This document shows, one piece after another, positions 1-64,000 of a stretch of 64,000 bases of DNA. The stretch covers positions 5,824,564-5,888,563 of the forward strand of contig NZ_KB912942.1 of assembly GCF_000383915.1 (NCBI RefSeq), written 5' to 3'. The DNA comes from Amycolatopsis benzoatilytica AK 16/65 (GTDB lineage Bacteria; Actinomycetota; Actinomycetes; Mycobacteriales; Pseudonocardiaceae). Position 1 is the first letter of the stretch. Every line of letters starts with the position of its first letter. The notes under the pieces were generated by a model, which was not told the origin of the DNA, did not search any database, and worked only from the letters and a program-made list of their open reading frames with translations. The translations under genes and the position numbers were made by a program.

Positions 1-92
1 TCGAGCACGAACTGGCCAAGCGCGCACGGGCGCGGGCGATCTGGCTCGACGTATGGCATCGGATCGAGAAAGCGGAACACGCGGTCGGCTGA
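1..92 (+). CDS. 3' end of an unidentified gene
   Basis: Reading from base 3, an open frame of 29 codons runs to a TGA at 90-92. It encodes a basic, helical C-terminus rich in Arg, Ala, Glu and His, ending in EKAEHAVG. The rest of the gene lies outside the window, so the family cannot be named. The frame is bounded by the window edge and could be chance, but its codon third positions are G/C-rich as in the neighbouring genes. The next gene ends on the opposite strand 37 bases later. Confidence 0.4.
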   Translation, partial: EHELAKRARARAIWLDVWHRIEKAEHAVG

Positions 93-129
93 GCTGATCT
101 GCCCCGTCCGCAGCGCTCGCCTAGCTGGG

Positions 130-1536
130 TCAGGACACCGACCACACATAACCGTCCGGCCGTACCAGCACCCGCTTCCCCGCCACGCCCTCGTACGCCG
201 CGTAGGCGTGCCCGCCTTCATCGATCAGCCCGTCGCCATCGGCCCCGGCCGGAAGAATCCGGTACGACGGCTGCCCGGTCCCCAGCTCCCCCTCGCCGAA
301 CACCAGCTCCGTCGCATGCGGACCGCGGAACAGCTCGAACAGCCGCACGGTCTTGCCGTTTTCGTCGACCAGCGGAGCATCCGGCGCCCGGTCCCCCGGC
401 CGCAGCCCGCCGGCACCGGCGGGCGACAGCGGGCCGCCGCGATAGGTCAGATCGAGCTGCTGGGTCTCCGGACCGCGCTCGTGTGCGTCGTCCGCCCCGT
501 CTTTGTACTTCTCCAGCAACGCGCTGCTCACGCCTAGCACGCGCGCCGCCACCGCGCGCCGCTCCGGTTCATAGCTGTCCAGCAGCTCCGGCGATCCGTC
601 GGCGAGCTTCCAGCCGAGGTTGTACGCGTCCTGCACGCCGGTATTCAGCCCCTGCCCGCCGGTCGGCGGGTGGACGTGCGCGGAATCGCCGGCCAGGAAC
701 ACGCGGCCCTGCCGAAACGCCGCGGCCAGCCGGATATTCGGCCGCCACACCGTGGACCAGGCCAGGTCGAGCAACCGGACGCTGCCGCCGGACACCCGGT
801 CCAGGTGCGCCTGCAGTGCGGCCAGCGAGGTCTCCGCGTCTGCTTCGCCGATCGGCGAGCTGAACTGGAAGTACGGCGTGCCCGCGAGCGGGGTGAACCC
901 GACGCCGGACATCGGCTCGTCCGCCGCGGCGAACCAGTACGCCGCGTCGTGGTCGAGCCCCTCCGCGGACACGTCGCCCAGCAGCAGCCGGATCGACTCG
1001 TCCGTGGTCCCCTCGAACGGAATCCCCAGTGCCTTGCGCACGAAACTCTTGCCGCCGTCCGCGCCGACCAGGTAATCGGCGCGCACCGTCTCGCCGGTCG
1101 ACAGCTCCGCCGTGACGCCCTCGTCGTCTTGCGCGAGCCCGGTCAACTCAGTGCCCAGCTCCACTCGCACGCCCAGCTCGGCGAGCCGGTCCCGGAGGAT
1201 CGCCTCGGTCTGCGACTGGCCGAGGAACCAAGCCCCCGGATACGGCACCGCGGGCGTCGGCTCGACCGGCGCGGCCATCCGCCGCACGGTGTCGAACCGC
1301 CCGTCCAGATACACCCGAATCGGATACGGCGGCGCACCCGCGGCGAACACCGCGTCCAGCACGCCCAAGTCCTCGAAAACCTCCAGCGTGCGCGGCTGCA
1401 GCCCGTCGCCGCGAGAACCGGCGAAGTACTGCTGCGCCTTCTCCAGCACCCGCACGCCGACGCCCCGGCGCGCCAGCTCGATCCCCAGCGTCAGCCCGGT
1501 CGGCCCGGCACCGGCCACCAGCACCTTGGTCCCCAT
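130..1536 (-). CDS. FAD-dependent aromatic monooxygenase (PHBH / rifampicin-monooxygenase-like)
   Basis: This 468-residue protein is a class A flavoprotein monooxygenase, expected to hydroxylate an aromatic substrate with NAD(P)H and O2. Visible motifs are the N-terminal dinucleotide site VAGAGPTGLTLG (about residue 7), the DG motif LVGADGGKSFVRK in mid-protein and the flavin-ribityl motif AGDSAHVHPPTGGQGLNTG. The last ~100 residues form the thioredoxin-like C-terminal domain found in phenol hydroxylase and Rox-type enzymes. The ATG has a GGAGGGGCG ribosome site just upstream. It is divergent from a TetR gene and shares its AT-rich operator region, so TetR control and an inducible detoxification or catabolic role are likely. 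The substrate is unknown. Confidence 0.88.
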   Translation of the reverse strand: MGTKVLVAGAGPTGLTLGIELARRGVGVRVLEKAQQYFAGSRGDGLQPRTLEVFEDLGVLDAVFAAGAPPYPIRVYLDGRFDTVRRMAAPVEPTPAVPYPGAWFLGQSQTEAILRDRLAELGVRVELGTELTGLAQDDEGVTAELSTGETVRADYLVGADGGKSFVRKALGIPFEGTTDESIRLLLGDVSAEGLDHDAAYWFAAADEPMSGVGFTPLAGTPYFQFSSPIGEADAETSLAALQAHLDRVSGGSVRLLDLAWSTVWRPNIRLAAAFRQGRVFLAGDSAHVHPPTGGQGLNTGVQDAYNLGWKLADGSPELLDSYEPERRAVAARVLGVSSALLEKYKDGADDAHERGPETQQLDLTYRGGPLSPAGAGGLRPGDRAPDAPLVDENGKTVRLFELFRGPHATELVFGEGELGTGQPSYRILPAGADGDGLIDEGGHAYAAYEGVAGKRVLVRPDGYVWSVS

Positions 1537-1549
1537 CGCCCCTCCTAAA

Positions 1550-1578
1550 TGAATATATATTCAGTGAATCTTGATTCA
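1550..1578. promoter_or_regulatory. Two adjacent palindromic operators between the monooxygenase and tetR
   Basis: Bases 1550-1563 form a perfect 14-bp palindrome, TGAATATATATTCA. Immediately after it, 1565-1578 form a second inverted repeat with 6-bp arms, TGAATC-TT-GATTCA. Both share TGAAT/ATTCA half-sites and lie between the divergent starts of the monooxygenase (1536) and the TetR gene (1620). They are the likely TetR binding sites and also supply the only AT-rich promoter DNA here. Confidence 0.75.
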
Positions 1579-1619
1579 TCATGGCCGCTGATAGCGTTCC
1601 GCGTCAAGGGAGGTGCCGG

Positions 1620-2240
1620 ATGACGGCGACGAGCCGCAAGGAGAAGGCCGCCGAGACCGAAGCGGCGCTGAAGGACGCGGCCAAGCGCGTGTTCGCGGCC
1701 AAGGGGTACCTGAACACGAAGATCACCGACATCACCAAGGAGGCGGGCCGGGCCGCGGGGTCGTTCTACAACCACTTCGCGAGCAAGGAAGAACTGCTGA
1801 TCGCGCTGCTGGCGGATCTGGCCGCAGCGAGCGATCGAGACGCGGCAGGCACCGACCACCTGTCCGATTTCAGCGATCCGGCAGCGGTCCGCTGGCACGT
1901 GCGGCACTACTGGAACTTCTACCGGGACAATGCGCCGACGATGCAGGCGCTGCGCCAAGCCGCCGAGGTGAACGACGATTTCGCGGCGGCCTACGCGACG
2001 TTCGGCGCCACCCAGGCCGCGGATGTGGCCGGCCACCTCGACCACATCACCGCGGCCGGGCTGCGACTGCCGGCGAATACGCAGCTCACGCTCGCGATGA
2101 TGTACCGGCTGATCGACAGCTTCGCGCAGATGTGGCTGACGAATACGCCGCCAGCCGGCTGGACTCCGCCGACCGACGACGAGGCCGTCGAGGCGCTGAC
2201 CCGGTTCGTCTACCGCGGCTTCACCGGCCGCGACTACTAA
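1620..2240 (+). CDS. TetR-family transcriptional regulator
   Basis: A 206-residue one-component repressor. The N-terminal helix-turn-helix (about residues 18-62) includes KITDITKEAGRAAGSFYNHF and SKEELL, the classic TetR recognition helix region. The remaining ~140 residues form the variable ligand-binding domain. The ATG at 1620 is preferred over an in-frame ATG at 1581 because AGGGAGGT lies at 1607-1614, while the 1581 start sits almost inside the operator. It probably represses both itself and the divergent flavin monooxygenase through the palindromes at 1550-1578. The inducer is unknown. Confidence 0.88.
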   Translation: MTATSRKEKAAETEAALKDAAKRVFAAKGYLNTKITDITKEAGRAAGSFYNHFASKEELLIALLADLAAASDRDAAGTDHLSDFSDPAAVRWHVRHYWNFYRDNAPTMQALRQAAEVNDDFAAAYATFGATQAADVAGHLDHITAAGLRLPANTQLTLAMMYRLIDSFAQMWLTNTPPAGWTPPTDDEAVEALTRFVYRGFTGRDY

Positions 2241-2283
2241 CCGACAGGCCCGGCACCCACGATGCACGGGCTGCCGAAAGAAC

Positions 2284-2373
2284 CCCAATGTGGCATTGGG
2301 TGCATCTGACGCACCGAATGCCACATTGGGTGCGTCGCATGCACCCAATGTGGCATTGGGGTGCATTGGGCTG
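2284..2373. repeat. Three-unit 30-bp tandem repeat built on CCCAATG/CATTGGG palindromes
   Basis: Units start at 2284, 2314 and 2344. Each contains a 17-base inverted repeat with 7-bp arms, CCCAATG-NNN-CATTGGG (unit 2 has CCGAATG), followed by 13 bases. The central triplet is TGG in units 1 and 3 and CCA in unit 2, so the middle unit is in opposite orientation. The array lies between the convergent ends of tetR (2240) and dapC (2422). It may act as a bidirectional terminator or a protein-binding array. Reading it as protein gives only His/Met/Trp-rich nonsense. Confidence 0.85.
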
Positions 2374-2421
2374 GACGGGCGGCGGCGCCCGGGGGGTGCG
2401 GCGGGGTCTCAGCGACCTCGC

Positions 2422-3510
2422 TCAGCGTTGGGCTAGTCGCTCCGCGGCGGCCGCGATGCGCTCGTCGGTCGCGGTGAGCCCGATCCGCACGTGCTCCTTG
2501 CCGCGCGGTCCGTAGAACGTGCCCGGTGCGACGAGGATGCCGCGCTCGGCCAGCCACTCGACGGTGGCTTGCGCGGATTCCCCGCGAGTGGCCCACAAGT
2601 ACAGTCCGGCGTCCGAGTAGGTGATCTCGAAACCGTTCTCCTGCAACGCTTTCCGCAGCACGGCGCGGCGGCCGCGGTAGCGCTCGCGTTGCGCCGCGAG
2701 GGCGTCGTCGTCGGTCAGCGCGGCGACCATCGCCTGCTGCACCGGCCGCGGCACGATCATGCCGGCGTGCTTGCGCACCTCCAGCAGCTGCGCGACCAGC
2801 TTCGGGTCGCCGGTCACGAAACCGGCCCGGTAGCTGGCGAGGTTCGCCGATTTGGACAGCGAATGCAGCGCGAGCAGGCCGTCCAGCCGGCCGTCGTGCA
2901 CGGACGGATGCAGGAGCGAGACCGGCTCCTCCTCCCAGCCGAGCGAGAGATAGCACTCGTCGGACACCACGACAGTGCCCCGGTCGCGTGCCCATTCGAC
3001 GACCTTGCGCAGGTGGTCGACGCCCAGCACTCGGCCGGTCGGGTTGGACGGCGAGTTCAGCCAGATCATCGCCGGACGGCGCGGGCCGAGCTGGGTCAGC
3101 CCGTCCGCGCGCACCACCTCGGCACCCGCCAGCAGCGCGCCGACCTCGTACGTCGGGTACGCCAGCTCCGGGATCACCACCAGGTCGCCCGGTCCGAAGC
3201 CGAGCAGCCGCGGCAGCCAGGCCACCGCCTCTTTCGAGCCGATGGTCGGCAGGATCGCGTCCGGTTCGACCCCGGTGATCCCGTATCGCCGCCGCAGCGC
3301 CGCGACCGCTGCTTCGCGCAGCTCGGGCGTGCCGTGGGTGGCTGGGTAGCCGGGGATCTCCGACACCGACGCGAGCGCGGCGCGGATCGAGTCCGGCACC
3401 GGGTCGACCGGGGTGCCGACGGACAGGTCGACAATTCCCCCGGGATGCGCCTGTGCGCGGGCCTTGACCTCGGCGAGCGAATCCCAGGGGAAGTCCGGCA
3501 GCTTGATCAT
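2422..3510 (-). CDS. dapC: Succinyldiaminopimelate transaminase DapC
   Basis: This 362-residue fold-type I PLP aminotransferase should convert N-succinyl-2-amino-6-ketopimelate to N-succinyl-LL-diaminopimelate in lysine and peptidoglycan synthesis. It has the LNSPSNPTG motif, SDECY, and the PLP-lysine segment LHSLSKSANLASYRAGF. The start MIKLPDFPWD is chosen because its ATG overlaps the ferredoxin stop as ATGA (3507-3510). A longer in-frame reading would run into the ferredoxin gene. Pairing of fdxA and dapC is well known in actinobacteria (Rv1177-Rv1178 in M. tuberculosis). Confidence 0.93.
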   Translation of the reverse strand: MIKLPDFPWDSLAEVKARAQAHPGGIVDLSVGTPVDPVPDSIRAALASVSEIPGYPATHGTPELREAAVAALRRRYGITGVEPDAILPTIGSKEAVAWLPRLLGFGPGDLVVIPELAYPTYEVGALLAGAEVVRADGLTQLGPRRPAMIWLNSPSNPTGRVLGVDHLRKVVEWARDRGTVVVSDECYLSLGWEEEPVSLLHPSVHDGRLDGLLALHSLSKSANLASYRAGFVTGDPKLVAQLLEVRKHAGMIVPRPVQQAMVAALTDDDALAAQRERYRGRRAVLRKALQENGFEITYSDAGLYLWATRGESAQATVEWLAERGILVAPGTFYGPRGKEHVRIGLTATDERIAAAAERLAQR

Positions 3511-3827
3511 TCGCCCTGCGGGGGCAGAGCCTTGATGAAGGCCGGGTCGTTCTTGGTCACGCCGACCTTGGACGCGCCGCCGGGCGAGCCGAGCTCGTTG
3601 AAGAAGTCGACGTTCGCCTTGGTGTAGTCGGACCAGTTGTCCGGGACGTCGTCCTCGTAGTAGATGGCCTCGACCGGGCAGACCGGCTCGCAGGCGCCGC
3701 AGTCCACACACTCGTCCGGGTGGATGTACAACATCCGCTCGCCCTCGTAGATGCAGTCCACGGGGCACTCGTCGATACACGCCTTGTCGAGCACGTCGAC
3801 GCAGGGCTCGGCGATCACGTAGGTCAC
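3507..3827 (-). CDS. fdxA: 7Fe ferredoxin FdxA ([3Fe-4S][4Fe-4S])
   Basis: A 106-residue electron carrier. Counted from the GTG at 3827, Cys9, Cys17 and Cys50 fit the [3Fe-4S] cluster, and Cys21, Cys40, Cys43 and Cys46 fit the [4Fe-4S] cluster (CVDCGACEPVCP). Cys25 is extra. The ~50-residue C-terminal extension ending KALPPQGE is typical of actinobacterial FdxA/FdxC. The GTG is preferred over an upstream ATG at 3872 because AGGAG sits 7 bases before it and the family begins MTYVIAEPC. It is translationally coupled to dapC. It may serve P450s or other redox enzymes. Confidence 0.95.
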   Translation of the reverse strand: MTYVIAEPCVDVLDKACIDECPVDCIYEGERMLYIHPDECVDCGACEPVCPVEAIYYEDDVPDNWSDYTKANVDFFNELGSPGGASKVGVTKNDPAFIKALPPQGE

Positions 3828-3937
3828 TGCGTACTCCTGGCTTTCTCCTGCTGGGCCGGTCGGTGCGGACATTACGCGCTTCCCGCGCCCTCGGTGGTGG
3901 TTAGGCGACCCTTATCCAGGTGCTGGGAGGACGCCGT

Positions 3938-4111
3938 TCAGCGGTCCCGGCGGCGTGGCTTCGGCGCGTTGCGGGAGTCCCCGGTGATGGTGAATCCGGG
4001 AGCGGCGGGCTTTCCGTCCTCGCGTTTCTCCTCGAGCGTGCGCTTGAAGCCGTCGGCGATCTCGTCGACCAGGTCGTCGTTGTGCCGGTCGTCCTTGCGC
4101 GCGTAGCTCAT
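3938..4111 (-). CDS. Small conserved hydrophilic protein, 57 residues
   Basis: An acidic/basic, soluble protein starting MSYARKDDRHNDDLVDEI and ending in PKPRRRDR. There is no signal or membrane segment. The ATG has AGGAG 7 bases upstream. It lies just upstream of the fdxA promoter on the same strand and divergent from the GNAT gene. I do not recognise a characterised family. Small proteins of this type are found at the same locus in related actinobacteria as far as I recall, but the function is unknown. Confidence 0.7.
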   Translation of the reverse strand: MSYARKDDRHNDDLVDEIADGFKRTLEEKREDGKPAAPGFTITGDSRNAPKPRRRDR

Positions 4112-4146
4112 GGGGTTCTCCTGCGGAACGGGACAGCTCTCTCCGT

Positions 4147-4158
4147 CACAATCTAACC
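4147..4158 (+). promoter_or_regulatory. Probable leaderless promoter of the GNAT gene
   Basis: CACAAT at 4147-4152 lies 6 bases before the GTG at 4159, with no Shine-Dalgarno sequence in between. This matches the -10/start-codon spacing of leaderless actinobacterial genes and of several other starts in this window. Confidence 0.5.
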
Positions 4159-4908
4159 GTGAACGCCGCCGAAAAGCTCGAAATCGTGTGCGCGAAAGCG
4201 TGGCCGGCACTGGTCGAAGAACCGCTCGGGGAATGGGTGCTGCGCTGGGCGGACGGCTTCACCGGGCGTGCGAACAGCGCACTCGCGATCGGCGACCCGG
4301 GCCGCCCGGTCTCCGACGCGCTGCGAGCGGTGTGTGACTTCGCCCACGCCCGGCGCATTCCGCCCGCCGTTCAAGTGGTCGAGAACAGCCGTCTGGAACG
4401 GGCGGTGGCCGCCGCGGGCTGGCGCGAGCGGGTCGAGCACTCCGCCGGGCACCAGGTCGTGGTGCTGACCGGCCCGCTGCCGTCCGGGCCGGCCGGCGGC
4501 GCCGAGGTGCTGGACCAGCCGACGCCCGAGTGGTGGGAGCTGGCCGAGGGCACCGCCGAGCCCGGTCCCGCCCAGCGGCACGTCGTGACCACCGGAAAGG
4601 TCGGGTACGGCGTGGTGCTGGCGGACGGCACCACTGCGGGCGCGGTGCGCGGCGCGCTAGTGGACGGCTGGTTGCACGTCGGACGGCTCGCCGTCTCGCC
4701 CGCGTTCCGCCGGCGCGGGCTGGCCACCACGGCGCTCAACGCACTCGCCGATTGGGGCCGCGGGCACGGGGCCGAGCGGTGGGTGCTGCAGGTGGCGGCG
4801 GGCAACGCCGGAGCGCTGGCGTTGTATTCCGGGTTGGGCTGTTCGGAGCACCACAGGTACCGGTACTGGGGCCCGGCGCCGCGGACGTGCGAGGATCGCG
4901 AACCGTGA
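4159..4908 (+). CDS. GNAT-family N-acetyltransferase
   Basis: A 249-residue protein. The C-terminal ~110 residues carry the GNAT acetyl-CoA fold, with motif A VSPAFRRRGLATTAL (pyrophosphate loop R-R-x-G-L-A) and motif B in QVAAGNAGALALYSGLGC. The N-terminal half, rich in Trp, looks like a degenerate second GNAT-type domain (WVLRWADGFTGRANSA). The substrate is unknown. It is translationally coupled to fbiA through a GTGA overlap (4905-4908), so it belongs to the F420 operon transcript, although no role in F420 synthesis is established for such proteins. Confidence 0.85.
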   Translation: MNAAEKLEIVCAKAWPALVEEPLGEWVLRWADGFTGRANSALAIGDPGRPVSDALRAVCDFAHARRIPPAVQVVENSRLERAVAAAGWRERVEHSAGHQVVVLTGPLPSGPAGGAEVLDQPTPEWWELAEGTAEPGPAQRHVVTTGKVGYGVVLADGTTAGAVRGALVDGWLHVGRLAVSPAFRRRGLATTALNALADWGRGHGAERWVLQVAAGNAGALALYSGLGCSEHHRYRYWGPAPRTCEDREP

Positions 4909-5897
4909 AGATCGTCGTACTGGTGGGCGGGGTGGGCGGCGCCCGGTTCCTGCTCGGGGTCAAGACCGCACTCGGACTGCCCGCGATCGGCGCCGGCGAG
5001 TCGCCGCACGAGATCACGGCGCTGGTCAACACCGGCGACGACGTGTGGATGCACGGCCTGCGCATCTGCCCGGACCTGGACACCTGCATGTACACCCTCG
5101 GCGGTGGCATCGACACCGAACGCGGCTGGGGCCACGCGGGCGAGACCTGGACCGTCAAGGAGGAGCTCGCCGCCTACGGCGCCGAGCCGACCTGGTTCGG
5201 GCTGGGCGACAAGGACATCGCCACGCACCTGATCCGGTCGCGGATGCTGCGCGCGGGCTATCCGCTGTCCCAGGTCACCGAGGCGCTGTGCGACCGCTGG
5301 CAGCCCGGCGTGCGGCTGCTGCCGATGTCGGACGACCGGGTCGAGACGCACGTCGTGATCGACGACCCGGAGCAGCCGGGCCAGCAGAAGGCCGTGCACT
5401 TCCAGGAGTGGTGGGTGCGCTACCGGGCGGGCGTGCCCGCGCATTCGATCGTCGCGGTCGGCAACGACGAGGCCAAGCCGGGCCCCGGCGTGCGGGAAGC
5501 GCTGGCCGAAGCGGACGTCGTGCTGTTCGCGCCGTCGAATCCGGTCGTCTCGGTCGGCACCACGCTGGGCGTGCCCGGGGTGCGCGAGGCGCTGCGGAAG
5601 TCGCGGGCCAAGGTCGTCGGGATCTCGCCGATCATCGGCGGGAAAGCATTGCGAGGCATGGCGGACGCGTGTCTCACCGCGATCGACGTGGAGACCTCGG
5701 CCGAGGCGGTCGGCCGGCACTACGGCGCGCGGTCCGAGGGCGGCGTGCTCGACGGCTGGCTGGTCGCGCCGGAAGACCACGAGGTGACCGTGCCGGGCGT
5801 CGAAGTGCGCGCGGTGCCGCTGCTCATGTCCGATGTGGACGCGACCGCGGACATGGTCCGCGCGGCGCTCGACGTTGCGGGAGTTTCCGTTGACTGA
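4905..5897 (+). CDS. fbiA: F420 biosynthesis transferase FbiA (CofD)
   Basis: A 330-residue enzyme that joins the activated phospho-(enol)pyruvate or lactate unit to the deazaflavin Fo, giving (dehydro)F420-0. Diagnostic segments are the N-terminal [16 protein letters not shown], the LVNTGDD motif, [18 protein letters not shown] and the [10 protein letters not shown] region. Full length for the family. The GTG start overlaps the GNAT stop, and the end overlaps the fbiB start by 8 bases, so GNAT-fbiA-fbiB-NUDIX is one coupled operon. Confidence 0.96.
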
Positions 5898-7239
5898 TTC
5901 ACCGGCTGACCACGCTTCGTCGAAGATCGAGATCCTGCCGGTCCCCGGTCTGCCGGAGTTTCGTCCCGGCGACGATCTGACTGGCGCGATCGTGTCCGCC
6001 GCGCCCTGGCTGCGGTCGGGCGACGTCGTCGTGGTGACGAGCAAGGCCTTCTCAAAGATCGAAGGTCGGCTCGTCCGCGTGCCGAGCGAGCCCGAGGCCC
6101 GCGACGCGGCCCGTCGCGAACTGATCGAGCAGGAATCGGTGCGCGTGGTCGCGCGGATCGCCCGGACGGTGATCACCGAGAACAACCTCGGCATCGTGCA
6201 GGCGGCGGCCGGGATCGACGCGTCGAACGTGCGCGGCGACGAGGTGGCGTTGCTGCCCGCGGATCCGGACGCGTCCGCGTTGGCGCTGCGCAACGGATTG
6301 CGGGAACGGCTGGGCGTCGAGGTGGCGGTGCTCGTCACCGACACGATGGGCCGCGCCTGGCGGGTCGGCCAGACCGACGCCGCGATCGGCGCGTCCGGCC
6401 TGCGGGTGCTGCACGGCTACGCCGGTCAGATCGATTCGCAGGGCAATGAGCTGGCAGTGACCGAGATCGCGGTCGCCGACGAGATCGCCGCCGCGGCGGA
6501 CCTGGTCAAGGGCAAGCTCGGCGGACTGCCGGTCGCGGTCGTGCGCGGCCTCGACATCCGCGACGACGGCAGCACCGCGCGCGACCTCATCCGCCCGGTC
6601 GACGAAGACCTCTTCCGGCTGGGCACCAACGAATCCATCGCGCAAGGCCGCCGCGAAGCGGTGCCGCACCGGCGTTCGGTCCGGCAGTTCGGCGACGAAC
6701 CGGTCGACCCGGAGGCCATGCGCCGCGCGGTGGCGTCCGCGCTGACCGCGCCCGCGCCGCACCACACGCACCCGGTGCGGTTTCTCTGGCTGCGCGACGA
6801 GGGTTTGCGCCGCAAGCTTCTCGACGCGATGCGCGACTCCTGGGAAGCCGACCTGACCGGCGACGGCTTCCCTCCGGAGCAGATCGCGAAACGCTTGTCC
6901 CGTGGCGACATTCTCTACCGCGCTCCGGAAATCGTGATTCCGTTCCTGCTGTCGGAAGGGATGCACACCTACCGCGACGAGCGCCGGAACCGGCACGAGA
7001 ACACCATGTTCACCGTCGCCGCCGGGGCCGCCGTGCAGGGCCTGCTGGTCGCCCTCGCCGCCGAAGAACTCGGCTCCTGCTGGATCGGCTCGACCATCTT
7101 CGCCGCCGACCTGGTCCGGTCCACTTTGGACCTGGAGGACGACTGGCGTCCGCTCGGCGCGATCGCCGTCGGGCACCCGGCCGCACCAGCGCCCGCCCGT
7201 GGCCCGCTCACCACCGGCGATTGGCTGATCGAACGATGA
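5890..7239 (+). CDS. fbiB: F420-0 gamma-glutamyl ligase / nitroreductase-fold fusion FbiB
   Basis: A 449-residue bifunctional protein. The N-terminal ~245 residues are the CofE-like ligase that adds glutamates to F420-0 ([47 protein letters not shown]). The C-terminal ~200 residues are the FMN-binding nitroreductase-fold domain ([32 protein letters not shown]), which in mycobacteria reduces dehydro-F420-0. The TTG at 5890 is preferred because it gives the mycobacterial length and the typical 8-base overlap with fbiA. An upstream ATG at 5833 lies deep in fbiA. Confidence 0.95.
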
Positions 7240-7763
7240 CCCTGCACGAATCCGCGATCGCCGCGCTCGCCCAGTGGACGCCCTCGACGGCCCCGCAAGA
7301 GTCGCTCCGGCAAGCGTTCCTCGGCTTCCTGGCTACGCGTCCGGACACCTGCCAGCGCTCCTGCGAGGCGGGCCACCTCACCGCGTCCGCGGTGGTGCTC
7401 GACTCGACCGGCACCCAGGTCCTGCTGACCCTGCACCCGCGCGTCGGCCGCTGGCTGCAGCTGGGCGGGCACTGCGAACCCGCCGACGCGTCCCTCGCCG
7501 AGGCCGCGCTGCGCGAAGCGACCGAAGAGTCCGGCATGACCGGCCTGGTCATCGGCGACTCGCCGGTCCACCTGGACGTCCACCCGATCACCTGCTCGCT
7601 GGGCGTGCCGACCCGGCACTTCGATGTCCGCTACGCCGTGCACGCCCCGCCCGGTGCGGAACCGGTGCGCAGCGACGAATCCGACGACCTGCGCTGGTGG
7701 CCGGCCGACGCGCTGCCTGCCGGTTCGGAGGATCTGGCCGATCTCATCGCCGCCGCCCGTTAA
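7236..7763 (+). CDS. NUDIX hydrolase
   Basis: A 175-residue protein with a Nudix box [20 protein letters not shown] followed by EESGM. The first Glu of the canonical box is Asp and the loop before REATEE is one residue longer than in MutT. This form looks common in actinobacterial NUDIX proteins, so activity is still plausible. An N-terminal segment with [16 protein letters not shown] precedes it. The start overlaps the fbiB stop as ATGA. The substrate, some nucleoside diphosphate derivative, is unknown. Its place at the end of the F420 operon recurs in related genera. Confidence 0.88.
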
Positions 7764-7772
7764 CCTGGGCCG
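7761..7772 (+). promoter_or_regulatory. Leaderless promoter overlapping the NUDIX stop codon
   Basis: TAACCT at 7761-7766 is a TAnnnT -10 box and includes the TAA stop of the NUDIX gene. Six bases (GGGCCG) separate it from the ATG at 7773, with no ribosome site. This spacing would put the transcript start at or next to the start codon. Confidence 0.55.
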
Positions 7773-7919
7773 ATGTATTTGGCGCGACCGCACCTGCACC
7801 CGGGGGACACCGGCGGTTACGTCAGCGGATGGGTGGTGCTGATCGGCTTCGCGGTCGCGTTCGCATCGCTGGCGCTGGCCGTGGCGGTCAGCGTCCGACG
7901 GAAACGGCGGAAACGATGA
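7773..7919 (+). CDS. 48-residue single-pass membrane protein
   Basis: A very short gene, easily missed. The protein begins MYLARPHLHPGDTGGY, has one hydrophobic helix of about 25 residues (WVVLIGFAVAFASLALAVAV) and ends in a strongly basic tail (VRRKRRKR), predicting N-out, C-in topology. Its stop overlaps the ATG of the GntR gene as ATGA (7916-7919), so the two are translationally coupled. No family recognised. The coupling suggests a role in the process controlled by the regulator, but that is inference. Confidence 0.72.
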   Translation: MYLARPHLHPGDTGGYVSGWVVLIGFAVAFASLALAVAVSVRRKRRKR

Positions 7920-8278
7920 CCATCAGCTACGACCCGGATTCGCCAGTCCCGCCGTACGAGCAGGTGCGCACGTCGCTGGCGGGCCAGATCAACGACGGCA
8001 CGCTGGCGGTGGGCACGAAACTGCCGACCGTGCGCGGGCTCGCCGCGGAACTGGGCATCGCGCCGAACACCGTGGCGCGCGCGTACCGGGAACTGGAAGA
8101 GACCGGCCTGCTGGAAACCCGCGGCAGGGCAGGCACGTTCGTCGGAGCGACCGGCGACGAAGCACTGGCCCGCGCCCAGGAAGCAGCCGCGACGTACGCC
8201 GCGGTGATCCGGGCGCTGGGGCTGTCGGCGGACCAGGGCGAGGCGATAGCCGCCGCCGCGCTGCGGGGGAAGCCTTAA
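7916..8278 (+). CDS. GntR-family regulator, YtrA subtype
   Basis: A compact 120-residue protein. The winged-helix DNA-binding domain (about residues 10-75) contains PPYEQVRTSLAGQI, KLPTVRGLAAELGIAPNTV and the wing LLETRGRAGTFVG. A short helical tail follows in place of the large FCD/UTRA ligand domain, which is the YtrA pattern. YtrA-type regulators usually control nearby ABC or membrane-protein genes. Here the only coupled partner is the 48-residue membrane protein upstream. Confidence 0.88.
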   Translation: MTISYDPDSPVPPYEQVRTSLAGQINDGTLAVGTKLPTVRGLAAELGIAPNTVARAYRELEETGLLETRGRAGTFVGATGDEALARAQEAAATYAAVIRALGLSADQGEAIAAAALRGKP

Positions 8279-8286
8279 CGGAGGAC

Positions 8287-8312
8287 CCGCCGGGTGCGAG
8301 GGCACCCGGCGG
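8287..8312. terminator. Perfect hairpin between convergent gntR and the SGNH lipoprotein gene
   Basis: An 11-bp perfect stem, CCGCCGGGTGC (8287-8297) pairing with GCACCCGGCGG (8302-8312), has a GAGG loop. There is no T-run on either side, as is usual for high-GC actinobacterial terminators. Its position between two gene ends supports bidirectional termination. Confidence 0.75.
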
Positions 8313-8327
8313 CTGGCCGCGAGACTG

Positions 8328-9074
8328 TCAGCAGCCTTTGAAGCGTTTGTCTCCCGACCACCCGGTGTTGGCCCACGTGCTCGCGGCGGCCGGGGTGAAC
8401 CCGGGAAGCAGGCCGGTGAGGTTCGGCAACAGCCAGCTGGTGAAGCGGGCAGCGCCCTGCGGGCAGGTATGGATGCCGTCGGCGCTGCGGTCGGCCTTGC
8501 CGTCCCTGGTCTGCTGGTAGGTCGGTCCCCACACCGCGGTGGCGTCGAGGAACACCGCTTTGCCACCGGAACCGTCCGCGACCGTCTTGGCGACCGCGGC
8601 GGTGCGCTGCAAATCGGCCACGTGCGGCTGGTAGAACTCGTCCGCCTTGATCGGCGGCATCGAAACGAACGCCAGCTTCGCCCCGGTACCGGACACCGTG
8701 TCGAGAAGCTTCGTATAGGCGGCCTGCTGTTCGGCTTGGGTGCCCCAGTCGTAGGAAGCGATCTGGTAGACCACCACGGTCGGTTTGGCGGTGGCGAGCT
8801 GGCCAGGCAGCTGCTCCCAGTTCTTGTCGGAGAACGGCCCCACCACGTTCCCGCCGCCGGCGGCGGCGAGCGACTCGAAACCGACGCCGCTGGCCTGGAA
8901 CGCGGCGGTCAACGGCAGCGCCTCGCCCGCCGCGACGGAATCTCCGAGCAACACCACTTTGGACTGCCCGGAGGCGTTCGGGGCCGGAGCCTCGGAGGCG
9001 GAGGTACCGGAACAGGCCGCGACGGGCAGCAGCAGACCGGCAAGACAGAGCACGATTTTTCGGGTTTTGATCAC
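8328..9074 (-). CDS. SGNH/GDSL-hydrolase-like lipoprotein
   Basis: A 248-residue exported lipoprotein. Lys/Arg residues, a hydrophobic stretch and a lipobox ending VAAC (Cys21) make a type II signal. After a short Ala/Pro/Ser linker the SGNH block I motif VVLLGDSVAAGE carries the nucleophile Ser, and near the C-terminus DGIHTCPQGA supplies the Asp-x-x-His pair. Start GTG at 9074. Such proteins act as esterases or as acetyl-transferring partners of membrane acyltransferase-3 proteins. An acyltransferase-3 gene 3 kb away (11748-12953) has the same upstream operator at identical spacing, so joint O-acylation of an envelope polymer is a reasonable inference. Confidence 0.85.
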   Translation of the reverse strand: MIKTRKIVLCLAGLLLPVAACSGTSASEAPAPNASGQSKVVLLGDSVAAGEALPLTAAFQASGVGFESLAAAGGGNVVGPFSDKNWEQLPGQLATAKPTVVVYQIASYDWGTQAEQQAAYTKLLDTVSGTGAKLAFVSMPPIKADEFYQPHVADLQRTAAVAKTVADGSGGKAVFLDATAVWGPTYQQTRDGKADRSADGIHTCPQGAARFTSWLLPNLTGLLPGFTPAAASTWANTGWSGDKRFKGC

Positions 9075-9094
9075 GGTGGCGACTCTGCCTCCGC

Positions 9095-9135
9095 AATGTC
9101 GCGGCGATTGCGCCGCTCTGTCGCGATCGTGTCGC
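9095..9135 (-). promoter_or_regulatory. Promoter with OmpR-type direct repeat upstream of the SGNH lipoprotein gene
   Basis: TGTCGC occurs at 9119-9124 and 9130-9135, 11 bases apart start to start, within TGTCGCGATCGTGTCGC. On the minus strand a -10-like GACATT (9100-9095) lies 18 bases downstream of the repeats and 20 bases before the GTG at 9074, so the repeats cover the -35 region. One-helical-turn direct repeats are the normal target of OmpR/PhoB regulators, one of which is encoded next door. A sister copy lies at 12998-13014. Confidence 0.7.
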
Positions 9136-9169
9136 AGAGCCTTCGCCGGACTCGCCGCCGGAGATCAGC

Positions 9170-9186
9170 GTGTCCATGATGGACAC
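9170..9186 (+). promoter_or_regulatory. Palindrome abutting the response-regulator start codon
   Basis: GTGTCCATGATGGACAC is a perfect inverted repeat with 8-bp arms around a single G. It ends one base before the GTG start at 9187. A GGAG sequence lies at 9159-9162. If the palindrome folds in the mRNA, it would bring that site to a normal distance from the start codon. It could equally be a DNA operator. Confidence 0.55.
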
Positions 9187-9861
9187 GTGGCGTCGATATT
9201 GCTCATCGAGGACGACCCGCTGGTGCGGCGCGGTCTTCAGCTCGCGCTGACCAGGCACGGACATGACGTGCGGGCGGCCGAGTCCGGCGAGGACGGGCTG
9301 GCCGAGTTCCGGGCGGCCGCACCCGACCTGGTCGTGCTCGACCTGATGCTGCCCGGCATCGACGGCTTCGAGGTCTGCCGCCGGGTCCGGGCGGCCGGTC
9401 AGGTCCCGGTCATCATGCTCACCGCCCGCGGAGACGATTTCGACGTCGTCACCGGCCTGGCCGCGGGCGCGGACGACTACCTCGTCAAACCGGCGCAGCC
9501 GATGGTGCTCGACGCGCGGATCCGCGCGGTGCTGCGGCGCAGCACCGGACCGGCCGACGAGGTGCGGGTGCACGGTGACCTGCGCATCGACACCGCCGCG
9601 CTGACGGTGACGGTCGACGGAACCCCGGTGCAGCTCACCCCGACCGAATTGCGCCTGCTGCTCACCTTGTCGCGCTCGCCCGGCCGGGTCAGCACCCGCA
9701 CCCAGTTGCTGGAGGAAGTCTGGGAACACGACTACCTCGGCGACTCGCGGCTGGTCGACAACTGCGTACAGCGGCTGCGGGCGAAGATCGAGACAGATCC
9801 GGCCGCACCGGTCTACGTCCAGACAGTGCGCGGGTTCGGATACCGCTTCGGGCCGCTGTGA
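9187..9861 (+). CDS. OmpR/PhoB-family response regulator
   Basis: A 224-residue two-component regulator. The receiver domain (about 1-115) has the acidic pair Glu8-Asp9-Asp10, phosphoacceptor Asp52 (VVLDLMLPGIDG) and the conserved Lys in YLVKPAQP. The C-terminal winged helix includes LTPTELRLLLTLSRSPGRV and the recognition segment DSRLVDNCVQRLRAKIE. The GTG at 9187 is the natural N-terminus (ASILLIEDD). It overlaps the kinase start as GTGA. It probably binds the TGTCGC direct repeats at 9119-9135 and 12998-13014. Confidence 0.92.
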   Translation: MASILLIEDDPLVRRGLQLALTRHGHDVRAAESGEDGLAEFRAAAPDLVVLDLMLPGIDGFEVCRRVRAAGQVPVIMLTARGDDFDVVTGLAAGADDYLVKPAQPMVLDARIRAVLRRSTGPADEVRVHGDLRIDTAALTVTVDGTPVQLTPTELRLLLTLSRSPGRVSTRTQLLEEVWEHDYLGDSRLVDNCVQRLRAKIETDPAAPVYVQTVRGFGYRFGPL

Positions 9862-11273
9862 CCGCCTGGCGGCCGTGGCCGCGCGGGCTGCGGTCCCGGC
9901 TGCTGCTCGCTTTCGCGCTGACCACGGTGCTGGGCGCCGCGGCGGCGAGTGCGGCAAGCGCCGCGTCGGCGAGCGCGTCGTTGGTCGACGCCGCGCAACA
10001 GCGGCTCACCCGAACTGTCACCGCCCAGATCGGCGCACTCGCCCCGCAGCTGACCTATCCGCCGGACCAGGCCGCGCTCGACCGGCTCCGGTCGGCGGTC
10101 GGGCCGGGCACCCTGGTGACCTACGGAACCCTCCGGTCCGACGACGGGAGCGTCACCCGGCTGGCCACCGAAGCGCTGCGCACCGAGGTCCGCCTCCGCC
10201 ACCAGCTCTTCACGCAGCGGCTGACCGTCGACGCGGCACCGTGGCTGGTCATCGGCACGCCCGTCATGATCACCGCGACCGACGGCACCCGCACCCCGTC
10301 GGGAATCGAGGTCTATTCGGCCCACGACCTGACGAGCGTGCAGCAGCAGACCGATGCGCTGACCCGAGCCGCCGCGCTCGCCGCCGCCGCGACGATCCCG
10401 CTGTCGATCCTGCTGGCCCTGATCGTCGCGGGCGGTGTGCTGCGTCCGGTCCGCAAACTCCGCGACACCGCGCGCCGGCTGGCCCGCGGAGACCTCTCGG
10501 CGCGCAGCGCGCCGAAAGGCGCCGACGAACTGGCCGAGCTCACCGTGACCGTCAACGAAATGGCCGAGTCCGTGCAGACGTCGATGACCGCGATGGAGCA
10601 GATGCGCAACGACGCCAAGCGGTTCGCCGCGGACGTCTCCCACGAGCTGCGCACTCCGCTCAGCACCCTCACCGCGGTGGTCGAAGTGCTCGCGACCACC
10701 GCGGACGGAATGGAACCCGACGCCAGGGAGTCCGCGCGACTGGCCATCACCGAAACCCACCGGCTGGTGCACCTCGTGGAAGACCTGATGGAGATCTCGC
10801 GATTCGACGCCGGCACCGCCCAGCTGCGGCTGGAGGAGGTCGAGGTCGCCGAGGCGGTACGCCACTGCCTGCGTGCCCGCTCTTGGCTGGACGAGGTCGA
10901 GCTGGCAGCGCCCGCGGAAATCCGGCTGCGCGCCGACCGCCGCCGGCTCGACGTCATCGTCGCCAACCTGGTCGGCAACGCGCTGCGGCACGGCGCCAAA
11001 CCGGTACGCGTGCAGGTCTCCGCGTCCCCGTCCACGGTGCGCATCGAAGTAACCGACCACGGCCCCGGGCTGTCCGAGGACGTGCTCCCGCATGTCTTCG
11101 ACCGGTTCTACAAGGCCGACACCGCACGCACCCGCACCCCGGGCAGCGGGCTCGGCTTGGCGATAACGCGGGAGAACGCTCGCGCGCACGGCGGCGAACT
11201 CCGCGCGGGCAACACCCCCGGCGGAGGAGCGCGCTTCGTACTGGAGCTGCCCCGGAACCAGGAGGACGAGTGA
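9858..11273 (+). CDS. Sensor histidine kinase (HAMP, HisKA, HATPase)
   Basis: A 471-residue membrane kinase. TM1 is at about 12-40, an extracytoplasmic sensor of ~125 residues follows, and TM2 is at about 170-195. A HAMP domain ending near 245 leads to the phosphoacceptor His262 in ADVSHELRTPLSTL. The ATPase domain has NLVGNALRHG (N box), DHGPGLSEDV (G1) and GSGLGLAI (G2). It is coupled to the response regulator upstream and the lipoprotein downstream by 4-base overlaps. The signal is unknown. The flanking SGNH and acyltransferase genes suggest the cell envelope. Confidence 0.92.
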   Translation: MTAWRPWPRGLRSRLLLAFALTTVLGAAAASAASAASASASLVDAAQQRLTRTVTAQIGALAPQLTYPPDQAALDRLRSAVGPGTLVTYGTLRSDDGSVTRLATEALRTEVRLRHQLFTQRLTVDAAPWLVIGTPVMITATDGTRTPSGIEVYSAHDLTSVQQQTDALTRAAALAAAATIPLSILLALIVAGGVLRPVRKLRDTARRLARGDLSARSAPKGADELAELTVTVNEMAESVQTSMTAMEQMRNDAKRFAADVSHELRTPLSTLTAVVEVLATTADGMEPDARESARLAITETHRLVHLVEDLMEISRFDAGTAQLRLEEVEVAEAVRHCLRARSWLDEVELAAPAEIRLRADRRRLDVIVANLVGNALRHGAKPVRVQVSASPSTVRIEVTDHGPGLSEDVLPHVFDRFYKADTARTRTPGSGLGLAITRENARAHGGELRAGNTPGGGARFVLELPRNQEDE

Positions 11274-11743
11274 AGCTCATTCGGTCACTGGCCGTTTGCC
11301 TGCTGCTCGCGGGCTGCGGCGTGCGCCCCGACGGGCCCACGCCGGGCGGGGACGCCCCGACTGGGGTCTCCCCCGGCGTCACGCTGTACTTCGTCGACAA
11401 TCAAGAGCGGTTGCAGCCGGACGAGCGGAAAACCGGCCGGCTGGGCTCGATCGCCGAAGCGCTCGCGCTGCTGCTGACCGGCTTTCCGCGCGACGCTCCG
11501 GACCGGCACACCGAGATCGCGCGATCCCCGGTCACCCAGGTCACCGTGACGACCGAGCCGGAACTCGTACAGCTCGTTCTTCCGCTCGACCGCAAAGAAG
11601 TCACTCAGCTGGGGATCGACCAGATCACCTGCACCGCGCTCGGCGTCCACCTCCAAGGTGGCGGGCCGCGGACGGCCAAGGTGCTCCTCAGGTTCACCCA
11701 CGGGGGTTCACCGGAACCGCGGACTTGCCCCTTGATCAAGTAG
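11270..11743 (+). CDS. GerMN-domain lipoprotein, LpqB-like but short
   Basis: A 157-residue lipoprotein. The signal peptide ends in LLAGC (Cys16). The body resembles a GerMN domain: VTLYFVDNQERL, then SIAEALALLLTGFP, then TVTTEPELVQLVLPL. The order response regulator, kinase, GerMN lipoprotein is that of mtrA-mtrB-lpqB, where LpqB modulates the kinase. This copy lacks LpqB's beta-propeller domain. It is translationally coupled to the kinase (GTGA overlap), so a role in sensing is the simplest inference. Family assignment is by pattern and moderately sure. Confidence 0.72.
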   Translation: MKLIRSLAVCLLLAGCGVRPDGPTPGGDAPTGVSPGVTLYFVDNQERLQPDERKTGRLGSIAEALALLLTGFPRDAPDRHTEIARSPVTQVTVTTEPELVQLVLPLDRKEVTQLGIDQITCTALGVHLQGGGPRTAKVLLRFTHGGSPEPRTCPLIK

Positions 11744-11747
11744 CGGC

Positions 11748-12953
11748 TCACAACCCGCCGAGGTCGACCGTGACCGGTGCCGGGGCGGGCAGCACCAGCC
11801 AGAGCACCCCGAGCCCCGCCAGCGCCGCCGCGAACACCAACCCGCCGCGGCGGCCCCTGGCCCACCTTGCCCGAAACCGCACCGGGTCCTCGACCAGGTG
11901 CTTCGACGCGATCGCCAACGCGATCGACACCGCGACGACCAGCGCGGTCCACGACCACCCGGCCAGCCCGGTCACCGACGGGGAGAGCAGCACGCGGACC
12001 GGCCAGTGCCACAGGTACAGGCTGTAGGAAACCTCGCCCAGCCATCGCAACGGCCGCCACGACAAGACACCGGCGACGACGGAATTCCGCCGCTGCGCGC
12101 ACAACCCGATCAGCACCGCCGCGCACAGCGAATGCGCGAACAGCCCGCCGGGGAACAGCCACGGCGTGTTCGCCCCGTCCGCCAGCGACCACACCGCGGC
12201 AAGCACGACGGCCAGCACCACCGCCAAGACGTCCGCCACCAGGCCAGGAAACCGTTGCAGCACCCGCCCGACCGGCCGGGTCGCGACCGCGGCGCCCAGC
12301 AGCAGCGAAAACGCCCGGGTGTCCGTGCCGGTGTACACCCGGCTCGGGTCAGCCGGATCGAGCAGCACTGCCATCAGCACCAAGGACACGACCGACCCGC
12401 CGAGCGCGACGGCCGCGACCCGGTGCTCCGCGCGCTTCGCGAACCGCACCGCGAGGATCACCGCCACCGGCCACAGCAGGTAGAACTGCTCTTCGACCGC
12501 GATGCTCCAGAGATGCTCGAAGACCCGGCCGGTCCCGAACCGGTCCCAGTAGCCCGCCGATTCGGCGAGCAAATGCCAATTGACCAGATTGAGCTGCACC
12601 CACGGGCCGTCCGACAGCGTCGTCCGGACCAGGTCCGGGACTCCGGCGGCCCAGACCACCAGCGCGACCACCGCGAGCATCGTCGCCAGGGCGGGGAACA
12701 AGCGGCGGATCCGCCGTCCCCAGAAGGCGGTCAGCGAGATCGTGCCCGGCTGCCTTGCCTCGCGGAGCAGAAGATCGGTGATGAGGTAGCCGGACAGCGC
12801 GAAAAACAGGTCCACGCCGAGGAAACCGCCGGGCAGGTGTCCAGTGTGGAACAGCAGCACTCCCACGATCGCGATCCCGCGCAAGCCGTCCAGCGCGGGC
12901 ACGTGCGGTCTGCGCGCGGCGACCGCGACATCGTTAGGCTGAGTACGTGTCAT
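11748..12953 (-). CDS. Acyltransferase-3 family membrane protein (OafA/YrhL type)
   Basis: A 401-residue polytopic protein with about ten membrane helices and no fused SGNH domain. The N-terminal signature VPALDGLRGIAIVGVLLFH with GFLGVDLFFALSGYLIT is characteristic of acyltransferase-3 proteins, which move acyl groups across the membrane onto sugars or peptidoglycan. EHLWSIAVEEQFYLLWP is the second hallmark. The ATG at 12953 is preferred because the family starts close to the first helix. Its upstream region matches that of the SGNH lipoprotein gene, so the two products may form a split O-acylation pair. Confidence 0.9.
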   Translation of the reverse strand: MTRTQPNDVAVAARRPHVPALDGLRGIAIVGVLLFHTGHLPGGFLGVDLFFALSGYLITDLLLREARQPGTISLTAFWGRRIRRLFPALATMLAVVALVVWAAGVPDLVRTTLSDGPWVQLNLVNWHLLAESAGYWDRFGTGRVFEHLWSIAVEEQFYLLWPVAVILAVRFAKRAEHRVAAVALGGSVVSLVLMAVLLDPADPSRVYTGTDTRAFSLLLGAAVATRPVGRVLQRFPGLVADVLAVVLAVVLAAVWSLADGANTPWLFPGGLFAHSLCAAVLIGLCAQRRNSVVAGVLSWRPLRWLGEVSYSLYLWHWPVRVLLSPSVTGLAGWSWTALVVAVSIALAIASKHLVEDPVRFRARWARGRRGGLVFAAALAGLGVLWLVLPAPAPVTVDLGGL

Positions 12954-12973
12954 GCCGCCGATGCTGCCGACGC

Positions 12974-13014
12974 GATGTCCGGCCGGATCCCGCATTGTGT
13001 CGCGATCTTGTCGC
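12974..13014 (-). promoter_or_regulatory. Promoter with OmpR-type direct repeat upstream of the acyltransferase gene
   Basis: TGTCGC at 12998-13003 and 13009-13014 again sit 11 bases apart, in TGTCGCGATCTTGTCGC. The distance from the start codon to the repeat is 45 bases, exactly as for the SGNH gene. A -10-like GACATC lies at the same place (12979-12974), and CTGCC and ATGTC blocks align without gaps. The same site could also affect the small gene starting at 13080. Confidence 0.7.
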
Positions 13015-13066
13015 GAGGCGGAGGTGGCCGGCATTGCCAGCGCCAGCGACGAGACGGCGCCCCTGT

Positions 13067-13079
13067 TAGCCTCATCAGC
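13067..13079 (+). promoter_or_regulatory. Leaderless promoter of the 67-residue membrane protein gene
   Basis: TAGCCT at 13067-13072 is followed by 7 bases and the GTG at 13080, with no ribosome site. Confidence 0.55.
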
Positions 13080-13283
13080 GTGGTTATTGTGCTGTTGCCT
13101 TGCGCATTGCTCGTGGTGCTCGCCATCGCCTTGGTGCTGAAGTTCACCGTGGGGAAGCGCAAGCAGCCGCCGCCGGGGCCAGTCCCGGGCCAGTATCCGC
13201 CCGGCCACTATCCGGGGCAGGTTCCGCAGTACGGTCCGCCGGGCGCGCCGCACGGCCAGCAGCGGCCGTATCCGCAAGGCTGA
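13080..13283 (+). CDS. Small membrane-anchored Pro/Gly/Tyr/Gln-rich protein (67 residues)
   Basis: An N-terminal hydrophobic helix (IVLLPCALLVVLAIALVL) is followed by a basic KRKQ stop-transfer and a cytoplasmic tail of PGQYPPGHYPGQ-type repeats. The start is GTG 13080, set by a leaderless-type -10 box. It is a shorter relative of the next gene and lies 27 bases before it, suggesting duplication. Low-complexity tails of this kind are seen in many actinobacterial membrane proteins. No defined function. Confidence 0.7.
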   Translation: MVIVLLPCALLVVLAIALVLKFTVGKRKQPPPGPVPGQYPPGHYPGQVPQYGPPGAPHGQQRPYPQG

Positions 13284-13310
13284 AGCCGCGCCCAGGGAAG
13301 GGACTACCTC

Positions 13311-13658
13311 GTGAACGCGCTGCAACCGTGGCACATTCTGCTTCTGCTGCTGATCGTCGGGATCGTGATTGCGGTCGTGAAGATCGCCGGGAAGAAGAAG
13401 CAGCCCGGCCCTCCGCCGGGATACTTCCCGCCGCAGCAGGGGTATCCGGGCTACCCGCAGAATCCGCAGTACCCGGGCGGTGCCCCTTACCCCGGCGCCC
13501 CTTACCCCGGCGTCCCGCAGCAGGGCATGCAATACCCGCCGCCACAATACCCGCCCCAGCCCGGCGGAAATTACTATCCGGGCGCCCCGCAGCCGCCTCA
13601 GCCCGGTTCCCCGTACCCGCCCCAGCAGATACCGCCGGGCCAGTACCCGCAGCCGTGA
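13311..13658 (+). CDS. Membrane-anchored Pro/Gly/Tyr/Gln-rich protein (115 residues)
   Basis: One N-terminal helix (HILLLLLIVGIVIAVVKIAG) with a KKK stop-transfer is followed by an 85-residue tail dominated by PGYPQ, YPGAPYPG and PPQYPPQP repeats. The GTG at 13311 is preceded by GGGAAGGGA. Tail composition resembles the Pro/Tyr/Gln tails that promote clustering or weak multivalent contacts. Here it may tether partners at the membrane. It ends five bases before the convergent monooxygenase gene ends. Confidence 0.72.
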   Translation: MNALQPWHILLLLLIVGIVIAVVKIAGKKKQPGPPPGYFPPQQGYPGYPQNPQYPGGAPYPGAPYPGVPQQGMQYPPPQYPPQPGGNYYPGAPQPPQPGSPYPPQQIPPGQYPQP

Positions 13659-13662
13659 CCGC

Positions 13663-15219
13663 TCACCGCACCTGATCTCCCAGCGCGGCGACCACCCCCG
13701 AAACCTCCCCCGCCCGGGTCAGCGGAACCACCGCGTGCAAGTGCCCGTCCGGCCGCACGACCGCCGCGACCGGCCCGCGGCCCAGCGCTGCCGACAGCGG
13801 CCCCTCGGCGTAACGCGGTTCGACCACCGCGATCTCCTCCGGCAGCCGGGAACGCACGTCTCCGGTGAGCGCCGGCCAGTCCGGGCGGACGCGGTGGCCC
13901 GGCCACAACAGCACGGTCGGGCGGTCCGCCGAGACCGGCGTCCACGTGCGCCCCGCGACGCGCACTTCGGGGGCTAGCGGCCCCGCGACCGGCAGCACCG
14001 GCAGCCGCTCTCCCGGACGAATCTGGTTGCGGCGCACGGTGTCGCGCAGGACGTTGCCCGCCGGATACCGCACGCCGGTCTGAGCGACCAGCGGAGCGAG
14101 GGTTCGCTGCAGGAATCCGGTGGTGTTCGCGGCCCGCAGGACGTTGTCCCGCACTGCGATCTGCCGGCGGCTGCGCAGCAGGCCCCACTGCGTCTGCAGA
14201 GCGGTGATACGCGCGACCGCGTGCGCGGCGTCGCGCCGCTCGCGGTCATATTCATCCACAATGGACTCTGGGAGCTCGCCGCGAAGGACCGCGGCCAGCC
14301 GCCAGCCCAGGCTCACCGCGTCCTGCAGACCGGTGTTCATGCCCTGTGCGCCCGCCGGGCTCATAATGTGCGCGGCGTCGCCCGCGAGCAGGACCCGGCC
14401 CGACCGGAACGCGGACGCGGTGCGGGCGTGCACCCGGAACGTCGTGCTGAACCGCAGCTCTCCCAGCACGTTTCGGCCCGGGCCGCGTTCGTCGACAATG
14501 CGCTGGAAGAACTGCCGCGACGGCGGGGTGTCGTCGCTCGCGTGCGGCACGCTCACCGCGACCCGGCACACGCCGCCGCCGAGCGGGCCGAAGGCGAGGC
14601 TGCCTTCGGGGGTGTAGCAGTAGCTCACGACGTTTTGCGGCGCGTCACCAGCGATCTCGGCGTCGGTGACAGAGAAGGACACGTCGAACTCCGCGCCCTC
14701 GAAGGAACTCCCGACGAGCTTGCGCACCGAGCTGTGCGCGCCGTCCGCCCCGACCAGCCACTCCGGCACCACCTCCTCGGTAGTGCCGTCGGGTCCGGCG
14801 AGCACGGCCATCGGACGCGGGCCGTCGCGCAGCTCGGTCAGGCGCACCCCGCGTTCGATCTTGCCGCCCAGTTCGGCCAGCCGGTCCTCGATGATCCGCT
14901 CGGTCTCGCGCTGCGCGATCGCGACCGCGAACGGGTAAGGCGTGTCGGGCAGACGGTTCATCCACGCGGTGCCGAGCGGGCGGCCCCGGGAAAAGTAGGT
15001 CACGCCGTCGATCGGATGGCCCGCGTCGGCCAGTCGCTCGGTCAGTCCGCTGTGGTGCATGAGCTCCAGCAGCCGCGGCCACACGATCGTGGCGCGCGAG
15101 TGGGCGGAGTGGTCGCGGGCGGCGTCGACCAGTCGCACCGGCACTCCCTGGCGCAGCAGTTCGCACGCCAGCAGCATGCCTACCGGACCCGCACCGACGA
15201 TCAGCACCGGCTCGTCCAT
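13663..15219 (-). CDS. FAD-dependent aromatic monooxygenase (PHBH fold), second copy
   Basis: A 518-residue class A flavin hydroxylase. It has the N-terminal VLIVGAGPVGMLLACELL, the mid-protein DG motif LVGADGAHSSVRKLVG, the ribityl-binding AGDAAHIMSPAGAQGMNTG and a thioredoxin-like C-terminal domain. It is related in layout to the enzyme at 130-1536, but the sequences differ throughout, so it is a separate paralogue. It lies downstream of a MarR gene on the same strand (125-base gap) and is probably under its control. The substrate is unknown. Aromatic toxin or antibiotic modification is possible. Confidence 0.88.
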   Translation of the reverse strand: MDEPVLIVGAGPVGMLLACELLRQGVPVRLVDAARDHSAHSRATIVWPRLLELMHHSGLTERLADAGHPIDGVTYFSRGRPLGTAWMNRLPDTPYPFAVAIAQRETERIIEDRLAELGGKIERGVRLTELRDGPRPMAVLAGPDGTTEEVVPEWLVGADGAHSSVRKLVGSSFEGAEFDVSFSVTDAEIAGDAPQNVVSYCYTPEGSLAFGPLGGGVCRVAVSVPHASDDTPPSRQFFQRIVDERGPGRNVLGELRFSTTFRVHARTASAFRSGRVLLAGDAAHIMSPAGAQGMNTGLQDAVSLGWRLAAVLRGELPESIVDEYDRERRDAAHAVARITALQTQWGLLRSRRQIAVRDNVLRAANTTGFLQRTLAPLVAQTGVRYPAGNVLRDTVRRNQIRPGERLPVLPVAGPLAPEVRVAGRTWTPVSADRPTVLLWPGHRVRPDWPALTGDVRSRLPEEIAVVEPRYAEGPLSAALGRGPVAAVVRPDGHLHAVVPLTRAGEVSGVVAALGDQVR

Positions 15220-15344
15220 CGCGCACCCCTCTCCCCCGCGGTCGGCGGGGCCTGTCCGTCACTCCGGTCGATGCCGAAACTAGGCGCGGACAGGGCGGGT
15301 GGTGCGGTTCTTGTGCCCTACGAGCGCTGCGATGTCACCAAAGT

Positions 15345-15791
15345 TCAGTGCTCGCCGAGCGTGCGGACCGCTCGCTGAAGCAGTTCGCGCAACGCCTTCT
15401 CCTCGTCGGGCTCGAACGCGGCGGACAGCCGCGCCTCCACCGCGAGTGCGGCCGCGTCGGCCTTGCGGAAAACCGCGTGACCGGAACGGGTGAGCCGTGC
15501 CACCAGGACCTGCGCGTGCACGTCGGACGGCGTGCGCTCGATGAGCTTCTTCGACTCCAGCGTGCCCAGCATCGAAGCCATGCTCTGCGGCGTCACGCAG
15601 CAGACGCGTGCGAGCTGCGCACCGGAAAGCGGTGACATGGACAGCGCGTGCAGCGCGGCGTACTGCGGCACGGACAGACCGAAAGGCTTGAGCACGCGGT
15701 TCTTCTCCGCCATGAGCGCTTGCTCGGCGCGCTTGAGATACGTGCCGAGCCGTGTTTCCAGGCTCTCGGCGATCCGTTCTTCGACACCCAT
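15345..15791 (-). CDS. MarR-family transcriptional regulator
   Basis: A 148-residue winged-helix dimer. Core segments are LSVPQYAALHALSMSPL, the recognition helix region CCVTPQSMASMLGTLESK and the wing IERTPSDVHAQVLVARLT. MarR proteins usually respond to phenolic ligands. The gene is divergent from an MFS efflux operon and sits upstream of a flavin monooxygenase, so it likely controls both as a detoxification unit. The paired cysteines in the recognition region (RVCCVTPQ) could make it redox-responsive. That last point is speculation. Confidence 0.9.
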   Translation of the reverse strand: MGVEERIAESLETRLGTYLKRAEQALMAEKNRVLKPFGLSVPQYAALHALSMSPLSGAQLARVCCVTPQSMASMLGTLESKKLIERTPSDVHAQVLVARLTRSGHAVFRKADAAALAVEARLSAAFEPDEEKALRELLQRAVRTLGEH

Positions 15792-15919
15792 GCGACCTCC
15801 TCGGCGAACCCTCCCAACACTATCAGGGCTCGAATGCCCGGCAGCTATCTTCCGTGCACGGCCCGACTTGACGGCGACCGGTGCGTGCTGCTTCGATTAC
15901 TGCTGTCGATCAGAGTTCG

Positions 15920-15931
15920 TATACTCATCAA
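15920..15931 (+). promoter_or_regulatory. Promoter of the MFS efflux operon
   Basis: TATACT at 15920-15925 is the best -10 box in this intergenic space. A GTG lies 6 bases further on at 15932, in frame with the transporter, so transcription may be leaderless with translation from there. Alternatively translation begins at ATG 15959, which has GGAAGGGG upstream. Confidence 0.6.
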
Positions 15932-15958
15932 GTGCCTGTAGCCTTGGAAGGGGTCTCC

Positions 15959-17497
15959 ATGGAGGTCACCGCCGCGCCGCGGCGCACCCGGCCCGGCCTC
16001 ACGCTCTTCGCGGTCTGCGCCGCGATCGTGCTGGTCCCGGTCACCGCCACCGGTGCGTCCGTCGCACTGCCCGACATCAGCGGCAGTCTCTCGACCAGCC
16101 TCGCATCCGCCCAGTGGGTGGTGAACGCGTTCTTTCTCGCCTTCGCCGCGTTCATGGCGATCACCGGGTCGCTCGCCGACCTGACCGGACGGCGCCGGAT
16201 GTTCGGCGGCGGCATCGCGCTCTTCTGCGCGGCGATGCTGGTCGCGACATTCGCCCCGTCGATCGGCCTGCTGGTCGGCGCGCGGGTGCTCGCGGGCGTC
16301 GGCGCCGCGTGCGTCACCACCGGTGGCAGTGCCCTCCTCGCGCACGCTTTCGAAGGTCCGGCCCGCACGCGCGCGTTCGGCCTGTTCGGGACGGCGATCG
16401 GGCTCGGGCTCGCGTTCGGGCCGTTGCTCGCCGGCCTGTTGGTCACGTCGCTGGGCTGGCGCGCGTTCTTCGGCGCGGCCGCGGTCGTGGTGCTGCCTCT
16501 CCTCGCGCTGGTGCCGCTGCTCACCGAGTCGAAGGACGCCCACCCGGCCGGCGCGGACTGGCCGGGTGCGTTCACGTTCACCGCGGGCCTGTCGCTGTTC
16601 GTGCTCGCGCTGATCGAGGGCCCGGAGCTGGGCTGGGGCAGCCCGCTCGTGCTCGCCGCGTTCGCCGCGTTCGCGGTGCTGCTGACGGTGTTCGTGGTGA
16701 TCGAACGCCGCAAGGACCACCCGATGATCGACGTTTCGCTCTTCACCCAGCCGCGGTTCCTCGCGATCTGCGCGATGCCGGTATTGCTGGCCTTCGGGTT
16801 CGTCGCGCTGCTCATCGCCCTGCCGCCGTACTTCATGGCGGTCGACGGGCTGAGCGCGAGCGGTGCCGGGCTGCTGCTCGTCCTGCTGACCGGGCCAACG
16901 CTCGTCGTGCCGATCGCGATCTCCTCGATCGCGCACCGCGTGCAGCAGCGCGTCCTGCTGGTCGTGACGATGCTGCTCGTCGCCGGGGGTGCCGCGTGGC
17001 TGACGGTGATCCACCCTGGAGCCTCGATCGGCGAGATCGCCGGACCGCTGCTGTGCATCGGCGCCGGCTTCGGCGTTTCGCTGGCGATCCTCGACGGCGC
17101 GGCGGTGTCGTCGGTCGAGCCGGCGCGAGCGGGGATGGCCGCGGGCGTGTTCAACACGATGCGTCTCGGCGGCGAGTCCGTCGCGATCGCCGTGCTCGGT
17201 TCGCTGCTCACCGCCGTCACGCAGGCCAAGCTCGGGGACACGCTCAGCGAGGAGAAGGCCGGACCGGTCACCGCGAAGCTGCTGCAAGGCGACATGACCG
17301 GCGCGGTCGACGCGGCTGGTCCGGGTGCCCGCGACGCGGCGACCGCAGCCTACACCGGTGCGCTGCACATCGGACTGTGGACAATCGCGGCGGTGTCGTT
17401 GCTCGGCGCGATCACGGTCGGTCTGCTCGCCCGCGAGCCGCGTACGACGGACCGCGAGCCCGACGAGGCCGCTGAGTTGACCGGCCAGACTGCGTGA
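15959..17497 (+). CDS. MFS multidrug efflux transporter, 14-helix EmrB/QacA type
   Basis: A 512-residue proton-coupled exporter with 14 predicted helices. Motif A is seen in GSLADLTGRRRMF, and motif C-like Gly-rich helices appear in FGTAIGLGLAFGPLLAG. A region typical of the DHA2 family follows, and the cytosolic tail is hydrophilic. The chosen ATG has a ribosome site (GGAAGG, about 8 bases). A leaderless GTG at 15932 would add 9 residues. It is divergent from marR and coupled by GTGA to the quinone reductase, so export and reductive detoxification are co-expressed. Confidence 0.88.
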   Translation: MEVTAAPRRTRPGLTLFAVCAAIVLVPVTATGASVALPDISGSLSTSLASAQWVVNAFFLAFAAFMAITGSLADLTGRRRMFGGGIALFCAAMLVATFAPSIGLLVGARVLAGVGAACVTTGGSALLAHAFEGPARTRAFGLFGTAIGLGLAFGPLLAGLLVTSLGWRAFFGAAAVVVLPLLALVPLLTESKDAHPAGADWPGAFTFTAGLSLFVLALIEGPELGWGSPLVLAAFAAFAVLLTVFVVIERRKDHPMIDVSLFTQPRFLAICAMPVLLAFGFVALLIALPPYFMAVDGLSASGAGLLLVLLTGPTLVVPIAISSIAHRVQQRVLLVVTMLLVAGGAAWLTVIHPGASIGEIAGPLLCIGAGFGVSLAILDGAAVSSVEPARAGMAAGVFNTMRLGGESVAIAVLGSLLTAVTQAKLGDTLSEEKAGPVTAKLLQGDMTGAVDAAGPGARDAATAAYTGALHIGLWTIAAVSLLGAITVGLLAREPRTTDREPDEAAELTGQTA

Positions 17498-18549
17498 GCA
17501 CGGCGACGATGCGGGCCGCGGTGTTCTCCCGTCGCCGCGGAAGGACGACAGCCCGCGTCACGGAACGCCCGGTACCGGTTCCCAGCCCCGGTGAGGTGCG
17601 GATCCGCGTACAGGCGTCCGGAGTGAACCCGATCGACGCGAAATCGCGCGGCCGCTCGGATGACAGCGACTACGTGCCGAACCACGACGGTGCCGGGATC
17701 GTCGACTTCGTTGGCGAGGGTGTCGATCCGGCGCGAGCCGGGCAGCGCGTGTGGCTGTGGGCGGCGAGCTGGCAGCGCACAAGCGGCACCGCGCAGGAGT
17801 ACGTCACGCTGCCGGCTGCGCTCGCGATTCCATTGCCGGACAACGTTTCCTTCGAAACCGGCGCGAGTGTCGGCATCCCAGCGCTGACCGCACATCGATG
17901 CCTCACCATCGGCGAAGGCGGTCCCGCGCAGCTCGCGCCCGACACGTTGACCGGTCGCACGGTGCTGGTCGCGGGCGGTGCCGGCGCGGTCGGCAACGCC
18001 GCGATCCAGCTGGCGCGCTGGGCCGGAGCTTCGGTCGTCACGACGGTCAGCACGCCAGAGAAAGCCGTACTGGCCAAGGCCGCCGGTGCGACGCGCGTGG
18101 TGAACTACCGCACCGAGGACGTCGCCGAGGCCGTGCGCGCGTTCGCGCCAGCGGGGGTAGACGTCGTCGTGGAGGTCGCGGTGGCACAGAACAGCGCGAT
18201 CGACGCGGCAGTGCTAGCGCCTGGCGGGACCGTGGCGTATTACGCGTGCGACGAGGGCGACACTCTCACCCTTGACGTACGCGCGATGATGATGCCGAAC
18301 CTCCGCTGGCAAGGCGTGTTCCTCTACGCCATTCCAGCGAACGCGGCAAAGAACGGCGTCGCGGCGGTTTCGAGAGCACTGGCCGACGGCGGTCTACGAG
18401 GGGGCGAAGAAGCCGGATTGCCGTGGCACCGGTTCCCGCTGGAAAACACCACAGCCGCACTGGACGCCGTACTCGACCCGACGGTAACCGGAAAATCCTT
18501 GATCGTTTTTCCTGATCACCGAAAGAGAAAAGGAGTGCACCACCCATGA
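17494..18549 (+). CDS. NADPH:quinone reductase-like (zeta-crystallin type) medium-chain dehydrogenase
   Basis: A 351-residue zinc-free MDR enzyme. The N-terminal GroES-like domain has VPSPGEVRIRVQASGVNPID and HDGAGIV, and the Rossmann site is VLVAGGAGAVGNAAIQLAR at about residue 150. There are no catalytic zinc ligands. It likely reduces quinones or reactive enones using NADPH. The GTG start overlaps the MFS stop and its end overlaps the SDR start, so it is in the middle of a three-gene operon. Confidence 0.87.
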   Translation: MSTATMRAAVFSRRRGRTTARVTERPVPVPSPGEVRIRVQASGVNPIDAKSRGRSDDSDYVPNHDGAGIVDFVGEGVDPARAGQRVWLWAASWQRTSGTAQEYVTLPAALAIPLPDNVSFETGASVGIPALTAHRCLTIGEGGPAQLAPDTLTGRTVLVAGGAGAVGNAAIQLARWAGASVVTTVSTPEKAVLAKAAGATRVVNYRTEDVAEAVRAFAPAGVDVVVEVAVAQNSAIDAAVLAPGGTVAYYACDEGDTLTLDVRAMMMPNLRWQGVFLYAIPANAAKNGVAAVSRALADGGLRGGEEAGLPWHRFPLENTTAALDAVLDPTVTGKSLIVFPDHRKRKGVHHP

Positions 18550-19388
18550 GCCCACGCGTCTGGTTGATCACCGGGGCGTCGTCCGGTTTCGGCAGAGCCC
18601 TCGCCGAGGCCGCCCTCGCCGCCGGCGACACCGTGGCCGCCGCCGTCCGCAAACCGGACTCGGTGGCCGACCTCGTCGCGGCGTACCCCGAGAGGGCCTG
18701 GCCGGTACAGCTCGACGTCACCGACGACGCGCGCGTCCCCGCCGCGGTCGCCGAGGTCCTCGACCGCCACGGCCGGATCGACGTGCTGGTCAACAACGCC
18801 GGCTTCGGCCTCGTCGGCGCCGCGGAGGAGACGACCGCCGCTGAACTGCGCGACCTCATGCACCTGCACCTGTTCGGCCCGGCCGAACTCACCCGCGCCG
18901 TGCTGCCCGGCATGCGCGAGCGCGGCACCGGCGCGATCGTGCAGCTCAGCAGCCAAGGCGGCCGGCTGTCGTTCGGCGGCATCTCCGCATACTCCGCCAC
19001 GAAGTTCGCACTGGAGGGCTGGTCGGAGGCACTGGCGGCGGAGGTCAAGCCGTTCGGCATCGACGTGCTGATCGTCGAGCCCGGCGCGTTCCGCACCGGC
19101 TTCAACAAGCCGGGCGTGCTGAAGTTCAGCGAGATCGGCGAGGTGTACCGCGAAGCGCTCGAACCGGTCCGCTCCGGCCTCACCGGCGCGGACGGCGGGC
19201 AACCGGGCGACCCGGTACGGGCGGCCGAGGCGATCCTGACCGCACTCGCCGCCGAGGAGACGCCGCTGCGACTGCCGCTGGGCAGCGACGCGGTGGAGAA
19301 CATCTCGGCCGCACTGGAGTCGGCCCGGACGGAACTGCTGAAGTGGGAGCAAGTTTCCCGCGGCGCGGATTTCCCCGCCGGGGAATAG
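18546..19388 (+). CDS. Short-chain dehydrogenase/reductase
   Basis: A 280-residue classical SDR. The cofactor motif TGASSGFG is at 9-16, NNAG at 83-86, and the catalytic Ser136, Tyr149 and Lys153 are in IVQLSSQGG and AYSATK. The C-terminal ~80 residues are longer than minimal SDRs, as in the oxidoreductase group that acts on larger or hydrophobic substrates. It is the last gene of the MFS-MDR-SDR operon and is followed by a strong terminator. The substrate is unknown. Confidence 0.88.
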   Translation: MSPRVWLITGASSGFGRALAEAALAAGDTVAAAVRKPDSVADLVAAYPERAWPVQLDVTDDARVPAAVAEVLDRHGRIDVLVNNAGFGLVGAAEETTAAELRDLMHLHLFGPAELTRAVLPGMRERGTGAIVQLSSQGGRLSFGGISAYSATKFALEGWSEALAAEVKPFGIDVLIVEPGAFRTGFNKPGVLKFSEIGEVYREALEPVRSGLTGADGGQPGDPVRAAEAILTALAAEETPLRLPLGSDAVENISAALESARTELLKWEQVSRGADFPAGE

Positions 19389-19396
19389 CGTTAGAT

Positions 19397-19435
19397 AAAA
19401 ATTGGCCGCGGCACCGGTGTCGCGGCCAATTTTTT
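19397..19435 (+). terminator. Intrinsic terminator of the efflux operon
   Basis: A 14-bp perfect stem, AAAAATTGGCCGCG (19397-19410) with its complement at 19421-19434, encloses a 10-base loop and ends in six T residues. This is a textbook rho-independent terminator, unusual in such a GC-rich genome. Because of its A-run it also works in the opposite direction. Confidence 0.9.
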
Positions 19436-19535
19436 ATCGGCACCGTTCTCTGCACCGAAAGTGACATACCGGCACCCTCGCCACCCCGATTAGCCTGAAA
19501 ACAGCAACAACCGATAAAAGAATTGGGGAGAAACA

Positions 19536-20360
19536 ATGGCGAAACCGGTCCGCATCGGCGTACAGCTCGTGCAGGGCGGCGAAGGTGTCACCTACCGGGC
19601 GTTGCGCGACAAGGTGTTCGAAATCGAGGAAGCGGGCACCGACGTCCTCTTCTGCTACGACCACTTCAATGTCCCGGTGGGCACGATCGACCCGGTCAAG
19701 GGCATCGCGGCCGAAGGCGAGCAGCCCGATGTCGAGAACTTCGAGGCGTGGACGGTGCTTTCGGCCTGGGCCGAGCAGACCGAGCGTCTGGAGCTGGGCG
19801 TGCTGGTGTCCGGCATGGGATACCGCAACCCGGACCTGCTGGCCGACATGGCCCGCACGGTCGACCACGTCTCCGGCGGCCGCCTGATCCTCGGCGTGGG
19901 CGCCGGCTGGTACGAGAAGGACTACACCACCTACGGGTTCGAGTTCGGCACGGTGGGTTCGCGGATGAAGGCATTCGCCGAGGGCCTGCAGCGCATCGAA
20001 CACCGGCTGGCGGTGCTCAACCCGGCACCGCAGCGAAAGATCCCGATCCTCATCGGTGGCGGCGGTGAGAAGAAGACGCTGCCGCTGGTGGCGCGGCACG
20101 CCGACATCTGGCACTTCTTCGACAACCTCGACACGCTGGCGCACAAGGACAAGATCCTGCGCGAGAACGCCGACGCGATCGGCCGCGACCACGCCGAGAT
20201 CGAACGATCACAGGAGTGGGCGGGTCTGGAGCTGGCCGACGCTTACGCCGACGCCGGCGTCACGCTGTTCACGCTCGTGCTGTGGTCACCGCACGACCTC
20301 ACTGAGCTGCGCAAGGCGCTGGCGTGGCGGGACGAGCGCAACAAGCGGCTTGCGGACTAA
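19536..20360 (+). CDS. LLM-class F420-dependent oxidoreductase
   Basis: A 274-residue luciferase-like monooxygenase-fold protein, probably using F420 rather than FMN. Visible features are the N-terminal IGVQLVQGG, the DVLFCYDHFN segment, the LGVLVSGMGYRNP strand, DHVSGGRLILGVGAGWY and IPILIGGGGEKKTL. The ATG has GGGGAG 6 bases upstream, and a TAGCCT -10 box lies about 45 bases further up. It stands alone after the terminator. The host makes F420 (fbiA and fbiB are in this window), which supports the cofactor assignment. The substrate is unknown. Confidence 0.85.
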   Translation: MAKPVRIGVQLVQGGEGVTYRALRDKVFEIEEAGTDVLFCYDHFNVPVGTIDPVKGIAAEGEQPDVENFEAWTVLSAWAEQTERLELGVLVSGMGYRNPDLLADMARTVDHVSGGRLILGVGAGWYEKDYTTYGFEFGTVGSRMKAFAEGLQRIEHRLAVLNPAPQRKIPILIGGGGEKKTLPLVARHADIWHFFDNLDTLAHKDKILRENADAIGRDHAEIERSQEWAGLELADAYADAGVTLFTLVLWSPHDLTELRKALAWRDERNKRLAD

Positions 20361-20446
20361 CGTTTCGCGGACAGTCCGGACGGCGGTGAAGGCACTGGAC
20401 CTGGCACCACCCTAGCTCGTCGAGCCGGACGATCCCCGGCAGGAAT

Positions 20447-20490
20447 CACAATGGACCGCGAAGCGTCGCGACACCTCGCGGTCCATTGTG
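20447..20490. terminator. Long inverted repeat between convergent genes
   Basis: CACAATGGACCGCGA (20447-20461) is perfectly complementary to 20476-20490, a 15-bp stem with a 14-base loop. Outer CCGGAC (20425-20430) and GTCCGG (20491-20496) can extend it. Lying between the F420 oxidoreductase end and the hadB-like end, it is a likely bidirectional terminator. Confidence 0.7.
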
Positions 20491-20535
20491 GTCCGGAAAA
20501 CCCGAAATCGAGCGAACGCCGGAAACTTGCCTTGA

Positions 20536-20946
20536 TCACCGCGCGAAGTGGACCTGAACCTTCGCCGCAGCAAGGACTTTCTCGCCGTCGCAGGTCGCCT
20601 CCAGCTCGACGGTCACTGTCCCGTCCTCAGCGCGCCCGGTCACCACTCCACCGACAGTCACCGTCACCGCGCCGCCGTCGGGCACCACCACCGGGCGGCG
20701 GAACCGAGCACGGCAGCCGGTGACGAATGCCGCGCCGCCCGCCCAGTCGGTCACCGCACGCACCGCGAGCCCGAACGTCAGCATCCCGTGCGCGATCACG
20801 CCCGGCAATCCGGCTTCCCGAGCCTCGCGGTCGCTCCAGTGGATCGGGTTCAGGTCCCCCGACGCACCCGCGTAGCGCACGAGATCGGCCCGCGTCAGCG
20901 GAAACGAGCGCTCCGGAAGACGCTCGCCCACAACGGCTTCAGCCAT
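20536..20946 (-). CDS. MaoC-like (3R)-hydroxyacyl dehydratase, HadB-like catalytic subunit
   Basis: A 136-residue hot-dog fold protein with the full hydratase-2 motif YAGASGDLNPIHWSD, giving catalytic Asp31 and His36. It should dehydrate a beta-hydroxyacyl-ACP or -CoA. The ATG at 20946 is chosen because the family starts just before VGERLP. It overlaps the HadA-like gene by 8 bases. As the last gene of the ACP-KS-CLF-AfsA operon it would provide the dehydration step, working as a heterodimer with its neighbour as in mycobacterial HadAB. Confidence 0.88.
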   Translation of the reverse strand: MAEAVVGERLPERSFPLTRADLVRYAGASGDLNPIHWSDREAREAGLPGVIAHGMLTFGLAVRAVTDWAGGAAFVTGCRARFRRPVVVPDGGAVTVTVGGVVTGRAEDGTVTVELEATCDGEKVLAAAKVQVHFAR

Positions 20947-21355
20947 CGCCGTGCACCGCCCGCGCCACCATCGTCGAGGTGGCCGTACCAACCGGCTCGC
21001 CTGTCTCGGTCGCGATGTCGGCCCGCACGGTCACCACGTCGTTGCCGCCGGATTGCGCCACGTCGAGAACCGTCACCACGACGGTAAGCCGGTCGCCCAC
21101 GCGAATCGGCCGCACCGCGGTGAACTCCTGGGAGCGGTGCACGACCCGGCCGTAGTCGAGCCCGAAAGCCGGGTCGAAATGCACCTGCCGCTCGGCGCGC
21201 ATGGCCAGCACGATCGGGAACGTCGGCGGCGCGAAGGCCGGGTCGCCGAGCGGCTCGCCCAGCGCCGCCGCGAACTCGCGGATCTTCTCGGCACCGACCT
21301 CGTACGGTTCGGTCGGCGGGTACGCGCGGCCCGCGTAGGTCCGGTCCAGCGCCAT
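20939..21355 (-). CDS. FAS1-like / MaoC N-domain dehydratase subunit, HadA-like
   Basis: A 138-residue hot-dog protein. It has the AYPPTEPYEVGAEKIREFA start and the FAPPTFPIVLA segment typical of the substrate-binding HadA subunit. It lacks the catalytic Asp-x-Asn-Pro-x-x-His motif, which its partner HadB supplies. The ATG lies one base after the HAD-phosphatase stop codon. Together with the HadB-like gene it forms a heterodimeric dehydratase of the kind used in FAS-II and in highly reducing type II PKS clusters. Confidence 0.87.
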   Translation of the reverse strand: MALDRTYAGRAYPPTEPYEVGAEKIREFAAALGEPLGDPAFAPPTFPIVLAMRAERQVHFDPAFGLDYGRVVHRSQEFTAVRPIRVGDRLTVVVTVLDVAQSGGNDVVTVRADIATETGEPVGTATSTMVARAVHGDG

Positions 21356-21356
21356 G

Positions 21357-22043
21357 TCAGCCCGGAATCCCGGCCAGCCGTGACCAGCCTTCCGTGGCCG
21401 CGATGGCGCCGAGGTCCGGGTTCTCCCCCACTACGACCGGATTACCGACCAGCTGCAGCAGCCCGAGGTCCGAGGTGTGGTCGCCGTAGGCGTGGCAGTC
21501 GGCCGCGTCGACGCCCGTGCCCGCGATCAGTTCGCGCGCCAGGTTCGCCTTCGCGTCGCCGATCATCGTGCGGGTGACCTCGCCGGTGTAGACCCCGTCG
21601 AGCACCGCCAGCTGCGTGCACATCGCGAGGTCGGCACCACAGTGCTCGCGCACCGGATCCAGGCACGCGGAGAACGATCCCGACACCAGCACGGTGGTCA
21701 TGCCCGCATCGGCGTGCCCGCGCAACGCGGCAAGAACGTCGGTATGGAAGAGTCCGCCTCGCGTGAGGCGGGCGGCGAACCATTGCCTGCCGATGCCAGC
21801 GACCTCGTCGGCCTTATACCCGGCGAAACGCCGGTAGAAAAGCCGGTTGCCCTCCGACCGGGGCATACCGGGCTTGAGCAGCGCCCGGGCCGCGTCGTGC
21901 AACTTCCGCTGCTCCTGCTCGGAATGGCCGACGGCGGCGAGGAAATAGTCGTAGAAGTCGAACATGCTTTTGATGGAGATCAGCGTCTCGTCGACGTCGA
22001 AGAACGCGATCGGACGGAACCGGGCGGGTGCGGTGCCGGGCAC
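21357..22043 (-). CDS. HAD-IB family phosphatase
   Basis: A 228-residue HAD hydrolase. The nucleophile motif FFDVDETLIS has Asp16 and Asp18, motif II Ser lies in TTVLVSGSFS, the motif III Lys is in IGDAKANLA and motif IV is YGDHTSDLGLL. It is related to the SerB/PhoC group, not the FkbH glyceryl-ACP group. The GTG start has AGGAGG. Lying directly after the AfsA-like gene, it may dephosphorylate a butenolide phosphate formed from a dihydroxyacetone-phosphate-type unit. That role is inferred from context. Confidence 0.87.
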   Translation of the reverse strand: MPGTAPARFRPIAFFDVDETLISIKSMFDFYDYFLAAVGHSEQEQRKLHDAARALLKPGMPRSEGNRLFYRRFAGYKADEVAGIGRQWFAARLTRGGLFHTDVLAALRGHADAGMTTVLVSGSFSACLDPVREHCGADLAMCTQLAVLDGVYTGEVTRTMIGDAKANLARELIAGTGVDAADCHAYGDHTSDLGLLQLVGNPVVVGENPDLGAIAATEGWSRLAGIPG

Positions 22044-22078
22044 GGGTGCCTCCTGATGATCAGCGGATCCGGGCAGGT

Positions 22079-23029
22079 TCAGCCCAGGACAAGGTCGAGG
22101 TCGGCGACTTCGGCACCGCTCTGGCGCGCGGTCATCCGGTACGAACGCGCTGCCGCGCCGGGCTCAGCGCTCAACTCGACCGCGGCGTCCAGCTCGGCGA
22201 ATTTGCGGAAGCGGCCGTCGAGCCGCACGACGCGGCGCGGCCACGGGCCGTCGGCGGCGAGCAGCAGCGCGCACTGCCGGGCGGCCTCGCTCAGCACCAT
22301 CGCGGGCACGTGGTCGTATGGATGGTCGTACATGCTGCGGTTGGCGAAGGTGCGCGGGCTGAGCGCCGCGGTGAGCCCGCGCGCCTCTTTCGCCACCGCG
22401 TCCAGGACGACGTTGGCCTGGTCGGCGCGGCCGACCTCGAAGGCGTTCGCGGGCGCTCCGACCGCCTCGGCGGGCAGCGTGAACGCGGTCGGTACACCAC
22501 TGCCGCGCTGCATGCGCCGCAACTGGTGGTACTGCTCAGTCGGGGTGCAGCCGACGTCCATGGTGAGACGACCCAGCGGGTGTCCGTCGAGCACGAGGTC
22601 CATGGCGAACGCCAGGAACCGCACGCTGCCCCCGCGTTCGCGCCGATCGGTGACCGTGCCGTCGACACGCAGCTCGCCCGGACGTTCGCCGCAGGTCAGT
22701 GCTGCCGGGTCGGACAGGTCGAGCGACCACGCGCTGACCATGAAGGTCGTATCGCGCGGCACCCCCTGCCCGACGTGCGCGACATACGTGACCGCTTGCC
22801 GACCGGCCTCCAGCACGTTCAACGGGTCGTACCAGCGGCTGTGGTCGGGGTGGTCGCGAAAGTAGGAGTGCGACTGCGGAAGCTGCGCCGCGCAGGCGAA
22901 ATCAGTGCCAGCGCGGGGTTCGCAGCCGGTGAGGAAGACCTCCGACAGCGACCAGCGGTGGACGAGCCCGCGCGGCACAGTCTGTTCGTAGGACAGAACT
23001 GGCGGCGCGGAGTCGAGCGTCGTTTCCAT
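22079..23029 (-). CDS. AfsA/ScbA-family gamma-butyrolactone (butenolide) synthase
   Basis: A 316-residue protein with two AfsA hot-dog repeats. Repeat 1 has VHRWSLSEVFLTG and AAQLPQSHSYFRDH, and DPLNVLEAGRQ ends its helix. Repeat 2 has NRSMYDHPYDHVPAM and VLSEAARQ. AfsA proteins join a beta-ketoacyl thioester to a dihydroxyacetone-phosphate-type acceptor, giving a butenolide phosphate. The acidic residue in SEVFLT (Glu30) aligns with the conserved family Glu. Uniquely here it sits inside an operon with its own ACP, KS, CLF and dehydratases, 18 bases after the CLF gene. No receptor gene or butenolide reductase is adjacent. Confidence 0.87.
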   Translation of the reverse strand: METTLDSAPPVLSYEQTVPRGLVHRWSLSEVFLTGCEPRAGTDFACAAQLPQSHSYFRDHPDHSRWYDPLNVLEAGRQAVTYVAHVGQGVPRDTTFMVSAWSLDLSDPAALTCGERPGELRVDGTVTDRRERGGSVRFLAFAMDLVLDGHPLGRLTMDVGCTPTEQYHQLRRMQRGSGVPTAFTLPAEAVGAPANAFEVGRADQANVVLDAVAKEARGLTAALSPRTFANRSMYDHPYDHVPAMVLSEAARQCALLLAADGPWPRRVVRLDGRFRKFAELDAAVELSAEPGAAARSYRMTARQSGAEVADLDLVLG

Positions 23030-23047
23030 GATTCCTCCGGTTTCGGC

Positions 23048-24196
23048 TCAGGGGTGGTGGGGATAGTCCGGGTGAGTCACGACCAGGCATCCGACCGAAC
23101 CGTCGAAGCCCGCGGAGGTCAGTACGGCCGCCCCGCCGCAGCCACCGGTCCGCCATGGGTATTGCCAGCCGGACAGCAGCACGGCGAGGTTCAGCGCCAC
23201 ACCAGCGCCGTGCGTTTCGCCGAGGACGTGGTCGGTGCGTTGCCTCGGCCCAGCACCGAAGACCGCGCGCAGTCCGCGTTCCTCTACCGCCGCCCAGCCG
23301 CGCCGGCCGCGCGCACCGGGCATCACGGCCGTGATGTCGCCGGGGGCGAGCCCGGCTTCGGCGAGCGCGTCGCGCACTGCCGCCGCGAGCCGCTCGGAGA
23401 CACCGCCAAGGCCGGCAGCCGGGTCGGAAAACCCCGCTGTGACGGCGGAAATCCGGCCCAGCACCCGGCCACCGGCGCGGGTGACGCCAGGAGCGTCGAG
23501 TGCGAACACGGCGCCGCCCTCGGCGAGTGCGGTGCCCGTGGCCAACGCATTGCCTTCGTGCCACGCCCACGCCACAGCCGGCGTCAGCTCCTCGACCGCG
23601 CCGGTGAAGAGCCGTTGCGCACGGCCCGCGACGAGCATCGTGCGGGCGTAGCGCAGCGCGTTCAGCCCGGCGAGCGCGCCGCCGGACACCGTCGCGTTGA
23701 GCCCGGTGAGCCCCTGCCGGATCGCAGACTTCCCGGCGGCCGAGTTCATCAGCGTGCCGGGGAAGTGCGACGGATTGACCAGGTACGGGCTGGCCTGCTC
23801 GAAGGTGTCGCGCAGGAAGTCCAGCACCCCGCTCGCGCTGCCCAGCGCGGTGCCCAGCACTATTCCGGTTTCCGCCGAGGGCAGTCCGTCGCCGGCGTCC
23901 TCCAGCGCGTCGGCGACGGCGGCCAGCGCGAGCTGATCCGTGGCGGTCATCCGGCTCAGGCCCTTCTTCCCGAGCAGCGCCGCCGGATCGAACCCGGCGA
24001 CCTCGCGCACCGGCAGAGGAGGCAGGCCAGGTTCGGCAGCGACGTCCGGCGCTGGCTCCGGTTCGGCCGCGAACCGTTCCGCGAGCGCGGCCAGCCCGCG
24101 CCCGGCGGCGCTCAGCACTCCGCAGCCGACGATATCGACGCTGTCTATTGTGGACATGTGAGAGGCGCCGGCGGACGGCGCGGTGGCGGTGGTCAT
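23048..24196 (-). CDS. Chain-length-factor-like ketosynthase (no nucleophile)
   Basis: A 382-residue KAS-fold protein. Aligning TVSGGALAGLNALRYA with the KS active-site region puts Ala174 where the catalytic Cys should be, and the HGTGT motif is absent, though GETHGAGVALNLA remains near the C-terminus. It should therefore act as the non-condensing partner (CLF) of the ketosynthase next to it. The start MTTATAPSAG overlaps the KS stop as ATGA, as usual for stoichiometric KS-CLF pairs. The N-terminus carries a short Ala/Pro-rich extension. Confidence 0.85.
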   Translation of the reverse strand: MTTATAPSAGASHMSTIDSVDIVGCGVLSAAGRGLAALAERFAAEPEPAPDVAAEPGLPPLPVREVAGFDPAALLGKKGLSRMTATDQLALAAVADALEDAGDGLPSAETGIVLGTALGSASGVLDFLRDTFEQASPYLVNPSHFPGTLMNSAAGKSAIRQGLTGLNATVSGGALAGLNALRYARTMLVAGRAQRLFTGAVEELTPAVAWAWHEGNALATGTALAEGGAVFALDAPGVTRAGGRVLGRISAVTAGFSDPAAGLGGVSERLAAAVRDALAEAGLAPGDITAVMPGARGRRGWAAVEERGLRAVFGAGPRQRTDHVLGETHGAGVALNLAVLLSGWQYPWRTGGCGGAAVLTSAGFDGSVGCLVVTHPDYPHHP

Positions 24197-25422
24197 CGGT
24201 CGGTCACCTTTCCGAACACAGTGATGGCGTTGTTGCCGCCGAAGGCGAACCCGTGGTTCTGCGCGATCCGCACGTCCGCCGGGCGGGCCACGCCGGGCAC
24301 CGCGTCGAGACCCTCGCCCAGTTCCGGGTCGAGGGTCCGCAACGTCGCGCTCGGCGGCAGGAACCCCTCGTGAATCGCGGCGCAGGAGAGCAGCGCGCCG
24401 AATCCGGACGCCGCGCCCATCGTGTGGCCGAGCATCGACTTGAGCGAGCTGATCGGCGGCAACCGGTCGCCGAAGACTTCGCGTACGGCGGCGACCTCCG
24501 TGCTGTCGTTGGCGCGGGTGCCGGTGCCGTGGGCGCAGATGTAGTCCACCTCCTCGGGTTTCACACCCGCGTCGCGGTGCGCCGCCTGAATGGCCCGGGC
24601 AATCGAATCCCGGTCGGGGTTGGTCAGGTGGACCGCGTCGCACGTCACGCCGTACCCGAGCACCTCGGCATAGATCCGCGCGCCGCGGGCCATCGCGGTC
24701 TCCAGCGGTTCCAGCAGCAACGCCACCCCGCCCTCGGCGGTGACGATCCCGTCGCGATCGGCGTCGAACGGCCGGGGCACGTCCGCCGCGAGCGCGCCCA
24801 ACCGGTGGAACCCAGCGTGGGTAGCACGGTTCGACGCGTCGGCACCGCCGCAGAGAGCGGCATCCGCGGCTCCGCTGCGCAGCAGGTCGAACGCGTAGCC
24901 GAGCGCGTAGTTCGCCGCCGCGCACGCCGTCGCGACGGTCAGCGTTTCTCCGCCGAGGCGCAGCTCCGCCGCGACCGCGGACGCGATCCGGCCTGCGTCC
25001 GCCTGCCCGGCCGCCGCCCCCGCGACGGCCGCCGGACCGTGCGCGGTCACGTTCTCGGCCAGGCGCTCCAGGACCTGCGATTCGCCGTTAGTGGTACCGA
25101 AAACGCTGACCGTCCGACCCGAGCGCAGCGCCGCCGGCTCGGCACCGGAGTCGCGCACGGCCTGGTGCGCCGCCGCCGCGGCGAACTGCCCCGACCGGCC
25201 CCAGCGAGCCGGGTCGAGGCGGCGCAGATGCTCGTTCGGGTCGAAGTCGGCGACCTCGCCCGCGAGTACGTGCTCGAACCCAGCCGAGTCGAACTGCCCG
25301 ATCGGCCCGACGCCGCTGGCCCCCGAACGCACGGCGGCGACGAGCGCCTCGGCGCCGATGCCGAGACTGCTCACCGCCCCGAGGCCGGTCACCACGACCC
25401 GCCGCGCGGCCCGTTCACGCAC
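24193..25422 (-). CDS. Beta-ketoacyl-ACP synthase (type II PKS/FAS ketosynthase alpha)
   Basis: A 409-residue KAS-II-fold condensing enzyme with an intact active site: Cys167 in VATACAAANY, His298 in CAHGTGT, Lys328 and His333 in SLKSMLGHTMGAASG. The N-terminal VVVTGLGAVSSLG and the C-terminal NHGFAFGGNNA are standard. It overlaps the ACP gene by 8 bases and the CLF gene by 4, making a tightly coupled ACP-KS-CLF block. With the dehydratases and ketoreductase nearby and no enoyl reductase, it would be expected to build an unsaturated chain. Confidence 0.92.
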   Translation of the reverse strand: MRERAARRVVVTGLGAVSSLGIGAEALVAAVRSGASGVGPIGQFDSAGFEHVLAGEVADFDPNEHLRRLDPARWGRSGQFAAAAAHQAVRDSGAEPAALRSGRTVSVFGTTNGESQVLERLAENVTAHGPAAVAGAAAGQADAGRIASAVAAELRLGGETLTVATACAAANYALGYAFDLLRSGAADAALCGGADASNRATHAGFHRLGALAADVPRPFDADRDGIVTAEGGVALLLEPLETAMARGARIYAEVLGYGVTCDAVHLTNPDRDSIARAIQAAHRDAGVKPEEVDYICAHGTGTRANDSTEVAAVREVFGDRLPPISSLKSMLGHTMGAASGFGALLSCAAIHEGFLPPSATLRTLDPELGEGLDAVPGVARPADVRIAQNHGFAFGGNNAITVFGKVTDR

Positions 25423-25687
25423 TGGCCGTCGCCTTCCCGGCGTGCCGGGCCACGAGCGCCCACGCGGTCGGCAGATCGTCCAGCTCGACCATCTCGTCCT
25501 GCGGAATCTTCACCCCGAGCGTCCGCTCGAAACGCGCGAACATCTCGATCACCAGCAGCGAGTCGGCCTCGTGGTCCTCGAGGAAGCTGTCGGCCTCGGA
25601 CAGCGCGCCCGGCTCGACTTCGAGGACCTCGGCGACGATCCGGCGGACGTCCTCACGCAGATCTTCGGAAATCACGACGTCACTCAT
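25415..25687 (-). CDS. Acyl carrier protein
   Basis: A 90-residue acidic ACP. The phosphopantetheine attachment Ser43 lies in HEADSLLVIEMF, followed by LGVKIPQDEMVELDDL. The ATG has AGAAAGGAAA upstream. It is the first gene of the seven-gene minus-strand operon and is coupled to the ketosynthase, so it is the dedicated carrier for this assembly line rather than the housekeeping AcpM. Confidence 0.92.
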   Translation of the reverse strand: MSDVVISEDLREDVRRIVAEVLEVEPGALSEADSFLEDHEADSLLVIEMFARFERTLGVKIPQDEMVELDDLPTAWALVARHAGKATASA

Positions 25688-25876
25688 TATTTTCCTTTCT
25701 CCGGGAATCGCGGTGAATCCGCACTCGACCATCACATCGCGTTCCCGGCACTGCGGCAAGCACTCCCAAAGTGACACGGCGGCACGTCTTTCCGACCACC
25801 TCCGATCCCCCCGCGCGAGCATCGGAACGGGCATGCTGGGAACCGTCCCGGCGAACCAGCGAGAAGGTGCGAGAAG
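25688..25876. promoter_or_regulatory. Divergent promoter region of the ACP operon and the KAS III-KR pair
   Basis: These 189 bases separate the ACP start (minus) from the KAS III start (plus) and must hold both promoters. I see no convincing gamma-butyrolactone receptor (ARE-type) palindrome. Weak -10 candidates exist, but none is clear enough to place. Confidence 0.5.
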
Positions 25877-26917
25877 ATGCGGACAACCGTCCCGGTGGGA
25901 ATCTGCGCGGCCGGCACTTGGCTTCCCGACAGCGTTTCGACCGCCTCGGACGCCGTGGCGGCCGGGCGGCTGCCTGCGCGGCAGGCCCGTGCCCTCGGCC
26001 ATTCCGCAGTGCCGTCGGCAGGTTCCGAAGCCCCGCCGGACATGGCGGTGCACGCGGCGCGCGCGGCCATGAAGGAAGCGAGCGTTTCGCCTGCGGACAT
26101 TTACGTTCTCGCGCATGCCTGGATGTATTACCAAGGGCACGACCTGTGGTCGCCGCCGCATTACATCGCCCGGGAAATCGACGCGACGAGCGCGTTTCCA
26201 GTCGGCATCCGCCAGGTGTGCAACGGCGGTGCCGCGGCACTGGAGCTGACCGCGGCGAAGCTCGTCGCGGAAGCCGGCGCCGCGCCGCGGATCGGACTCG
26301 TCACGACCGCCGACCGGTTCGCCGAACCGGGATTCGACCGCTGGGCAAGCGACTACGGCGTGGCCTACGGAGACGGTGCGACCGCGGTGGTCCTGCGCGC
26401 TCCCGCCGAGCCCGGCGACCTGTTGCTGCGCGCGATCGTCACGGTCGCCGCGCCCGAACTGGAAGAGATGCATCGCGGCGAGGATCCGTTCGGCACCGCC
26501 GCCCGCGCGCACCGAGACCGCATCGACATGCGGGCGACCAAACGCGCGTTCCTCCGCGACCACGGCACAGAGCCGTTCACCCGAGCCAACGAATCCCGCA
26601 TCCGCGAGGTCACCCGCCGCGCGCTCGCCGACGCCGGACTCGACGCCCGGGGCCGGACCTTGCGCTACGCGCTCCTGCCGCGATTCGGCCGCAAGACTCT
26701 CGACGAGTCGTGGCTGCCCGTCCTCGCCGAGGAGACCGGAGCCGAACCCCTCGACCTGGGAAAGGAAACCGGTCACCTCGGTGCCGGGGACGCCGCGGCC
26801 GGACTCGCCGGCCTGCGCCGCGCCGACCTGCTTTCCCCCGGCGACTCGGCGCTCGTTTTCAGCGCCGGCGCCGGCTTCACCTGGTCCTGCCTCGTCGTGC
26901 AGAACCCTTCGCGCTGA
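25877..26917 (+). CDS. KAS III-like acyltransferase/initiating ketosynthase with altered active site
   Basis: A 346-residue thiolase-fold protein of the FabH group. The nucleophile is Cys115 in RQVCNGGAAALEL. The FabH His motif HQAN is replaced by LPRFGR (about 267-272), and the Asn motif GNTSA is replaced by GHLGAGDAAAGL, where His300 takes the Asn place. A Cys-His arrangement of this kind occurs in CerJ/DpsC-type proteins that transfer acyl groups or load unusual starters, so priming or acyl transfer rather than ordinary FabH chemistry is possible. It leads a two-gene transcript with the ketoreductase. Confidence 0.82.
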   Translation: MRTTVPVGICAAGTWLPDSVSTASDAVAAGRLPARQARALGHSAVPSAGSEAPPDMAVHAARAAMKEASVSPADIYVLAHAWMYYQGHDLWSPPHYIAREIDATSAFPVGIRQVCNGGAAALELTAAKLVAEAGAAPRIGLVTTADRFAEPGFDRWASDYGVAYGDGATAVVLRAPAEPGDLLLRAIVTVAAPELEEMHRGEDPFGTAARAHRDRIDMRATKRAFLRDHGTEPFTRANESRIREVTRRALADAGLDARGRTLRYALLPRFGRKTLDESWLPVLAEETGAEPLDLGKETGHLGAGDAAAGLAGLRRADLLSPGDSALVFSAGAGFTWSCLVVQNPSR

Positions 26918-26971
26918 ACGGAAACCCGGAGTCAGCCGCACCGGCGACTCCCCGAAACGATGAGGAAACCC

Positions 26972-27676
26972 ATGTCCCGCTCCGTTTTCGTCACCGGTGC
27001 CACCCGCGGCATCGGACTCGCCGTGGCCCGCGCCCTCGCCGCCGACGGCGACCGCGTAGCGGCCGGCTACCGCACCGGCGAGCCGCCCGAGGGTTTTTTC
27101 GGCGTGCCGTGCGAGGTGACCGACCAGCGTTCGGTCGACGCGGCGTTCGAGACCGTCGCCGCCGAACAAGGCCCGGTCGAGGTGCTCGTCGCCAACGCTG
27201 GCATCACCCGGGACACCCTGCTGCTGCGCATGGACGACAAGACCTTCGACGAGGTTCTCGACACGAACCTGCGCGGGGTCTTCCGCACCGTCCGCGCCGC
27301 GGCGGCCGGCATGCTCGCCGCCCGCCGCGGCCGGATCGTGCTGCTGTCCTCGGCGCTCGGATTCCTCGGGTCGCCGGGACAGACCAACTACGCGGCCACG
27401 AAGACCGCGCTGCTCGGGTTCGCCCGCTCGCTCGCGTGGGAGCTGGGACCGCGGCAGATCACCGTGAACGTCGTGGCCCCCGGCATCATCGACACCGACA
27501 TGACCAAGGAACTCACCGACCGGCGGATGCGTGACACGATGAAGATGACGCCGCTCGGCCGACCGGGCACCGCGGCCGAGGTGGCGGCCGCGGTGCGGTT
27601 CCTCGCCAGCGAGGAGGCAGGTTACGTCACCGGCGCCGTGCTCCCGGTGGGCGGCGGCATCGGCATGGGCCTGTGA
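26972..27676 (+). CDS. FabG-like 3-oxoacyl-ACP reductase
   Basis: A 234-residue SDR. The NADPH motif TGATRGIG is at 8-15, NAG at 75-77, and the catalytic Ser126/127, Tyr140 and Lys144 are in VLLSSALG and NYAATK. It would reduce the beta-keto group after each extension by the KS-CLF. The ATG at 26972 is used, with GAGG 6 bases upstream. An ATG at 26960 would add four residues. Its 3' end overlaps the convergent response-regulator gene by 55 bases. Confidence 0.9.
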   Translation: MSRSVFVTGATRGIGLAVARALAADGDRVAAGYRTGEPPEGFFGVPCEVTDQRSVDAAFETVAAEQGPVEVLVANAGITRDTLLLRMDDKTFDEVLDTNLRGVFRTVRAAAAGMLAARRGRIVLLSSALGFLGSPGQTNYAATKTALLGFARSLAWELGPRQITVNVVAPGIIDTDMTKELTDRRMRDTMKMTPLGRPGTAAEVAAAVRFLASEEAGYVTGAVLPVGGGIGMGL

Positions 27677-28353
27677 CCGCCCGCCCTCGTCACGGCCGGC
27701 ATCAGCCGCCGGGGCGAGGGCACCGGCGGCGAGATCAGCCCGAACTCCACCGCCTTGTTCGCCGCCTCGACCCGTGACCGCGCGTGCAGCTTGTCGAAAA
27801 TACTGCGCATGTGGCGCTTCACGGTGCCCTCGACGATATTGAGCCGGCGTGCGATCTGGTAATTGCTCAGTCCGTGCGACGCCAGTTCGACGACCTCGGC
27901 CTCGCGCTGCGACAACGGCCCGGTGCCCACCGGATCCGGCGCGAGCAGCTTGCTCGCCGAGAGCGACACGGTGACCGGCCCCTCGGTGCACGCACTCCGC
28001 ACCGCAGCCGAAAGTGCCTGGTGTGTCACGGTTTTGTGCAAGAACGCACTGATCCCCAACGGCAACAGCGACTGCACGAGCGCGGACCCGTCGTGCATGG
28101 TAAGGATCAGCACCCGCACGCCGGGAACCGCTCGCTGCAGCGCCCGCACCGTCGCGGGCGGGTCCTCGTTGCCGGGCATTTCGATGTCGAGCAGCACCAC
28201 GTCCGGCCGGTGGTCGGCGGTCTGGCGCACGGCCTCGCCGGCGCTGCCCGCGACAGCGACGACGTCGAGGTCGTCCTCCGCGGTGAGCAGTTCGGCCAGC
28301 GCGGTGCGGAGCAGCGTGTGGTCGTCGGCCAGCAGGATGCGGATCGGCTGCAT
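27622..28353 (-). CDS. NarL/LuxR-family response regulator
   Basis: A 243-residue regulator. The receiver domain has Asp10-Asp11, phosphoacceptor Asp56 (VVLLDIEMPG) and the Lys in FLHKTVT. The LuxR-type HTH spans LSQREAEVVELASHGLSNYQIA and VEGTVKRHMRSIFDKL. The last ~35 residues are a Pro/Met-rich tail encoded partly antisense to the ketoreductase gene end. It is coupled by ATGA to the kinase gene. It is the likely cluster-situated regulator. Confidence 0.9.
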   Translation of the reverse strand: MQPIRILLADDHTLLRTALAELLTAEDDLDVVAVAGSAGEAVRQTADHRPDVVLLDIEMPGNEDPPATVRALQRAVPGVRVLILTMHDGSALVQSLLPLGISAFLHKTVTHQALSAAVRSACTEGPVTVSLSASKLLAPDPVGTGPLSQREAEVVELASHGLSNYQIARRLNIVEGTVKRHMRSIFDKLHARSRVEAANKAVEFGLISPPVPSPRRLMPAVTRAGGHRPMPMPPPTGSTAPVT

Positions 28354-29537
28354 CAGGACGCCTCCTTCGTGCCGACCGGGCGGCCTGCTGGCGCCGGCGC
28401 TCGCGGGACCACCGCGACCGAGCGGCCGCCCGCTTGCGGCAACGGCACCCACAGCCGGATCCGGGTCCCCTTGCCGAGTCTCGTGGACAGCGAGAGCTCG
28501 CCGCCGAGCTGTTCGGTCCGCTCGCGCATGATCGACAGCCCGCTGCCGCCTGACCCGCGCGAGGCAGGCGACTCGGCGGCCCAGCGGCGCTCGTCGAACA
28601 CGAACCCGCGCCCGTCGTCGAACGCCTCCAGGTCCACGCGCCCCGGGCTGATCCGCACGCGCACCGACACCGAATCCGGAGCGGCGTGCCCGAACGCGTT
28701 GCGCAGGAACTCCCGCACGATCAGGAACAGTTCATCGCGGTGGTAGTCCGGCAGCCACGCCTCGTCGCCGTGCACCGCGATCCGGACCGGCACGTCGCGG
28801 AAGTTGAGGTCGGCGGCGCACCCGGCGAGCGCCTCGGCGAGGCTCGTCAGCGGCGCTTCCGCGCGCAGCCCGGAGACCACCCTTCGGGTGAACGCGGTGG
28901 CCTCGTCCAGCGACTCCTGCACCTGGTCGAGATGGCGCAGCACGGCCGGATCGTCGACGACCGCCTTGGCACGGAACAATTCCAGATGCCGGAACCCGAG
29001 CACCAGGCTGTTGCCGAGCCGGTCGTGCAGATCGCGCGCGAGCTGCACCCGGCCGTCGGAATTGACCTGCTCGATCTGCTGCAGCAGGAACGCGTCGTAG
29101 CTCATCGCCGCGGTCTGGGCGTGCAGCGAGCCGAGCCTGCCGATCACCCGTGCCGCGCGTGTCACGACCAGGACCGCCTCGCCAGGCGGCAGTTCGGCGG
29201 CGAACCCGGCGACCGCGTCGAGAGCGTGCCGCTGCAGGATCTCGATGGCGGCCAGGGAATCAGTGAGCCGCGCCTTGCAGCACGCCCACAGCCCGCCGAC
29301 GACGGACGCGGAAAGCAGGTCCTCCTCGAGATTCCGGTCGGTCACCGCGTCGAGAGGGCGGTCGAGCACCCGCGCGATGCCCTCGAGAATGAGTGTCGCG
29401 TGAGTACGCGACTCGGCCCACAGTTCCGGCGTGGTGCCGAGCGGATTGCGCACCCGCACCAAAGTGCGCCGGTAGCGCTCCACCACTTCCGGTGTCACCG
29501 CGACCAGCCGGTCGCCGGCACAGCCGAGATCTGACAT
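28353..29537 (-). CDS. Soluble sensor histidine kinase (HisKA_3/NarX-type)
   Basis: A 394-residue kinase with no signal peptide or membrane helix. An N-terminal ~150-residue helical sensor region precedes the dimerisation helix with phosphoacceptor His171 in LARDLHDRLGNSL. The ATPase domain has EFLRNAFGHA (N box), DDGRGF (G1) and SGGSGLSIMRER (G2). The ATG at 29537 has GGGGGA upstream. Pairing with the NarL regulator is clear. A cytosolic sensor suggests it detects an internal metabolite, possibly a pathway product. That is inference. Confidence 0.9.
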   Translation of the reverse strand: MSDLGCAGDRLVAVTPEVVERYRRTLVRVRNPLGTTPELWAESRTHATLILEGIARVLDRPLDAVTDRNLEEDLLSASVVGGLWACCKARLTDSLAAIEILQRHALDAVAGFAAELPPGEAVLVVTRAARVIGRLGSLHAQTAAMSYDAFLLQQIEQVNSDGRVQLARDLHDRLGNSLVLGFRHLELFRAKAVVDDPAVLRHLDQVQESLDEATAFTRRVVSGLRAEAPLTSLAEALAGCAADLNFRDVPVRIAVHGDEAWLPDYHRDELFLIVREFLRNAFGHAAPDSVSVRVRISPGRVDLEAFDDGRGFVFDERRWAAESPASRGSGGSGLSIMRERTEQLGGELSLSTRLGKGTRIRLWVPLPQAGGRSVAVVPRAPAPAGRPVGTKEAS

Positions 29538-29988
29538 GCGAAGTCCCCCATCGTATGTCTGCAGAACAGGCAACGCCGCCGGGACGTGGTCAGCCGGCAG
29601 CGGCCTGCGGTGGACCGGCGACTCCCCCGAGACCGGACGGCGTGCGCCCGGAGGCGGCAACAGTTCCGCCGCGCCGGTTTGAAAAGGCTACGTTGCCCGT
29701 GCCGGAAATTGTATCGAAATTCGCGGCGCGGGTCGTAGCATTTGAGTCCGCTTCATCCGGTTTGGCCGTCCGTGACCTGTACCACATACCTCTTTGGAAA
29801 CATGGTCCGCGCTCGTCGTTCAATCGCGGCCGGTTTGCACCCGCTGAGCGGGATTTTGGAAGACAGCGACCGGACGTCGGGCGCGGCTGGTGCGATTGCC
29901 CGGCCCGGCAGCCGATATCCGCCGATCGCGCCAGGCCAATTCCGCCGTCCGCGTCGGACCGGCTCGCCGGCCGCCTCGCACCCCCGCC
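29538..29988. other. 451-base intergenic region, no gene seen
   Basis: It lies between the kinase start and the AlkA-like gene end. Short open frames on both strands lack ribosome sites and family resemblance. Bases 29690-29830 are noticeably richer in A/T and T-runs than the surroundings, so they may hold the promoter of the two-component operon or a small RNA. I cannot define either. Confidence 0.4.
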
Positions 29989-30882
29989 TCACATCGCGCG
30001 GTAGTCCCGCAATTCGATCCGCGGCCCGAATCGGGGCCGGCGAGCCCCGGCCACCCCGAGGTACCGGACGGCGCGCTGGCGCTGCGGCGCGTACGGCGCC
30101 AGCACCCCGGCCATTTCCTCGTCGTCGATCTTCTTTCCCAGCAACGCATATCCGACCATCGCCGGAATGTTGTAGTCGCCGAAACTGACCGCGTCCGGAT
30201 CTCCCCACGCACGCTGGGCGACCTCCGCCGCCGTCCACACGCCGATGCCGCGCACTTGCCGCAGCCACGCCCGCCCTTCGGCGCCGCGCAGCCGCACCGC
30301 TTCCTCCAGGCGCGGCGCGACCCGGGCCGCTTCGAGCAACGCGGTCCGGCGCTTCAGATCCACTCCGATGCGATGCCAGTTCCAGTCCACAATGGACCGG
30401 ATCGCGACCGGATCCGGCGGCACCCGAAGGAAATCCGGCCCAGGCCCGGGCGCGGGCGTGCCGAACCACCGGCACAGCTCCGCCCAGGAACGGATCGCTT
30501 CCTTGCCGGACACCTTCTGTTCGAGGATCGCCAGCACGAGCGCGTCCCAGACCCGCCCGGTCGACCCGATCCGCATCCCCGGCGCGAGCCGGCGCGCATG
30601 GGCGATCAGCTCGTGATGCGCGACGAACCCGGTGTCGTCATCGTCCGCGCCGAGCAGCGCGGGGACGCCGTCGAGCAGGAAATCCGCGCCGTCGCCCCAA
30701 GCCTCGGCCTCGACCACGCCGTCCGGCCGGTGCAGCAGGGCGAGCGTCCCGTTGCCGCCCGGGGTGTTGGCAGCCAGCCACCACACCCCGCGATCGCGCC
30801 GGAAGTTCAGCGATCCGCGCCCGCGGCTCAGCGGACCCAGCACGTCGGCCAGGTCCACCGGAAACCCCGGACGCCACTCCAT
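29989..30882 (-). CDS. DNA-3-methyladenine glycosylase (AlkA-like, HhH-GPD)
   Basis: A 297-residue base-excision repair enzyme. An N-terminal AlkA-like beta domain (RGSLNFRRDRGVWWL) is followed by the HhH-GPD core: VLAILEQKVSGKEA, helix-hairpin-helix LRQVRGIGVWTAAEV and the catalytic Asp in AVSFGDYNIP. It would remove alkylated purines. The ATG overlaps the manB stop as ATGA, so it is expressed from the manB transcript although functionally unrelated. Confidence 0.88.
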   Translation of the reverse strand: MEWRPGFPVDLADVLGPLSRGRGSLNFRRDRGVWWLAANTPGGNGTLALLHRPDGVVEAEAWGDGADFLLDGVPALLGADDDDTGFVAHHELIAHARRLAPGMRIGSTGRVWDALVLAILEQKVSGKEAIRSWAELCRWFGTPAPGPGPDFLRVPPDPVAIRSIVDWNWHRIGVDLKRRTALLEAARVAPRLEEAVRLRGAEGRAWLRQVRGIGVWTAAEVAQRAWGDPDAVSFGDYNIPAMVGYALLGKKIDDEEMAGVLAPYAPQRQRAVRYLGVAGARRPRFGPRIELRDYRAM

Positions 30883-31961
30883 CACGCGTCGCTCGAAAAC
30901 CGGATGCCGCCGTCCGGCACCTCGACGGCGGGCCACACCCGGACACCGTCGAGCAGTTCGCAACCGGCCCCCACCGACGCTCCGTCGCCGAGCACGACGC
31001 CGCGCAGCACCGCGCCCGGGCCGACCTTCGCCCCGCGACCCAGCACCGAACGCTCCACAACGGCATCCTTGCCGATCACCGCGTCGTCGAACACCACCGA
31101 TCCGGACACCGTCGCCCGCTGCTCGACCACCGCGCCCGCGCCGATCGTCGTCCCGTCGGTGAGCGTGGCCCCGGTGAAGATCGATGCCCCGTCCAGCACG
31201 AGGGATTCGCCGGTCGGACCGGCCAGCGCGGACGTCGGCGCGACTCCGCGGACCAGGTCCGCACTGCCCTGCACGAACGCTTCCGGGGTGCCGACGTCGA
31301 GCCAGTACGAGGAGTCGACAAATCCGTGCAGGTGCGCACCGTCGTCGAGGAGGCCGGGAAAGGTCTCGCGCTCGACCGACACTCGCCGTCCGGCCGGGAT
31401 GGTCTCGATGACCGACCGCCGGAAGACGTAGCAGCCGGCGTTGATCTGGTCGGTCGGCGGATCCGGCGTCTTCTCCAGGAAAGCGGTCACCCGGCCGCCG
31501 GAGTCGGTCGGCACCGAGCCGAACCGGCTGGGGTCGGGAACGCGCTGCAGGTGCAGGGTGACGTCGGCGCCGGAATCGAGGTGGGCGCGCAGCTGAGCGC
31601 GCAGGTCGGCACCGGAGAGAATGTCGCCGTTGAAGACGATCGCGTGCTCGGCGCGCAGCCGGTCGTAGACGTTGCGAATGGCCCCGCCGGTGTCGAGCGG
31701 CTCGTCCTCGACGACGTACTCGATCTCCAGCCCGTGCGCGGACCCGTCGCCGAAGTACTCCTCGAACACCTCGGCCCGATACGACGTGCCGAGCACCACA
31801 TGCCGGATGCCGGCCGCCCTGATGCGGGAGAACAGGTGGCTCAGGTACGGCGTGCCCGCGGTGGGCAGCATCGGCTTCGGAGCCGACAGCGTGAGCGGGC
31901 GCAGCCGTGTCCCCTGGCCGCCGACCAGTACGACGGCGTCGACCTCGACCTCGGACGTCAC
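30882..31961 (-). CDS. manB: Mannose-1-phosphate guanylyltransferase-like nucleotidyltransferase
   Basis: A 359-residue sugar nucleotidyltransferase, the same length as M. tuberculosis ManB (Rv3264c). The signature VVLVGGQGTRLRPLTLSAPK with the PMLPTAG continuation binds the NTP. FNGDILSGAD is the metal site, and NAGCYVF and the C-terminal left-handed beta-helix repeats (VVFDDAVIGKDAVVERSVLG) are present. It supplies GDP-mannose (or a related NDP-sugar) for envelope glycans. The GTG at 31961 is chosen for its AAGGAG ribosome site over an upstream GTG at 31988. Confidence 0.85.
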   Translation of the reverse strand: MTSEVEVDAVVLVGGQGTRLRPLTLSAPKPMLPTAGTPYLSHLFSRIRAAGIRHVVLGTSYRAEVFEEYFGDGSAHGLEIEYVVEDEPLDTGGAIRNVYDRLRAEHAIVFNGDILSGADLRAQLRAHLDSGADVTLHLQRVPDPSRFGSVPTDSGGRVTAFLEKTPDPPTDQINAGCYVFRRSVIETIPAGRRVSVERETFPGLLDDGAHLHGFVDSSYWLDVGTPEAFVQGSADLVRGVAPTSALAGPTGESLVLDGASIFTGATLTDGTTIGAGAVVEQRATVSGSVVFDDAVIGKDAVVERSVLGRGAKVGPGAVLRGVVLGDGASVGAGCELLDGVRVWPAVEVPDGGIRFSSDA

Positions 31962-32101
31962 AGAATTCTCCTTTGTATCACGCACCACTCGGCGACAAGC
32001 CGCGGGAAACGTGGGCAGCGCGGCCCTTGAGGGCCTACCCTAGACAGGAAACAGGCGGGCCTTTCCCCAGAGGCCCCGGGTCAGTCGGGAGGCCGAGGGG
32101 A

Positions 32102-32599
32102 ATGGACCCCCGCGATCGCGCGGACGCGCTGCTCGCACGCGCACGATCCCGCGGAGCCTTCGTGGTGACGCCGGACAACATGACGTCTCCGATGGACGCC
32201 TCCAGCACCCAGCAGATATCCAGAGCGGTGGTCTCCGGGCTGGATCCGGACACCACGACGCAGCTGCCCGCGTCGCTGATCGAGGAGAACGATCATCCGC
32301 TGGCCGCGGGCACGCGCACCCAGCCGTCGCCGCACCCGCTGGCCCAGCCGACGCCGACCAGGCCGCTCGAGGCCCCCGGCCCGCAGGGCAGCAACGCGCA
32401 GACCGCGCCGCAGCCGACGATCCCGCAGCCAGCGGCGCCGGCTTCGCAGACGACCACGCCGCTGGCCCCGCGCCCGCAGGCGAAGCCGGTGTCGAGCCCG
32501 CTGCGCGACCCGGCCGAGGAGGAGATGACCGGCCTGGTGCCGACGGTCAAGCAGACCACCGGCAAGTCGAACCTGTCCCGCCGCCTCGACGGGCTGTGA
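32102..32599 (+). CDS. Pro/Thr-rich hypothetical protein, 165 residues
   Basis: The protein begins MDPRDRADALLARARSRGAF, has a middle half dominated by Pro, Thr, Gln and Ala, and ends with KQTTGKSNLSRRLDGL. No signal peptide or membrane helix is present, so it is probably cytosolic and largely disordered. The ATG has GAGGGGA upstream and a TACCCT -10 box about 65 bases further up. The locus between manB and wbbL holds similar proteins in related genera as far as I recall. No function known. Confidence 0.72.
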   Translation: MDPRDRADALLARARSRGAFVVTPDNMTSPMDASSTQQISRAVVSGLDPDTTTQLPASLIEENDHPLAAGTRTQPSPHPLAQPTPTRPLEAPGPQGSNAQTAPQPTIPQPAAPASQTTTPLAPRPQAKPVSSPLRDPAEEEMTGLVPTVKQTTGKSNLSRRLDGL

Positions 32600-32965
32600 T
32601 TCCGCATGATCCCGCCGGGCGGTGATCTCGACGCGGTGATCCGGCGGTCTTGATCTGATCGCGGTGGCTCCGCTGCCGCGATCCGGTCACCGCGATGTGG
32701 ACGCCCGGCGCGCTTTACCGCGCGTCGGGCGAATTCTTTACTACCGCAAAGAGTTGGCCGCGACTGGCCAGTTATGGCCGGACGGGCAGGTCAGCTGGCC
32801 TTGAGGGTTTCCGGCCCGCCAGCGATCCCTCGGCACCAGCACCGCAGCCGGCCGTGCCGAGCGGCTGTTGCCCGGCCGCCTTGCGACTCGCCCACGCCAG
32901 CCGCCGCGTCGCTCCCGGCCGGACCGGTTTGATCGTCCGGGCAACCGAACGCCCGGCCCCGCCGG
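32600..32965. other. 366-base intergenic region, no gene seen
   Basis: It lies between the ends of the convergent hypothetical protein and wbbL genes. Open frames here are short and lack ribosome sites. Near-repeats of GGTGATC/GATCTGATCGCGGTGG occur at 32615-32670, but no clear hairpin or repeat unit can be defined. Confidence 0.4.
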
Positions 32966-33829
32966 TCACCCCTTGCGCGTCTCCAGCTTCACCCGCAACG
33001 CCAGCCCGAGCTTCACCGCCGCCAGCACCGGCTTCCACACCAGTCCCTGATGCCGATCAGCGAGATAGCGGTAGGCACTCGCGTGATGCGCCCGCAGCAT
33101 CTTCGCCGACGCGCGCGCGGTCGAGTGGCCGCCGATGTGCATCACGCTCGAAGACGGGGCGTATACATTGAGCCAGCCCGCCTTCCCGAGCCGCTCGCCG
33201 AGGTCGACGTCCTCGAAATACATGAAGTAGCGGGTGTCGAAACCGCCGACCGCGTCGAAAGCTTCGCGGCGGAACAGCTGGCACGAGCCGGACAGCCAGC
33301 CGGACGTGCGCTCGGCCGGCGCGGCGTTTTCCTGGCGGTACTCGCGGGTCCACGGGTTGCTCGGCCAGATCTTGCCGAACACCGCGTGCCCGATCCCGCG
33401 TCCGAACGACGGCAGCAGCCGGGCGGACGGGTAGACGGTGCCGTCGAGGTCGTGGATCAACGGCCCGAACGCGGCCCCGCGCGGCCAGCGGCCGGCGACC
33501 TCGATCAGCGCGTCGAGCGAACCGGGTTCCCATTCGAGGTCCGGGTTGACCACGACGACCCAGCCGTAACTGTCGTCGAGCGCCGCGACGCCCCGGTTGG
33601 CGGCGGTGCCGTAGCCGACGTTCTCGCCGATGCTGACGAGCGTCACGTTCTCCCGCTCCGCGGCCTTCTCTGGCGCACCGTCGGTCGAAGCGTTGTCGGC
33701 GACGACGACCTGCACCTCGCGGTCGGTCGCCTTGCCGAGCGTGTCGAGGAACTTCTCGAGCGTTTCCCCCGGGAAGTAGGTCACGGTCACGACACCGACG
33801 CGGTCACCATACGTGCGCTGCTCAGTCAC
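32966..33829 (-). CDS. wbbL: dTDP-rhamnosyltransferase WbbL (arabinogalactan linker)
   Basis: A 287-residue GT2 enzyme expected to add rhamnose to GlcNAc-pyrophosphoryl-decaprenol, forming the arabinogalactan linkage unit. The nucleotide-binding VVADNASTDG, the metal-binding VVVNPDLEW and the FMYFEDVDLGERLGKAGW acceptor motif all match mycobacterial WbbL1. So do PSARLLPSFGRGIGHAVFG and SGWLSGSC. The GTG at 33829 is preceded by a leaderless-type GACAAT box. Position next to manB and upstream of rmlD conserves the mycobacterial order. Confidence 0.9.
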   Translation of the reverse strand: MTEQRTYGDRVGVVTVTYFPGETLEKFLDTLGKATDREVQVVVADNASTDGAPEKAAERENVTLVSIGENVGYGTAANRGVAALDDSYGWVVVVNPDLEWEPGSLDALIEVAGRWPRGAAFGPLIHDLDGTVYPSARLLPSFGRGIGHAVFGKIWPSNPWTREYRQENAAPAERTSGWLSGSCQLFRREAFDAVGGFDTRYFMYFEDVDLGERLGKAGWLNVYAPSSSVMHIGGHSTARASAKMLRAHHASAYRYLADRHQGLVWKPVLAAVKLGLALRVKLETRKG

Positions 33830-33842
33830 GGCCGCTATTGTC
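33830..33842 (-). promoter_or_regulatory. Leaderless promoter of wbbL
   Basis: On the minus strand GACAAT (33842-33837) is followed by 7 bases and the GTG at 33829. The plus-strand sequence GCCGCTATTGTC recurs exactly at 37511-37522, before another glycosyltransferase. The remaining ~290 bases up to 34135 hold no gene that I can support. Confidence 0.55.
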
Positions 33843-34135
33843 CACCGCTCACCGACGGCTATCGCAACCCGCCGACCTGGTCACTCACCGTGGCCGCCCC
33901 GGGCTCGAACTCGTCGTCGACGAGCGGAGCCGGGTCGAGAAGATCCAGCGCAGGCAGATCAGGCAGGCCCCCGAGACCAAACAGGCAGACCGAACGGCTA
34001 CCGATCAGTCGAGGCCGCCAGCCCCGCACCTGGGCCCGGAACCGCAGACACAATCGGTCTTCGGGGGTGCCCTCCCGCAGCTCGCCAAGGCCACCCCGAA
34101 CCGACCACAACCGCCACCAGCCCCAAGGACGCTCA

Positions 34136-35113
34136 GTGAAGACAATCGCCATCGAAGAACACTGGACCACCCCAGCCATCGACCACCTGCTCCGCACCGC
34201 GACCGACGATCCGAGCATCGCTCTCAACGACCGGGCCGATCTCCCGGACCGGCTGCTCGACATCGGCGACCAGCGAATCTCCTGGATGGACTCGGCCGGA
34301 ATCGACCGCCAGATTCTCTCCGTCGCCCCGCCCGGGACGCACGGCTTTCCCGCGGCGCAAGCGATCGCGCTGAGCCGCGAGGCGAACGATCTCGTCAGCG
34401 CGGCCGTCGAGAAACACCCGTCCCGGTTCCGGGCCATGACGCTGCTGCCGATGTCCGACCCGGACGCCGCGGTCGCCGAACTGGAACGCACCGCGGACGA
34501 CCCGGCGCATGTCGGGATCATGTCGTACGGCCGCAGCGGCGACCGGCCGCTCGACGACCCGGCGTACGACGACCTGCTGGGCACGGCCGCCGCGCTCGGG
34601 CGTCCGGTCTTCGTGCACCCGCAGATCCCGACCGGGGCCGTCCGGAAGGCCTCCTACAGCGGGTTCTCCCCGGACATCGACCTCGCGCTCGCCACCTACG
34701 GCCTCGGCTGGCACTACGAAGCCGGCCTGGCGGTGATCCGGCTGATCCTGCGCGGCACCTTCGACCGGCACCCCGCGCTGCAGGTCGTCCTCGGACACTG
34801 GGGCGAGGTCGTCCTCTTCGCGCTCGACCGCATCGACAGCCTCGGCCACGCCGCGGCCCACCTGCAACGCCGCGTGTCCGAATACTTCCGCACCAACATC
34901 CACCTGGCGACCAGCGGCATGCTCGTCCCGCGACTGCTGCGCACCGCCCTCGAATACACCACCGCGGACCGGATCCTGCTGTCCGGCGACTATCCCTTCC
35001 ACCAGCTCGACGCCGCCGCGATCACCGAATTCCTGCGGGAACTCCCGGACCCGGCGGACCGGGAGAAAATCGCGCACGGCAACGCGGCGGCTCTCTACCG
35101 GATAGCCGGATGA
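34136..35113 (+). CDS. Amidohydrolase-2 family protein (resorcylate/dihydroxybenzoate decarboxylase-like)
   Basis: A 325-residue TIM-barrel protein. It starts MKTIAIEEHW, the form of metal motif seen in gamma-resorcylate and 2,3-dihydroxybenzoate decarboxylases, with later ligands likely in RPVFVHPQIP (His) and ILLSGDYPFH (Asp). It also has VLGHWGEVV. It may decarboxylate an aromatic acid. Other ACMSD-group activities are possible. The GTG has AAGGA upstream. It interrupts the wbbL-rmlD region and has no obvious link to cell-wall synthesis. Confidence 0.82.
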   Translation: MKTIAIEEHWTTPAIDHLLRTATDDPSIALNDRADLPDRLLDIGDQRISWMDSAGIDRQILSVAPPGTHGFPAAQAIALSREANDLVSAAVEKHPSRFRAMTLLPMSDPDAAVAELERTADDPAHVGIMSYGRSGDRPLDDPAYDDLLGTAAALGRPVFVHPQIPTGAVRKASYSGFSPDIDLALATYGLGWHYEAGLAVIRLILRGTFDRHPALQVVLGHWGEVVLFALDRIDSLGHAAAHLQRRVSEYFRTNIHLATSGMLVPRLLRTALEYTTADRILLSGDYPFHQLDAAAITEFLRELPDPADREKIAHGNAAALYRIAG

Positions 35114-35174
35114 CTAGCGCTCTCCTGCCGCGCCGCCGCGCAAGACACGGCGCTTCCCGTCTGCCCCGGAGCGG

Positions 35175-36323
35175 CTAGCGATTGCGCAAATACCGCGCCC
35201 ATGCCTTCGCGTAAGCCTCTCGGTGCTGCTCCGCCGTCGTAGTCCAGGAGAATTCCTTGGCCCGTTCCTGCGCCGCCGAAGCCAGCGCTGCCCGGCGCGC
35301 GGAATCGGCCAGCAGTTCCGTCAACGCCGCGGCCACGTCACCGGCCCCGACCCCGCAGTAGGCGACCGCGTCGCCGCCGACCTCCGGCAGCGACAGCCGT
35401 CGCGTCGTCAGGACGGCCGCGCCGCACGCCATCGCCTCCAGCACCGGCAGCCCGAAGCCTTCGCCGAGGCTCGGGTAGGCCACCAGTTCGGCCCCGCCGA
35501 GGAACCCGGCGAGCGTGCCGAACGGCAGGTACCCGGCCCGGATCACCCGGAGCCGGTGCGGCACCGCGTCCAGCGCGCGTTCCACCTGGGTGTCCCAGCC
35601 CGGTTGCCCGGCCAGCACCAACGCCGGCGCATCGCGCTGTCCGGCGACCGCGCGGGCGAAGCCGCGGATCAGTGCGGGCACGTTCTTGCGCGGCTCCAAA
35701 GCGCCGAGGAACGCGATGTACGGCGTCGAGCCGAGCCCGGCCGCCTTCCGGGCCGCGGCGATCTCCTCCGGGGACGGCGGGTGGAATCGTTCGCTGTCGA
35801 CGCCGTGGTGGATGATCTCCAACTCCGCGCGCCGGACCGGGCTGACGCGGGCCAGCTCGACCGCCGTCGCGTGGCTCGGCACGACACAGAGAGTTGCCCT
35901 GCGCAACGCGGTCGTGGTCCAAGCCCGGAAGAACCGGGCCTTGACCGAGGAGTGCAGGACCGCGTCGGTGAAGAACGTCGCGTCGTGCAGCGTGACCACC
36001 GAAGCGGTGCCGCTGGCGAGCGGCATCGTGTAGTGCGGCGAGTGCACGACGTCGGCGGCGAGCCGGCGCACGAGCCTCGGCAAAGTGGCTTGTTCCCAGG
36101 TCAGCCTGGCTGTCCGGGTCGAGGTCGAGGGAGAGGCGGCGACCACCCGGGACCCGGGTGCGAGCCGGTCGTAAAGCGGCAGGTCGCGCGGCTGGCAGAC
36201 GACCGTCAGCCGGGCCCCGTCCTGGTCCAGCGCGGCGACGAGAGAATCCACGTACCTGCCGACCCCGCCCCGATCCGCGGGCACCGCGGTCGCGTCGATC
36301 AGCACACGGGGATCACCGGTCAC
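35175..36323 (-). CDS. GT4-family glycosyltransferase
   Basis: A 382-residue GT-B enzyme, probably cytosolic and using a nucleotide sugar. The N-terminal PADRGGVGRYVDSL acceptor loop, the HSPHYTMPL and LHDATFF segments, FLGALEPRKNVPALI and the C-terminal donor motif SLGEGFGLPVLEAMACG (E-x7-E) are all present. It resembles mannosyl- and other sugar transferases of envelope glycan clusters. Convergent with the amidohydrolase. The start is a GTG with a TACGCT box 6 bases upstream. Confidence 0.88.
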   Translation of the reverse strand: MTGDPRVLIDATAVPADRGGVGRYVDSLVAALDQDGARLTVVCQPRDLPLYDRLAPGSRVVAASPSTSTRTARLTWEQATLPRLVRRLAADVVHSPHYTMPLASGTASVVTLHDATFFTDAVLHSSVKARFFRAWTTTALRRATLCVVPSHATAVELARVSPVRRAELEIIHHGVDSERFHPPSPEEIAAARKAAGLGSTPYIAFLGALEPRKNVPALIRGFARAVAGQRDAPALVLAGQPGWDTQVERALDAVPHRLRVIRAGYLPFGTLAGFLGGAELVAYPSLGEGFGLPVLEAMACGAAVLTTRRLSLPEVGGDAVAYCGVGAGDVAAALTELLADSARRAALASAAQERAKEFSWTTTAEQHREAYAKAWARYLRNR

Positions 36324-36335
36324 GAGTGCAGCGTA
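36324..36335 (-). promoter_or_regulatory. Leaderless promoter of the GT4 gene ending at 35175
   Basis: On the minus strand TACGCT (36335-36330) is followed by 6 bases and the GTG at 36323. There is no ribosome site. Confidence 0.55.
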
Positions 36336-36406
36336 CGGCGATCACGCACCGCACAGGTCAGGAACCGGCAAACTGCGGTCGATCGCCTGCGCTCACCCAC
36401 CTGGGT

Positions 36407-37510
36407 TCACCCGACCGTGTTAGCCGAGCTGGGCCGCCGGTGCGCCGCCCACACCGCTTCCGCCGCCGCCCGCCAGGTGAACGTCCGGGCTCGTTCGCGG
36501 CCGAGTTTCGTCAGCTCGGCCGCGCGCTCCGGCGAGTTCAGCACCTCGCGCAGGGCCCGGGCCATCGCCGGCGCGTCCCCGCGCGGCACCGCCGCCCCAG
36601 CCCCGTTGGCCACTTCCACCAGCGCCGGAACGTCGGTGTGCACGACCGGGATGCCGAGCGCCATCGCCTCCAGCAGCGGCAGCCCGAAGCCCTCGGCGAG
36701 GCTCGGCACGGCCAGCGCGCTCGCCCCGCGCATCGCCGTCGACAGCTGCGCGTCGGTCACCTTTCCCAGCACCCGCACCGATTTCAGGCCGCGGTCGGCG
36801 GCCATCCGCACCGGGTCGATCGCCCCCCAGCCGGGCTGGCCGGCGATGACCAGGCCGACCTCGCCGACGTCCGCCGTGCTGTCGAGCTGCGCCATCGCGT
36901 CGACCAGCACGTCCATCCCCTTGCGCGGTTCGATCGTGCCGACCGCCAGCACGTAACGCGGCGGCAGGTCCAGCTCCGCGGACCCCTCCGGCACGGTCAC
37001 GCCGTGCGGCACCACCCGCACCGGCACCGTCACGTCCAGCAGCACCGCGAGCTCGTCCGCGACCGCTCGGGTCGGCACGATCAGGCCGGACGAGCGCCGC
37101 GCCGCCCGGGCGATCATCGACCGGTGCCAGCTGACGCCGCGCGCGGTGAGCGTCTCCGGATGCGTCCACGGAACGGTGTCGTGGACCGTCACGGTGAGTG
37201 TTCGGCCGGCTGGGGCGCGAGGCGGCGCGAACGGGGTCGGCGCGTGCACCGCGTCCCCGCCTGGCCACCAGCGCATGCCCAGCTGCCAGAGCCCGATCAG
37301 TGCTCGCGGCGGCAGCGGCAGCACCCGCGGGCCTTCGACGCCCTCGATCTCCGCCGCCGACACGTCCGCGTGCCGCGCGACGACACTGGACACGCTCCAG
37401 CCGGGCGGAGCGGTCCGGGCGAGCGCGGGCAGCAGTTCGGCGGTATACCGGCCGGTGCCACCCGGAACGGGGGCGAGCAGCTGCTCGGCGATCACGACCA
37501 GTTCGGGCAC
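36407..37510 (-). CDS. GT4-family glycosyltransferase
   Basis: A 367-residue GT-B transferase. It has the PVPGGTGRYTAELLPAL acceptor loop, VTVHDTVPWTHP, the central VGTIEPRKGMDVLV and the donor motif SLAEGFGLPLLEAMALG. It is related to the GT4 at 35175-36323 but distinct. The GTG at 37510 has no ribosome site but a GACAAT -10 box 6 bases upstream. Only 18 bases separate it from the divergent GT2 gene. It would add one sugar in the same polymer pathway as its neighbours. Confidence 0.88.
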   Translation of the reverse strand: MPELVVIAEQLLAPVPGGTGRYTAELLPALARTAPPGWSVSSVVARHADVSAAEIEGVEGPRVLPLPPRALIGLWQLGMRWWPGGDAVHAPTPFAPPRAPAGRTLTVTVHDTVPWTHPETLTARGVSWHRSMIARAARRSSGLIVPTRAVADELAVLLDVTVPVRVVPHGVTVPEGSAELDLPPRYVLAVGTIEPRKGMDVLVDAMAQLDSTADVGEVGLVIAGQPGWGAIDPVRMAADRGLKSVRVLGKVTDAQLSTAMRGASALAVPSLAEGFGLPLLEAMALGIPVVHTDVPALVEVANGAGAAVPRGDAPAMARALREVLNSPERAAELTKLGRERARTFTWRAAAEAVWAAHRRPSSANTVG

Positions 37511-37528
37511 GCCGCTATTGTCTCCCAG
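37511..37528. promoter_or_regulatory. 18-base bidirectional leaderless promoter between two glycosyltransferases
   Basis: In the 18 bases between divergent GTG starts, TATTGT (37516-37521) is a plus-strand -10 box 7 bases before GTG 37529. GACAAT (37522-37517 on minus) is a -10 box 6 bases before GTG 37510. The two boxes overlap, so both transcripts would start from the same melted segment. GCCGCTATTGTC also precedes wbbL. Confidence 0.6.
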
Positions 37529-38458
37529 GTGACCAGCGCGGACTCCGGCACCACCGTCGTCGTGGTGACGTGGCGGGGGGCAGACCACCTGACCGGCTGT
37601 CTCGACGCGCTCGCCGCCCAGACACGTCCACATAGGACACTCGTGGTGGACAACGCATCGGCCGACGGCAGCGCGGCGATCCTGGCTGCTCACCCCAGCC
37701 GTCCCGAGGTGCTCCGGCTGCACCGCAACACCGGGTACGCGGGCGCGATGGCTCGCGCACTGGACCGTGTCGGCACCCCGTGGGTCGCCTGGCTCAACGA
37801 CGACGCCGCTCCCGAACCGGACTGGCTCGCCACCCTCGAAGACACCCTCGAGAGCCAGCCGCTCGCCGCCGCGGTCACGTCCCGGCTCGAGCTGCCGGAC
37901 GGCCGCACGCAGTCCACCGGCGTCCGGCTCACCGCCGACGGCCACGGCGCGGACCTCACCGAGCCCAGCGACGAGGTCTTCGGCTTCTGCGGCGGTGCCG
38001 CACTGCTGCGCGCCGACGCGGTCCGCGAAGTCGGCGGAGTTCCGGCGAGCTTCTTCTGTTACTACGAGGACACCGACACCGCGTGGCGGCTGCGGCTGGC
38101 CGGCTGGCACGTCGTGGCTGAGCCGAAGGCTCGCGTCCGGCACCTGCACGGAGCCAGCACGAAACCTGGATCACCACTGTTCCACCGCTGGAACGAGCGC
38201 AACCGGCTGCTCATGCTGCTGCGCTGCGCCCCGGCCCGGGTCGCGGTTCGCGAGCTGGCCCGGTTCGCCGCGCTCACCGCCGTCCTGCCGCTGCGCCGCG
38301 ACCGGCCGGACGCGGCGAACTTCGATCCGGCGCTGCGGCTGCGCGTGCTCGGGGAGATCGTCCTGCGACTGCCCCGCACCCTGCGCGAACGCGCACGCGC
38401 GACGAGGATCTCGGCACTCGGCCGAGGCGCGATCTGGGACGCCTGGGCTGGCCTTTAA
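37529..38458 (+). CDS. GT2-family glycosyltransferase
   Basis: A 309-residue GT-A enzyme. VVVVTWRGADHLTGCLDAL and TLVVDNASADGSA bind the nucleotide sugar, WLNDDAAPEPDW is the metal (DxD-like) site and CYYEDTDTAWRLRLAGW is the acceptor-side ED motif, as in rhamnosyl- and galactofuranosyl-like transferases. The C-terminal ~70 residues are basic and may associate with the membrane. The leaderless GTG start is set by the TATTGT box. Its TAA stop overlaps a TAAGCT -10 box for the next gene. Confidence 0.88.
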   Translation: MTSADSGTTVVVVTWRGADHLTGCLDALAAQTRPHRTLVVDNASADGSAAILAAHPSRPEVLRLHRNTGYAGAMARALDRVGTPWVAWLNDDAAPEPDWLATLEDTLESQPLAAAVTSRLELPDGRTQSTGVRLTADGHGADLTEPSDEVFGFCGGAALLRADAVREVGGVPASFFCYYEDTDTAWRLRLAGWHVVAEPKARVRHLHGASTKPGSPLFHRWNERNRLLMLLRCAPARVAVRELARFAALTAVLPLRRDRPDAANFDPALRLRVLGEIVLRLPRTLRERARATRISALGRGAIWDAWAGL

Positions 38459-38489
38459 GCTGGGCGGAAATTCGACGGAGGAGCTCGTC

Positions 38490-41003
38490 TTGGCAGTGGG
38501 GGACCCGCAACCGCTCGTCTCGGTCATCGTGGTGAATTACCGCGGCGCCGACGACACCATCACCTGCCTGCGGGCACTCGCTGCCGACCTGGACTATGCG
38601 AATGTCGAGCTGATCTGCGTCGACAACGCCTCCGGCGGCGACGACGCGGCCCGCATCCGCGCCGCGGCGCCCGCCGTGCGGCTGATCGAATCGCCGGTCA
38701 ACTCCGGTTTCGCCGGCGGCTGCAACCTGGGCGCCCAGCACGCGAAGGGCACCGTCCTCGGCTTCCTGAACAACGACGCGCGCCCCGCGCCGGCCTGGGT
38801 CTCCGCCGCCGTCGCCGAGCTGCGCGCGCAGCCGACCGTCGCCGCGGTGGCGAGCAAGGTGCTCGACTGGGACGGCACCGGCACCGACTTCGTGGACGCC
38901 GGTCTGACCTGGTTCGGCATGGGCTACAAGCGGCACGCCGGCAGCCCGATCGCGGACGTCCCGGCGGCCGAGCACGAGGTCGCCAAGGACGTGCTCTTCG
39001 GCACCGGCTCGGCGATGTTCGTCCGCGCGTCGGTGTTCGCCGAGCTGGGCGGCTTCGACGAGCGCTTCTTCATGTTCTACGAGGACGTCGACCTCGGCTG
39101 GCGGATCAACCTGCGCGGCTGGCGCGTCCGCTACGTGCCGGAATCGCTGACCTACCACCGCCACCACGGCACCATGGCCGCCGTCGACGCACCGGACACC
39201 GGCCGCGAGACGTTCCTGCTGGAGCGCAACGCGCTGGCCGCCCTGTACAAGAATCTGTCCGACGAATCGCTGGCCCGCGCCCTGCCCGCGGCGCTCGCGC
39301 TGGCCGTCCGCCGGGCCACCGCGCGCGGCGGTCTCGACCCGGAACAGCTGAACCTGGAAAAGGGCGTCGGCCCGGTCGACACGGCCGAGGTCGCCATCCC
39401 GCGCACCACGCTCGCCGGAGTGCTGGCGGTGGACCGGTTCGTGGAGATGATGCCGTCGCTGGCGCAGTCGCGCGCGATCGAGCAGGCCGCCCGGGTGCGG
39501 ACCGACGCGGACCTGCTTCCGTTGCTGCGCAAGGCACTCGAACCGGCTTATCCGTTGCCGGACTACCTGCGCGCGCACGAGATCCTGGTCGAGGCGTTCG
39601 GCATCGACCAGGTCTTCGGGCAGCGCCGCAAGGTGCTGGTGCTGACCGGCGACTCGATCACCGACCGGATGGCGGGCCCGGCGATCCGGGCGTGGAACAT
39701 CGCCTTGACGCTGTCGGCCGAGCACGACGTGCACCTGATCACGACGAACCCGCTGCTTTCGCCGCCGCCCGCGCCGTTCCAGATCAGTTCGGGCAAGAAC
39801 CGCGACCTGGACGGCCCGGTCGACTGGGCCGACGTGGTGATCCTGCAGGGGCACGTGCTGGAGCTCGCGCCGACGCTGAAGGCCAAGCACGAGCACAAGA
39901 TCGTCGTCGCCGACGTCTACGACCCGATGCACCTGGAGCTGCTGGAACAGGGCAAGGACGCCCCGGACGACCGGCGCGCGCTGGACCTGGCCGGCGTCAC
40001 CCGGGTGCTGGACGCCCAGCTGGAACGGGCCGACTTCTTCCTCTGCGCTTCCGAACGGCAGCGGCACTTCTGGCTCGGCCACCTCGCCGCGATGGGCCGC
40101 CTGTCGCCGCGGCTCTACGACGCCGACCCGACCACTCAGTCGCTGCTGGCGGTCGTCCCGTTCGGCCTGTCCCCGCAGGCCCCGGCGCGCACCGGCCCCG
40201 GCCTGCGCGCGTCGCTGGGCCTCGGCGAGTCGGATCGGGTCGTGCTGTGGGCAGGCGGCGTGTACAGCTGGTTCGACCCGCTGACGCTGATCCGCGCGAT
40301 GGATCTGCTGCGCCGCCGGCACGACGACGCCCGTCTCGTGTTCCTCGGCATGAAGCACCCGAACCCCGAGGTCGCCGAGATGGACATCGGCGCGCGGACC
40401 ATCCGGTTGTCGGATTCGCTGGGCCTGACGGACAAGAACGTCTTCTTCAACGAGCAGTGGGTCCCGTACTCGGACCGGCAGAACTGGCTGCTCGACGCCG
40501 ATTGCGGCGTGACCACGCATTACGAGCACGTGGAAACGACCTTCGCCTTCCGCACCCGGGTGCTGGACTACCTGTGGGCGGGCTTGCCGATCGTGACCAC
40601 CGACGGCGATGCCTTCGCCGACCTGGTCCGGGCCGAGCAGCTCGGCGTCGTAGTGCCCGCCGAGGACGCGCAAGCGCTCGCGGACGCGTTGGAAAAGTCC
40701 ATGTACGACCGGGAATTCGCGGACGCCTGCGTCGAACGGATCCGGATCGTCGCACAGCGGTACGCGTGGCCGGAAGCGTTGAAGCCGCTGGTCGAGTTCT
40801 GCCGCAACCCGCGCCCCGCCGCCGACCGCCTGCCCGGCAACGCGGACCTGACCCTCGAAGACCCGGTACGCGGAACCGCTCTGGTCCGCCGGGACCTGGC
40901 CCTGGTCCGCGAATACCTGGCCGCCGGCGGCCCCGGCGAACTGGCCCGCCGCGCGGCCGGCCGGGTCACGAAGGTAGCGCGCGAACGGCTCCGCCGTGGC
41001 TGA
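38490..41003 (+). CDS. Fused GT2-GT4 bifunctional glycosyltransferase
   Basis: An 837-residue two-domain protein. Residues ~8-260 form a GT2 domain (VSVIVVNYRGADDT, FLNNDARPAP, FMFYEDVDLGWRINLRGW). A helical linker follows to ~380, then a GT4-like GT-B domain runs to about 790 (VLVLTGDSITDRMAGPAIR, VLWAGGVYSWFDPLTLI, TFAFRTRVLDYLWAGLPIV). It could add two consecutive sugars. The TTG at 38490 is preferred because GGAGG is 8 bases upstream. A GTG at 38496 is the alternative. The end overlaps the next GT4 by 8 bases. Confidence 0.86.
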   Translation: MAVGDPQPLVSVIVVNYRGADDTITCLRALAADLDYANVELICVDNASGGDDAARIRAAAPAVRLIESPVNSGFAGGCNLGAQHAKGTVLGFLNNDARPAPAWVSAAVAELRAQPTVAAVASKVLDWDGTGTDFVDAGLTWFGMGYKRHAGSPIADVPAAEHEVAKDVLFGTGSAMFVRASVFAELGGFDERFFMFYEDVDLGWRINLRGWRVRYVPESLTYHRHHGTMAAVDAPDTGRETFLLERNALAALYKNLSDESLARALPAALALAVRRATARGGLDPEQLNLEKGVGPVDTAEVAIPRTTLAGVLAVDRFVEMMPSLAQSRAIEQAARVRTDADLLPLLRKALEPAYPLPDYLRAHEILVEAFGIDQVFGQRRKVLVLTGDSITDRMAGPAIRAWNIALTLSAEHDVHLITTNPLLSPPPAPFQISSGKNRDLDGPVDWADVVILQGHVLELAPTLKAKHEHKIVVADVYDPMHLELLEQGKDAPDDRRALDLAGVTRVLDAQLERADFFLCASERQRHFWLGHLAAMGRLSPRLYDADPTTQSLLAVVPFGLSPQAPARTGPGLRASLGLGESDRVVLWAGGVYSWFDPLTLIRAMDLLRRRHDDARLVFLGMKHPNPEVAEMDIGARTIRLSDSLGLTDKNVFFNEQWVPYSDRQNWLLDADCGVTTHYEHVETTFAFRTRVLDYLWAGLPIVTTDGDAFADLVRAEQLGVVVPAEDAQALADALEKSMYDREFADACVERIRIVAQRYAWPEALKPLVEFCRNPRPAADRLPGNADLTLEDPVRGTALVRRDLALVREYLAAGGPGELARRAAGRVTKVARERLRRG

Positions 41004-42081
41004 CCGTCCGCTCCGGGTCCTGCTGGACGGAACCCCGCTGCTCGGCTCCCGGACCGGAATCGGGCGTTACACCGCTGCCCTGAGCGAAGAACTGGCCTCG
41101 ATGGACGAGGTCGACCTGCGCGCGGTCGCGTTCACCCTGCGGGGCTGGCGGAAGCTGCGCCACGTCCTGCCACACGGCGTGCAGGCGCGCGGAATGCCGG
41201 TCTCCGCAAGGCTTTTGCGCGCGACGTGGCTGCGCTCGCAACTGCCGCCGGTCGAACTGTTCGCCGGCACGACCGACGTCGTGCACGGCACGAACTTCGT
41301 CCTTCCCGGACGCCTGCGCGCCGCCGGAGTGCTGACGATTCACGACTTGGCGTTCATCGACGCACCGCAGGAACTGGCCCCGTCCGACCGGACTCTCCCG
41401 GAATTGGTCCGCAAGGGCGCGCACCGCGCGAACGTGATCTGCACGCCGACCGAAGCAGTGGCGGATGCCGTCGCGGAGAAGCTGGATGTGGACCGATCGC
41501 GGATCGTCGCCACACCGCTGGGCGTGAACCCGGCTTGGTTCACCGCGCGCCCGCCCGACGACGGGGTGCGAGCGAAGCTGCGCCTGCCGGAGAAGTACTT
41601 GTTGTTCGCCGGCGCCGCCGGACCGCGCAAGGGCCTGGACTGGCTGGCCGCGGCGCACGCCGCGGCACCGGACCTGCCGCCGCTGGTATTCGCCGGGCCG
41701 GGACCGTTTCCCCGGCTGCCGCGATCCGGGCAGACCGGGTACCTGTCCGATGTGGATCTCCGGACGGTCGTCGCGGGGGCCGCGGCGCTGGTGCTGCCGT
41801 CCCGGGACGAGGGCTTCGGCCTGCCGGTGCTGGAAGCGATGGCGTCCGATGTTCCCGTGGTGTGCACGGACATTCCGGCGCTGCGCGAGGTCGCCGGAGA
41901 CTGCGCGACGCTCGTTCCGTATGACGATGTGGACGGACTGGCCGAAGCGCTGCGGCAGGCAGTGACGGATCCACACGGCCTGGCCACGTCCACCGCCCGG
42001 AGAACACACGCGGCCGGCTTCACCTGGCACAACACCGCTTTGCGCACGCTGGACGCATACCGCCAAGCCGCGGAGTCCTGA
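40996..42081 (+). CDS. GT4-family glycosyltransferase
   Basis: A 361-residue GT-B transferase. It has the acceptor loop LLGSRTGIGRYTAALSEEL, HGTNFVLPGRL, LTIHDLAFIDAP, FAGAAGPRKGLDWLAA and the donor motif SRDEGFGLPVLEAMASDV. The GTG at 40996 overlaps the fused GT gene by 8 bases, so the three plus-strand genes GT2, GT2-GT4 and GT4 act in one pathway. It is followed by a 30-bp repeat array and the convergent rmlD gene. Confidence 0.88.
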   Translation: MADRPLRVLLDGTPLLGSRTGIGRYTAALSEELASMDEVDLRAVAFTLRGWRKLRHVLPHGVQARGMPVSARLLRATWLRSQLPPVELFAGTTDVVHGTNFVLPGRLRAAGVLTIHDLAFIDAPQELAPSDRTLPELVRKGAHRANVICTPTEAVADAVAEKLDVDRSRIVATPLGVNPAWFTARPPDDGVRAKLRLPEKYLLFAGAAGPRKGLDWLAAAHAAAPDLPPLVFAGPGPFPRLPRSGQTGYLSDVDLRTVVAGAAALVLPSRDEGFGLPVLEAMASDVPVVCTDIPALREVAGDCATLVPYDDVDGLAEALRQAVTDPHGLATSTARRTHAAGFTWHNTALRTLDAYRQAAES

Positions 42082-42107
42082 CTCCGCAGCGGCTTTCGCC
42101 CGGCGTG

Positions 42108-42225
42108 TCCGTAAAGGGCCCCTTCAGGGAATCCAAGTCCCGCAAGGAGCCCCTCACGGAAACCAAGTCCCGCAAGGAGCCCCTCACGGAAACCAAGTCC
42201 CGCAAGGAGCCCCTCACGGACGGCT
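42108..42225. repeat. Four-unit 30-bp tandem repeat between GT4 and rmlD
   Basis: Units begin at 42108, 42138, 42168 and 42198. Units 2 and 3 are identical over 30 bases (TCCCGCAAGGAGCCCCTCAC then GGAAACCAAG). Unit 1 is a diverged form, TCCGTAAAGGGGCCCCTTCA-like. Unit 4 is cut short by the rmlD stop codon. The first and last units are in inverted relation at their ends (GTCCGT and ACGGAC). The family is the same as at 58872-58958. It lies between convergent genes, so termination or structural roles are likely. Confidence 0.85.
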
Positions 42226-43110
42226 TCAGGCGTGCAGGTACGCCTGCAAAGCCTCGCGCCAATCCCGGAGCGGAGTCAGGCCCGCGTCTCGCCACGAGGC
42301 GTTGGACAGCAAGGAATACGCCGGGCGGGCCGCCGGCCTCGGGAACTCCGCGGTCGTGCAGGGCTTCACTCGATCCGGGTCCGCCCCGATCTCCTCGAAG
42401 ATCGCCCGGGCGAACCCGTACCAGGTGGTCTCGCCGCCGCCGGTGCAGTGCAACACCCGCCCGGCCGGTCCTTCGCCGGCGGCAACCGCCGAAGCCAGCT
42501 CCCACAGTCCGTTGGCCAGGTCCAGCGACCAGGTCGGCGCTCCTCGCTGATCATCCACGACGGACACCGACTCCCGCTCGCCCTCCAACCGCCGCATCGT
42601 CTCCACGAAGTTCGACCCGGTCTTCCCGTACACCCAGCTGGTCCGGACCACCCAGGCGGATGCCCCCGACCCGAGCACCGCGTCCTCGCCGGCGGCCTTC
42701 GTCCGCCCGTAGGCGTTCCGCGGTCCCAACGCGTCCCCGACCTCGTACGGCCGGTCCGCGTCCCCCGGGAACACATAGTCCGTGGACACGTGAATCAACG
42801 GCACCCGCCGCGAGCTGCACGCCGCGGCCAGGACCCGGGGCCCGTCCACATTGACCGCGAACGCGCGCGCTTCGTCGGTCTCCGCCGCGTCGACCGCCGT
42901 ATAGGCCGCAGCGTTGATCACCACCGGCATCGCATCGGCCGCGGCCGCGCGCTCGGCCAGCTCGCCGACCGCGCGGACCACCGCGCCGGTCGAGGTCAGG
43001 TCCAGCTCCTTCGACGAAGGAGCCACCACCTCCGCCCGCTCCGGCGCGGACTGGACCAGGTCCCGGCCCAACTGACCGGAACCGCCGGGGACGAAAACTG
43101 CCAGCCGCAC
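42226..43110 (-). CDS. rmlD: dTDP-4-dehydrorhamnose reductase RmlD
   Basis: A 294-residue extended SDR that makes dTDP-L-rhamnose, the donor used by WbbL. It has a variant Gly-rich loop FVPGGSGQLGRD, INAAAYTAVDAAETD, the catalytic Tyr-Lys in YGRTKAAGE, VVRTSWVYG and the substrate loop VVDDQRGAPTWS. The GTG start at 43110 lies 36 bases downstream of the rmlB stop, so rmlB-rmlD form an operon. Genes rmlA and rmlC are not in this window. Confidence 0.93.
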   Translation of the reverse strand: MRLAVFVPGGSGQLGRDLVQSAPERAEVVAPSSKELDLTSTGAVVRAVGELAERAAAADAMPVVINAAAYTAVDAAETDEARAFAVNVDGPRVLAAACSSRRVPLIHVSTDYVFPGDADRPYEVGDALGPRNAYGRTKAAGEDAVLGSGASAWVVRTSWVYGKTGSNFVETMRRLEGERESVSVVDDQRGAPTWSLDLANGLWELASAVAAGEGPAGRVLHCTGGGETTWYGFARAIFEEIGADPDRVKPCTTAEFPRPAARPAYSLLSNASWRDAGLTPLRDWREALQAYLHA

Positions 43111-43146
43111 CGGCCTACCTCCTGCTGCACAAGCGAAACAAACGAA

Positions 43147-44133
43147 TCAGGACAGGGCGGCGCGCTCTTTCAGCGGCTCCCACCACGCGCGGTTGTCGGC
43201 GTACCAGCGGACCGTCTCCGCGAGTCCGTCCTCGAACGACACCCGCGGAGCGTAGCCGAGTTCTCCGCTGATCTTCGCGATGTCCACCGAGTACCGCCGG
43301 TCGTGCGCCTTGCGGTCGGCTACCGGCTCGACCATTTCCCAGCCCAGACCGGCCGCCGCGACCAGGCGCCCGGTCAGCTCGCGGTTGGTCAGCTCGGTCC
43401 CGCCGCCGATGTTGTAGACCTCGCCGGGACGGCCGCCGTCGGCGACCAGCTGGATGCCGTGGCAGTGGTCGTCCACGTGCAGCCAGTCGCGGACGTTCAG
43501 GCCGTCGCCGTAGAGCGGGACCTTCTTGCCGTCCAGCAGGTTGGTCACGAACAGCGGGATGACCTTCTCCGGGAACTGGTACGGGCCGTAGTTGTTCGAG
43601 CACCGGGTGACGCACACCGGCAGGCCGTGCGTGCGGAAGTACGACCGGGCGATCAGATCCGACGACGCCTTCGACGCCGAGTACGGCGAATTCGGCTCCA
43701 GCACATGGTCTTCCGACCACGAACCCTCGTCGATCGACCCGTACACCTCGTCGGTCGAGACGTGCACGAACTTGCCGACGCCCGCCTCCAGCGCGGCCTG
43801 CAGCAGCGTCTGGGTGCCGAGCACGTTGGTGAGCACGAAATCCGCCGAGCCGAGAATCGAGCGGTCCACATGGGACTCCGCGGCGAAGTGGACGACCAGG
43901 TCGACGCCGCTCATCAGCTCGGTCACCCGCGCGGAATCGCAGATGTCGCCGCGCACGAAGCGCAGCCGGGGACTCGCCGCGACCGGGGCGAGGTTCGCCT
44001 CGTTGCCCGCGTAGGTGAGCTTGTCGAGCACCACGACCTCGGCGTCGCCCAGCGTCGGGTACGCACCCGATAGGACCTGCCGCACGTAGTGCGATCCGAT
44101 GAACCCGGCGCCGCCGGTGACCAGGACCCGCAT
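43147..44133 (-). CDS. rmlB: dTDP-glucose 4,6-dehydratase RmlB
   Basis: A 328-residue extended SDR that converts dTDP-glucose to the 4-keto-6-deoxy sugar. Motifs are the NAD site VTGGAGFIGSHYVRQ, HFAAESHVDRSI, VSTDEVYGSI, the catalytic YSASKASSD and RCSNNYGPYQFPEK. Two in-frame ATGs lie 6 bases apart (44139 and 44133). The inner one fits the GGGGTGG ribosome site spacing and the family N-terminus. It is divergent from the first LCP gene. Confidence 0.94.
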   Translation of the reverse strand: MRVLVTGGAGFIGSHYVRQVLSGAYPTLGDAEVVVLDKLTYAGNEANLAPVAASPRLRFVRGDICDSARVTELMSGVDLVVHFAAESHVDRSILGSADFVLTNVLGTQTLLQAALEAGVGKFVHVSTDEVYGSIDEGSWSEDHVLEPNSPYSASKASSDLIARSYFRTHGLPVCVTRCSNNYGPYQFPEKVIPLFVTNLLDGKKVPLYGDGLNVRDWLHVDDHCHGIQLVADGGRPGEVYNIGGGTELTNRELTGRLVAAAGLGWEMVEPVADRKAHDRRYSVDIAKISGELGYAPRVSFEDGLAETVRWYADNRAWWEPLKERAALS

Positions 44134-44251
44134 CCTCATCCACCCCTTCTCGCCCGACCGGGCGCTCTCGCCACCAGCCTACGGGTGGCTCGCTCGATAC
44201 TCGGTAGAGTGGCTGTGGCGTAGTCGCGCCGGGGCATCCTGGGGAGGGACA

Positions 44252-45787
44252 GTGGCCGAGTGGCCGGGGACACCGCTGCCGGTGCACCGCGGTCGCGGTG
44301 CACTCAAAGTCGCGCGGCGCGGCGGCAAAGTCCTGCTGGCGGCGCTGTCGGTGATCGTGCTCGCGCTGACCTGGTACGGCTGGCAGTTCATCGGCGACCC
44401 GCGCAGCGGCTTCTCCACCACCGAGGTGTTCGGCGAACAGCAGCCGCACGCCAAGCCGCTCGACGGCGCGATCGACATTCTCCTGGTCGGCCAGGACAGC
44501 CGCACCGACGCGCAGGGCAACCCGCTGCCCCGCGAGGTGCTCGACATGTTGCACGCCGGCGTCTCGGACGGGGAAAAACAGACCGACACGATGATCCTCG
44601 TGCATATCCCGCAGAACGGGGAGCACGCGATCGCGATTTCGTTCCCCCGCGACTCCTGGGTCGAGATCACCGGCGGCTTCGGCAAGCACAAGCTGAACAG
44701 CGCGTACGTATACGCCTACAACGACACCGCCAAGACGCTGCAGGCCAAGGGCGACACCGACCTCAAGGACGTCGACGAGAAGGCCAAGCTGGCCGGCCGC
44801 AAGAACCTGGTGGCGACACTGGAGAAGTTCATCGGCAAACCGGGCATGATCGACCGCTACGCCGAGGTCAACCTGGCCAGTTTTTACGAGGTCACCAAGG
44901 CCATCGGCGGCGTGCAGGTGTGCCTCAACCGCGCGGTGCAGGAGAAGAAGTCGGGCGTGGACCTGCCCGCCGGGAAACAGACGATCGAGGGCGTCCAGGC
45001 GCTGGCCTTCGTCCGGCAGCGCTACGGCCTGCCGAACGGCGACCTGGACCGGATCGGCCGTCAGCAGGCGTTCCTGTCCGGGCTGGCGAACAAGGTGCTC
45101 TCCGCCGACGTGCTCGCCAACCCGGTGCGCATCGCGCAGCTCATCGCAGCGGTGAAGAAGTCCGTGGTGCTGTCCTCCGGCTGGGACCTCCCCGAGTTCG
45201 TCGAGCAAATGCGCGGACTGACCGGCGGCAACGTCGAGTTCCACACCATCCCGACCGAGGGCAACGCGGTGATCGGCGGCGCCGACGTGCTGCGCGTCGA
45301 CCCGGCGAAGGTCCGTGCCGAGGTCAACCGGCTGACCTCGGACGGCGGCGAGCCGCCCGCCTCCAGCGGCGCGCAGCTGCCGGGCGCGGACAAGGTGACC
45401 GTCGAACTGTTCGACGGATCCGGGTCCAGCGCCGCCGATCAGGTAGAAACCTTGTTGCAGGGCAAGGGTTTCCAGCCAGGCGCTCGCACCAGACTGTCCA
45501 CCCGCGCGACGACCGTGCTGCGCTACCACCCGGCCGACGAGGCGGCCGCCGACCTGGTCCGCCAGGCGCTCGGCAGCACCGCGCAGGCCGAGCCGGACGC
45601 GGACGTCGCGGCCGGGCACGTACGGGTACTCCTGGGCAAGGACGCCGGCGAACTGGGCGGGGCGACGTCGACGCCGCCCGCCAGTACCTCGGCGGCACCG
45701 CCGACCCCGCCGACGTCTTCGCCGGCACCGTCGAACTCATCCGCCGCGCCGCCGATCACGGCGGGCGATGTCCCCTGCGTCAACTAA
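44252..45787 (+). CDS. LCP-family cell-wall polymer ligase with LytR_C domain
   Basis: A 511-residue LytR-CpsA-Psr protein that attaches lipid-linked glycans such as arabinogalactan to peptidoglycan. A short cytosolic N-terminus and one TM helix (LLAALSVIVLALTWYGWQF) come first. The LCP catalytic domain follows (DILLVGQDSRTD, ISFPRDSWVEI, YAEVNLASFYE, VRQRYGLPNGDLDRIGRQQ). A LytR_C domain (VTVELFDGSGSSAADQVE) and a Thr/Ser/Pro tail ending GDVPCVN complete it. The GTG has GGGGAGGGAC upstream. It corresponds in position to Rv3267. Confidence 0.92.
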   Translation: MAEWPGTPLPVHRGRGALKVARRGGKVLLAALSVIVLALTWYGWQFIGDPRSGFSTTEVFGEQQPHAKPLDGAIDILLVGQDSRTDAQGNPLPREVLDMLHAGVSDGEKQTDTMILVHIPQNGEHAIAISFPRDSWVEITGGFGKHKLNSAYVYAYNDTAKTLQAKGDTDLKDVDEKAKLAGRKNLVATLEKFIGKPGMIDRYAEVNLASFYEVTKAIGGVQVCLNRAVQEKKSGVDLPAGKQTIEGVQALAFVRQRYGLPNGDLDRIGRQQAFLSGLANKVLSADVLANPVRIAQLIAAVKKSVVLSSGWDLPEFVEQMRGLTGGNVEFHTIPTEGNAVIGGADVLRVDPAKVRAEVNRLTSDGGEPPASSGAQLPGADKVTVELFDGSGSSAADQVETLLQGKGFQPGARTRLSTRATTVLRYHPADEAAADLVRQALGSTAQAEPDADVAAGHVRVLLGKDAGELGGATSTPPASTSAAPPTPPTSSPAPSNSSAAPPITAGDVPCVN

Positions 45788-45851
45788 AGTCAAGCACCCG
45801 GCGCGGCGGTCCGAGACAGCCCGTACGCTGGCGAGCGGGGAGGTATCCGGG

Positions 45852-47309
45852 GTGGACGAGAACCAGGAAAAACCGGACCGGACGGCGGAAAGAGCCGACA
45901 ATCCGGTGATTTCGGGCAACCCCGATGCGGCGGGCGCCGCAGATCAAGCGGGCGAGAGCCCTGCGGAGCCGGAAGCCCCCGACGCGCACGCTCAGGCCGG
46001 CAAAGACGAAGCCGTCGACCCGCAGCCCGCCGACGCGGACGCTCCAGGAGACGAAGACAAGGGCCTCACCTCGTCCGCCGACCCGGACTGGAAGCCGTCG
46101 CCGGTCCCCCGGGTCGTGCTTCCCCAGCCGTCGCAGCCCGCACCGCCGGAACCGGCCGCCGCGCCGGTCAGCCGCACCGGCCGGGTCACCCGGGTGACCC
46201 GCCGCATCGCGATCGGCGTCGTCTCCTTGCTGGCACTGGGCGCGACAGGCTACGCGTACGTCACCAAGGACCGGCTGCAGAGCAGCGTCCCGACCACCGA
46301 CGTTCTCACCCCGCGCGCCGGCGAACCGCCCGCACCGCCCGCCGACGACGGCGGCACCGACATCCTGTTGGTCGGCAGCGACGCGCGCACCGACGCCCAG
46401 GGCAACCCGCTGCCGCTGAGCCTGTTGAAGTCGCTGCGCACCGAAAGCACGTCCGGCATCAACACCGACACCATCATCCTGGTGCGGATCCCGAAGAACG
46501 GCGGCAAAGCGTCCGCCGTGTCGATCCCGCGCGACACCTGGGTCGACGTGCCCGGCCGAGGCAAGGCGAAGATCAACTCGGCGTACGGCGTCGCCAAGGC
46601 ACACGCGGCAGCGGACGAACGCGCGCAGGGCGAGCACGACCAGGCCAAGATCGCCCGCGATTCGGACAGTGCGGGCCGGCGCGCGTTGGTCCAGACCGTG
46701 CAGGACCTCACCCAGGTGCGCATCGACCACTACGCCGAGGTCAACCTGCTCGGCTTCTACCTGCTCACCGAGGCCGTCGGCGGCGTGCAGGTGTGCCTGA
46801 ACCACGCGACCGCCGACGAGGACTCCGGCGCGAACTTCCGCCGCGGCGTGCAGACCGTCTCCGGCGGCGCGGCACTGTCGTTCGTGCGCCAGCGCAAGAA
46901 CCTGCCCAACGGCGACCTGGACCGGATCAAACGGCAGCAGGCGTTCCTGTCTTCGGCGCTGCACAAGGTGCTGTCCGCGGGCACGCTGGCCAGCCCGTCC
47001 ACCATGAGCAGCCTGATCGACGCGGTGCACCGCTCGATCGTGCTCGACGACAATCTTGACCTGCTCGACTTCGCCCAGCAGGTCAAGGGCCTCGCCTCCG
47101 GCGACCTGACCTTCGCCACCATCCCGGTGATCACCGCGAACGGCCGCAGCGAGGACGGGCAGAGCATCGTGCAGGTGGACCCCTCGGCGGTGCAGAAGTT
47201 CGTGGCCGGCCTGGCCGGGCATCCGTCGAACGGAGGCGGCGGCGCCGCGCCGGGGGCCGCGCCGCGGCAGCTGGACTCCGGTGTCCCGGGCGTGCCCTGC
47301 GTCGACTGA
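45852..47309 (+). CDS. Second LCP-family protein, long acidic N-terminus
   Basis: A 485-residue LCP protein. About 100 residues of acidic, Pro/Ala-rich cytosolic sequence precede the TM helix (IAIGVVSLLALGATGYAYV). The LCP domain is intact (DILLVGSDARTDAQGNPLP, VSIPRDTWVDVPG, RIDHYAEVNLLGFY, VRQRKNLPNGDLDRIKRQQ). It lacks the LytR_C domain of its neighbour but ends in a similar GVPCVD. The GTG has GGGGAGG 8 bases upstream, and a TACGCT box lies just before. It arose by tandem duplication with domain loss. The long N-terminus could receive regulatory phosphorylation (inference). Confidence 0.9.
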   Translation: MDENQEKPDRTAERADNPVISGNPDAAGAADQAGESPAEPEAPDAHAQAGKDEAVDPQPADADAPGDEDKGLTSSADPDWKPSPVPRVVLPQPSQPAPPEPAAAPVSRTGRVTRVTRRIAIGVVSLLALGATGYAYVTKDRLQSSVPTTDVLTPRAGEPPAPPADDGGTDILLVGSDARTDAQGNPLPLSLLKSLRTESTSGINTDTIILVRIPKNGGKASAVSIPRDTWVDVPGRGKAKINSAYGVAKAHAAADERAQGEHDQAKIARDSDSAGRRALVQTVQDLTQVRIDHYAEVNLLGFYLLTEAVGGVQVCLNHATADEDSGANFRRGVQTVSGGAALSFVRQRKNLPNGDLDRIKRQQAFLSSALHKVLSAGTLASPSTMSSLIDAVHRSIVLDDNLDLLDFAQQVKGLASGDLTFATIPVITANGRSEDGQSIVQVDPSAVQKFVAGLAGHPSNGGGGAAPGAAPRQLDSGVPGVPCVD

Positions 47310-47318
47310 CGCCACAGC

Positions 47319-47330
47319 TAGCCTGGTCCC
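47319..47330 (+). promoter_or_regulatory. Leaderless promoter of the TIGR03089 gene
   Basis: TAGCCT (47319-47324) is followed by 6 bases and the ATG at 47331. No ribosome site is present. Confidence 0.6.
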
Positions 47331-48032
47331 ATGAGTCTCACCGAGCAGCTGCTCCGCCCGCTCCTGGCCGCGCCGGCGAAACCACTGGTCACGCACTACG
47401 ACGACCGGATCGGCAGCCGGGTCGAGCTGTCCGTGGCGACGATGCAGAACTGGGCCGCCAAGACGGCGAACTGGCTGGTCGACGAGTTCGACGTGGAGCC
47501 GGGCGACGCGGTCGCGGTACGGCTGCCCGCGCACTGGCAGACCGCGGGAGTACTGCTCGGCGCCTGGTGGTGCGGGGCCCGCGTGGTGGCCGAACCGGCC
47601 GGCGCGCGAGTCGTTTTCACCAGCCCGGACGAGGAGATCGCCGCGCCGGCCGTCGCCGTGGTGTCGCTCGACCCGATGGGCCGCGGACTGAGCACGCCCC
47701 CGTCCGGCGGGGCGCTCGACTACCTGGCCGAAGCACGGATGTCCGGCGACCAGTTCTTCCCGATGCAGCCGGTGCCCGGCGATACCTTGGCGCTCGGCGA
47801 CTCCACCGTGGACGAGGTGTGGGCGGAAGCGACCGCCCGCGCGGAAAAACTCGGCCTCACCGCAGCCGACCGGGTTCTCTCCACTTTGGACTGGACGGTG
47901 CCGGACGGAGTGCTCGCGGGCCTGCTGGTGCCGCTCTCCGCGGCCGCGCATCTGGTCCAGGTCACGAACGCCGATCCGGCGAAACTGGCTGCCCGCCGCG
48001 AAGCCGAGCGGACCACCGCCGACCTGTCGTGA
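47331..48032 (+). CDS. TIGR03089 family protein
   Basis: A 233-residue actinobacterial protein that looks like the N-terminal portion of an AMP-binding enzyme (ATMQNWAAKTANWLVDEF, AVRLPAHWQTAGVLLGAWWCGA, DRVLSTLDWTVPDGVLAGLL). It lacks the ATP-binding and C-terminal parts, so it cannot be a full acyl-CoA ligase. Position after the LCP gene matches Rv3268 in M. tuberculosis. Function unknown. Confidence 0.87.
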   Translation: MSLTEQLLRPLLAAPAKPLVTHYDDRIGSRVELSVATMQNWAAKTANWLVDEFDVEPGDAVAVRLPAHWQTAGVLLGAWWCGARVVAEPAGARVVFTSPDEEIAAPAVAVVSLDPMGRGLSTPPSGGALDYLAEARMSGDQFFPMQPVPGDTLALGDSTVDEVWAEATARAEKLGLTAADRVLSTLDWTVPDGVLAGLLVPLSAAAHLVQVTNADPAKLAARREAERTTADLS

Positions 48033-48075
48033 GCGGCCAAGCCGTTTCTGACCGGCCTCGCCACTCACCAGGCGA

Positions 48076-48504
48076 TCAGGCGTCCTGCAGTTCCCGCGAG
48101 CCCTCGCGGCGACGCTTGAACAGGACGTTGTCCAGTGCGAGCCGCCCGCTGTTGAAGCCGAGTGCGAGCGCGGTCAGGCCGAGCACCAGCACCAGCTCGT
48201 AGCCGCCTTTGCCGGTCAGGCCGTTCGAAAGGTGCACCGAGAACAGCGCCCCGGCCATGTCGATCAGGTAGCCGATCGCGACCACCGGCAGCAGGAAACC
48301 GGCGACGAACGCGATCGAGCCGAGCAGTTCGAGCACGATCACGAGGAACGCGGACACCGCAGGCAGCGGAATGCCGATCTGGCTGAACATGTCGCCAGTG
48401 GCGCCGACGCCGCTGTCCCACTTCTGCAGGCCGTGCGCGAAGAACACCACCGCGACCCCGATCCGGCCGAGCAGCAGCGCGACATCCTTGACTCGAATGT
48501 TCAT
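48076..48504 (-). CDS. DoxX-family membrane protein
   Basis: A 142-residue four-helix protein. The hallmark opening LLLGRIGVAVVFFAHGLQKW is followed by FLVIVLELLGSIAFVAGFLLP, IGYLIDMAGALFSVH and ALALGFNSGRLALD. DoxX proteins are linked to redox and thiol stress at the membrane. The ATG at 48504 is preferred because GGGGGA lies 9-10 bases upstream; an ATG at 48513 abuts that site too closely. A TTCA-type palindrome lies just upstream. Confidence 0.88.
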   Translation of the reverse strand: MNIRVKDVALLLGRIGVAVVFFAHGLQKWDSGVGATGDMFSQIGIPLPAVSAFLVIVLELLGSIAFVAGFLLPVVAIGYLIDMAGALFSVHLSNGLTGKGGYELVLVLGLTALALGFNSGRLALDNVLFKRRREGSRELQDA

Positions 48505-48524
48505 GGAAGACATCCCCCGGTAAG

Positions 48525-48534
48525 TGAATATTCA
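48525..48534. promoter_or_regulatory. Palindrome TGAATATTCA upstream of doxX
   Basis: A perfect 10-bp palindrome lies 21 bases before the doxX start, in AAGTGAATATTCAACT. TTGAATATTCAA-like sites are typical MarR-family operators, and DoxX genes are often under such control. No regulator gene adjoins it. Confidence 0.5.
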
Positions 48535-48707
48535 ACTGACTCGGCCCACGGTAGGGCACCGAACACCGGCCCGGGGAGGTCGGCCAGTGATCGACAGGAA
48601 ACCGACAGGCACCGGAAACTCGGTGGACCCGGCGTCCGGCCCGGCGGTACCTTCCAGGCATCCGCGGCCGCGTGCGCCGCCGTTCGCCGACCATGCGAGG
48701 AGCCCCG

Positions 48708-48818
48708 ATGCGCCGACAGTCCGATCGATCCCAGTTCGGCCTGTCCCCCGCATCCGAGGATCTCCGCACGCATGAAAGCACTGACCATTGGCGTACTGGC
48801 GCATGTAGACGCCGGTAA
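48708..48818 (+). CDS. Possible 36-codon leader ORF overlapping the ribosomal protection gene start
   Basis: ATG 48708 has a strong ribosome site (GCGAGGAGCCCCG). The frame encodes MRRQSDRSQFGLSP and continues to a TAA at 48816-48818, 47 bases inside the next gene in a different frame. The downstream gene's own site (GAGGA, 12 bases from its ATG) is weaker. This could be a regulatory leader peptide controlling a drug-resistance gene. Evidence is positional only. Confidence 0.35.
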   Translation: MRRQSDRSQFGLSPASEDLRTHESTDHWRTGACRRR

Positions 48819-50688
48819 AACCAGTCTCACCGAGCGGCTGCTGTTCGAAACCGGCGTGCTCGACCACGTCGGCAGCGTCGACGACGGCGACACCCAGACC
48901 GATTCGCTGGAACTCGAACGCCGGCGCGGCATCACCATCAAATCCGCCGTCGTGGCGGTCAGCACGCCCGGGCACCGGCTCACCCTGGTGGACACCCCCG
49001 GGCATGCCGACTTCATCGCGGAAGTCGAACGCGCCGTCGCGGTACTCGACGGCGCGGTGCTCGTCGTGTCCGCGGTGGAGGGCGTGCAAGCACAGACCCG
49101 CGTGCTGATGCGCACGCTCGTCCGGCTCGGCATCCCGTCGCTGGTGTTCGTGAACAAGATCGACCGGGCTGGCGCGCGTTCCGCCGAGCTGCTGGAGTCG
49201 TTGCGCACCAAGCTTTCTCCGCGCTGCGTCCCGATGAGCACCGGGTCCGCCGTCGGGACCGCAGATGCCACGGTGTTCTCGCTGCCGTTCGCCGAGCACC
49301 TGGCCGACGCACTGGCGGACGATGAGCGATTCCTGGAGTCCTACGTAGCCGGGGAAGTGTCCGAAGCGGACTATCGCGCCGCGTTGACCCGGCAGGTCGC
49401 GGCCGCCCAGACCTACCCGGTCTACTTCGGATCCGCGGTGACCGGAGCAGGCGTCGCGGAACTCGTCGCCGGGATCTACGACCTGCTGCCCGCCCGCGAA
49501 CGGACTGCCGAGGGTCCGCTCGACGCTGCCGTCTTCAAAATCGAGCGCGGTCGCGGCGGCGAGAAAATCGCGTACGCGCGCGTGTTTTCCGGCTCGCTCG
49601 CCGCCCGTCGCCCGGTGCCGGTACGCCGCCGGACCGACGACGGCATCCGGGAATCGACCGGCCGCCCGTCGGCGGTGCGGGTGTTCGAACACGGCTCGGC
49701 CCCGGTGCCTGGCGAAGCGCGAGCCGGGGAGGTCGCGAAGGTGTGGGGATTGCCCGCGGTCCGGATCGGCGACCGGCTCGGGCCGGGCGGCGACCTGCGG
49801 CAGGACCGGTTGTTCGCCCCGCCGAGCCTGGAAACCTTGGTGCGCCCGGCCGATCCGGCCCAGAACGGCGAGCTCTACGCCGCGCTGAGCCGACTGTCCG
49901 AACAGGACCCGCTGATCAGCATTCGCAGACGGGACAACGCGATCACTGTCCATCTCTACGGCGAGGTGCAGAAAGAGGTCATTCAGACCACGCTGGCCGA
50001 AGAATTCGGCGTCGTCGCCGAGTTCGAGGGGTCGCGTCCGCTGCTCATCGAACGGCTCCACCGGACGGGACATCGAGTTCGCCATCACGCCCCCGATGAG
50101 CGGGTGTTCTTTTGGGCCACCGTCGGCCTGCGCGTCGAACCGGCCCCGCCCGGCACCGGCGTCGACTACCGGCTGGCGGTAGAACTGGGTTCACTGCCGT
50201 TGGCATTCCACAACGCCATTGAAGAAACCGTTCGCGAAATTCTCCGGGAAGGGCCGCATGGGCGAGAAATTCCGGACTGCGTCGTCACGCTCACCGACAC
50301 CGGCTACTTCTCCCCGGTCACCACGGCCGGCGATTTCCGCGGCATGACCGAACTCGTGCTGCGCGAAGCACTGGAAGAAGCCGGCACCCAGGTCTACGAG
50401 CCAATCCACACGTTCGAACTGGAGGCCCCCGCCGCCGCGATGGGTGCCGTCCTGCGCAAGCTGGCCGAATTTCGGGCAATCCCCGAAGAACCGGCGATCA
50501 CCGCTGAGCGGTGCACTGTGGATGGTCGGATCCCGGCGACCGCCGTGCCTGGACTGGAACAAGCCGTGCCCGCGCTGACCCAGGGCGAAGGAACCGTGGT
50601 CACCGCCTTCGCCGAGTACCGGCTCAAGCCGAATGCCGGCGGACCGCGTCGAGCCGCGTCCACCCGCCGTGGGCGGCCAGCAGACTGA
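48772..50688 (+). CDS. TetM/Otr(A)-type ribosomal protection GTPase
   Basis: A 638-residue EF-G-like GTPase, the length of TetM-class proteins and shorter than EF-G. G1 AHVDAGKTSLTERLL, G2 RRGITI, G3 DTPGHADF and G4 NKIDRA are intact. Domains III-V end in GEGTVVTAFAEYRLK. Members release tetracyclines from the ribosome, giving resistance. Chromosomal Otr(A)-like copies are common in antibiotic-producing actinomycetes, and not all confer resistance. No tetracycline cluster is nearby. The 3' end overlaps the convergent gene by 65 bases. Confidence 0.88.
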   Translation: MKALTIGVLAHVDAGKTSLTERLLFETGVLDHVGSVDDGDTQTDSLELERRRGITIKSAVVAVSTPGHRLTLVDTPGHADFIAEVERAVAVLDGAVLVVSAVEGVQAQTRVLMRTLVRLGIPSLVFVNKIDRAGARSAELLESLRTKLSPRCVPMSTGSAVGTADATVFSLPFAEHLADALADDERFLESYVAGEVSEADYRAALTRQVAAAQTYPVYFGSAVTGAGVAELVAGIYDLLPARERTAEGPLDAAVFKIERGRGGEKIAYARVFSGSLAARRPVPVRRRTDDGIRESTGRPSAVRVFEHGSAPVPGEARAGEVAKVWGLPAVRIGDRLGPGGDLRQDRLFAPPSLETLVRPADPAQNGELYAALSRLSEQDPLISIRRRDNAITVHLYGEVQKEVIQTTLAEEFGVVAEFEGSRPLLIERLHRTGHRVRHHAPDERVFFWATVGLRVEPAPPGTGVDYRLAVELGSLPLAFHNAIEETVREILREGPHGREIPDCVVTLTDTGYFSPVTTAGDFRGMTELVLREALEEAGTQVYEPIHTFELEAPAAAMGAVLRKLAEFRAIPEEPAITAERCTVDGRIPATAVPGLEQAVPALTQGEGTVVTAFAEYRLKPNAGGPRRAASTRRGRPAD

Positions 50689-51046
50689 GGACTCGCTCCG
50701 CGAGGGCCCCGAACCGCTGCAGGTCCTCGTGGAGCGCTCGCGCCCGGTCGGCGTCGAGCGGCGCGTGGTCGTCCCACCAGAGGCTGATCACCGCGCTGGC
50801 GGACACCGTCAACGGCTGGACCAATCCGGCGAATTCCGGCGACGGCTCGGCCGATTCCCGGCAATCGCGTTCGATTTCGTCGCACGCGTCAAGGAACTCG
50901 CGCAATTGCTCGACCGCGCCGGCCGGGGTGCCGTCCCACGCCGCGGTGGGCCACGCGCGGTCGCTCAGCTCGAGCCAGAGCCGCCAGCCGGCGACCAGCT
51001 CAGCGTCGTCGGATGGCGTCCAAGTGTCGGGGAGCAGCCAGAACAT
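50624..51046 (-). CDS. Hypothetical protein, 140 residues
   Basis: A soluble, acidic, Trp-rich protein starting MFWLLPDTWTPSDDAELV, with predicted helices (VEQLREFLDACDEIERDC) and ALHEDLQRFGALAERVLSLL near the end. No recognised domain. The ATG at 51046 is chosen as the family-like start. Upstream in-frame Met codons (to 51082) give an unlikely His/Arg-rich beginning. The last 65 bases overlap antisense with the GTPase gene. Confidence 0.62.
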   Translation of the reverse strand: MFWLLPDTWTPSDDAELVAGWRLWLELSDRAWPTAAWDGTPAGAVEQLREFLDACDEIERDCRESAEPSPEFAGLVQPLTVSASAVISLWWDDHAPLDADRARALHEDLQRFGALAERVLSLLAAHGGWTRLDAVRRHSA

Positions 51047-51087
51047 GTCGTGACTGTGACATCGGCGGCGCAGTGTGCACAAGCGAA

Positions 51088-51134
51088 CTGCCCCGGGGAG
51101 CGCGCAAGAGTACGCGTTTGTACCCCCGGGGCAG
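51088..51134 (-). terminator. Hairpin after the lipase gene
   Basis: CTGCCCCGGGG (51088-51098) pairs perfectly with 51124-51134 across a 25-base loop. It lies directly after the minus-strand lipase stop and before the next minus-strand gene, so it likely separates the two transcripts. Confidence 0.6.
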
Positions 51135-51140
51135 GGTCGC

Positions 51141-52076
51141 TCAGCTGATCACCGGTGGCACGAAAACGCACTGTGGCGCCACCGCGTGCTCCGGGTCGAG
51201 GGCGTTGAGCACCTCGCGCTCCGCGACCGGGTCGTAGGTGATGCCGAGGTGGTCGGTGTAGTCGAGCCCGCAGACGTCCTGGAGGACCAGGTTCTTGACG
51301 TTCGGCGCGGGTTTGAGGAATGCGTTGGTGTAGGGCGTGACGACGTCGTCATACCGGGTTTGGATGACCGTGTAGTCGACGCCCGGGACGGTGTCGCCGC
51401 CCGCGTTGAGGTCGGCGAGGAAGGCCGAACCGGTCGACTGCTCGTTACAGGCCGGGCAGGCCGCGCCGACGACGTCGCGAGCGGGCGGGATGGCCTGGAT
51501 GGCGGTGAGCAGACCGAAGAGACTGGTGCCGTAGTTGGACGGCGACAGCCCGATCAGCTTGCCGATCTTGTCGGCGCCGCCGAGGTACTTGATCCAGTAG
51601 CGCGGGTTCATTCCGCCTTGGGAGTGCCCGACGACGTCGAGTTTCGCGGCCCCGGTTGCCTTGAGGATCTGGTCGCCGAAGGTCGCCAGCTGCCCCGCGG
51701 TTCCGGCCACCGGGCCGACCGTCTGCAGGAACGCGCCGGGCGAGCCGCCGAAGTTGCCCGCGAATACGCAGTATCCGGCGTTCGCGAGCTTCTGGGACAG
51801 GTTCGCCCAGTTCTCGTAGGCGTTGGCGGTGGTTCCGTTGGAGAGCAGCACCGGGTTCGGATGGGCGGCGGAGGGCTTGCAGTTCCAGTCGTTGGCCCCG
51901 GGCGGGGCGATCGTCGGCTGCGCGACCGCGTACAGCGCCGCCGCGATGATGTTCGGCTGCACCGGACCGGTCGGCTCTTTGCCGGTCGTGGCCGATGCCG
52001 CTGTGGTTCCGCACAATGCGGTCACCGCCGCCGCGGTCAGAAGAACTATGCCCCGTCCGAACGCGCGTACGCCCAT
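51141..52076 (-). CDS. Secreted alpha/beta-hydrolase (triacylglycerol lipase/esterase)
   Basis: A 311-residue exported protein. A Sec signal peptide (RGIVLLTAAAVTALCGTTAASA) is followed by an alpha/beta-hydrolase fold. The PNPVLLSNGTTANAYENW strand carries the oxyanion region, the nucleophile elbow is VVGHSQGGM, an Asp lies in TRYDDVVTP and a His in LDYTDHLGITYDP. Six mature cysteines could form three disulphides. It resembles actinobacterial LipA/LipY-like secreted lipases. The ATG at 52076 has AGAGGTGGA upstream. Located beside ESX-associated genes but on a separate transcript. Confidence 0.88.
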   Translation of the reverse strand: MGVRAFGRGIVLLTAAAVTALCGTTAASATTGKEPTGPVQPNIIAAALYAVAQPTIAPPGANDWNCKPSAAHPNPVLLSNGTTANAYENWANLSQKLANAGYCVFAGNFGGSPGAFLQTVGPVAGTAGQLATFGDQILKATGAAKLDVVGHSQGGMNPRYWIKYLGGADKIGKLIGLSPSNYGTSLFGLLTAIQAIPPARDVVGAACPACNEQSTGSAFLADLNAGGDTVPGVDYTVIQTRYDDVVTPYTNAFLKPAPNVKNLVLQDVCGLDYTDHLGITYDPVAEREVLNALDPEHAVAPQCVFVPPVIS

Positions 52077-52239
52077 CCGCTCCACCTCTCTGTGAACCCG
52101 ATGCCGTAGTTAACGCAGAACATGCGAAAGGGAAACGCGGTTACTTTCCGTCCCGGTGGCCGGTGCGGAAAATCCCGCGACCGGGGGTTGACTTTTTTCG
52201 CTCGCGAAAGGGCCAGGCGTCGCCTGCCCGTTTTCCCGT

Positions 52240-52980
52240 CTACCGGAGGCCCGCGAGCGCCCGCCCGACGGCATCGATCAACGCCGGCCGGTTGCCCGGT
52301 GCCACGCTGATCTCCGGCGCCCCGTTCTGGGTGTCCTGGTAGCTCAGCACTCGCCCGCGCTCGGGCAGGTCGACCACCGACAGCGCCGGGCTGTACCGGC
52401 GGGCGCCCCGATCGTCGCGGACCGCGGCGTGCATCAGATGCACCGCCTCGCGCGGCGCTCGCATCAGGTACCGGATCTCTTCGGCGTGGCCGCTGTCCTC
52501 GTCCAGCAGATCCGCGGCACCGCCGCCGTCGTAGTACTCGCGCGGAACCCGCATCGGCCGGATCGCCGCGGGCGGGTAGTCCGGCATCGCCAGGACGAGG
52601 CTGGCGACCAGGTTGTTCGGCGACACCGGGTCGAGCTGGACGTACTGGTCGTCGGCGATCAGCCGGATCGCCTCGCGCCCGGACGCGGCGACGAGGATGG
52701 CGCCGTTGTCGTCCTGGTGGGCGGCGAAGTCCGTCCAGCTGTAGACCTCTTGCCGGGCGCTCGCGAGCAACCGCAACGTGCCCCGCACCGCGGCGGCGAC
52801 CGGTTCTCCGAGCTGTGCAAGGAGATCCTCGGTTCGCTTCGCCAGCTCGGCGGCGCCTTCGCCGGTCAGGTACATCGGGGTGTCCTCGACCACCACCGGC
52901 GTTCTGCCCAGCCCTTCGGCTCGCCACAACGCCAAGAACACCGGCCGCGGCAGTCGCAGCGGCCCGTTGATGATTGTCAT
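52240..52980 (-). CDS. EspG-family ESX secretion chaperone
   Basis: A 246-residue cytosolic protein of the EspG family, which binds the hydrophobic tip of PE-PPE substrates and keeps them soluble for type VII secretion. Family-like segments are FLALWRAEGLGRTPVVV at the N-terminus, EVYSWTDFAAHQDDNGAILVA, LVASLVLAMPDYPPA and the C-terminal RRYSPALSVVDLPERGRVLSY. It lies 7 bases after the PPE-like gene, its probable client. The ESX core ATPase and channel genes are not in this window. Confidence 0.88.
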   Translation of the reverse strand: MTIINGPLRLPRPVFLALWRAEGLGRTPVVVEDTPMYLTGEGAAELAKRTEDLLAQLGEPVAAAVRGTLRLLASARQEVYSWTDFAAHQDDNGAILVAASGREAIRLIADDQYVQLDPVSPNNLVASLVLAMPDYPPAAIRPMRVPREYYDGGGAADLLDEDSGHAEEIRYLMRAPREAVHLMHAAVRDDRGARRYSPALSVVDLPERGRVLSYQDTQNGAPEISVAPGNRPALIDAVGRALAGLR

Positions 52981-52987
52981 GGGTGGC

Positions 52988-54409
52988 TCAGCCGCCGATC
53001 GTCGGGGGAGTCGGCGGAAGCCCGGTGCGCGGGTCGACGGCCCGCTCGCCGTTCTCGTCTACGAGCGAGAACGCGGAATCGTCGTCCAGCAGGTACTTGC
53101 ACTGGTGCTCCTTGTCCTCCTCGCCCTTGCCGCCTTTGCCGCCACCGGCCATGCCGCCCATGCCCGGCGCGCCCTTCGCCCCGGCCGCGCCGGCCTTCGC
53201 CCCGGCCGCGCCACCGCGCGCCGCGCCTTCCTCAGCGGCTCCAGCTCCAGCGCCTACGCCCGCACCTGCCCCGAGGCGGCCAGCCGCTCCGCCTCCGCCG
53301 GTCGGCCCGAACCCGCCGGCGGAGCCGAACCCGCCGGTGGGTCCGAATCCGCCCGAGAACCCAGGCGACCAGCTGTTGCCACCGTTGTTGCCGCTGCTGT
53401 TGCTGCTGCCCCCGATCGGTGTCGGCGTCCAGCCAGACCCGCCAACCCGCTCCTGCGACGGCGGCGTCCACCCAGAAGTCTGCGTGTCGTCCGGCGGCCG
53501 AAATTCCGGTGGAGTCAACGGCGGATACGTCGGCGGGTGGGTCGGCGGATGCACCGGCGGTGGCACCGGCGGCCCTGGCGGCTCGACAATCCCGATCGGC
53601 GGCCGAACCGGCGGCGGCTGCGGCTGATTCGGCGGCTGCGGCGGGTTAGGCGGCTGGGGCGGGTTCCACGAGTCGTCCGTCCCGCCACCCCGCCGCTTCT
53701 TCGCATCGACCGGCTCCGGCGGCCGCTGGATCCGGTTCGGGTCGCCGCCCTGGTCGATCTTGAGGTTCTTCCCGTCGAATTCGCTGACCTGGCCGTAACT
53801 GTTGTTCAGGCTCTGGCCGTTGGTTTTCGCTTGATCCGCGTACTGCTGATAGCGCTCGACGTTGTGCTGCGCGGCAGCGTTGTACTCGTTGATCTTCTTT
53901 TCCGTGTCGGTGTCCCACGGAGTAGCTTGATCCCAAAGATTCTTGTGCGGCGGCGTCGACGGCATGTCCTGCAGCGCGGCCTTCATGTCGTTGTAGCCGT
54001 AAGTGGTGTCGACCAGCTTCTGCCCGTTGACGACGTATGCCTGAGCGGAGGTGTCGGACGCGTCGGAAAGGGGTCTCAGCCTGGCTTTGGCGGCATCGGC
54101 GCCAGCGCCGGTCCAGACCGATTCCAGCATGGTGGTGATCTGCTGGGCGTCGTCGCTGTTCTGGTTGTGCTCGCGGATCAACTGCTCGACGGTCTGGCTG
54201 CCGCTGTCCCAGGACGAGGTGCCGGGCCCCTGCTGAACCTGCTGCACGATGACCGGAGCCGGGACCGCCTGGTCGCCAAGATTTCCTTGGTAAAAGTCGG
54301 AGAACCAGCCCCCGACGTCTTTGATCCGGTCGTTGACCCAGTTGTCGGCGTCCTCGATCCGGTCGCCGACCCATTTGACGCCGTCTCCGACGAAATCGAA
54401 CCAGCCCAT
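52988..54409 (-). CDS. PPE-like ESX substrate with Pro- and Gly-rich C-terminus
   Basis: A 473-residue protein. The N-terminal ~190 residues are helical, with a WxG-type turn in ESVWTGAGADAAKARL, resembling the PPE/WXG helical hairpin. A Pro-rich linker (PPQPPNPPQPPNQP) follows at about 250-320, then a Gly/Ala/Phe-rich region, and the acidic C-terminus is conserved-looking (CKYLLDDDSAFSLVDENGE). No signal peptide. It is the likely client of the EspG encoded next, exported through ESX to the envelope. Confidence 0.83.
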   Translation of the reverse strand: MGWFDFVGDGVKWVGDRIEDADNWVNDRIKDVGGWFSDFYQGNLGDQAVPAPVIVQQVQQGPGTSSWDSGSQTVEQLIREHNQNSDDAQQITTMLESVWTGAGADAAKARLRPLSDASDTSAQAYVVNGQKLVDTTYGYNDMKAALQDMPSTPPHKNLWDQATPWDTDTEKKINEYNAAAQHNVERYQQYADQAKTNGQSLNNSYGQVSEFDGKNLKIDQGGDPNRIQRPPEPVDAKKRRGGGTDDSWNPPQPPNPPQPPNQPQPPPVRPPIGIVEPPGPPVPPPVHPPTHPPTYPPLTPPEFRPPDDTQTSGWTPPSQERVGGSGWTPTPIGGSSNSSGNNGGNSWSPGFSGGFGPTGGFGSAGGFGPTGGGGAAGRLGAGAGVGAGAGAAEEGAARGGAAGAKAGAAGAKGAPGMGGMAGGGKGGKGEEDKEHQCKYLLDDDSAFSLVDENGERAVDPRTGLPPTPPTIGG

Positions 54410-54411
54410 GA

Positions 54412-55056
54412 TCAGGAACCTGCCTTTTGCTTCAGGTTTCCGATGACCATGTCCGCAGCTTTTCCGGCCGCCTCGCAGGGATCCGTATTCGAACTGACCT
54501 TGGCCGGACTCAGGTTGACAGAAATCGCAACCACCTGCCGGTCACTAATCCCGACACTGATCTGACAAAAGGACTTCGAGCCACCGTTGCCGTAAGTAGA
54601 GTGAGCAACCGCCGGAAGCCCCATGATCAACGGAAGCGGACGCCAGACCGTAGCCTGCGGCTTCGTGTTCGAGTAAACCGCACTCAACCCATCGGAGACT
54701 TTTGTTGCATACAACACGCTGACGCCTGCGCCGACGTCACTGTTGATCCAGTGACACTGGGGACCTAACGCCGCCTGGTCGTCATGATCCCCCGGCAGCT
54801 CTTTCGAGAGAAGCTTTTCCACCTGCGCCGAGGTAAGAGCGCCATCGCAAGGATGCCCCGACACCACCGAATCCGGTAACGGATCCTGCACCTTAGGCGC
54901 TCCCGCGTACGGAAGAGTCTTAGCCGGTGGAGCTGAAGATGTCGCCGCCTCAACTGCCGCGGAAGCATGCCCCGCAGCTGAGCCACCTGAGCACCCCGCG
55001 ACCATCACCGAGACGGCCACAACTCCAGCGGCGAACCAAACGCGCGTCGATTTCAT
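54412..55056 (-). CDS. DUF3558 lipoprotein
   Basis: A 214-residue lipoprotein with lipobox VAGC (Cys22). After a Ser/Ala linker it has the DUF3558 pattern: SGHPCDGALTSAQVEKLL, the GPQCHWI strand and a final SSNTDPCEAAGKAADMV, with four conserved cysteines. Such lipoproteins recur beside ESX-associated PPE-like genes in Pseudonocardiaceae. It is coupled by ATGA to the gene before it and is 2 bases from the PPE-like gene. Base composition is slightly more A/T-rich than its neighbours. Confidence 0.85.
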   Translation of the reverse strand: MKSTRVWFAAGVVAVSVMVAGCSGGSAAGHASAAVEAATSSAPPAKTLPYAGAPKVQDPLPDSVVSGHPCDGALTSAQVEKLLSKELPGDHDDQAALGPQCHWINSDVGAGVSVLYATKVSDGLSAVYSNTKPQATVWRPLPLIMGLPAVAHSTYGNGGSKSFCQISVGISDRQVVAISVNLSPAKVSSNTDPCEAAGKAADMVIGNLKQKAGS

Positions 55057-55526
55057 CCGACAATCCCCGACCCTGGACCGGTTTTTCCAGCCCTGGCCAT
55101 ATCCGAGGCAGCCTGGCCGTCCGACTCTTGAACAATTCCCATGGCCGTCTCGAGACGGCCTATAAGTTCCACCATGTAATCGTGCATACGTTCGTTGGAA
55201 TCCTTGCCAGCAGCAAACGTCCCGACCGCCTGCTGATTGAATCCGATGCTGCCCGGATCCTGCGCCGGCGGAGTAAGCATTGTCAGCGACTCAGCGTTCG
55301 TCTTCATCCTGATCGTATTGTCGCGGAGCCGCCTAGCCCGTTCCAGCAACGAGCGCGCCTCGTCCGGACTCAGCGTGAACCCTGCCCCCGCCTTTGTCGC
55401 AGCAGCGACGTCGGCGGCGTCCGATAAAGTCTTCTGAGCGGCCGCCGCGACACCGACAACGTTGAACTGCAGTCCAGTCAGCCAGCCGGCCGCCTCCGAA
55501 GTCTTGCCCAACACGCCCTCGGCCAT
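55053..55526 (-). CDS. Small helical ESX-associated protein (157 residues)
   Basis: A predicted all-helical soluble protein: MAEGVLGKTSEAAGWLTGL, then LSPDEARSLLERARRLRD, and MHDYMVELIGRLETAMGIV. Length and helical pattern suggest a PE/WXG100-like partner of the PPE-like protein, but no WxG or YxxxD export motif is evident. The ATG at 55526 has GGGAGGG upstream. It is the first gene of the four-gene ESX accessory operon. Confidence 0.72.
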   Translation of the reverse strand: MAEGVLGKTSEAAGWLTGLQFNVVGVAAAAQKTLSDAADVAAATKAGAGFTLSPDEARSLLERARRLRDNTIRMKTNAESLTMLTPPAQDPGSIGFNQQAVGTFAAGKDSNERMHDYMVELIGRLETAMGIVQESDGQAASDMARAGKTGPGSGIVG

Positions 55527-55878
55527 GCCCACCCTCCCGTGCGCCGCCATACCGCCACCAGCCGCGGAAACAAGCCTGGTGCCCCACCCGGGTTTACTCT
55601 AGCCAACCGAACAGCACAGAACGAGCGAAACGCCCCAACTCGCCCATCAGATTGAACAGCCACCTTCACCTGTCGCGCAGAGACGCCGCTCAGGCGCGCC
55701 CGCCCCTCGGACCGGCAGGTTGGCCCGTGGTCGGACTGCCAGGATGACTGGTGCGTTCACACAGCGCGACGGCGCATGCCCGCATTGAGCAGTCTCATGC
55801 CACGGGAGCATCGAGCCCGCCTGCACCGGGTCGACTCCCCACTGCATGACGGTCGCCAGCAAGCCGAGCGCATACAAA
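55527..55878. other. 352-base intergenic region
   Basis: It must contain the promoter of the ESX accessory operon (minus strand from 55526). I see no gene. It is somewhat less GC-rich than neighbouring coding DNA. Confidence 0.4.
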
Positions 55879-55910
55879 AGCCCCGTCGCCCGAAACCAGG
55901 CGACGGGGCT
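55879..55910 (-). terminator. Intrinsic terminator of the fadE gene
   Basis: AGCCCCGTCGCC (55879-55890) pairs perfectly with 55899-55910 around an 8-base loop. On the minus strand it is followed by CTTTTGTATG, a short T-run, right after the acyl-CoA dehydrogenase stop codon. Confidence 0.85.
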
Positions 55911-55922
55911 CCTGTCAAAACC

Positions 55923-57080
55923 TCAGCCCTTCAGCAGGGCCCGGGCCATCACCATCTTCTGAATCTGGTTCGTGCCCTCATAGATCTGCGTGATCTTCGC
56001 GTCCCGCATCATCCGCTCGACCGGGAAGTCCCTCGTGTACCCCGCCCCGCCGAACAGCTGGACGGCGTCGGTCGTCACCGACATCGCGACATCCGACGCG
56101 TATGCCTTGGCCGCCGAAGCGATGAATCCGGCCCGCTTGTCGCCCCGTTCCGAGGCCGCCGCCGAGGTGTACACCAGGTGACGTGCGGCTTCGATCTTCA
56201 TTCCCATGTCGGCCAGCATGAACTGCACGCCTTGGAAATCGGCGATCGCCTTGCCGAACTGCTTGCGTTCCTTGACGTACGCGATCGCCGCGTCCAGGGC
56301 GCCTTGGGCGATTCCCAATGCCTGTGCGCCGATGGTCGGACGGGTGTGGTCCAGGGTGCGCAGCGCCGTCTTCAAGCCGGTGCCCGGTTCGCCGATGATC
56401 CGGTCGGCCGGAATGGTGCAGTTCTCGAAGTAGATCTCCCGGGTCGGCGAGCCCTTGATGCCGAGCTTCTTTTCCTTCGGTCCCACCGAAAAGCCCGGGT
56501 CGTCCTTGTGCACGACGAACGCCGAAATGCCGTTGGCCTTCTTCTCCGCGTCCGGATCGGTCACCGCCATCACCGTGTACCAGGACGATTCGCCCGCGTT
56601 GGTGATCCAGCACTTGGTTCCGTTGAGCACCCAGTGGTCGCCGTCGAGGCGGGCGCGGGTGCGCATCGACGCGGTGTCCGAGCCGGCTTCTCGCTCCGAC
56701 AGCGCGTATGACGCCGATGCCTCGCCCGCCGCGATCGACGGCAGGACCAGCTTCTTCAGGTCCTCCGAACCGGACAGGATGATCGGCTGCGTGCCCAGCT
56801 TGTTGACCGCCGGGATCAGCGACGCCGACGCGTCGACTCGCGCGACCTCTTCGATCACGATGCAGGCGCCGATCGCGTCCGCGCCCTGGCCGTCGTACTT
56901 CTCGGCGATGTGGACGGCGTTGAAGCCGGCCTTCACCAGAGCCTGATTCGCCTCGACCGGGTAGCGCTCCTGCTCGTCGACCTCCGCCGCGTACGGCGCG
57001 ATCTCCTTCTCGGCGAGAGCCCGGACCGCGGCCCGCAGTTCCTCGTGCTCCTCGGCCAGCTGATACAGGCCCTCGGCCAC
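55923..57080 (-). CDS. Acyl-CoA dehydrogenase (FadE25-like)
   Basis: A 385-residue FAD enzyme that forms the trans-2-enoyl-CoA in fatty-acid oxidation. YALSEREAGSDTASM and KCWITNAGESSWYTVMAV are the two family signatures. The catalytic Glu is in QIYEGTNQIQK near the C-terminus, and FGGAGYTRDFPVERMMRDAK is the second C-terminal signature. Closely resembles M. tuberculosis FadE25 (Rv3274c), which also lies beside purE-purK. The GTG start at 57080 follows GAAGAGGTG. A TAACAT -10 box lies about 44 bases upstream. Confidence 0.92.
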   Translation of the reverse strand: MAEGLYQLAEEHEELRAAVRALAEKEIAPYAAEVDEQERYPVEANQALVKAGFNAVHIAEKYDGQGADAIGACIVIEEVARVDASASLIPAVNKLGTQPIILSGSEDLKKLVLPSIAAGEASASYALSEREAGSDTASMRTRARLDGDHWVLNGTKCWITNAGESSWYTVMAVTDPDAEKKANGISAFVVHKDDPGFSVGPKEKKLGIKGSPTREIYFENCTIPADRIIGEPGTGLKTALRTLDHTRPTIGAQALGIAQGALDAAIAYVKERKQFGKAIADFQGVQFMLADMGMKIEAARHLVYTSAAASERGDKRAGFIASAAKAYASDVAMSVTTDAVQLFGGAGYTRDFPVERMMRDAKITQIYEGTNQIQKMVMARALLKG

Positions 57081-57187
57081 GTTCAGTCACCTCTTCTGCA
57101 GCAAAACGGGAGAAAGTCCCCCGATGTTAACCCGCGTTCACTGCGATCGCGCCCGCTCGCTCCTTGTGTCTTCGGCCTCAGCGTTCG

Positions 57188-57199
57188 TAAGGTCGGGTG
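57188..57199 (+). promoter_or_regulatory. Leaderless promoter fixing the fadD start
   Basis: TAAGGT (57188-57193) lies 6 bases before ATG 57200 and only 3 before an in-frame GTG at 57197. The spacing rule seen elsewhere in the window favours the ATG. Confidence 0.55.
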
Positions 57200-58870
57200 A
57201 TGGCCGTCACTGCGTCGTCACCGCCGCCCGGATTGCCCGCTTCCCTCGACTACCCGGAGGTGCCCGTCGGGTCCCTGTTAGCCGGGTCGGCGGCTCGCTA
57301 CGGCGACCGCACCGCGTTCGCGATGGGCGACGAGCAGCTCACTTTCGCCCAAACGTGGCTCGCTGCCTGCCAGTTCGCGCACGCGTTGCGCGCACGCGGC
57401 ATCGGTCGCGGGGACGTGGTCGCGATCCATCTGCCGAACTGTCTCGCGTATCCGATCGCCTACTACGGCATCCTGCTGGCCGGCGCGACGTTCAGCCCGA
57501 CGAACCCGCTGCTCCCGCCCGACGATCTCGCCTTCCAGCTCACCGACTGCGAGGCTGCCGCGGTGGTCACTTTCGGGCCGGTCGCGGGCACTCTCGCGGC
57601 GGTCGCCGACCGCATCCCGGCGCAGCTCACGATCGTCGTGGCACCCGCCGGCGAGCTGGTCGAGGGGAGCGTGGAGTTCCGCGAGTTCTTCGCCGGACAG
57701 CCCGCCACCCGGCCGGAGGTCGCCGTGGACGTGGACGATCTCGCCCACCTCGCCTACACCGGCGGCACCACGGGACGCTCCAAGGGCGTCGAGCTCACCC
57801 ACCGCAACGTCGTCACGAACACGCTCCAGCACACCTGCTGGTCGACCGGTTCCGTGCCCGCGCTCGACGCGAACGGCGACCTGACGATCGACCAGATCGG
57901 CAGCCCGGACGAATGGCCGACACGGCTCGGCACCAGCGTCGGGATCAACCTGACGCCGTGGTTCCACGCGATGGGCGTGATCGCCGGGCTCAACGGCCCG
58001 CTGCTGGCCGGCGGGACGACCGTGCTGCACGCCCGGTTCGACCCGGTCGCATACGTCGCGGACGCCGAACGGCTGCAGGTCACCACCATCGGCGGCGCGC
58101 CCGCACTGTTCGCGGCACTGCTGGCGACGCCCTCGTTCCACACCGCCGACCTGTCCTCGGTGCGCGGCATCGGCTCCGGCGCGGCTCCGATGAGCCACGA
58201 GATGATTCGCGCGCTGCACCAACGGTTTCCGGACGTCGTGATCGCTGAGGGCTACGGGCTCACCGAGGTGACGATGGGCGCGGTGATCTCGCCCAGCTAC
58301 CGGTCCGGCCTGCGCAAGGTCGGTTCCGTCGGCGGGCCGATCTTCGACACCGAGGTGAAAGTGGTCGCCGACGGCAGCGAGGAACCGTTGCCGGCCGGAC
58401 AGGAAGGCGAGGTATGCCTGCGCGGGCCGCAGCTGATGCGCGGGTACCGCAACCGTCCGGAGGAGACCGCCGCCGCGCTGGTCGACGGGTGGCTGCACAC
58501 CGGCGACATCGGCGTTCTCGACGACGACGGCTACCTGTCCATTGTGGATCGCAAAAAGGACATGTTGCTGTACAAGGGTTACAACGTCTTCCCGCGCGAG
58601 CTGGAGGAACTGCTGAGCGCGACGCCCGGCGTCCTGTCCGCGGCGGTGGTCGGCCGGCCGAACCCCGAGGTCGGCGAGCTGCCGGTGGCGTTCGTCGTCC
58701 AGCGCCCGGACGCGACGCTGGATGCCGACCAGCTGATGGCGGCGGTGAACGAGAAGGTGCTGCCGTACAAACGCTTGCGGGAGCTGCACTTCGTGGCGGA
58801 GATCCCGGTTTCCGCGGCGGGCAAGGTCTTGAAGCGCGAGTTGCGAAAGCAGCTGCCCGACCCAGCCTGA
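57200..58870 (+). CDS. Acyl-CoA ligase (FadD / 4-coumarate-CoA ligase type)
   Basis: A 556-residue ANL-superfamily enzyme that activates a carboxylic acid via an acyl-AMP. The P-loop-like YTGGTTGRSKGVELTHRN, VIAEGYGLTEVTMG, GWLHTGDIGVLDDDGY and the hinge KKDMLLYKGYNVFPRELEEL are present. The catalytic Lys is in SAAGKVLKRELR. Substrate chain length is unknown. Divergent from fadE with 119 bases between, so fatty-acid activation and oxidation genes are side by side. Confidence 0.9.
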   Translation: MAVTASSPPPGLPASLDYPEVPVGSLLAGSAARYGDRTAFAMGDEQLTFAQTWLAACQFAHALRARGIGRGDVVAIHLPNCLAYPIAYYGILLAGATFSPTNPLLPPDDLAFQLTDCEAAAVVTFGPVAGTLAAVADRIPAQLTIVVAPAGELVEGSVEFREFFAGQPATRPEVAVDVDDLAHLAYTGGTTGRSKGVELTHRNVVTNTLQHTCWSTGSVPALDANGDLTIDQIGSPDEWPTRLGTSVGINLTPWFHAMGVIAGLNGPLLAGGTTVLHARFDPVAYVADAERLQVTTIGGAPALFAALLATPSFHTADLSSVRGIGSGAAPMSHEMIRALHQRFPDVVIAEGYGLTEVTMGAVISPSYRSGLRKVGSVGGPIFDTEVKVVADGSEEPLPAGQEGEVCLRGPQLMRGYRNRPEETAAALVDGWLHTGDIGVLDDDGYLSIVDRKKDMLLYKGYNVFPRELEELLSATPGVLSAAVVGRPNPEVGELPVAFVVQRPDATLDADQLMAAVNEKVLPYKRLRELHFVAEIPVSAAGKVLKRELRKQLPDPA

Positions 58871-58871
58871 C

Positions 58872-58958
58872 CGTCCGTGAAGGGCCCCTTGCGAGACGTG
58901 ACTTCCGTGAAGGGCCCCTTGAGGGACTTAGATTCCCTGGAGGGGCCCTTCACGGACG
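58872..58958. repeat. Three-unit 30-bp repeat with 17-bp terminal inverted repeats
   Basis: Units start at 58874, 58904 and 58934, and the first two begin TCCGTGAAGGGCCCCTTG. The outer ends, CGTCCGTGAAGGGCCCC (58872-58888) and GGGGCCCTTCACGGACG (58942-58958), are perfect complements, so the whole element can fold back. It lies between the convergent ends of fadD and purE. Same family as the array at 42108-42225. Confidence 0.88.
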
Positions 58959-58983
58959 TTCAAGGCAGGTGTCGGCGAGCGAG

Positions 58984-59481
58984 TTACTTACCGGCCTTCT
59001 CGCGCAGCTTCGCGTCCTTCTCGAGCACCAGCCGCTCCAGGTCCTCCTGGAACTGCGCCACCTTCGCCTGCAGCTGCAGATCACCGGCGGCAAGAATCCG
59101 GACCGCGAGCAAACCCGCGTTCCGCGCCCCGCCGACGGACACTGTCGCGACCGGGATGCCGGCCGGCATCTGCACGATCGACAGCAGCGAGTCCATCCCG
59201 TCCAGGTACTTCAGCGGGACCGGCACGCCGATCACCGGCAGCACCGTCGCCGACGCGACCATGCCGGGCAGGTGCGCCGCGCCGCCCGCGCCGGCGATGA
59301 TCGCCCGGATGCCGCGGTCGGCCGCGGACTTCGCGTAGTCCAGCATCCGCTGCGGAGTGCGGTGCGCCGAATAGACGCCGACCTCGTACTCGACGCCGAA
59401 CTCGTCCAGCGCGGCTCCGGCGGCCTCCATCACCGGCCAGTCGGAGTCGCTGCCCATGATCAAGCCGACCTGCGGTGCCAT
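58984..59481 (-). CDS. purE: N5-carboxyaminoimidazole ribonucleotide mutase PurE
   Basis: A 165-residue class I PurE in de novo purine synthesis, converting N5-CAIR to CAIR. The substrate site GSDSDWPVM, the catalytic loop SAHRTPQRM, and [14 protein letters not shown] are all present. The ATG at 59481 follows AGGAGCACA. It lies 11 bases after the purK stop. Confidence 0.95.
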
Positions 59482-59492
59482 TGTGCTCCTCT

Positions 59493-60677
59493 TCAGTGGA
59501 TCTCGTAGCCGTCGAGCCAGACGGCGTGGGACAGCCAGTGCGCGGACAGCAGCGCGCGGTTGCGCAGATCGTCCATGCGTTCGCCGAAGAAGTTGACGTG
59601 CCCGAGCTTGCGGCCGGGCCGGTCCTGCTTTCCGTACAGGTGGAGCTTCGCCTCGGGGAACCGCGCGAACAGGTGGTGCACGCGCTCGTCCGGGCTCATC
59701 TGCGGCGATACGTCCGCGCCGAGCACGTTCGCCATCACGCACGCCGGCGCGATCAGGTCGGTGCGGCCCAGCGGGTAGTCGAGGACGCCGCGCAGGTGCT
59801 GTTCGAACTGCGACGTGCGGGACCCGTCCATCGTCCAGTGCCCGGAGTTGTGCGGGCGCATCGCCAGCTCGTTGACCAGCAGCCCGGTCTCGGTCTCGAA
59901 CAGCTCGACCGCGAGCAGCCCGGTGACGTCCAGCGTGGCCGCGATCCGCAGCGCCAGCTCCTGCGCCTCGTGCACCCGCGCCTCGGACAGCCCCGGGGCC
60001 GGCGCGAGGACCTCGGTGTTGATGCCCGCCGTCTGCACGGTCTCGACCACCGGGTACGCCGCGCCCTGGCCGAACGGCGAGCGGGCGACCAGCGCCGCCA
60101 GCTCGCGCTTCATCGCCACCTTCTCCTCGACCAGCAGCTCGGTGCCGGCTTCGAGCAGTTCGGGGATCGTCTCGCGCGCCTGCTGTGCGGTGTCCAGCAT
60201 CCAGACGCCGCGACCGTCGTACCCGCCGCGCGACGCCTTCAGCACCACCGGCCAGCCATGCTCGTCGCCGAACGCCACCGCGTCCTCCACAGTGGACACT
60301 TCGGCGAACGCCGGGCCGGGCACGCCGAGCCCGGCCATCATCTCGCGCATCACGAGCTTGTTCTGCGCGAATCCGAGCGCAGTCGGCGCGGGCCGGACGA
60401 CGAAGCCTTCGGTGACAAGGGTCAGCAGGTGCTCGCCGGGCACGTGCTCGTGGTCGAAGGTGACCACGTCGACCTGCTTGGCGAACTCCCGCAGCGCTTC
60501 GAGATCGGTGTGGTGGCCGATCACGACGTCGCTGGCGATCAGCGCCGCCGCGTCGCCTTCGTTGGCCGCCAGCACTTTCAGCGACTGGCCGAGGGAGATC
60601 GCCGCCTGCTGTGTCATGCGGGCGAGCTGCCCGCCGCCCACCATGCCGACGACGGGGAGACCGGTACGTTTGTCCAT
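59493..60677 (-). CDS. purK: N5-carboxyaminoimidazole ribonucleotide synthase PurK
   Basis: A 394-residue ATP-grasp enzyme that makes N5-CAIR from AIR, bicarbonate and ATP. It has [53 protein letters not shown] and GRKLGHVN. The ATG at 60677 is preferred because a TAACCT box and AGGTT-type context lie just upstream. It leads the purK-purE operon. Confidence 0.95.
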
Positions 60678-60773
60678 AGCGGTCCCCAGGTTACTGGGCG
60701 GCCCCCGGCGGACCTGCGGCAACCTGCCCGTTCGGCTCGGCGATCCGCTGACTCGCGGCGGAGCGGCGGATCG

Positions 60774-62156
60774 CTATCGAGCCGGACCGGCGGCGTCGGC
60801 CACCGCGAGATCGTCCGGCTCCGGGTCCCCCGTCGCCGCGGCCCGGTTGCGCGCCCGCCGCTGCAGCCCCCAGCGCAGGAACAGCGCCGCACCCAGCACC
60901 ACCGGCATCAGGATGTACGCGTCGCCGAGGATGTTCTGCCACACCTTCCAGTGCAGCTCCACGTTCCGGCCGTTCGGCAGGATCAGCAGCACGCAACTGA
61001 TGAACACGAACGCCACCAGGAACGTGCCCAGCCACCGCTTCCACGCGGTCGCCGGAGTGGTCTTCGGCAGCCGGGACACCAGCAGGACGACCAGCGGCAC
61101 CACCCACACCCAGTGATGCGTCCAGGAGATCGGCGACATCAGCAGCGTCCAGAACGCGGTGACCAGCAGGGCGGCCAGCGCCTGGCCGCGGCGGTGGAAA
61201 CGGAACATCAGCCAGAGCGCCGGGATGGCCAGCAACAGGCCGATGACCATCGCCACGCTCGACGCCCACGGCGCGAGGTCGGTGGCCCGGTTCATCAACG
61301 CGCTCAGCGACTGGTTGCCCGCCCAGTGCACCGGGCCGATCCGGCCGGTGTCCGGCAGCGTCTGGGTCCAGTACTTCCAGGCGTCGTGCGGGTTGATCGC
61401 GAACATCAGCGCCTGCAGGCCGAAGAACGTCGCGAGGCCGCGCAGCGCGTCCTTCCAGCGCCCGGTGACCAGCAGATGTCCGAGGAACACCAGCGGCGTC
61501 AGCTTGATCGCGGCCGCCACGCCGACCAGAATGCCGCCCCAGCGGCTGCCGCGGGCGCCGAGAACCAGCATGTCGACCAGGATCATCGCCATCAGGATGA
61601 TGTTGATCTGGCCCAGGAAGGTCGTCCGCCATACCGGCTCGAACCCGAGGAAGACCAGGAAGAACACCAGCGTGGAGCGGGCCGGCGAGGCCCACCAGCG
61701 CGGACCGTCCGCGGCGGGCTTGGGCAACGCGCCGATCGCGACCCGCACCGACAGGGCGAGCGCGAGCATCGACACCGCGGTGAGCATTCCCCAGGACAGC
61801 TGCACCGGCAGGACCGCGAGCGGCGCGAAGAACAGCGCCGCCGTCGGCGGGTACGTGAACGGCAACAGCGCCCAGCCGGGTTCAGTGGGCAGCGTGTTCG
61901 CGTCGTACAGGTTGTCGCCGTGCAGCAGCTGCAGCGCGCCGGCGCGGTAGACCGCGCTGTCCACGCCGAGGTTCCACTCGTGCTTCCAGCCCCAGATGCT
62001 GACCGCGATCGCCAGCAGCGGCATCACGGAGAGGATCAAGATCGACCGCGGGCGCACCGACAGCCGGGCCAAAGATCGGCGCAAGGCCAGCCGCGGCTGT
62101 GCCGCGGGACTCGCCGGAGCTTCGCTGTCGGCAGCGGAGGGTACGGTCCTGGTCAC
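60774..62156 (-). CDS. GT87-family (DUF2029) polyprenyl-phosphate mannosyltransferase
   Basis: A 460-residue membrane protein with about ten helices. The first periplasmic loop holds the family's acidic residue in LGVDSAVYRAGA, followed by LLPFTYPPTAALFFAP. GQINIILMAMILVDML and AAAIKLTPLVFLGHLL are typical, as is SPISWTHHWVWVVPL. GT87 members (PimE, Rv2181) add alpha-mannose from polyprenyl-phosphate-mannose to PIM/LM/LAM. GTG start at 62156. Near purK as in mycobacteria (Rv3277 region). Confidence 0.87.
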   Translation of the reverse strand: MTRTVPSAADSEAPASPAAQPRLALRRSLARLSVRPRSILILSVMPLLAIAVSIWGWKHEWNLGVDSAVYRAGALQLLHGDNLYDANTLPTEPGWALLPFTYPPTAALFFAPLAVLPVQLSWGMLTAVSMLALALSVRVAIGALPKPAADGPRWWASPARSTLVFFLVFLGFEPVWRTTFLGQINIILMAMILVDMLVLGARGSRWGGILVGVAAAIKLTPLVFLGHLLVTGRWKDALRGLATFFGLQALMFAINPHDAWKYWTQTLPDTGRIGPVHWAGNQSLSALMNRATDLAPWASSVAMVIGLLLAIPALWLMFRFHRRGQALAALLVTAFWTLLMSPISWTHHWVWVVPLVVLLVSRLPKTTPATAWKRWLGTFLVAFVFISCVLLILPNGRNVELHWKVWQNILGDAYILMPVVLGAALFLRWGLQRRARNRAAATGDPEPDDLAVADAAGPAR

Positions 62157-62214
62157 CGCACCAGGAAATCATGAACCCGGCTCTGCGGGTCGGCAAGGGG
62201 GGCTGCGGGGCTGA

Positions 62215-63066
62215 TCAGCCGCGCGCCAATTCGGTCAGAAGTTCACAGGCCCGGTCGTGCGTGCCGGGCAATCGCACGGCCGAGACGAGCGGGCGGGCGA
62301 CGTCGCGCAGCTGCGGGTCCACCGAGAGCCGCTCGTTGAGCGCCCTGCGCAGCGCGACTCCGCGAGTGGCCAGCCGTTCGTTGCGTTCGGCCAGCACCGC
62401 GACCGCGGACGGGCCGATGGTGGCGTAGCACTCACCGGTGTCGAAGACCGCACGGATGGCGTCCGCGGCCAGGATCATCGCGGTCAGCCTCGGCCAGCCG
62501 GACACCGCGCTCAGGTCGAGCGAGACGGTCAGCAGCACGTGCGCGTCGCCGGCCTCGCCGCGGTAGACCTCGCCGAGCCGGGTCCGCAGGTACGCGGCGG
62601 ACGGCAGGCCGGTCAGCGGATCGGTCACTTCGGTGTGCACCAGCTGGTCGGTCGCCACGTCTGCCCAGGCGACCGCGGTCACGCGCAGCAGCCGGGCCGG
62701 CGTGGCGTCCACGTCCGGCGCGACGAAGCCGTCGACCGCGTCCGGATCGGCCAGCACCGCGTGCAAAGCCGCCAGGTCGGACAATGTTTCCTCCAGTCCG
62801 GCCCCGGCCGCGGCCCGGGCTCTGCCAAGACCGGCCAGCGCGGTCTCCGCCCCTGCCGCGCCATGTCGCACGACAGCCGCGCACACCGCGTCGACCTCAG
62901 GAAGTGCCCAGTCGCTCGGGAAGCGCCAGCCGGCCGCTAAGCTGGCCGTGCGCCAGCGGGCCCGCAATGCCCGCAGATGGCGGTCCCGCTCGAACCTCGC
63001 CCGCACCTCGTCCCCCGACGAAGCGCCAGCGGAGCCGGACTGCGCCCCGGTAGCCGGTACGTCCAC
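62215..63066 (-). CDS. Degenerate GGDEF-domain protein
   Basis: A 283-residue protein. The N-terminal ~160 residues are helical and Ala-rich. The C-terminal ~140 residues begin with TDPLTGLPSAAYLRTRL, the classic opening of GGDEF domains, and continue through a LLTVSLDLS strand. However, the GG[DE]EF loop is missing (the place reads CYATIGPSAVAVLAER), so it is probably not an active cyclase and may bind nucleotide or partners. The GTG at 63066 has AAGGAGC and GGGGG upstream. A longer frame to 63285 runs through promoter-like DNA and is unlikely. Confidence 0.75.
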   Translation of the reverse strand: MDVPATGAQSGSAGASSGDEVRARFERDRHLRALRARWRTASLAAGWRFPSDWALPEVDAVCAAVVRHGAAGAETALAGLGRARAAAGAGLEETLSDLAALHAVLADPDAVDGFVAPDVDATPARLLRVTAVAWADVATDQLVHTEVTDPLTGLPSAAYLRTRLGEVYRGEAGDAHVLLTVSLDLSAVSGWPRLTAMILAADAIRAVFDTGECYATIGPSAVAVLAERNERLATRGVALRRALNERLSVDPQLRDVARPLVSAVRLPGTHDRACELLTELARG

Positions 63067-63317
63067 CGAACCCCCAGCTCCTTCCGGTCCGTGTCGATCT
63101 TGTCCCCATGTACGGATGGGACGCGGCGACCCCCAGCGCGTGACGCGTTTTCCGCGACCTTTTTCGGCCCGATCGCAGAACGCCGGGTGAACTTGCTGCT
63201 CCTGCCGTGGCATGACGAGGACCGCGGCGTGACGGGGGTCGCCGCATCCGTCACACTTGGTGTTCGTTGTATGGAGTAATCGCATGGCGTCCGCCGCGCG
63301 CGCAGCCTAAGGAGCCC

Positions 63318-63999
63318 CGTGTCCACCGTTCCCGCCGACCTCTCCGGTAAGAGCGATGCCGAGCTGATCTCTGAGGTGCGCGCGGGAAAGATCGCGTCCT
63401 ACGGTCCGCTCTACGAACGACACAGCGGCGCCGCGCACAACCTCGCCCGCCAGCTCGCGCGGTCCAGCTCCGAAGCCGACGACCTGGTGTCCGAGGCGTT
63501 CTCGAAGGTGCTGGACACGCTGCGCGGCGGGAAGGGCCCAGACAGTGCCTTCCGCGCGTACTTGCTCACCGCGCTGCGGCACACCGCCTACGACAAAACC
63601 CGCCGGGACCGGCGGATCGACCTGAACGAAGACATGAGCGACGTCGGCGGGGCCGCCGGCGAAGCGCTCACCGTGCCGTTCTCCGACACCGCGGTCGCCG
63701 GCCTGGAGCGGACGATGGCCGCGAAGGCGTTCGCCCGGCTTCCGGAGCGCTGGCAGGCCGTCCTGTGGCACACCGAGATCGAGCAGCAGAGCCCGGCCGA
63801 GGTCGCGCCGCTGCTCGGACTGACCGCGAACGGCGTGTCCGCGCTCGCCTACCGCGCCCGGGAGGGTCTGCGGCAGGCGTATCTGCAGGTCCACCTGCAG
63901 GAGAACTCCGCGGACCGGTGCCGCGCGACGGCCGAGCGGCTCGGCGCGTGGACGCGCGACGGCCTGTCCAAGCGCGAACGCGCACAGGTGGAGAGCCAT
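63318..63999 (+). CDS. Sigma-70/ECF-type RNA polymerase sigma factor, 3' end cut by window
   Basis: An incomplete gene (227 codons visible). AAGGAG precedes the GTG at 63318. Region 2 has SYGPLYERHSGAAHNLARQL, SEADDLVSEAFSKVLDTL and AYLLTALRHTAYDKTRRDRR. Region 4 has RLPERWQAVLWHTEIEQ then LGLTANGVSALAYRAREGL. The sequence goes on past region 4 with CRATAERLGAWTRDGLSKRE and VESH at the edge, the start of an anti-sigma-like zinc finger, so it is probably a sigma factor with a fused regulatory C-terminus. Divergent from the GGDEF-like gene. Confidence 0.85.
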
Positions 64000-64000
64000 C

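Follow-up and report, generated by a model that had tools for sequence, protein, structure and literature searches.

A highly reducing type II polyketide synthase cluster in Amycolatopsis benzoatilytica with an AfsA-family protein and a HAD phosphatase as its probable chain-release enzymes

We predict that Amycolatopsis benzoatilytica AK 16/65 has a highly reducing type II polyketide synthase (PKS) that is probably off-loaded by a free-standing AfsA-family protein, through condensation with dihydroxyacetone phosphate (DHAP) and then dephosphorylation by a HAD phosphatase. The genes lie in a 64,000 nt stretch of DNA (the window; GCF_000383915.1, contig NZ_KB912942.1, positions 5,824,564-5,888,563, forward strand). 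Their motifs are intact, they are laid out as an operon, and the linkage of AfsA, HAD, and ketosynthase (KS) genes is conserved. The first-pass annotation had proposed that the locus feeds its own PKS chain to AfsA and then to HAD. The KS phylogeny and the gene neighborhoods of related loci support this coupling, apart from the ideas that the product is an autoregulator, that the dehydratase genes belong to the conserved set, and that AfsA proteins normally draw on primary metabolism.

We infer all of the chemical steps, the C3 partner, the chain length, and the final structure. A DpsC-like KASIII would load the starter, and the KS and chain-length factor (CLF), with the acyl carrier protein (ACP), a ketoreductase (KR), and the HadAB dehydratase, would extend the chain. 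The chain is predicted to be unsaturated because there is no clear enoyl reductase; this is uncertain since the zinc-type quinone oxidoreductase at 17494-18549, also in the cluster region, belongs to a superfamily that includes enoyl reductases and could be one. AfsA would take the last, unreduced beta-ketoacyl-ACP and DHAP to give a phosphorylated acyl-butenolide, from which HAD would strip the phosphate. Tailoring would fall to the FAD monooxygenase, perhaps along with the SDR and LLM enzymes, and export to the MFS protein.

Gene content and layout

Every gene previously named (ACP, KS, CLF, AfsA, HAD, HadA, HadB, KASIII-like, and FabG-like) was found at its given place and strand, but the cluster is larger than the 20536-27676 first described and spans about 13.66-29.66 kb (13663-29660). 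The features are as follows, with homologues counted among 14 compared loci or among the close named loci.

8266..29988, no strand: genomic island holding the cluster; it interrupts a conserved stretch of chromosome, with the fbiB part on one flank and the manB-like part on the other
13663..15219, minus: FAD-dependent monooxygenase, probable tailoring enzyme (PF01494; homologues in 8/14 loci: L055 (73%), L053, L054, L056, L057, L058, L067, L091)
15345..15791, minus: MarR-type regulator (Pfam; 4/14 loci: L055 (86%), L057, L067, L091)
15881..17497, plus: MFS exporter, DHA2-like (Pfam/NCBIfam; 34-76% matches in 9/14 loci)
17494..18549, plus: zinc-type quinone oxidoreductase, cluster membership uncertain (Pfam; none in L055; among the 14 loci, 57% in L091 only)
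18546..19388, plus: SDR oxidoreductase, possible tailoring enzyme (Pfam; 65% homologue in A. anabasis L055)
19536..20360, plus: F420-dependent LLM oxidoreductase, possible tailoring enzyme (TIGR03856 over cut-off; 84% homologue in L055, none in the other 13 of 14 loci)
20536..20946, minus: HadB-like dehydratase subunit (PF01575; hydratase-2 motif YAGASGDLNPIH)
20939..21355, minus: HadA-like dehydratase subunit (PF13452; HadA models)
21357..22043, minus: HAD-IB phosphatase, proposed to dephosphorylate a butenolide phosphate (TIGR01490 over cut-off; HAD motifs)
22079..23029, minus: AfsA-type protein with two hotdog domains, proposed phosphorylated butenolide synthase for chain release (PF03756 in two stretches; tree)
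23048..24196, minus: CLF without nucleophile (best PDB match 6kxd_B)
24193..25422, minus: highly reducing type II PKS ketosynthase (top PDB hit 6kxd_A, E 1e-114; tree)
25415..25687, minus: ACP (PF00550; DSL serine)
25877..26917, plus: KASIII-like protein of the DpsC/ChlB3/CerJ kind, proposed starter loader (best PDB match 4xs7; VCNGG, TGHLGAGD)
26960..27676, plus: FabG-like KR (PF13561/PF00106; YAATK; 79-86% in 9 close named loci, no close KR found in the A. anabasis locus)
27622..28353, minus: LuxR-type response regulator, start inferred (Pfam; 61-72% in 7 close named loci, L054-L058, L067, and L091)
28353..29660, minus: sensor histidine kinase (Pfam; 52% in L055; 38-49% in L054, L056, L057, L058)

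The minus-strand genes run in the order ACP-KS-CLF-AfsA-HAD-HadA-HadB. Intergenic spacings from ACP to HadB are -8, -4, +18, +35, +1, and -8 bp, so the proposal of one coupled operon, with overlapping genes, stands. The DpsC-like KASIII and KR genes run divergently from it. A promoter and terminator scan of 20300-26100 found none. We placed the CLF start at 24196, and an ATG at 20946 is a more likely HadB start than a TTG at 20991. The ACP-KS-CLF-AfsA-HAD set with a divergent KASIII is also present in other genera, which excludes a chance arrangement.

The island is 21.7 kb long. Homology (blastn) to five same-genus loci ends at 8202-8266 and restarts at 29988-29991, and the gap from fbiB to the manB-like gene (names that we presume from Pfam domains) is 23,649 bp here versus 1.8-6.8 kb in 19 same-genus genomes. 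A tRNA search within the 64-kb window found none.

The KS retains Cys167, His298, and His333, as the first-pass annotation had stated, and the CLF indeed lacks the nucleophile, with Gly (NATVSGG) in place of the KS Cys. Both match 6kxd best, which we take to be the ishigamide KS-CLF (6kxd_A as Iga11, 6kxd_B as Iga12). In a quick tree the window KS falls in an 85-row clade with 6kxd_A (SH-aLRT 100). The two FabF-type KSs of the same genome fall outside this clade, and the window KS is 39% identical to the genome's own FabF, so a grouping with housekeeping FabF, which would have spoken against the coupled pathway, was not seen. The Cys-His-His KS, the CLF without nucleophile, and the grouping with Iga11 are in keeping with the Iga11-12 type of highly reducing type II PKS.

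The PDB matches of the KASIII-like protein rank 4xs7 (a daunorubicin-doxorubicin PKS protein, presumably DpsC) first, followed by ChlB3 and CerJ. HadA and HadB score far under the NCBIfam equivalog cut-offs, with HadA/HadB models still their top matches. The pair had been counted in the conserved gene set. We rejected this because, in 9/9 relatives tested, the top HadB match (47-52%) is on a different contig or at a large distance from the cluster; neither gene turned up in the loci fetched for the ten closest named relatives.

AfsA and HAD genes at ketosynthase loci

The window AfsA is a free-standing gene, without fusion as a terminal PKS domain, and scores 122 bits against PF03756 (cut-off 24) in two stretches. 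In the AfsA tree, all 46 AfsA proteins encoded beside a highly reducing KS fall in one 51-row branch (98/88), and 20 AfsA proteins paired with an ScbR-type receptor form a separate branch (99/81), which does not include the window AfsA. Among 80 named KS loci, 44 have an AfsA gene within 10 kb of the KS (42 when L099, with an AfsA of the ScbR-paired sort, and the partially matching L105 are omitted). The other 36 do not, so this type of KS does not need AfsA. In the window's own KS clade, AfsA is nearby in 12/13 rows; the Streptomyces mashuensis locus of that clade (L084) has neither AfsA nor HAD and carries an acyltransferase-domain gene downstream of CLF. KS and AfsA distances over the 44 loci are correlated (Spearman 0.745, with 0/2000 permutations as high). 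The setting spans seven actinobacterial families.

The phosphatase follows AfsA closely. A HAD gene lies directly downstream of AfsA in 43/46 PKS-associated cases versus 0/20 ScbR-paired ones, and HAD is present in 40/44 KS loci with AfsA versus 1/36 without. AfsA is thus not usually missing from loci of the window's KS clade, nor HAD from those with AfsA; such a loss was the other result that could have undone the coupled pathway. Two HAD types fill this slot, 8 like that of the window (which is counted) and 35 of another type, and the two are not significantly similar (E 0.17); this looks as if a dephosphorylation step were required and refilled. The window HAD keeps the motifs DVDET, VSGS, GDAKA, and YGDHTSD. 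An AfsA gene encoded with its PKS and a phosphatase is the arrangement expected of AfsA-type (PBS) release. One 546 aa protein with both an AfsA and a HAD domain (P0051) was not counted as a fusion; judged by eye, its middle segment looks like the AfsA end read in a different frame, and we took it as a frameshift joining two neighboring genes.

Hotdog proteins include dehydratases and thioesterases, and the double-hotdog protein could have one of these PKS roles with the HAD acting on an unrelated substrate. The lack of HadAB at the closest named loci would fit. We give this very little credence: the window has HadAB besides AfsA, the two occur together in many of the less closely related loci, and a dehydratase role would not explain why HAD tracks the presence of AfsA.

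The 14 charged or polar residues common to the AfsA lineages are all kept in the window AfsA. Positions that set the PKS lineages apart from ScbR-paired AfsA are L50, Y56, N206, A221, and N230. One idea is that L50 and A221, which are Trp in ScbR-paired AfsA, might make the acyl pocket wider. These differences would also suit condensation of the PKS chain with something else than DHAP, such as glycerol phosphate or a different sugar phosphate; the head group would then change, with HAD still removing its phosphate. A precedent is MmyD, an AvrD-like butenolide synthase for which a pentulose substrate is proposed in the methylenomycin pathway (PMC12593393). We consider such a partner improbable, as the window AfsA has the same core residues as the ScbR-paired family and the HAD is 47% identical to that of a putatively MmfLHP-like plasmid locus, a kind of furan system for which DHAP is proposed (PMC7037778).

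Receptors and the autoregulator question

AfsA/ScbA proteins are classical signal synthases, and the product had been suggested as perhaps a new autoregulator. In the signal model, AfsA would turn primary fatty-acid chains into a gamma-butyrolactone-type compound that activates the cluster, and would stand outside of product assembly. Some type II PKS loci (L065 and L099) do carry ScbR with a receptor-paired AfsA, and plasmid loci L133 and L134 carry ScbR about 9 kb from a PKS-lineage AfsA. The A. benzoatilytica genome has a single AfsA gene and no ScbR-type receptor over the cut-off (best 74.7 versus 150 bits), which makes a classical autoregulator unlikely; receptors over the cut-off occur in 31/80 same-genus genomes. 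The 133 weaker matches in the genome are generic TetR-like, since 13/14 control genomes also give such matches. Of 29 AfsA genes in the genus, 22 have an ScbR gene no more than 3 kb away; the window AfsA is among the other 7. It sits between CLF and HAD, outside the ScbR-paired branch, and is followed by a phosphatase, whereas ScbR-paired AfsA is followed by an epimerase/3beta-HSD-type reductase (5/5 tested, of 20). We judge the signal reading to have roughly a one-in-ten standing, and prefer chain release from the PKS.

Scores of the PKS-lineage proteins fall around the cut-off of the curated gamma-butyrolactone synthase model. The window AfsA scores 197.3 against NF041195 (ScbA/BarX gamma-butyrolactone synthases), narrowly under the cut-off of 200. 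Four more plain PKS-lineage AfsA proteins of highly reducing KS loci and that of L133 give two passes (200.9, 201.4) and three failures, versus 331.5-334.9 for three ScbR-paired AfsA. Some PKS-lineage AfsA are named gamma-butyrolactone synthase in public records.

Significance and comparison with known systems

We lean, by a modest degree, toward the broader view that the AfsA family holds, next to the lineage that makes hormones, a large chain-release lineage for type II PKSs of actinobacteria, almost always accompanied by a HAD phosphatase of either of the two dissimilar types, that its clusters make unrecognised polyenyl or alkenyl butenolides or furans, and that the window represents this group, with a dehydratase pair of its own. 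If so, the release chemistry and head group become predictable for a widespread type II PKS group (seven actinobacterial families), and dozens of orphan clusters become directly testable sources of butenolide-type compounds. It would also correct the habit of annotating such proteins as gamma-butyrolactone synthases when their genomic setting points to chain release and not to signalling. If type II PKS chains are indeed released by a free-standing AfsA, this enzyme could serve for producing butenolides from selected chains. Among the open-access papers listed in our literature searches, none described a type II PKS with AfsA/HAD release, which falls short of proving absence.

The ishigamide kind of PKS (6kxd) shares the KS-CLF type, stand-alone ACP, KR, and dehydratase with the window, but no NRPS or amide ligase occurs among the window genes scanned. 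To our knowledge, no AfsA/HAD release module has been described for the ishigamide PKS. The A-factor and ScbA-ScbR systems use an enzyme of the AfsA family whose conserved core residues also occur in the window protein; the window differs in having no receptor over the cut-off, another AfsA branch, HAD in place of a reductase, and a dedicated PKS.

The methylenomycin furan (MmfLHP) and Ahfa systems (PMC7037778, PMC12593393) combine an AfsA homologue with a HAD phosphatase. In contrast, the window has no MmfH-like oxidoreductase by AfsA (no acyl-CoA-dehydrogenase-like gene occurs among the Pfam-scanned island genes) and no ScbR-type regulator over the cut-off, and it has a dedicated type II PKS.

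The premise that AfsA normally uses chains from primary metabolism has exceptions in gladiofungin and gladiostatin, where AfsA domains release modular PKS chains (PMC7756420, PMC7756379). The latter paper describes an AfsA-like PKS domain of the gladiostatin system that condenses 3-ketothioesters with DHAP in vitro. The two trans-AT PKSs resemble our proposal in AfsA-family release of a beta-ketoacyl chain with DHAP and in the phosphatase genes of the cluster. In these Burkholderia systems the AfsA-like (PBS) domain forms the terminal part of a modular PKS, whereas the A. benzoatilytica protein is free-standing and would act for an iterative type II KS-CLF in actinobacteria.

An AfsA gene within a highly reducing type II PKS operon

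The window encodes a minus-strand operon in the order ACP-KS-CLF-AfsA-HAD-HadA-HadB, with intergenic spacings of -8, -4, +18, +35, +1, and -8 bp. Two genes diverge from it. Gene families were assigned by Pfam and NCBIfam.

Genes of the operon and its divergent neighbors (window positions)
25415-25687, minus strand: ACP, DSL serine present
24193-25422, minus strand: KS, C167, H298, and H333 present
23048-24196, minus strand: CLF, Gly at the nucleophile position
22079-23029, minus strand: AfsA
21357-22043, minus strand: HAD-IB phosphatase, all four HAD motifs kept
20939-21355, minus strand: HadA
20536-20946, minus strand: HadB, hydratase-2 motif present
25877-26917, diverging from the operon: KASIII-like gene, best PDB match 4xs7
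26960-27676, diverging from the operon: FabG-like KR

These genes, motifs, and spacings confirm the operon described in the first-pass annotation, including its intact KS and a CLF lacking the nucleophile. The KASIII is probably a starter-loading enzyme, because its best PDB match is 4xs7 (a daunorubicin-doxorubicin PKS protein, 207 bits, which we take to be DpsC), followed by ChlB3 and CerJ.

The best PDB matches of KS and CLF are 6kxd_A (E 1e-114) and 6kxd_B, presumably Iga11-Iga12 of ishigamide. A quick tree built from 93 KSs groups 85 of them (the window KS, its relatives, and 6kxd_A) in one clade (SH-aLRT 100) apart from the two FabF-type KSs of the same genome. The tree carries long-branch warnings, with 6kxd_A and the two FabF rows among the sequences flagged, and no branch unites the FabF rows; for this reason only the 85-row clade itself is used. 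FabF of this genome is 39% identical to the window KS. Judged by these placements, the window KS is not a housekeeping enzyme.

Linkage of ketosynthase, AfsA, and HAD phosphatase

We predict, as the first-pass annotation did, that a dedicated type II PKS feeds AfsA and that the HAD enzyme then dephosphorylates. A profile scan with the KS alignment provided the best 80 of 426 named loci for a co-occurrence search. In 44 of the 80, an AfsA gene is found no more than 10 kb from the KS; two of these are doubtful (L099, where the sole AfsA found is of the kind paired with an ScbR-type receptor gene, and L105, a partial match absent from the 70%-coverage list). Counting only loci with 9.5 kb or more to each side of the KS, the figure is 32 of 58. 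The highly reducing KS (HR-KS) type as a whole can do without AfsA, which counts against the model. AfsA accompanies 12 of 13 rows of the window's KS clade (Streptomyces mashuensis L084 is the exception) and 33/37 rows of the other large AfsA-bearing group (SH-aLRT 80). AfsA presence changes 7 times on the KS tree vs about 30 on shuffles. KS and AfsA distances correlate over the 44 loci (Spearman 0.745, reached by 0 of 2000 permutations), part of which common species descent may explain. The S. mashuensis locus has a close KS-CLF-KASIII-KR set, lacks AfsA and HAD over the stretch examined, and has an acyltransferase-domain (PF00698) gene downstream of CLF (L084:12472-13635).

HAD occurs in 40 of the 44 loci with AfsA vs 1 of the 36 without. 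Of the four lacking it, L057 and L113 are at contig ends, and L099 and L105 are the two doubtful loci; the single HAD locus without AfsA is L060, whose contig begins 3.4 kb before the KS. A HAD gene directly downstream (within 400 bp, same strand) follows AfsA in 43 of 46 HR-KS-associated cases vs 0 of 20 ScbR-paired ones, a test that queried two HAD types only and would miss other phosphatases (L052, for instance, carries an additional HAD-family gene at this position). Among the other three, two are cut by contig ends and L070 has its HAD elsewhere in the locus. Of the 43, 8 belong to the type found in the window (its own HAD counted) and 35 to another; the two types lack significant mutual similarity (E 0.17), though both are HAD by Pfam. 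The gene after ScbR-paired AfsA is an epimerase/3beta-HSD-type reductase in 5/5 tested by Pfam (of the 20). Among the ScbR-paired set, the MmfLHP-like locus L135 does have a HAD one gene further downstream. HAD follows AfsA in 1/10 cases with other KSs only and in 8/10 where the sequence examined contains no recognizable KS; three of those eight are short loci from the close lineage. The parts and their linkage are observed, and the comparison strongly supports the predicted AfsA/HAD release.

Another AfsA cluster type (L039, L040, L043, L052, L153) has a FabF-like KS (36-39% to the query KSs); L039, L040, and L043 additionally carry, several kb away, a KASIII and a HAD with 44-49% identity to that of the window. 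The 546 aa database protein P0051 was considered as an AfsA-HAD fusion and rejected; by eye, it looks like a frameshift joining two neighboring genes.

Two AfsA lineages and the receptor question

A careful tree was built from 86 AfsA proteins. One branch (99/81) separates the 20 ScbR-adjacent proteins from the rest, and a 51-row branch (98/88) takes in all 46 that have an HR-KS nearby. The window AfsA belongs to the 51-row branch and lies outside the ScbR-adjacent group; its sister is the A. anabasis AfsA (96/94), within a 13-row clade (100/100). The HR-KS label changes 3 times vs 28.7 on shuffles. The midpoint root is for drawing only, row L046_14603 was trimmed to 320 residues, and 11 duplicate or near-copy loci are omitted (L033, L035, L041, L044, L045, L047, L134, L146, L147, L151, and, by eye, L159). 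Row counts are uninformative on frequency because HR-KS rows come chiefly from searching with the KS, and ScbR rows were mostly picked for ScbR proximity; the separation of the two lineages is not a product of row choice.

Residues common to all AfsA lineages include H54, D68, E74, R77, Q78, H85, R171, D235, H236, D239, H240, E248, R251, and Q252; the PKS and ScbR-paired lineages differ at L50, Y56, N206, A221, and N230. Against the ScbA/BarX model (200-bit cut-off) the window AfsA scores 197.3 bits and five other PKS-lineage proteins 152.9-201.4 (two just above cut-off), vs 331.5-334.9 for three ScbR-paired proteins and 280.9 for an MmfL-like one. Its sequence marks the window protein as an intact AfsA belonging to another lineage. 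Streptomyces toyocaensis has both kinds within about 12 kb (L065:5169-6179 and L065:16086-17030), one of the PKS lineage followed by HAD, the other of the ScbR-paired lineage and adjoining ScbR.

The first-pass annotation also suggested a possible new autoregulator. PKS-lineage loci L065 and L133 (with its near-copy L134) do contain an ScbR gene within the stretch, but the window's genome, with one AfsA gene, has no ScbR-type regulator over cut-off (best 74.7 vs 150 bits), which disfavors a signaling role. Such a regulator is over cut-off in 31 of 80 same-genus genomes (this genome being one of the 80). In the genus, 22 of the 29 AfsA genes found lie within 3 kb of an ScbR gene over or near cut-off (one match, G088:C57, is below at 135.6); the window AfsA is among the other seven.

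Cluster extent, distribution, and proposed pathway

The cluster exceeds the coordinates first assigned to it. Among 14 compared loci, a FAD monooxygenase resembling window 13663-15219 is present in 8, MFS exporter homologues in 9 (34-76%), and MarR regulator homologues in 4. A LuxR-type regulator is common to seven close named loci (61-72%), and A. anabasis L055 also has the window's SDR (65%) and F420-dependent LLM enzyme (84%). DNA homology to five same-genus loci with no cluster at this site ends at 8202-8266 and restarts at 29988-29991. The distance between fbiB and a manB-like gene (named by their Pfam domains) is 23,649 bp vs 1.8-6.8 kb in 19 same-genus genomes (30 searched, one being this genome and 10 without a manB-like match at the limit used). 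This break and widened gap therefore place the cluster in an island of about 21.7 kb. In A. anabasis the fbiB-manB stretch is short and the cluster sits elsewhere. Also on the island are another two-component pair (8785-11273) and a gene for a membrane acyltransferase-3 (11748-13547); none of the 14 loci has a counterpart of either at E 1e-10, and the L058 cluster contains a different PF01757 acyltransferase.

A database search with AfsA (8000 candidates scored) found at least 62 proteins at E 1e-20 or better and at least 50 besides the window's own at 51% identity or more, doubtful P0051 included. HR-KS-associated AfsA occurs in Streptomycetaceae, Pseudonocardiaceae, Nocardiopsidaceae, Micromonosporaceae, Thermomonosporaceae, Streptosporangiaceae, and Nocardiaceae. 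The close lineage is in 6 of 391 sampled genomes of the genus of G391, three already in the compared set. Two Streptomyces plasmid records have more complete versions that include HAD, FabG, ACCase subunits, and a SnoaL-like protein; one of them also has an annotated MaoC dehydratase pair. Streptomyces plasmids L136 (7934-10790) and L137 (7773-10737) have a compact AfsA/HAD-IB/KASIII trio, and no KS-CLF is visible across the 18.6 kb covered.

By analogy for the chemistry of every step, KASIII would load the starter, KS-CLF, ACP, KR, and HadAB would extend the chain, AfsA would release the beta-ketoacyl-ACP with dihydroxyacetone phosphate, and HAD would dephosphorylate; oxidoreductases may decorate the product and the MFS protein may export it. 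Combining these parts into a stand-alone AfsA/HAD release module that serves an iterative type II PKS and is conserved in different actinobacterial families would be new, as no such case appeared in the open-access literature searched; the main text of a type II PKS cluster catalogue does not contain the term "AfsA" (PMC10132072). The component pieces are already known. Methylenomycin biosynthesis is proposed to involve an AvrD-like synthase that has a KASIII and an ACP of its own (PMC12593393), and dephosphorylation in furan biosynthesis an MmfP-like phosphatase (PMC7037778). For gladiofungin, loss of product is reported when most of an AfsA-like domain is deleted (PMC7756420).
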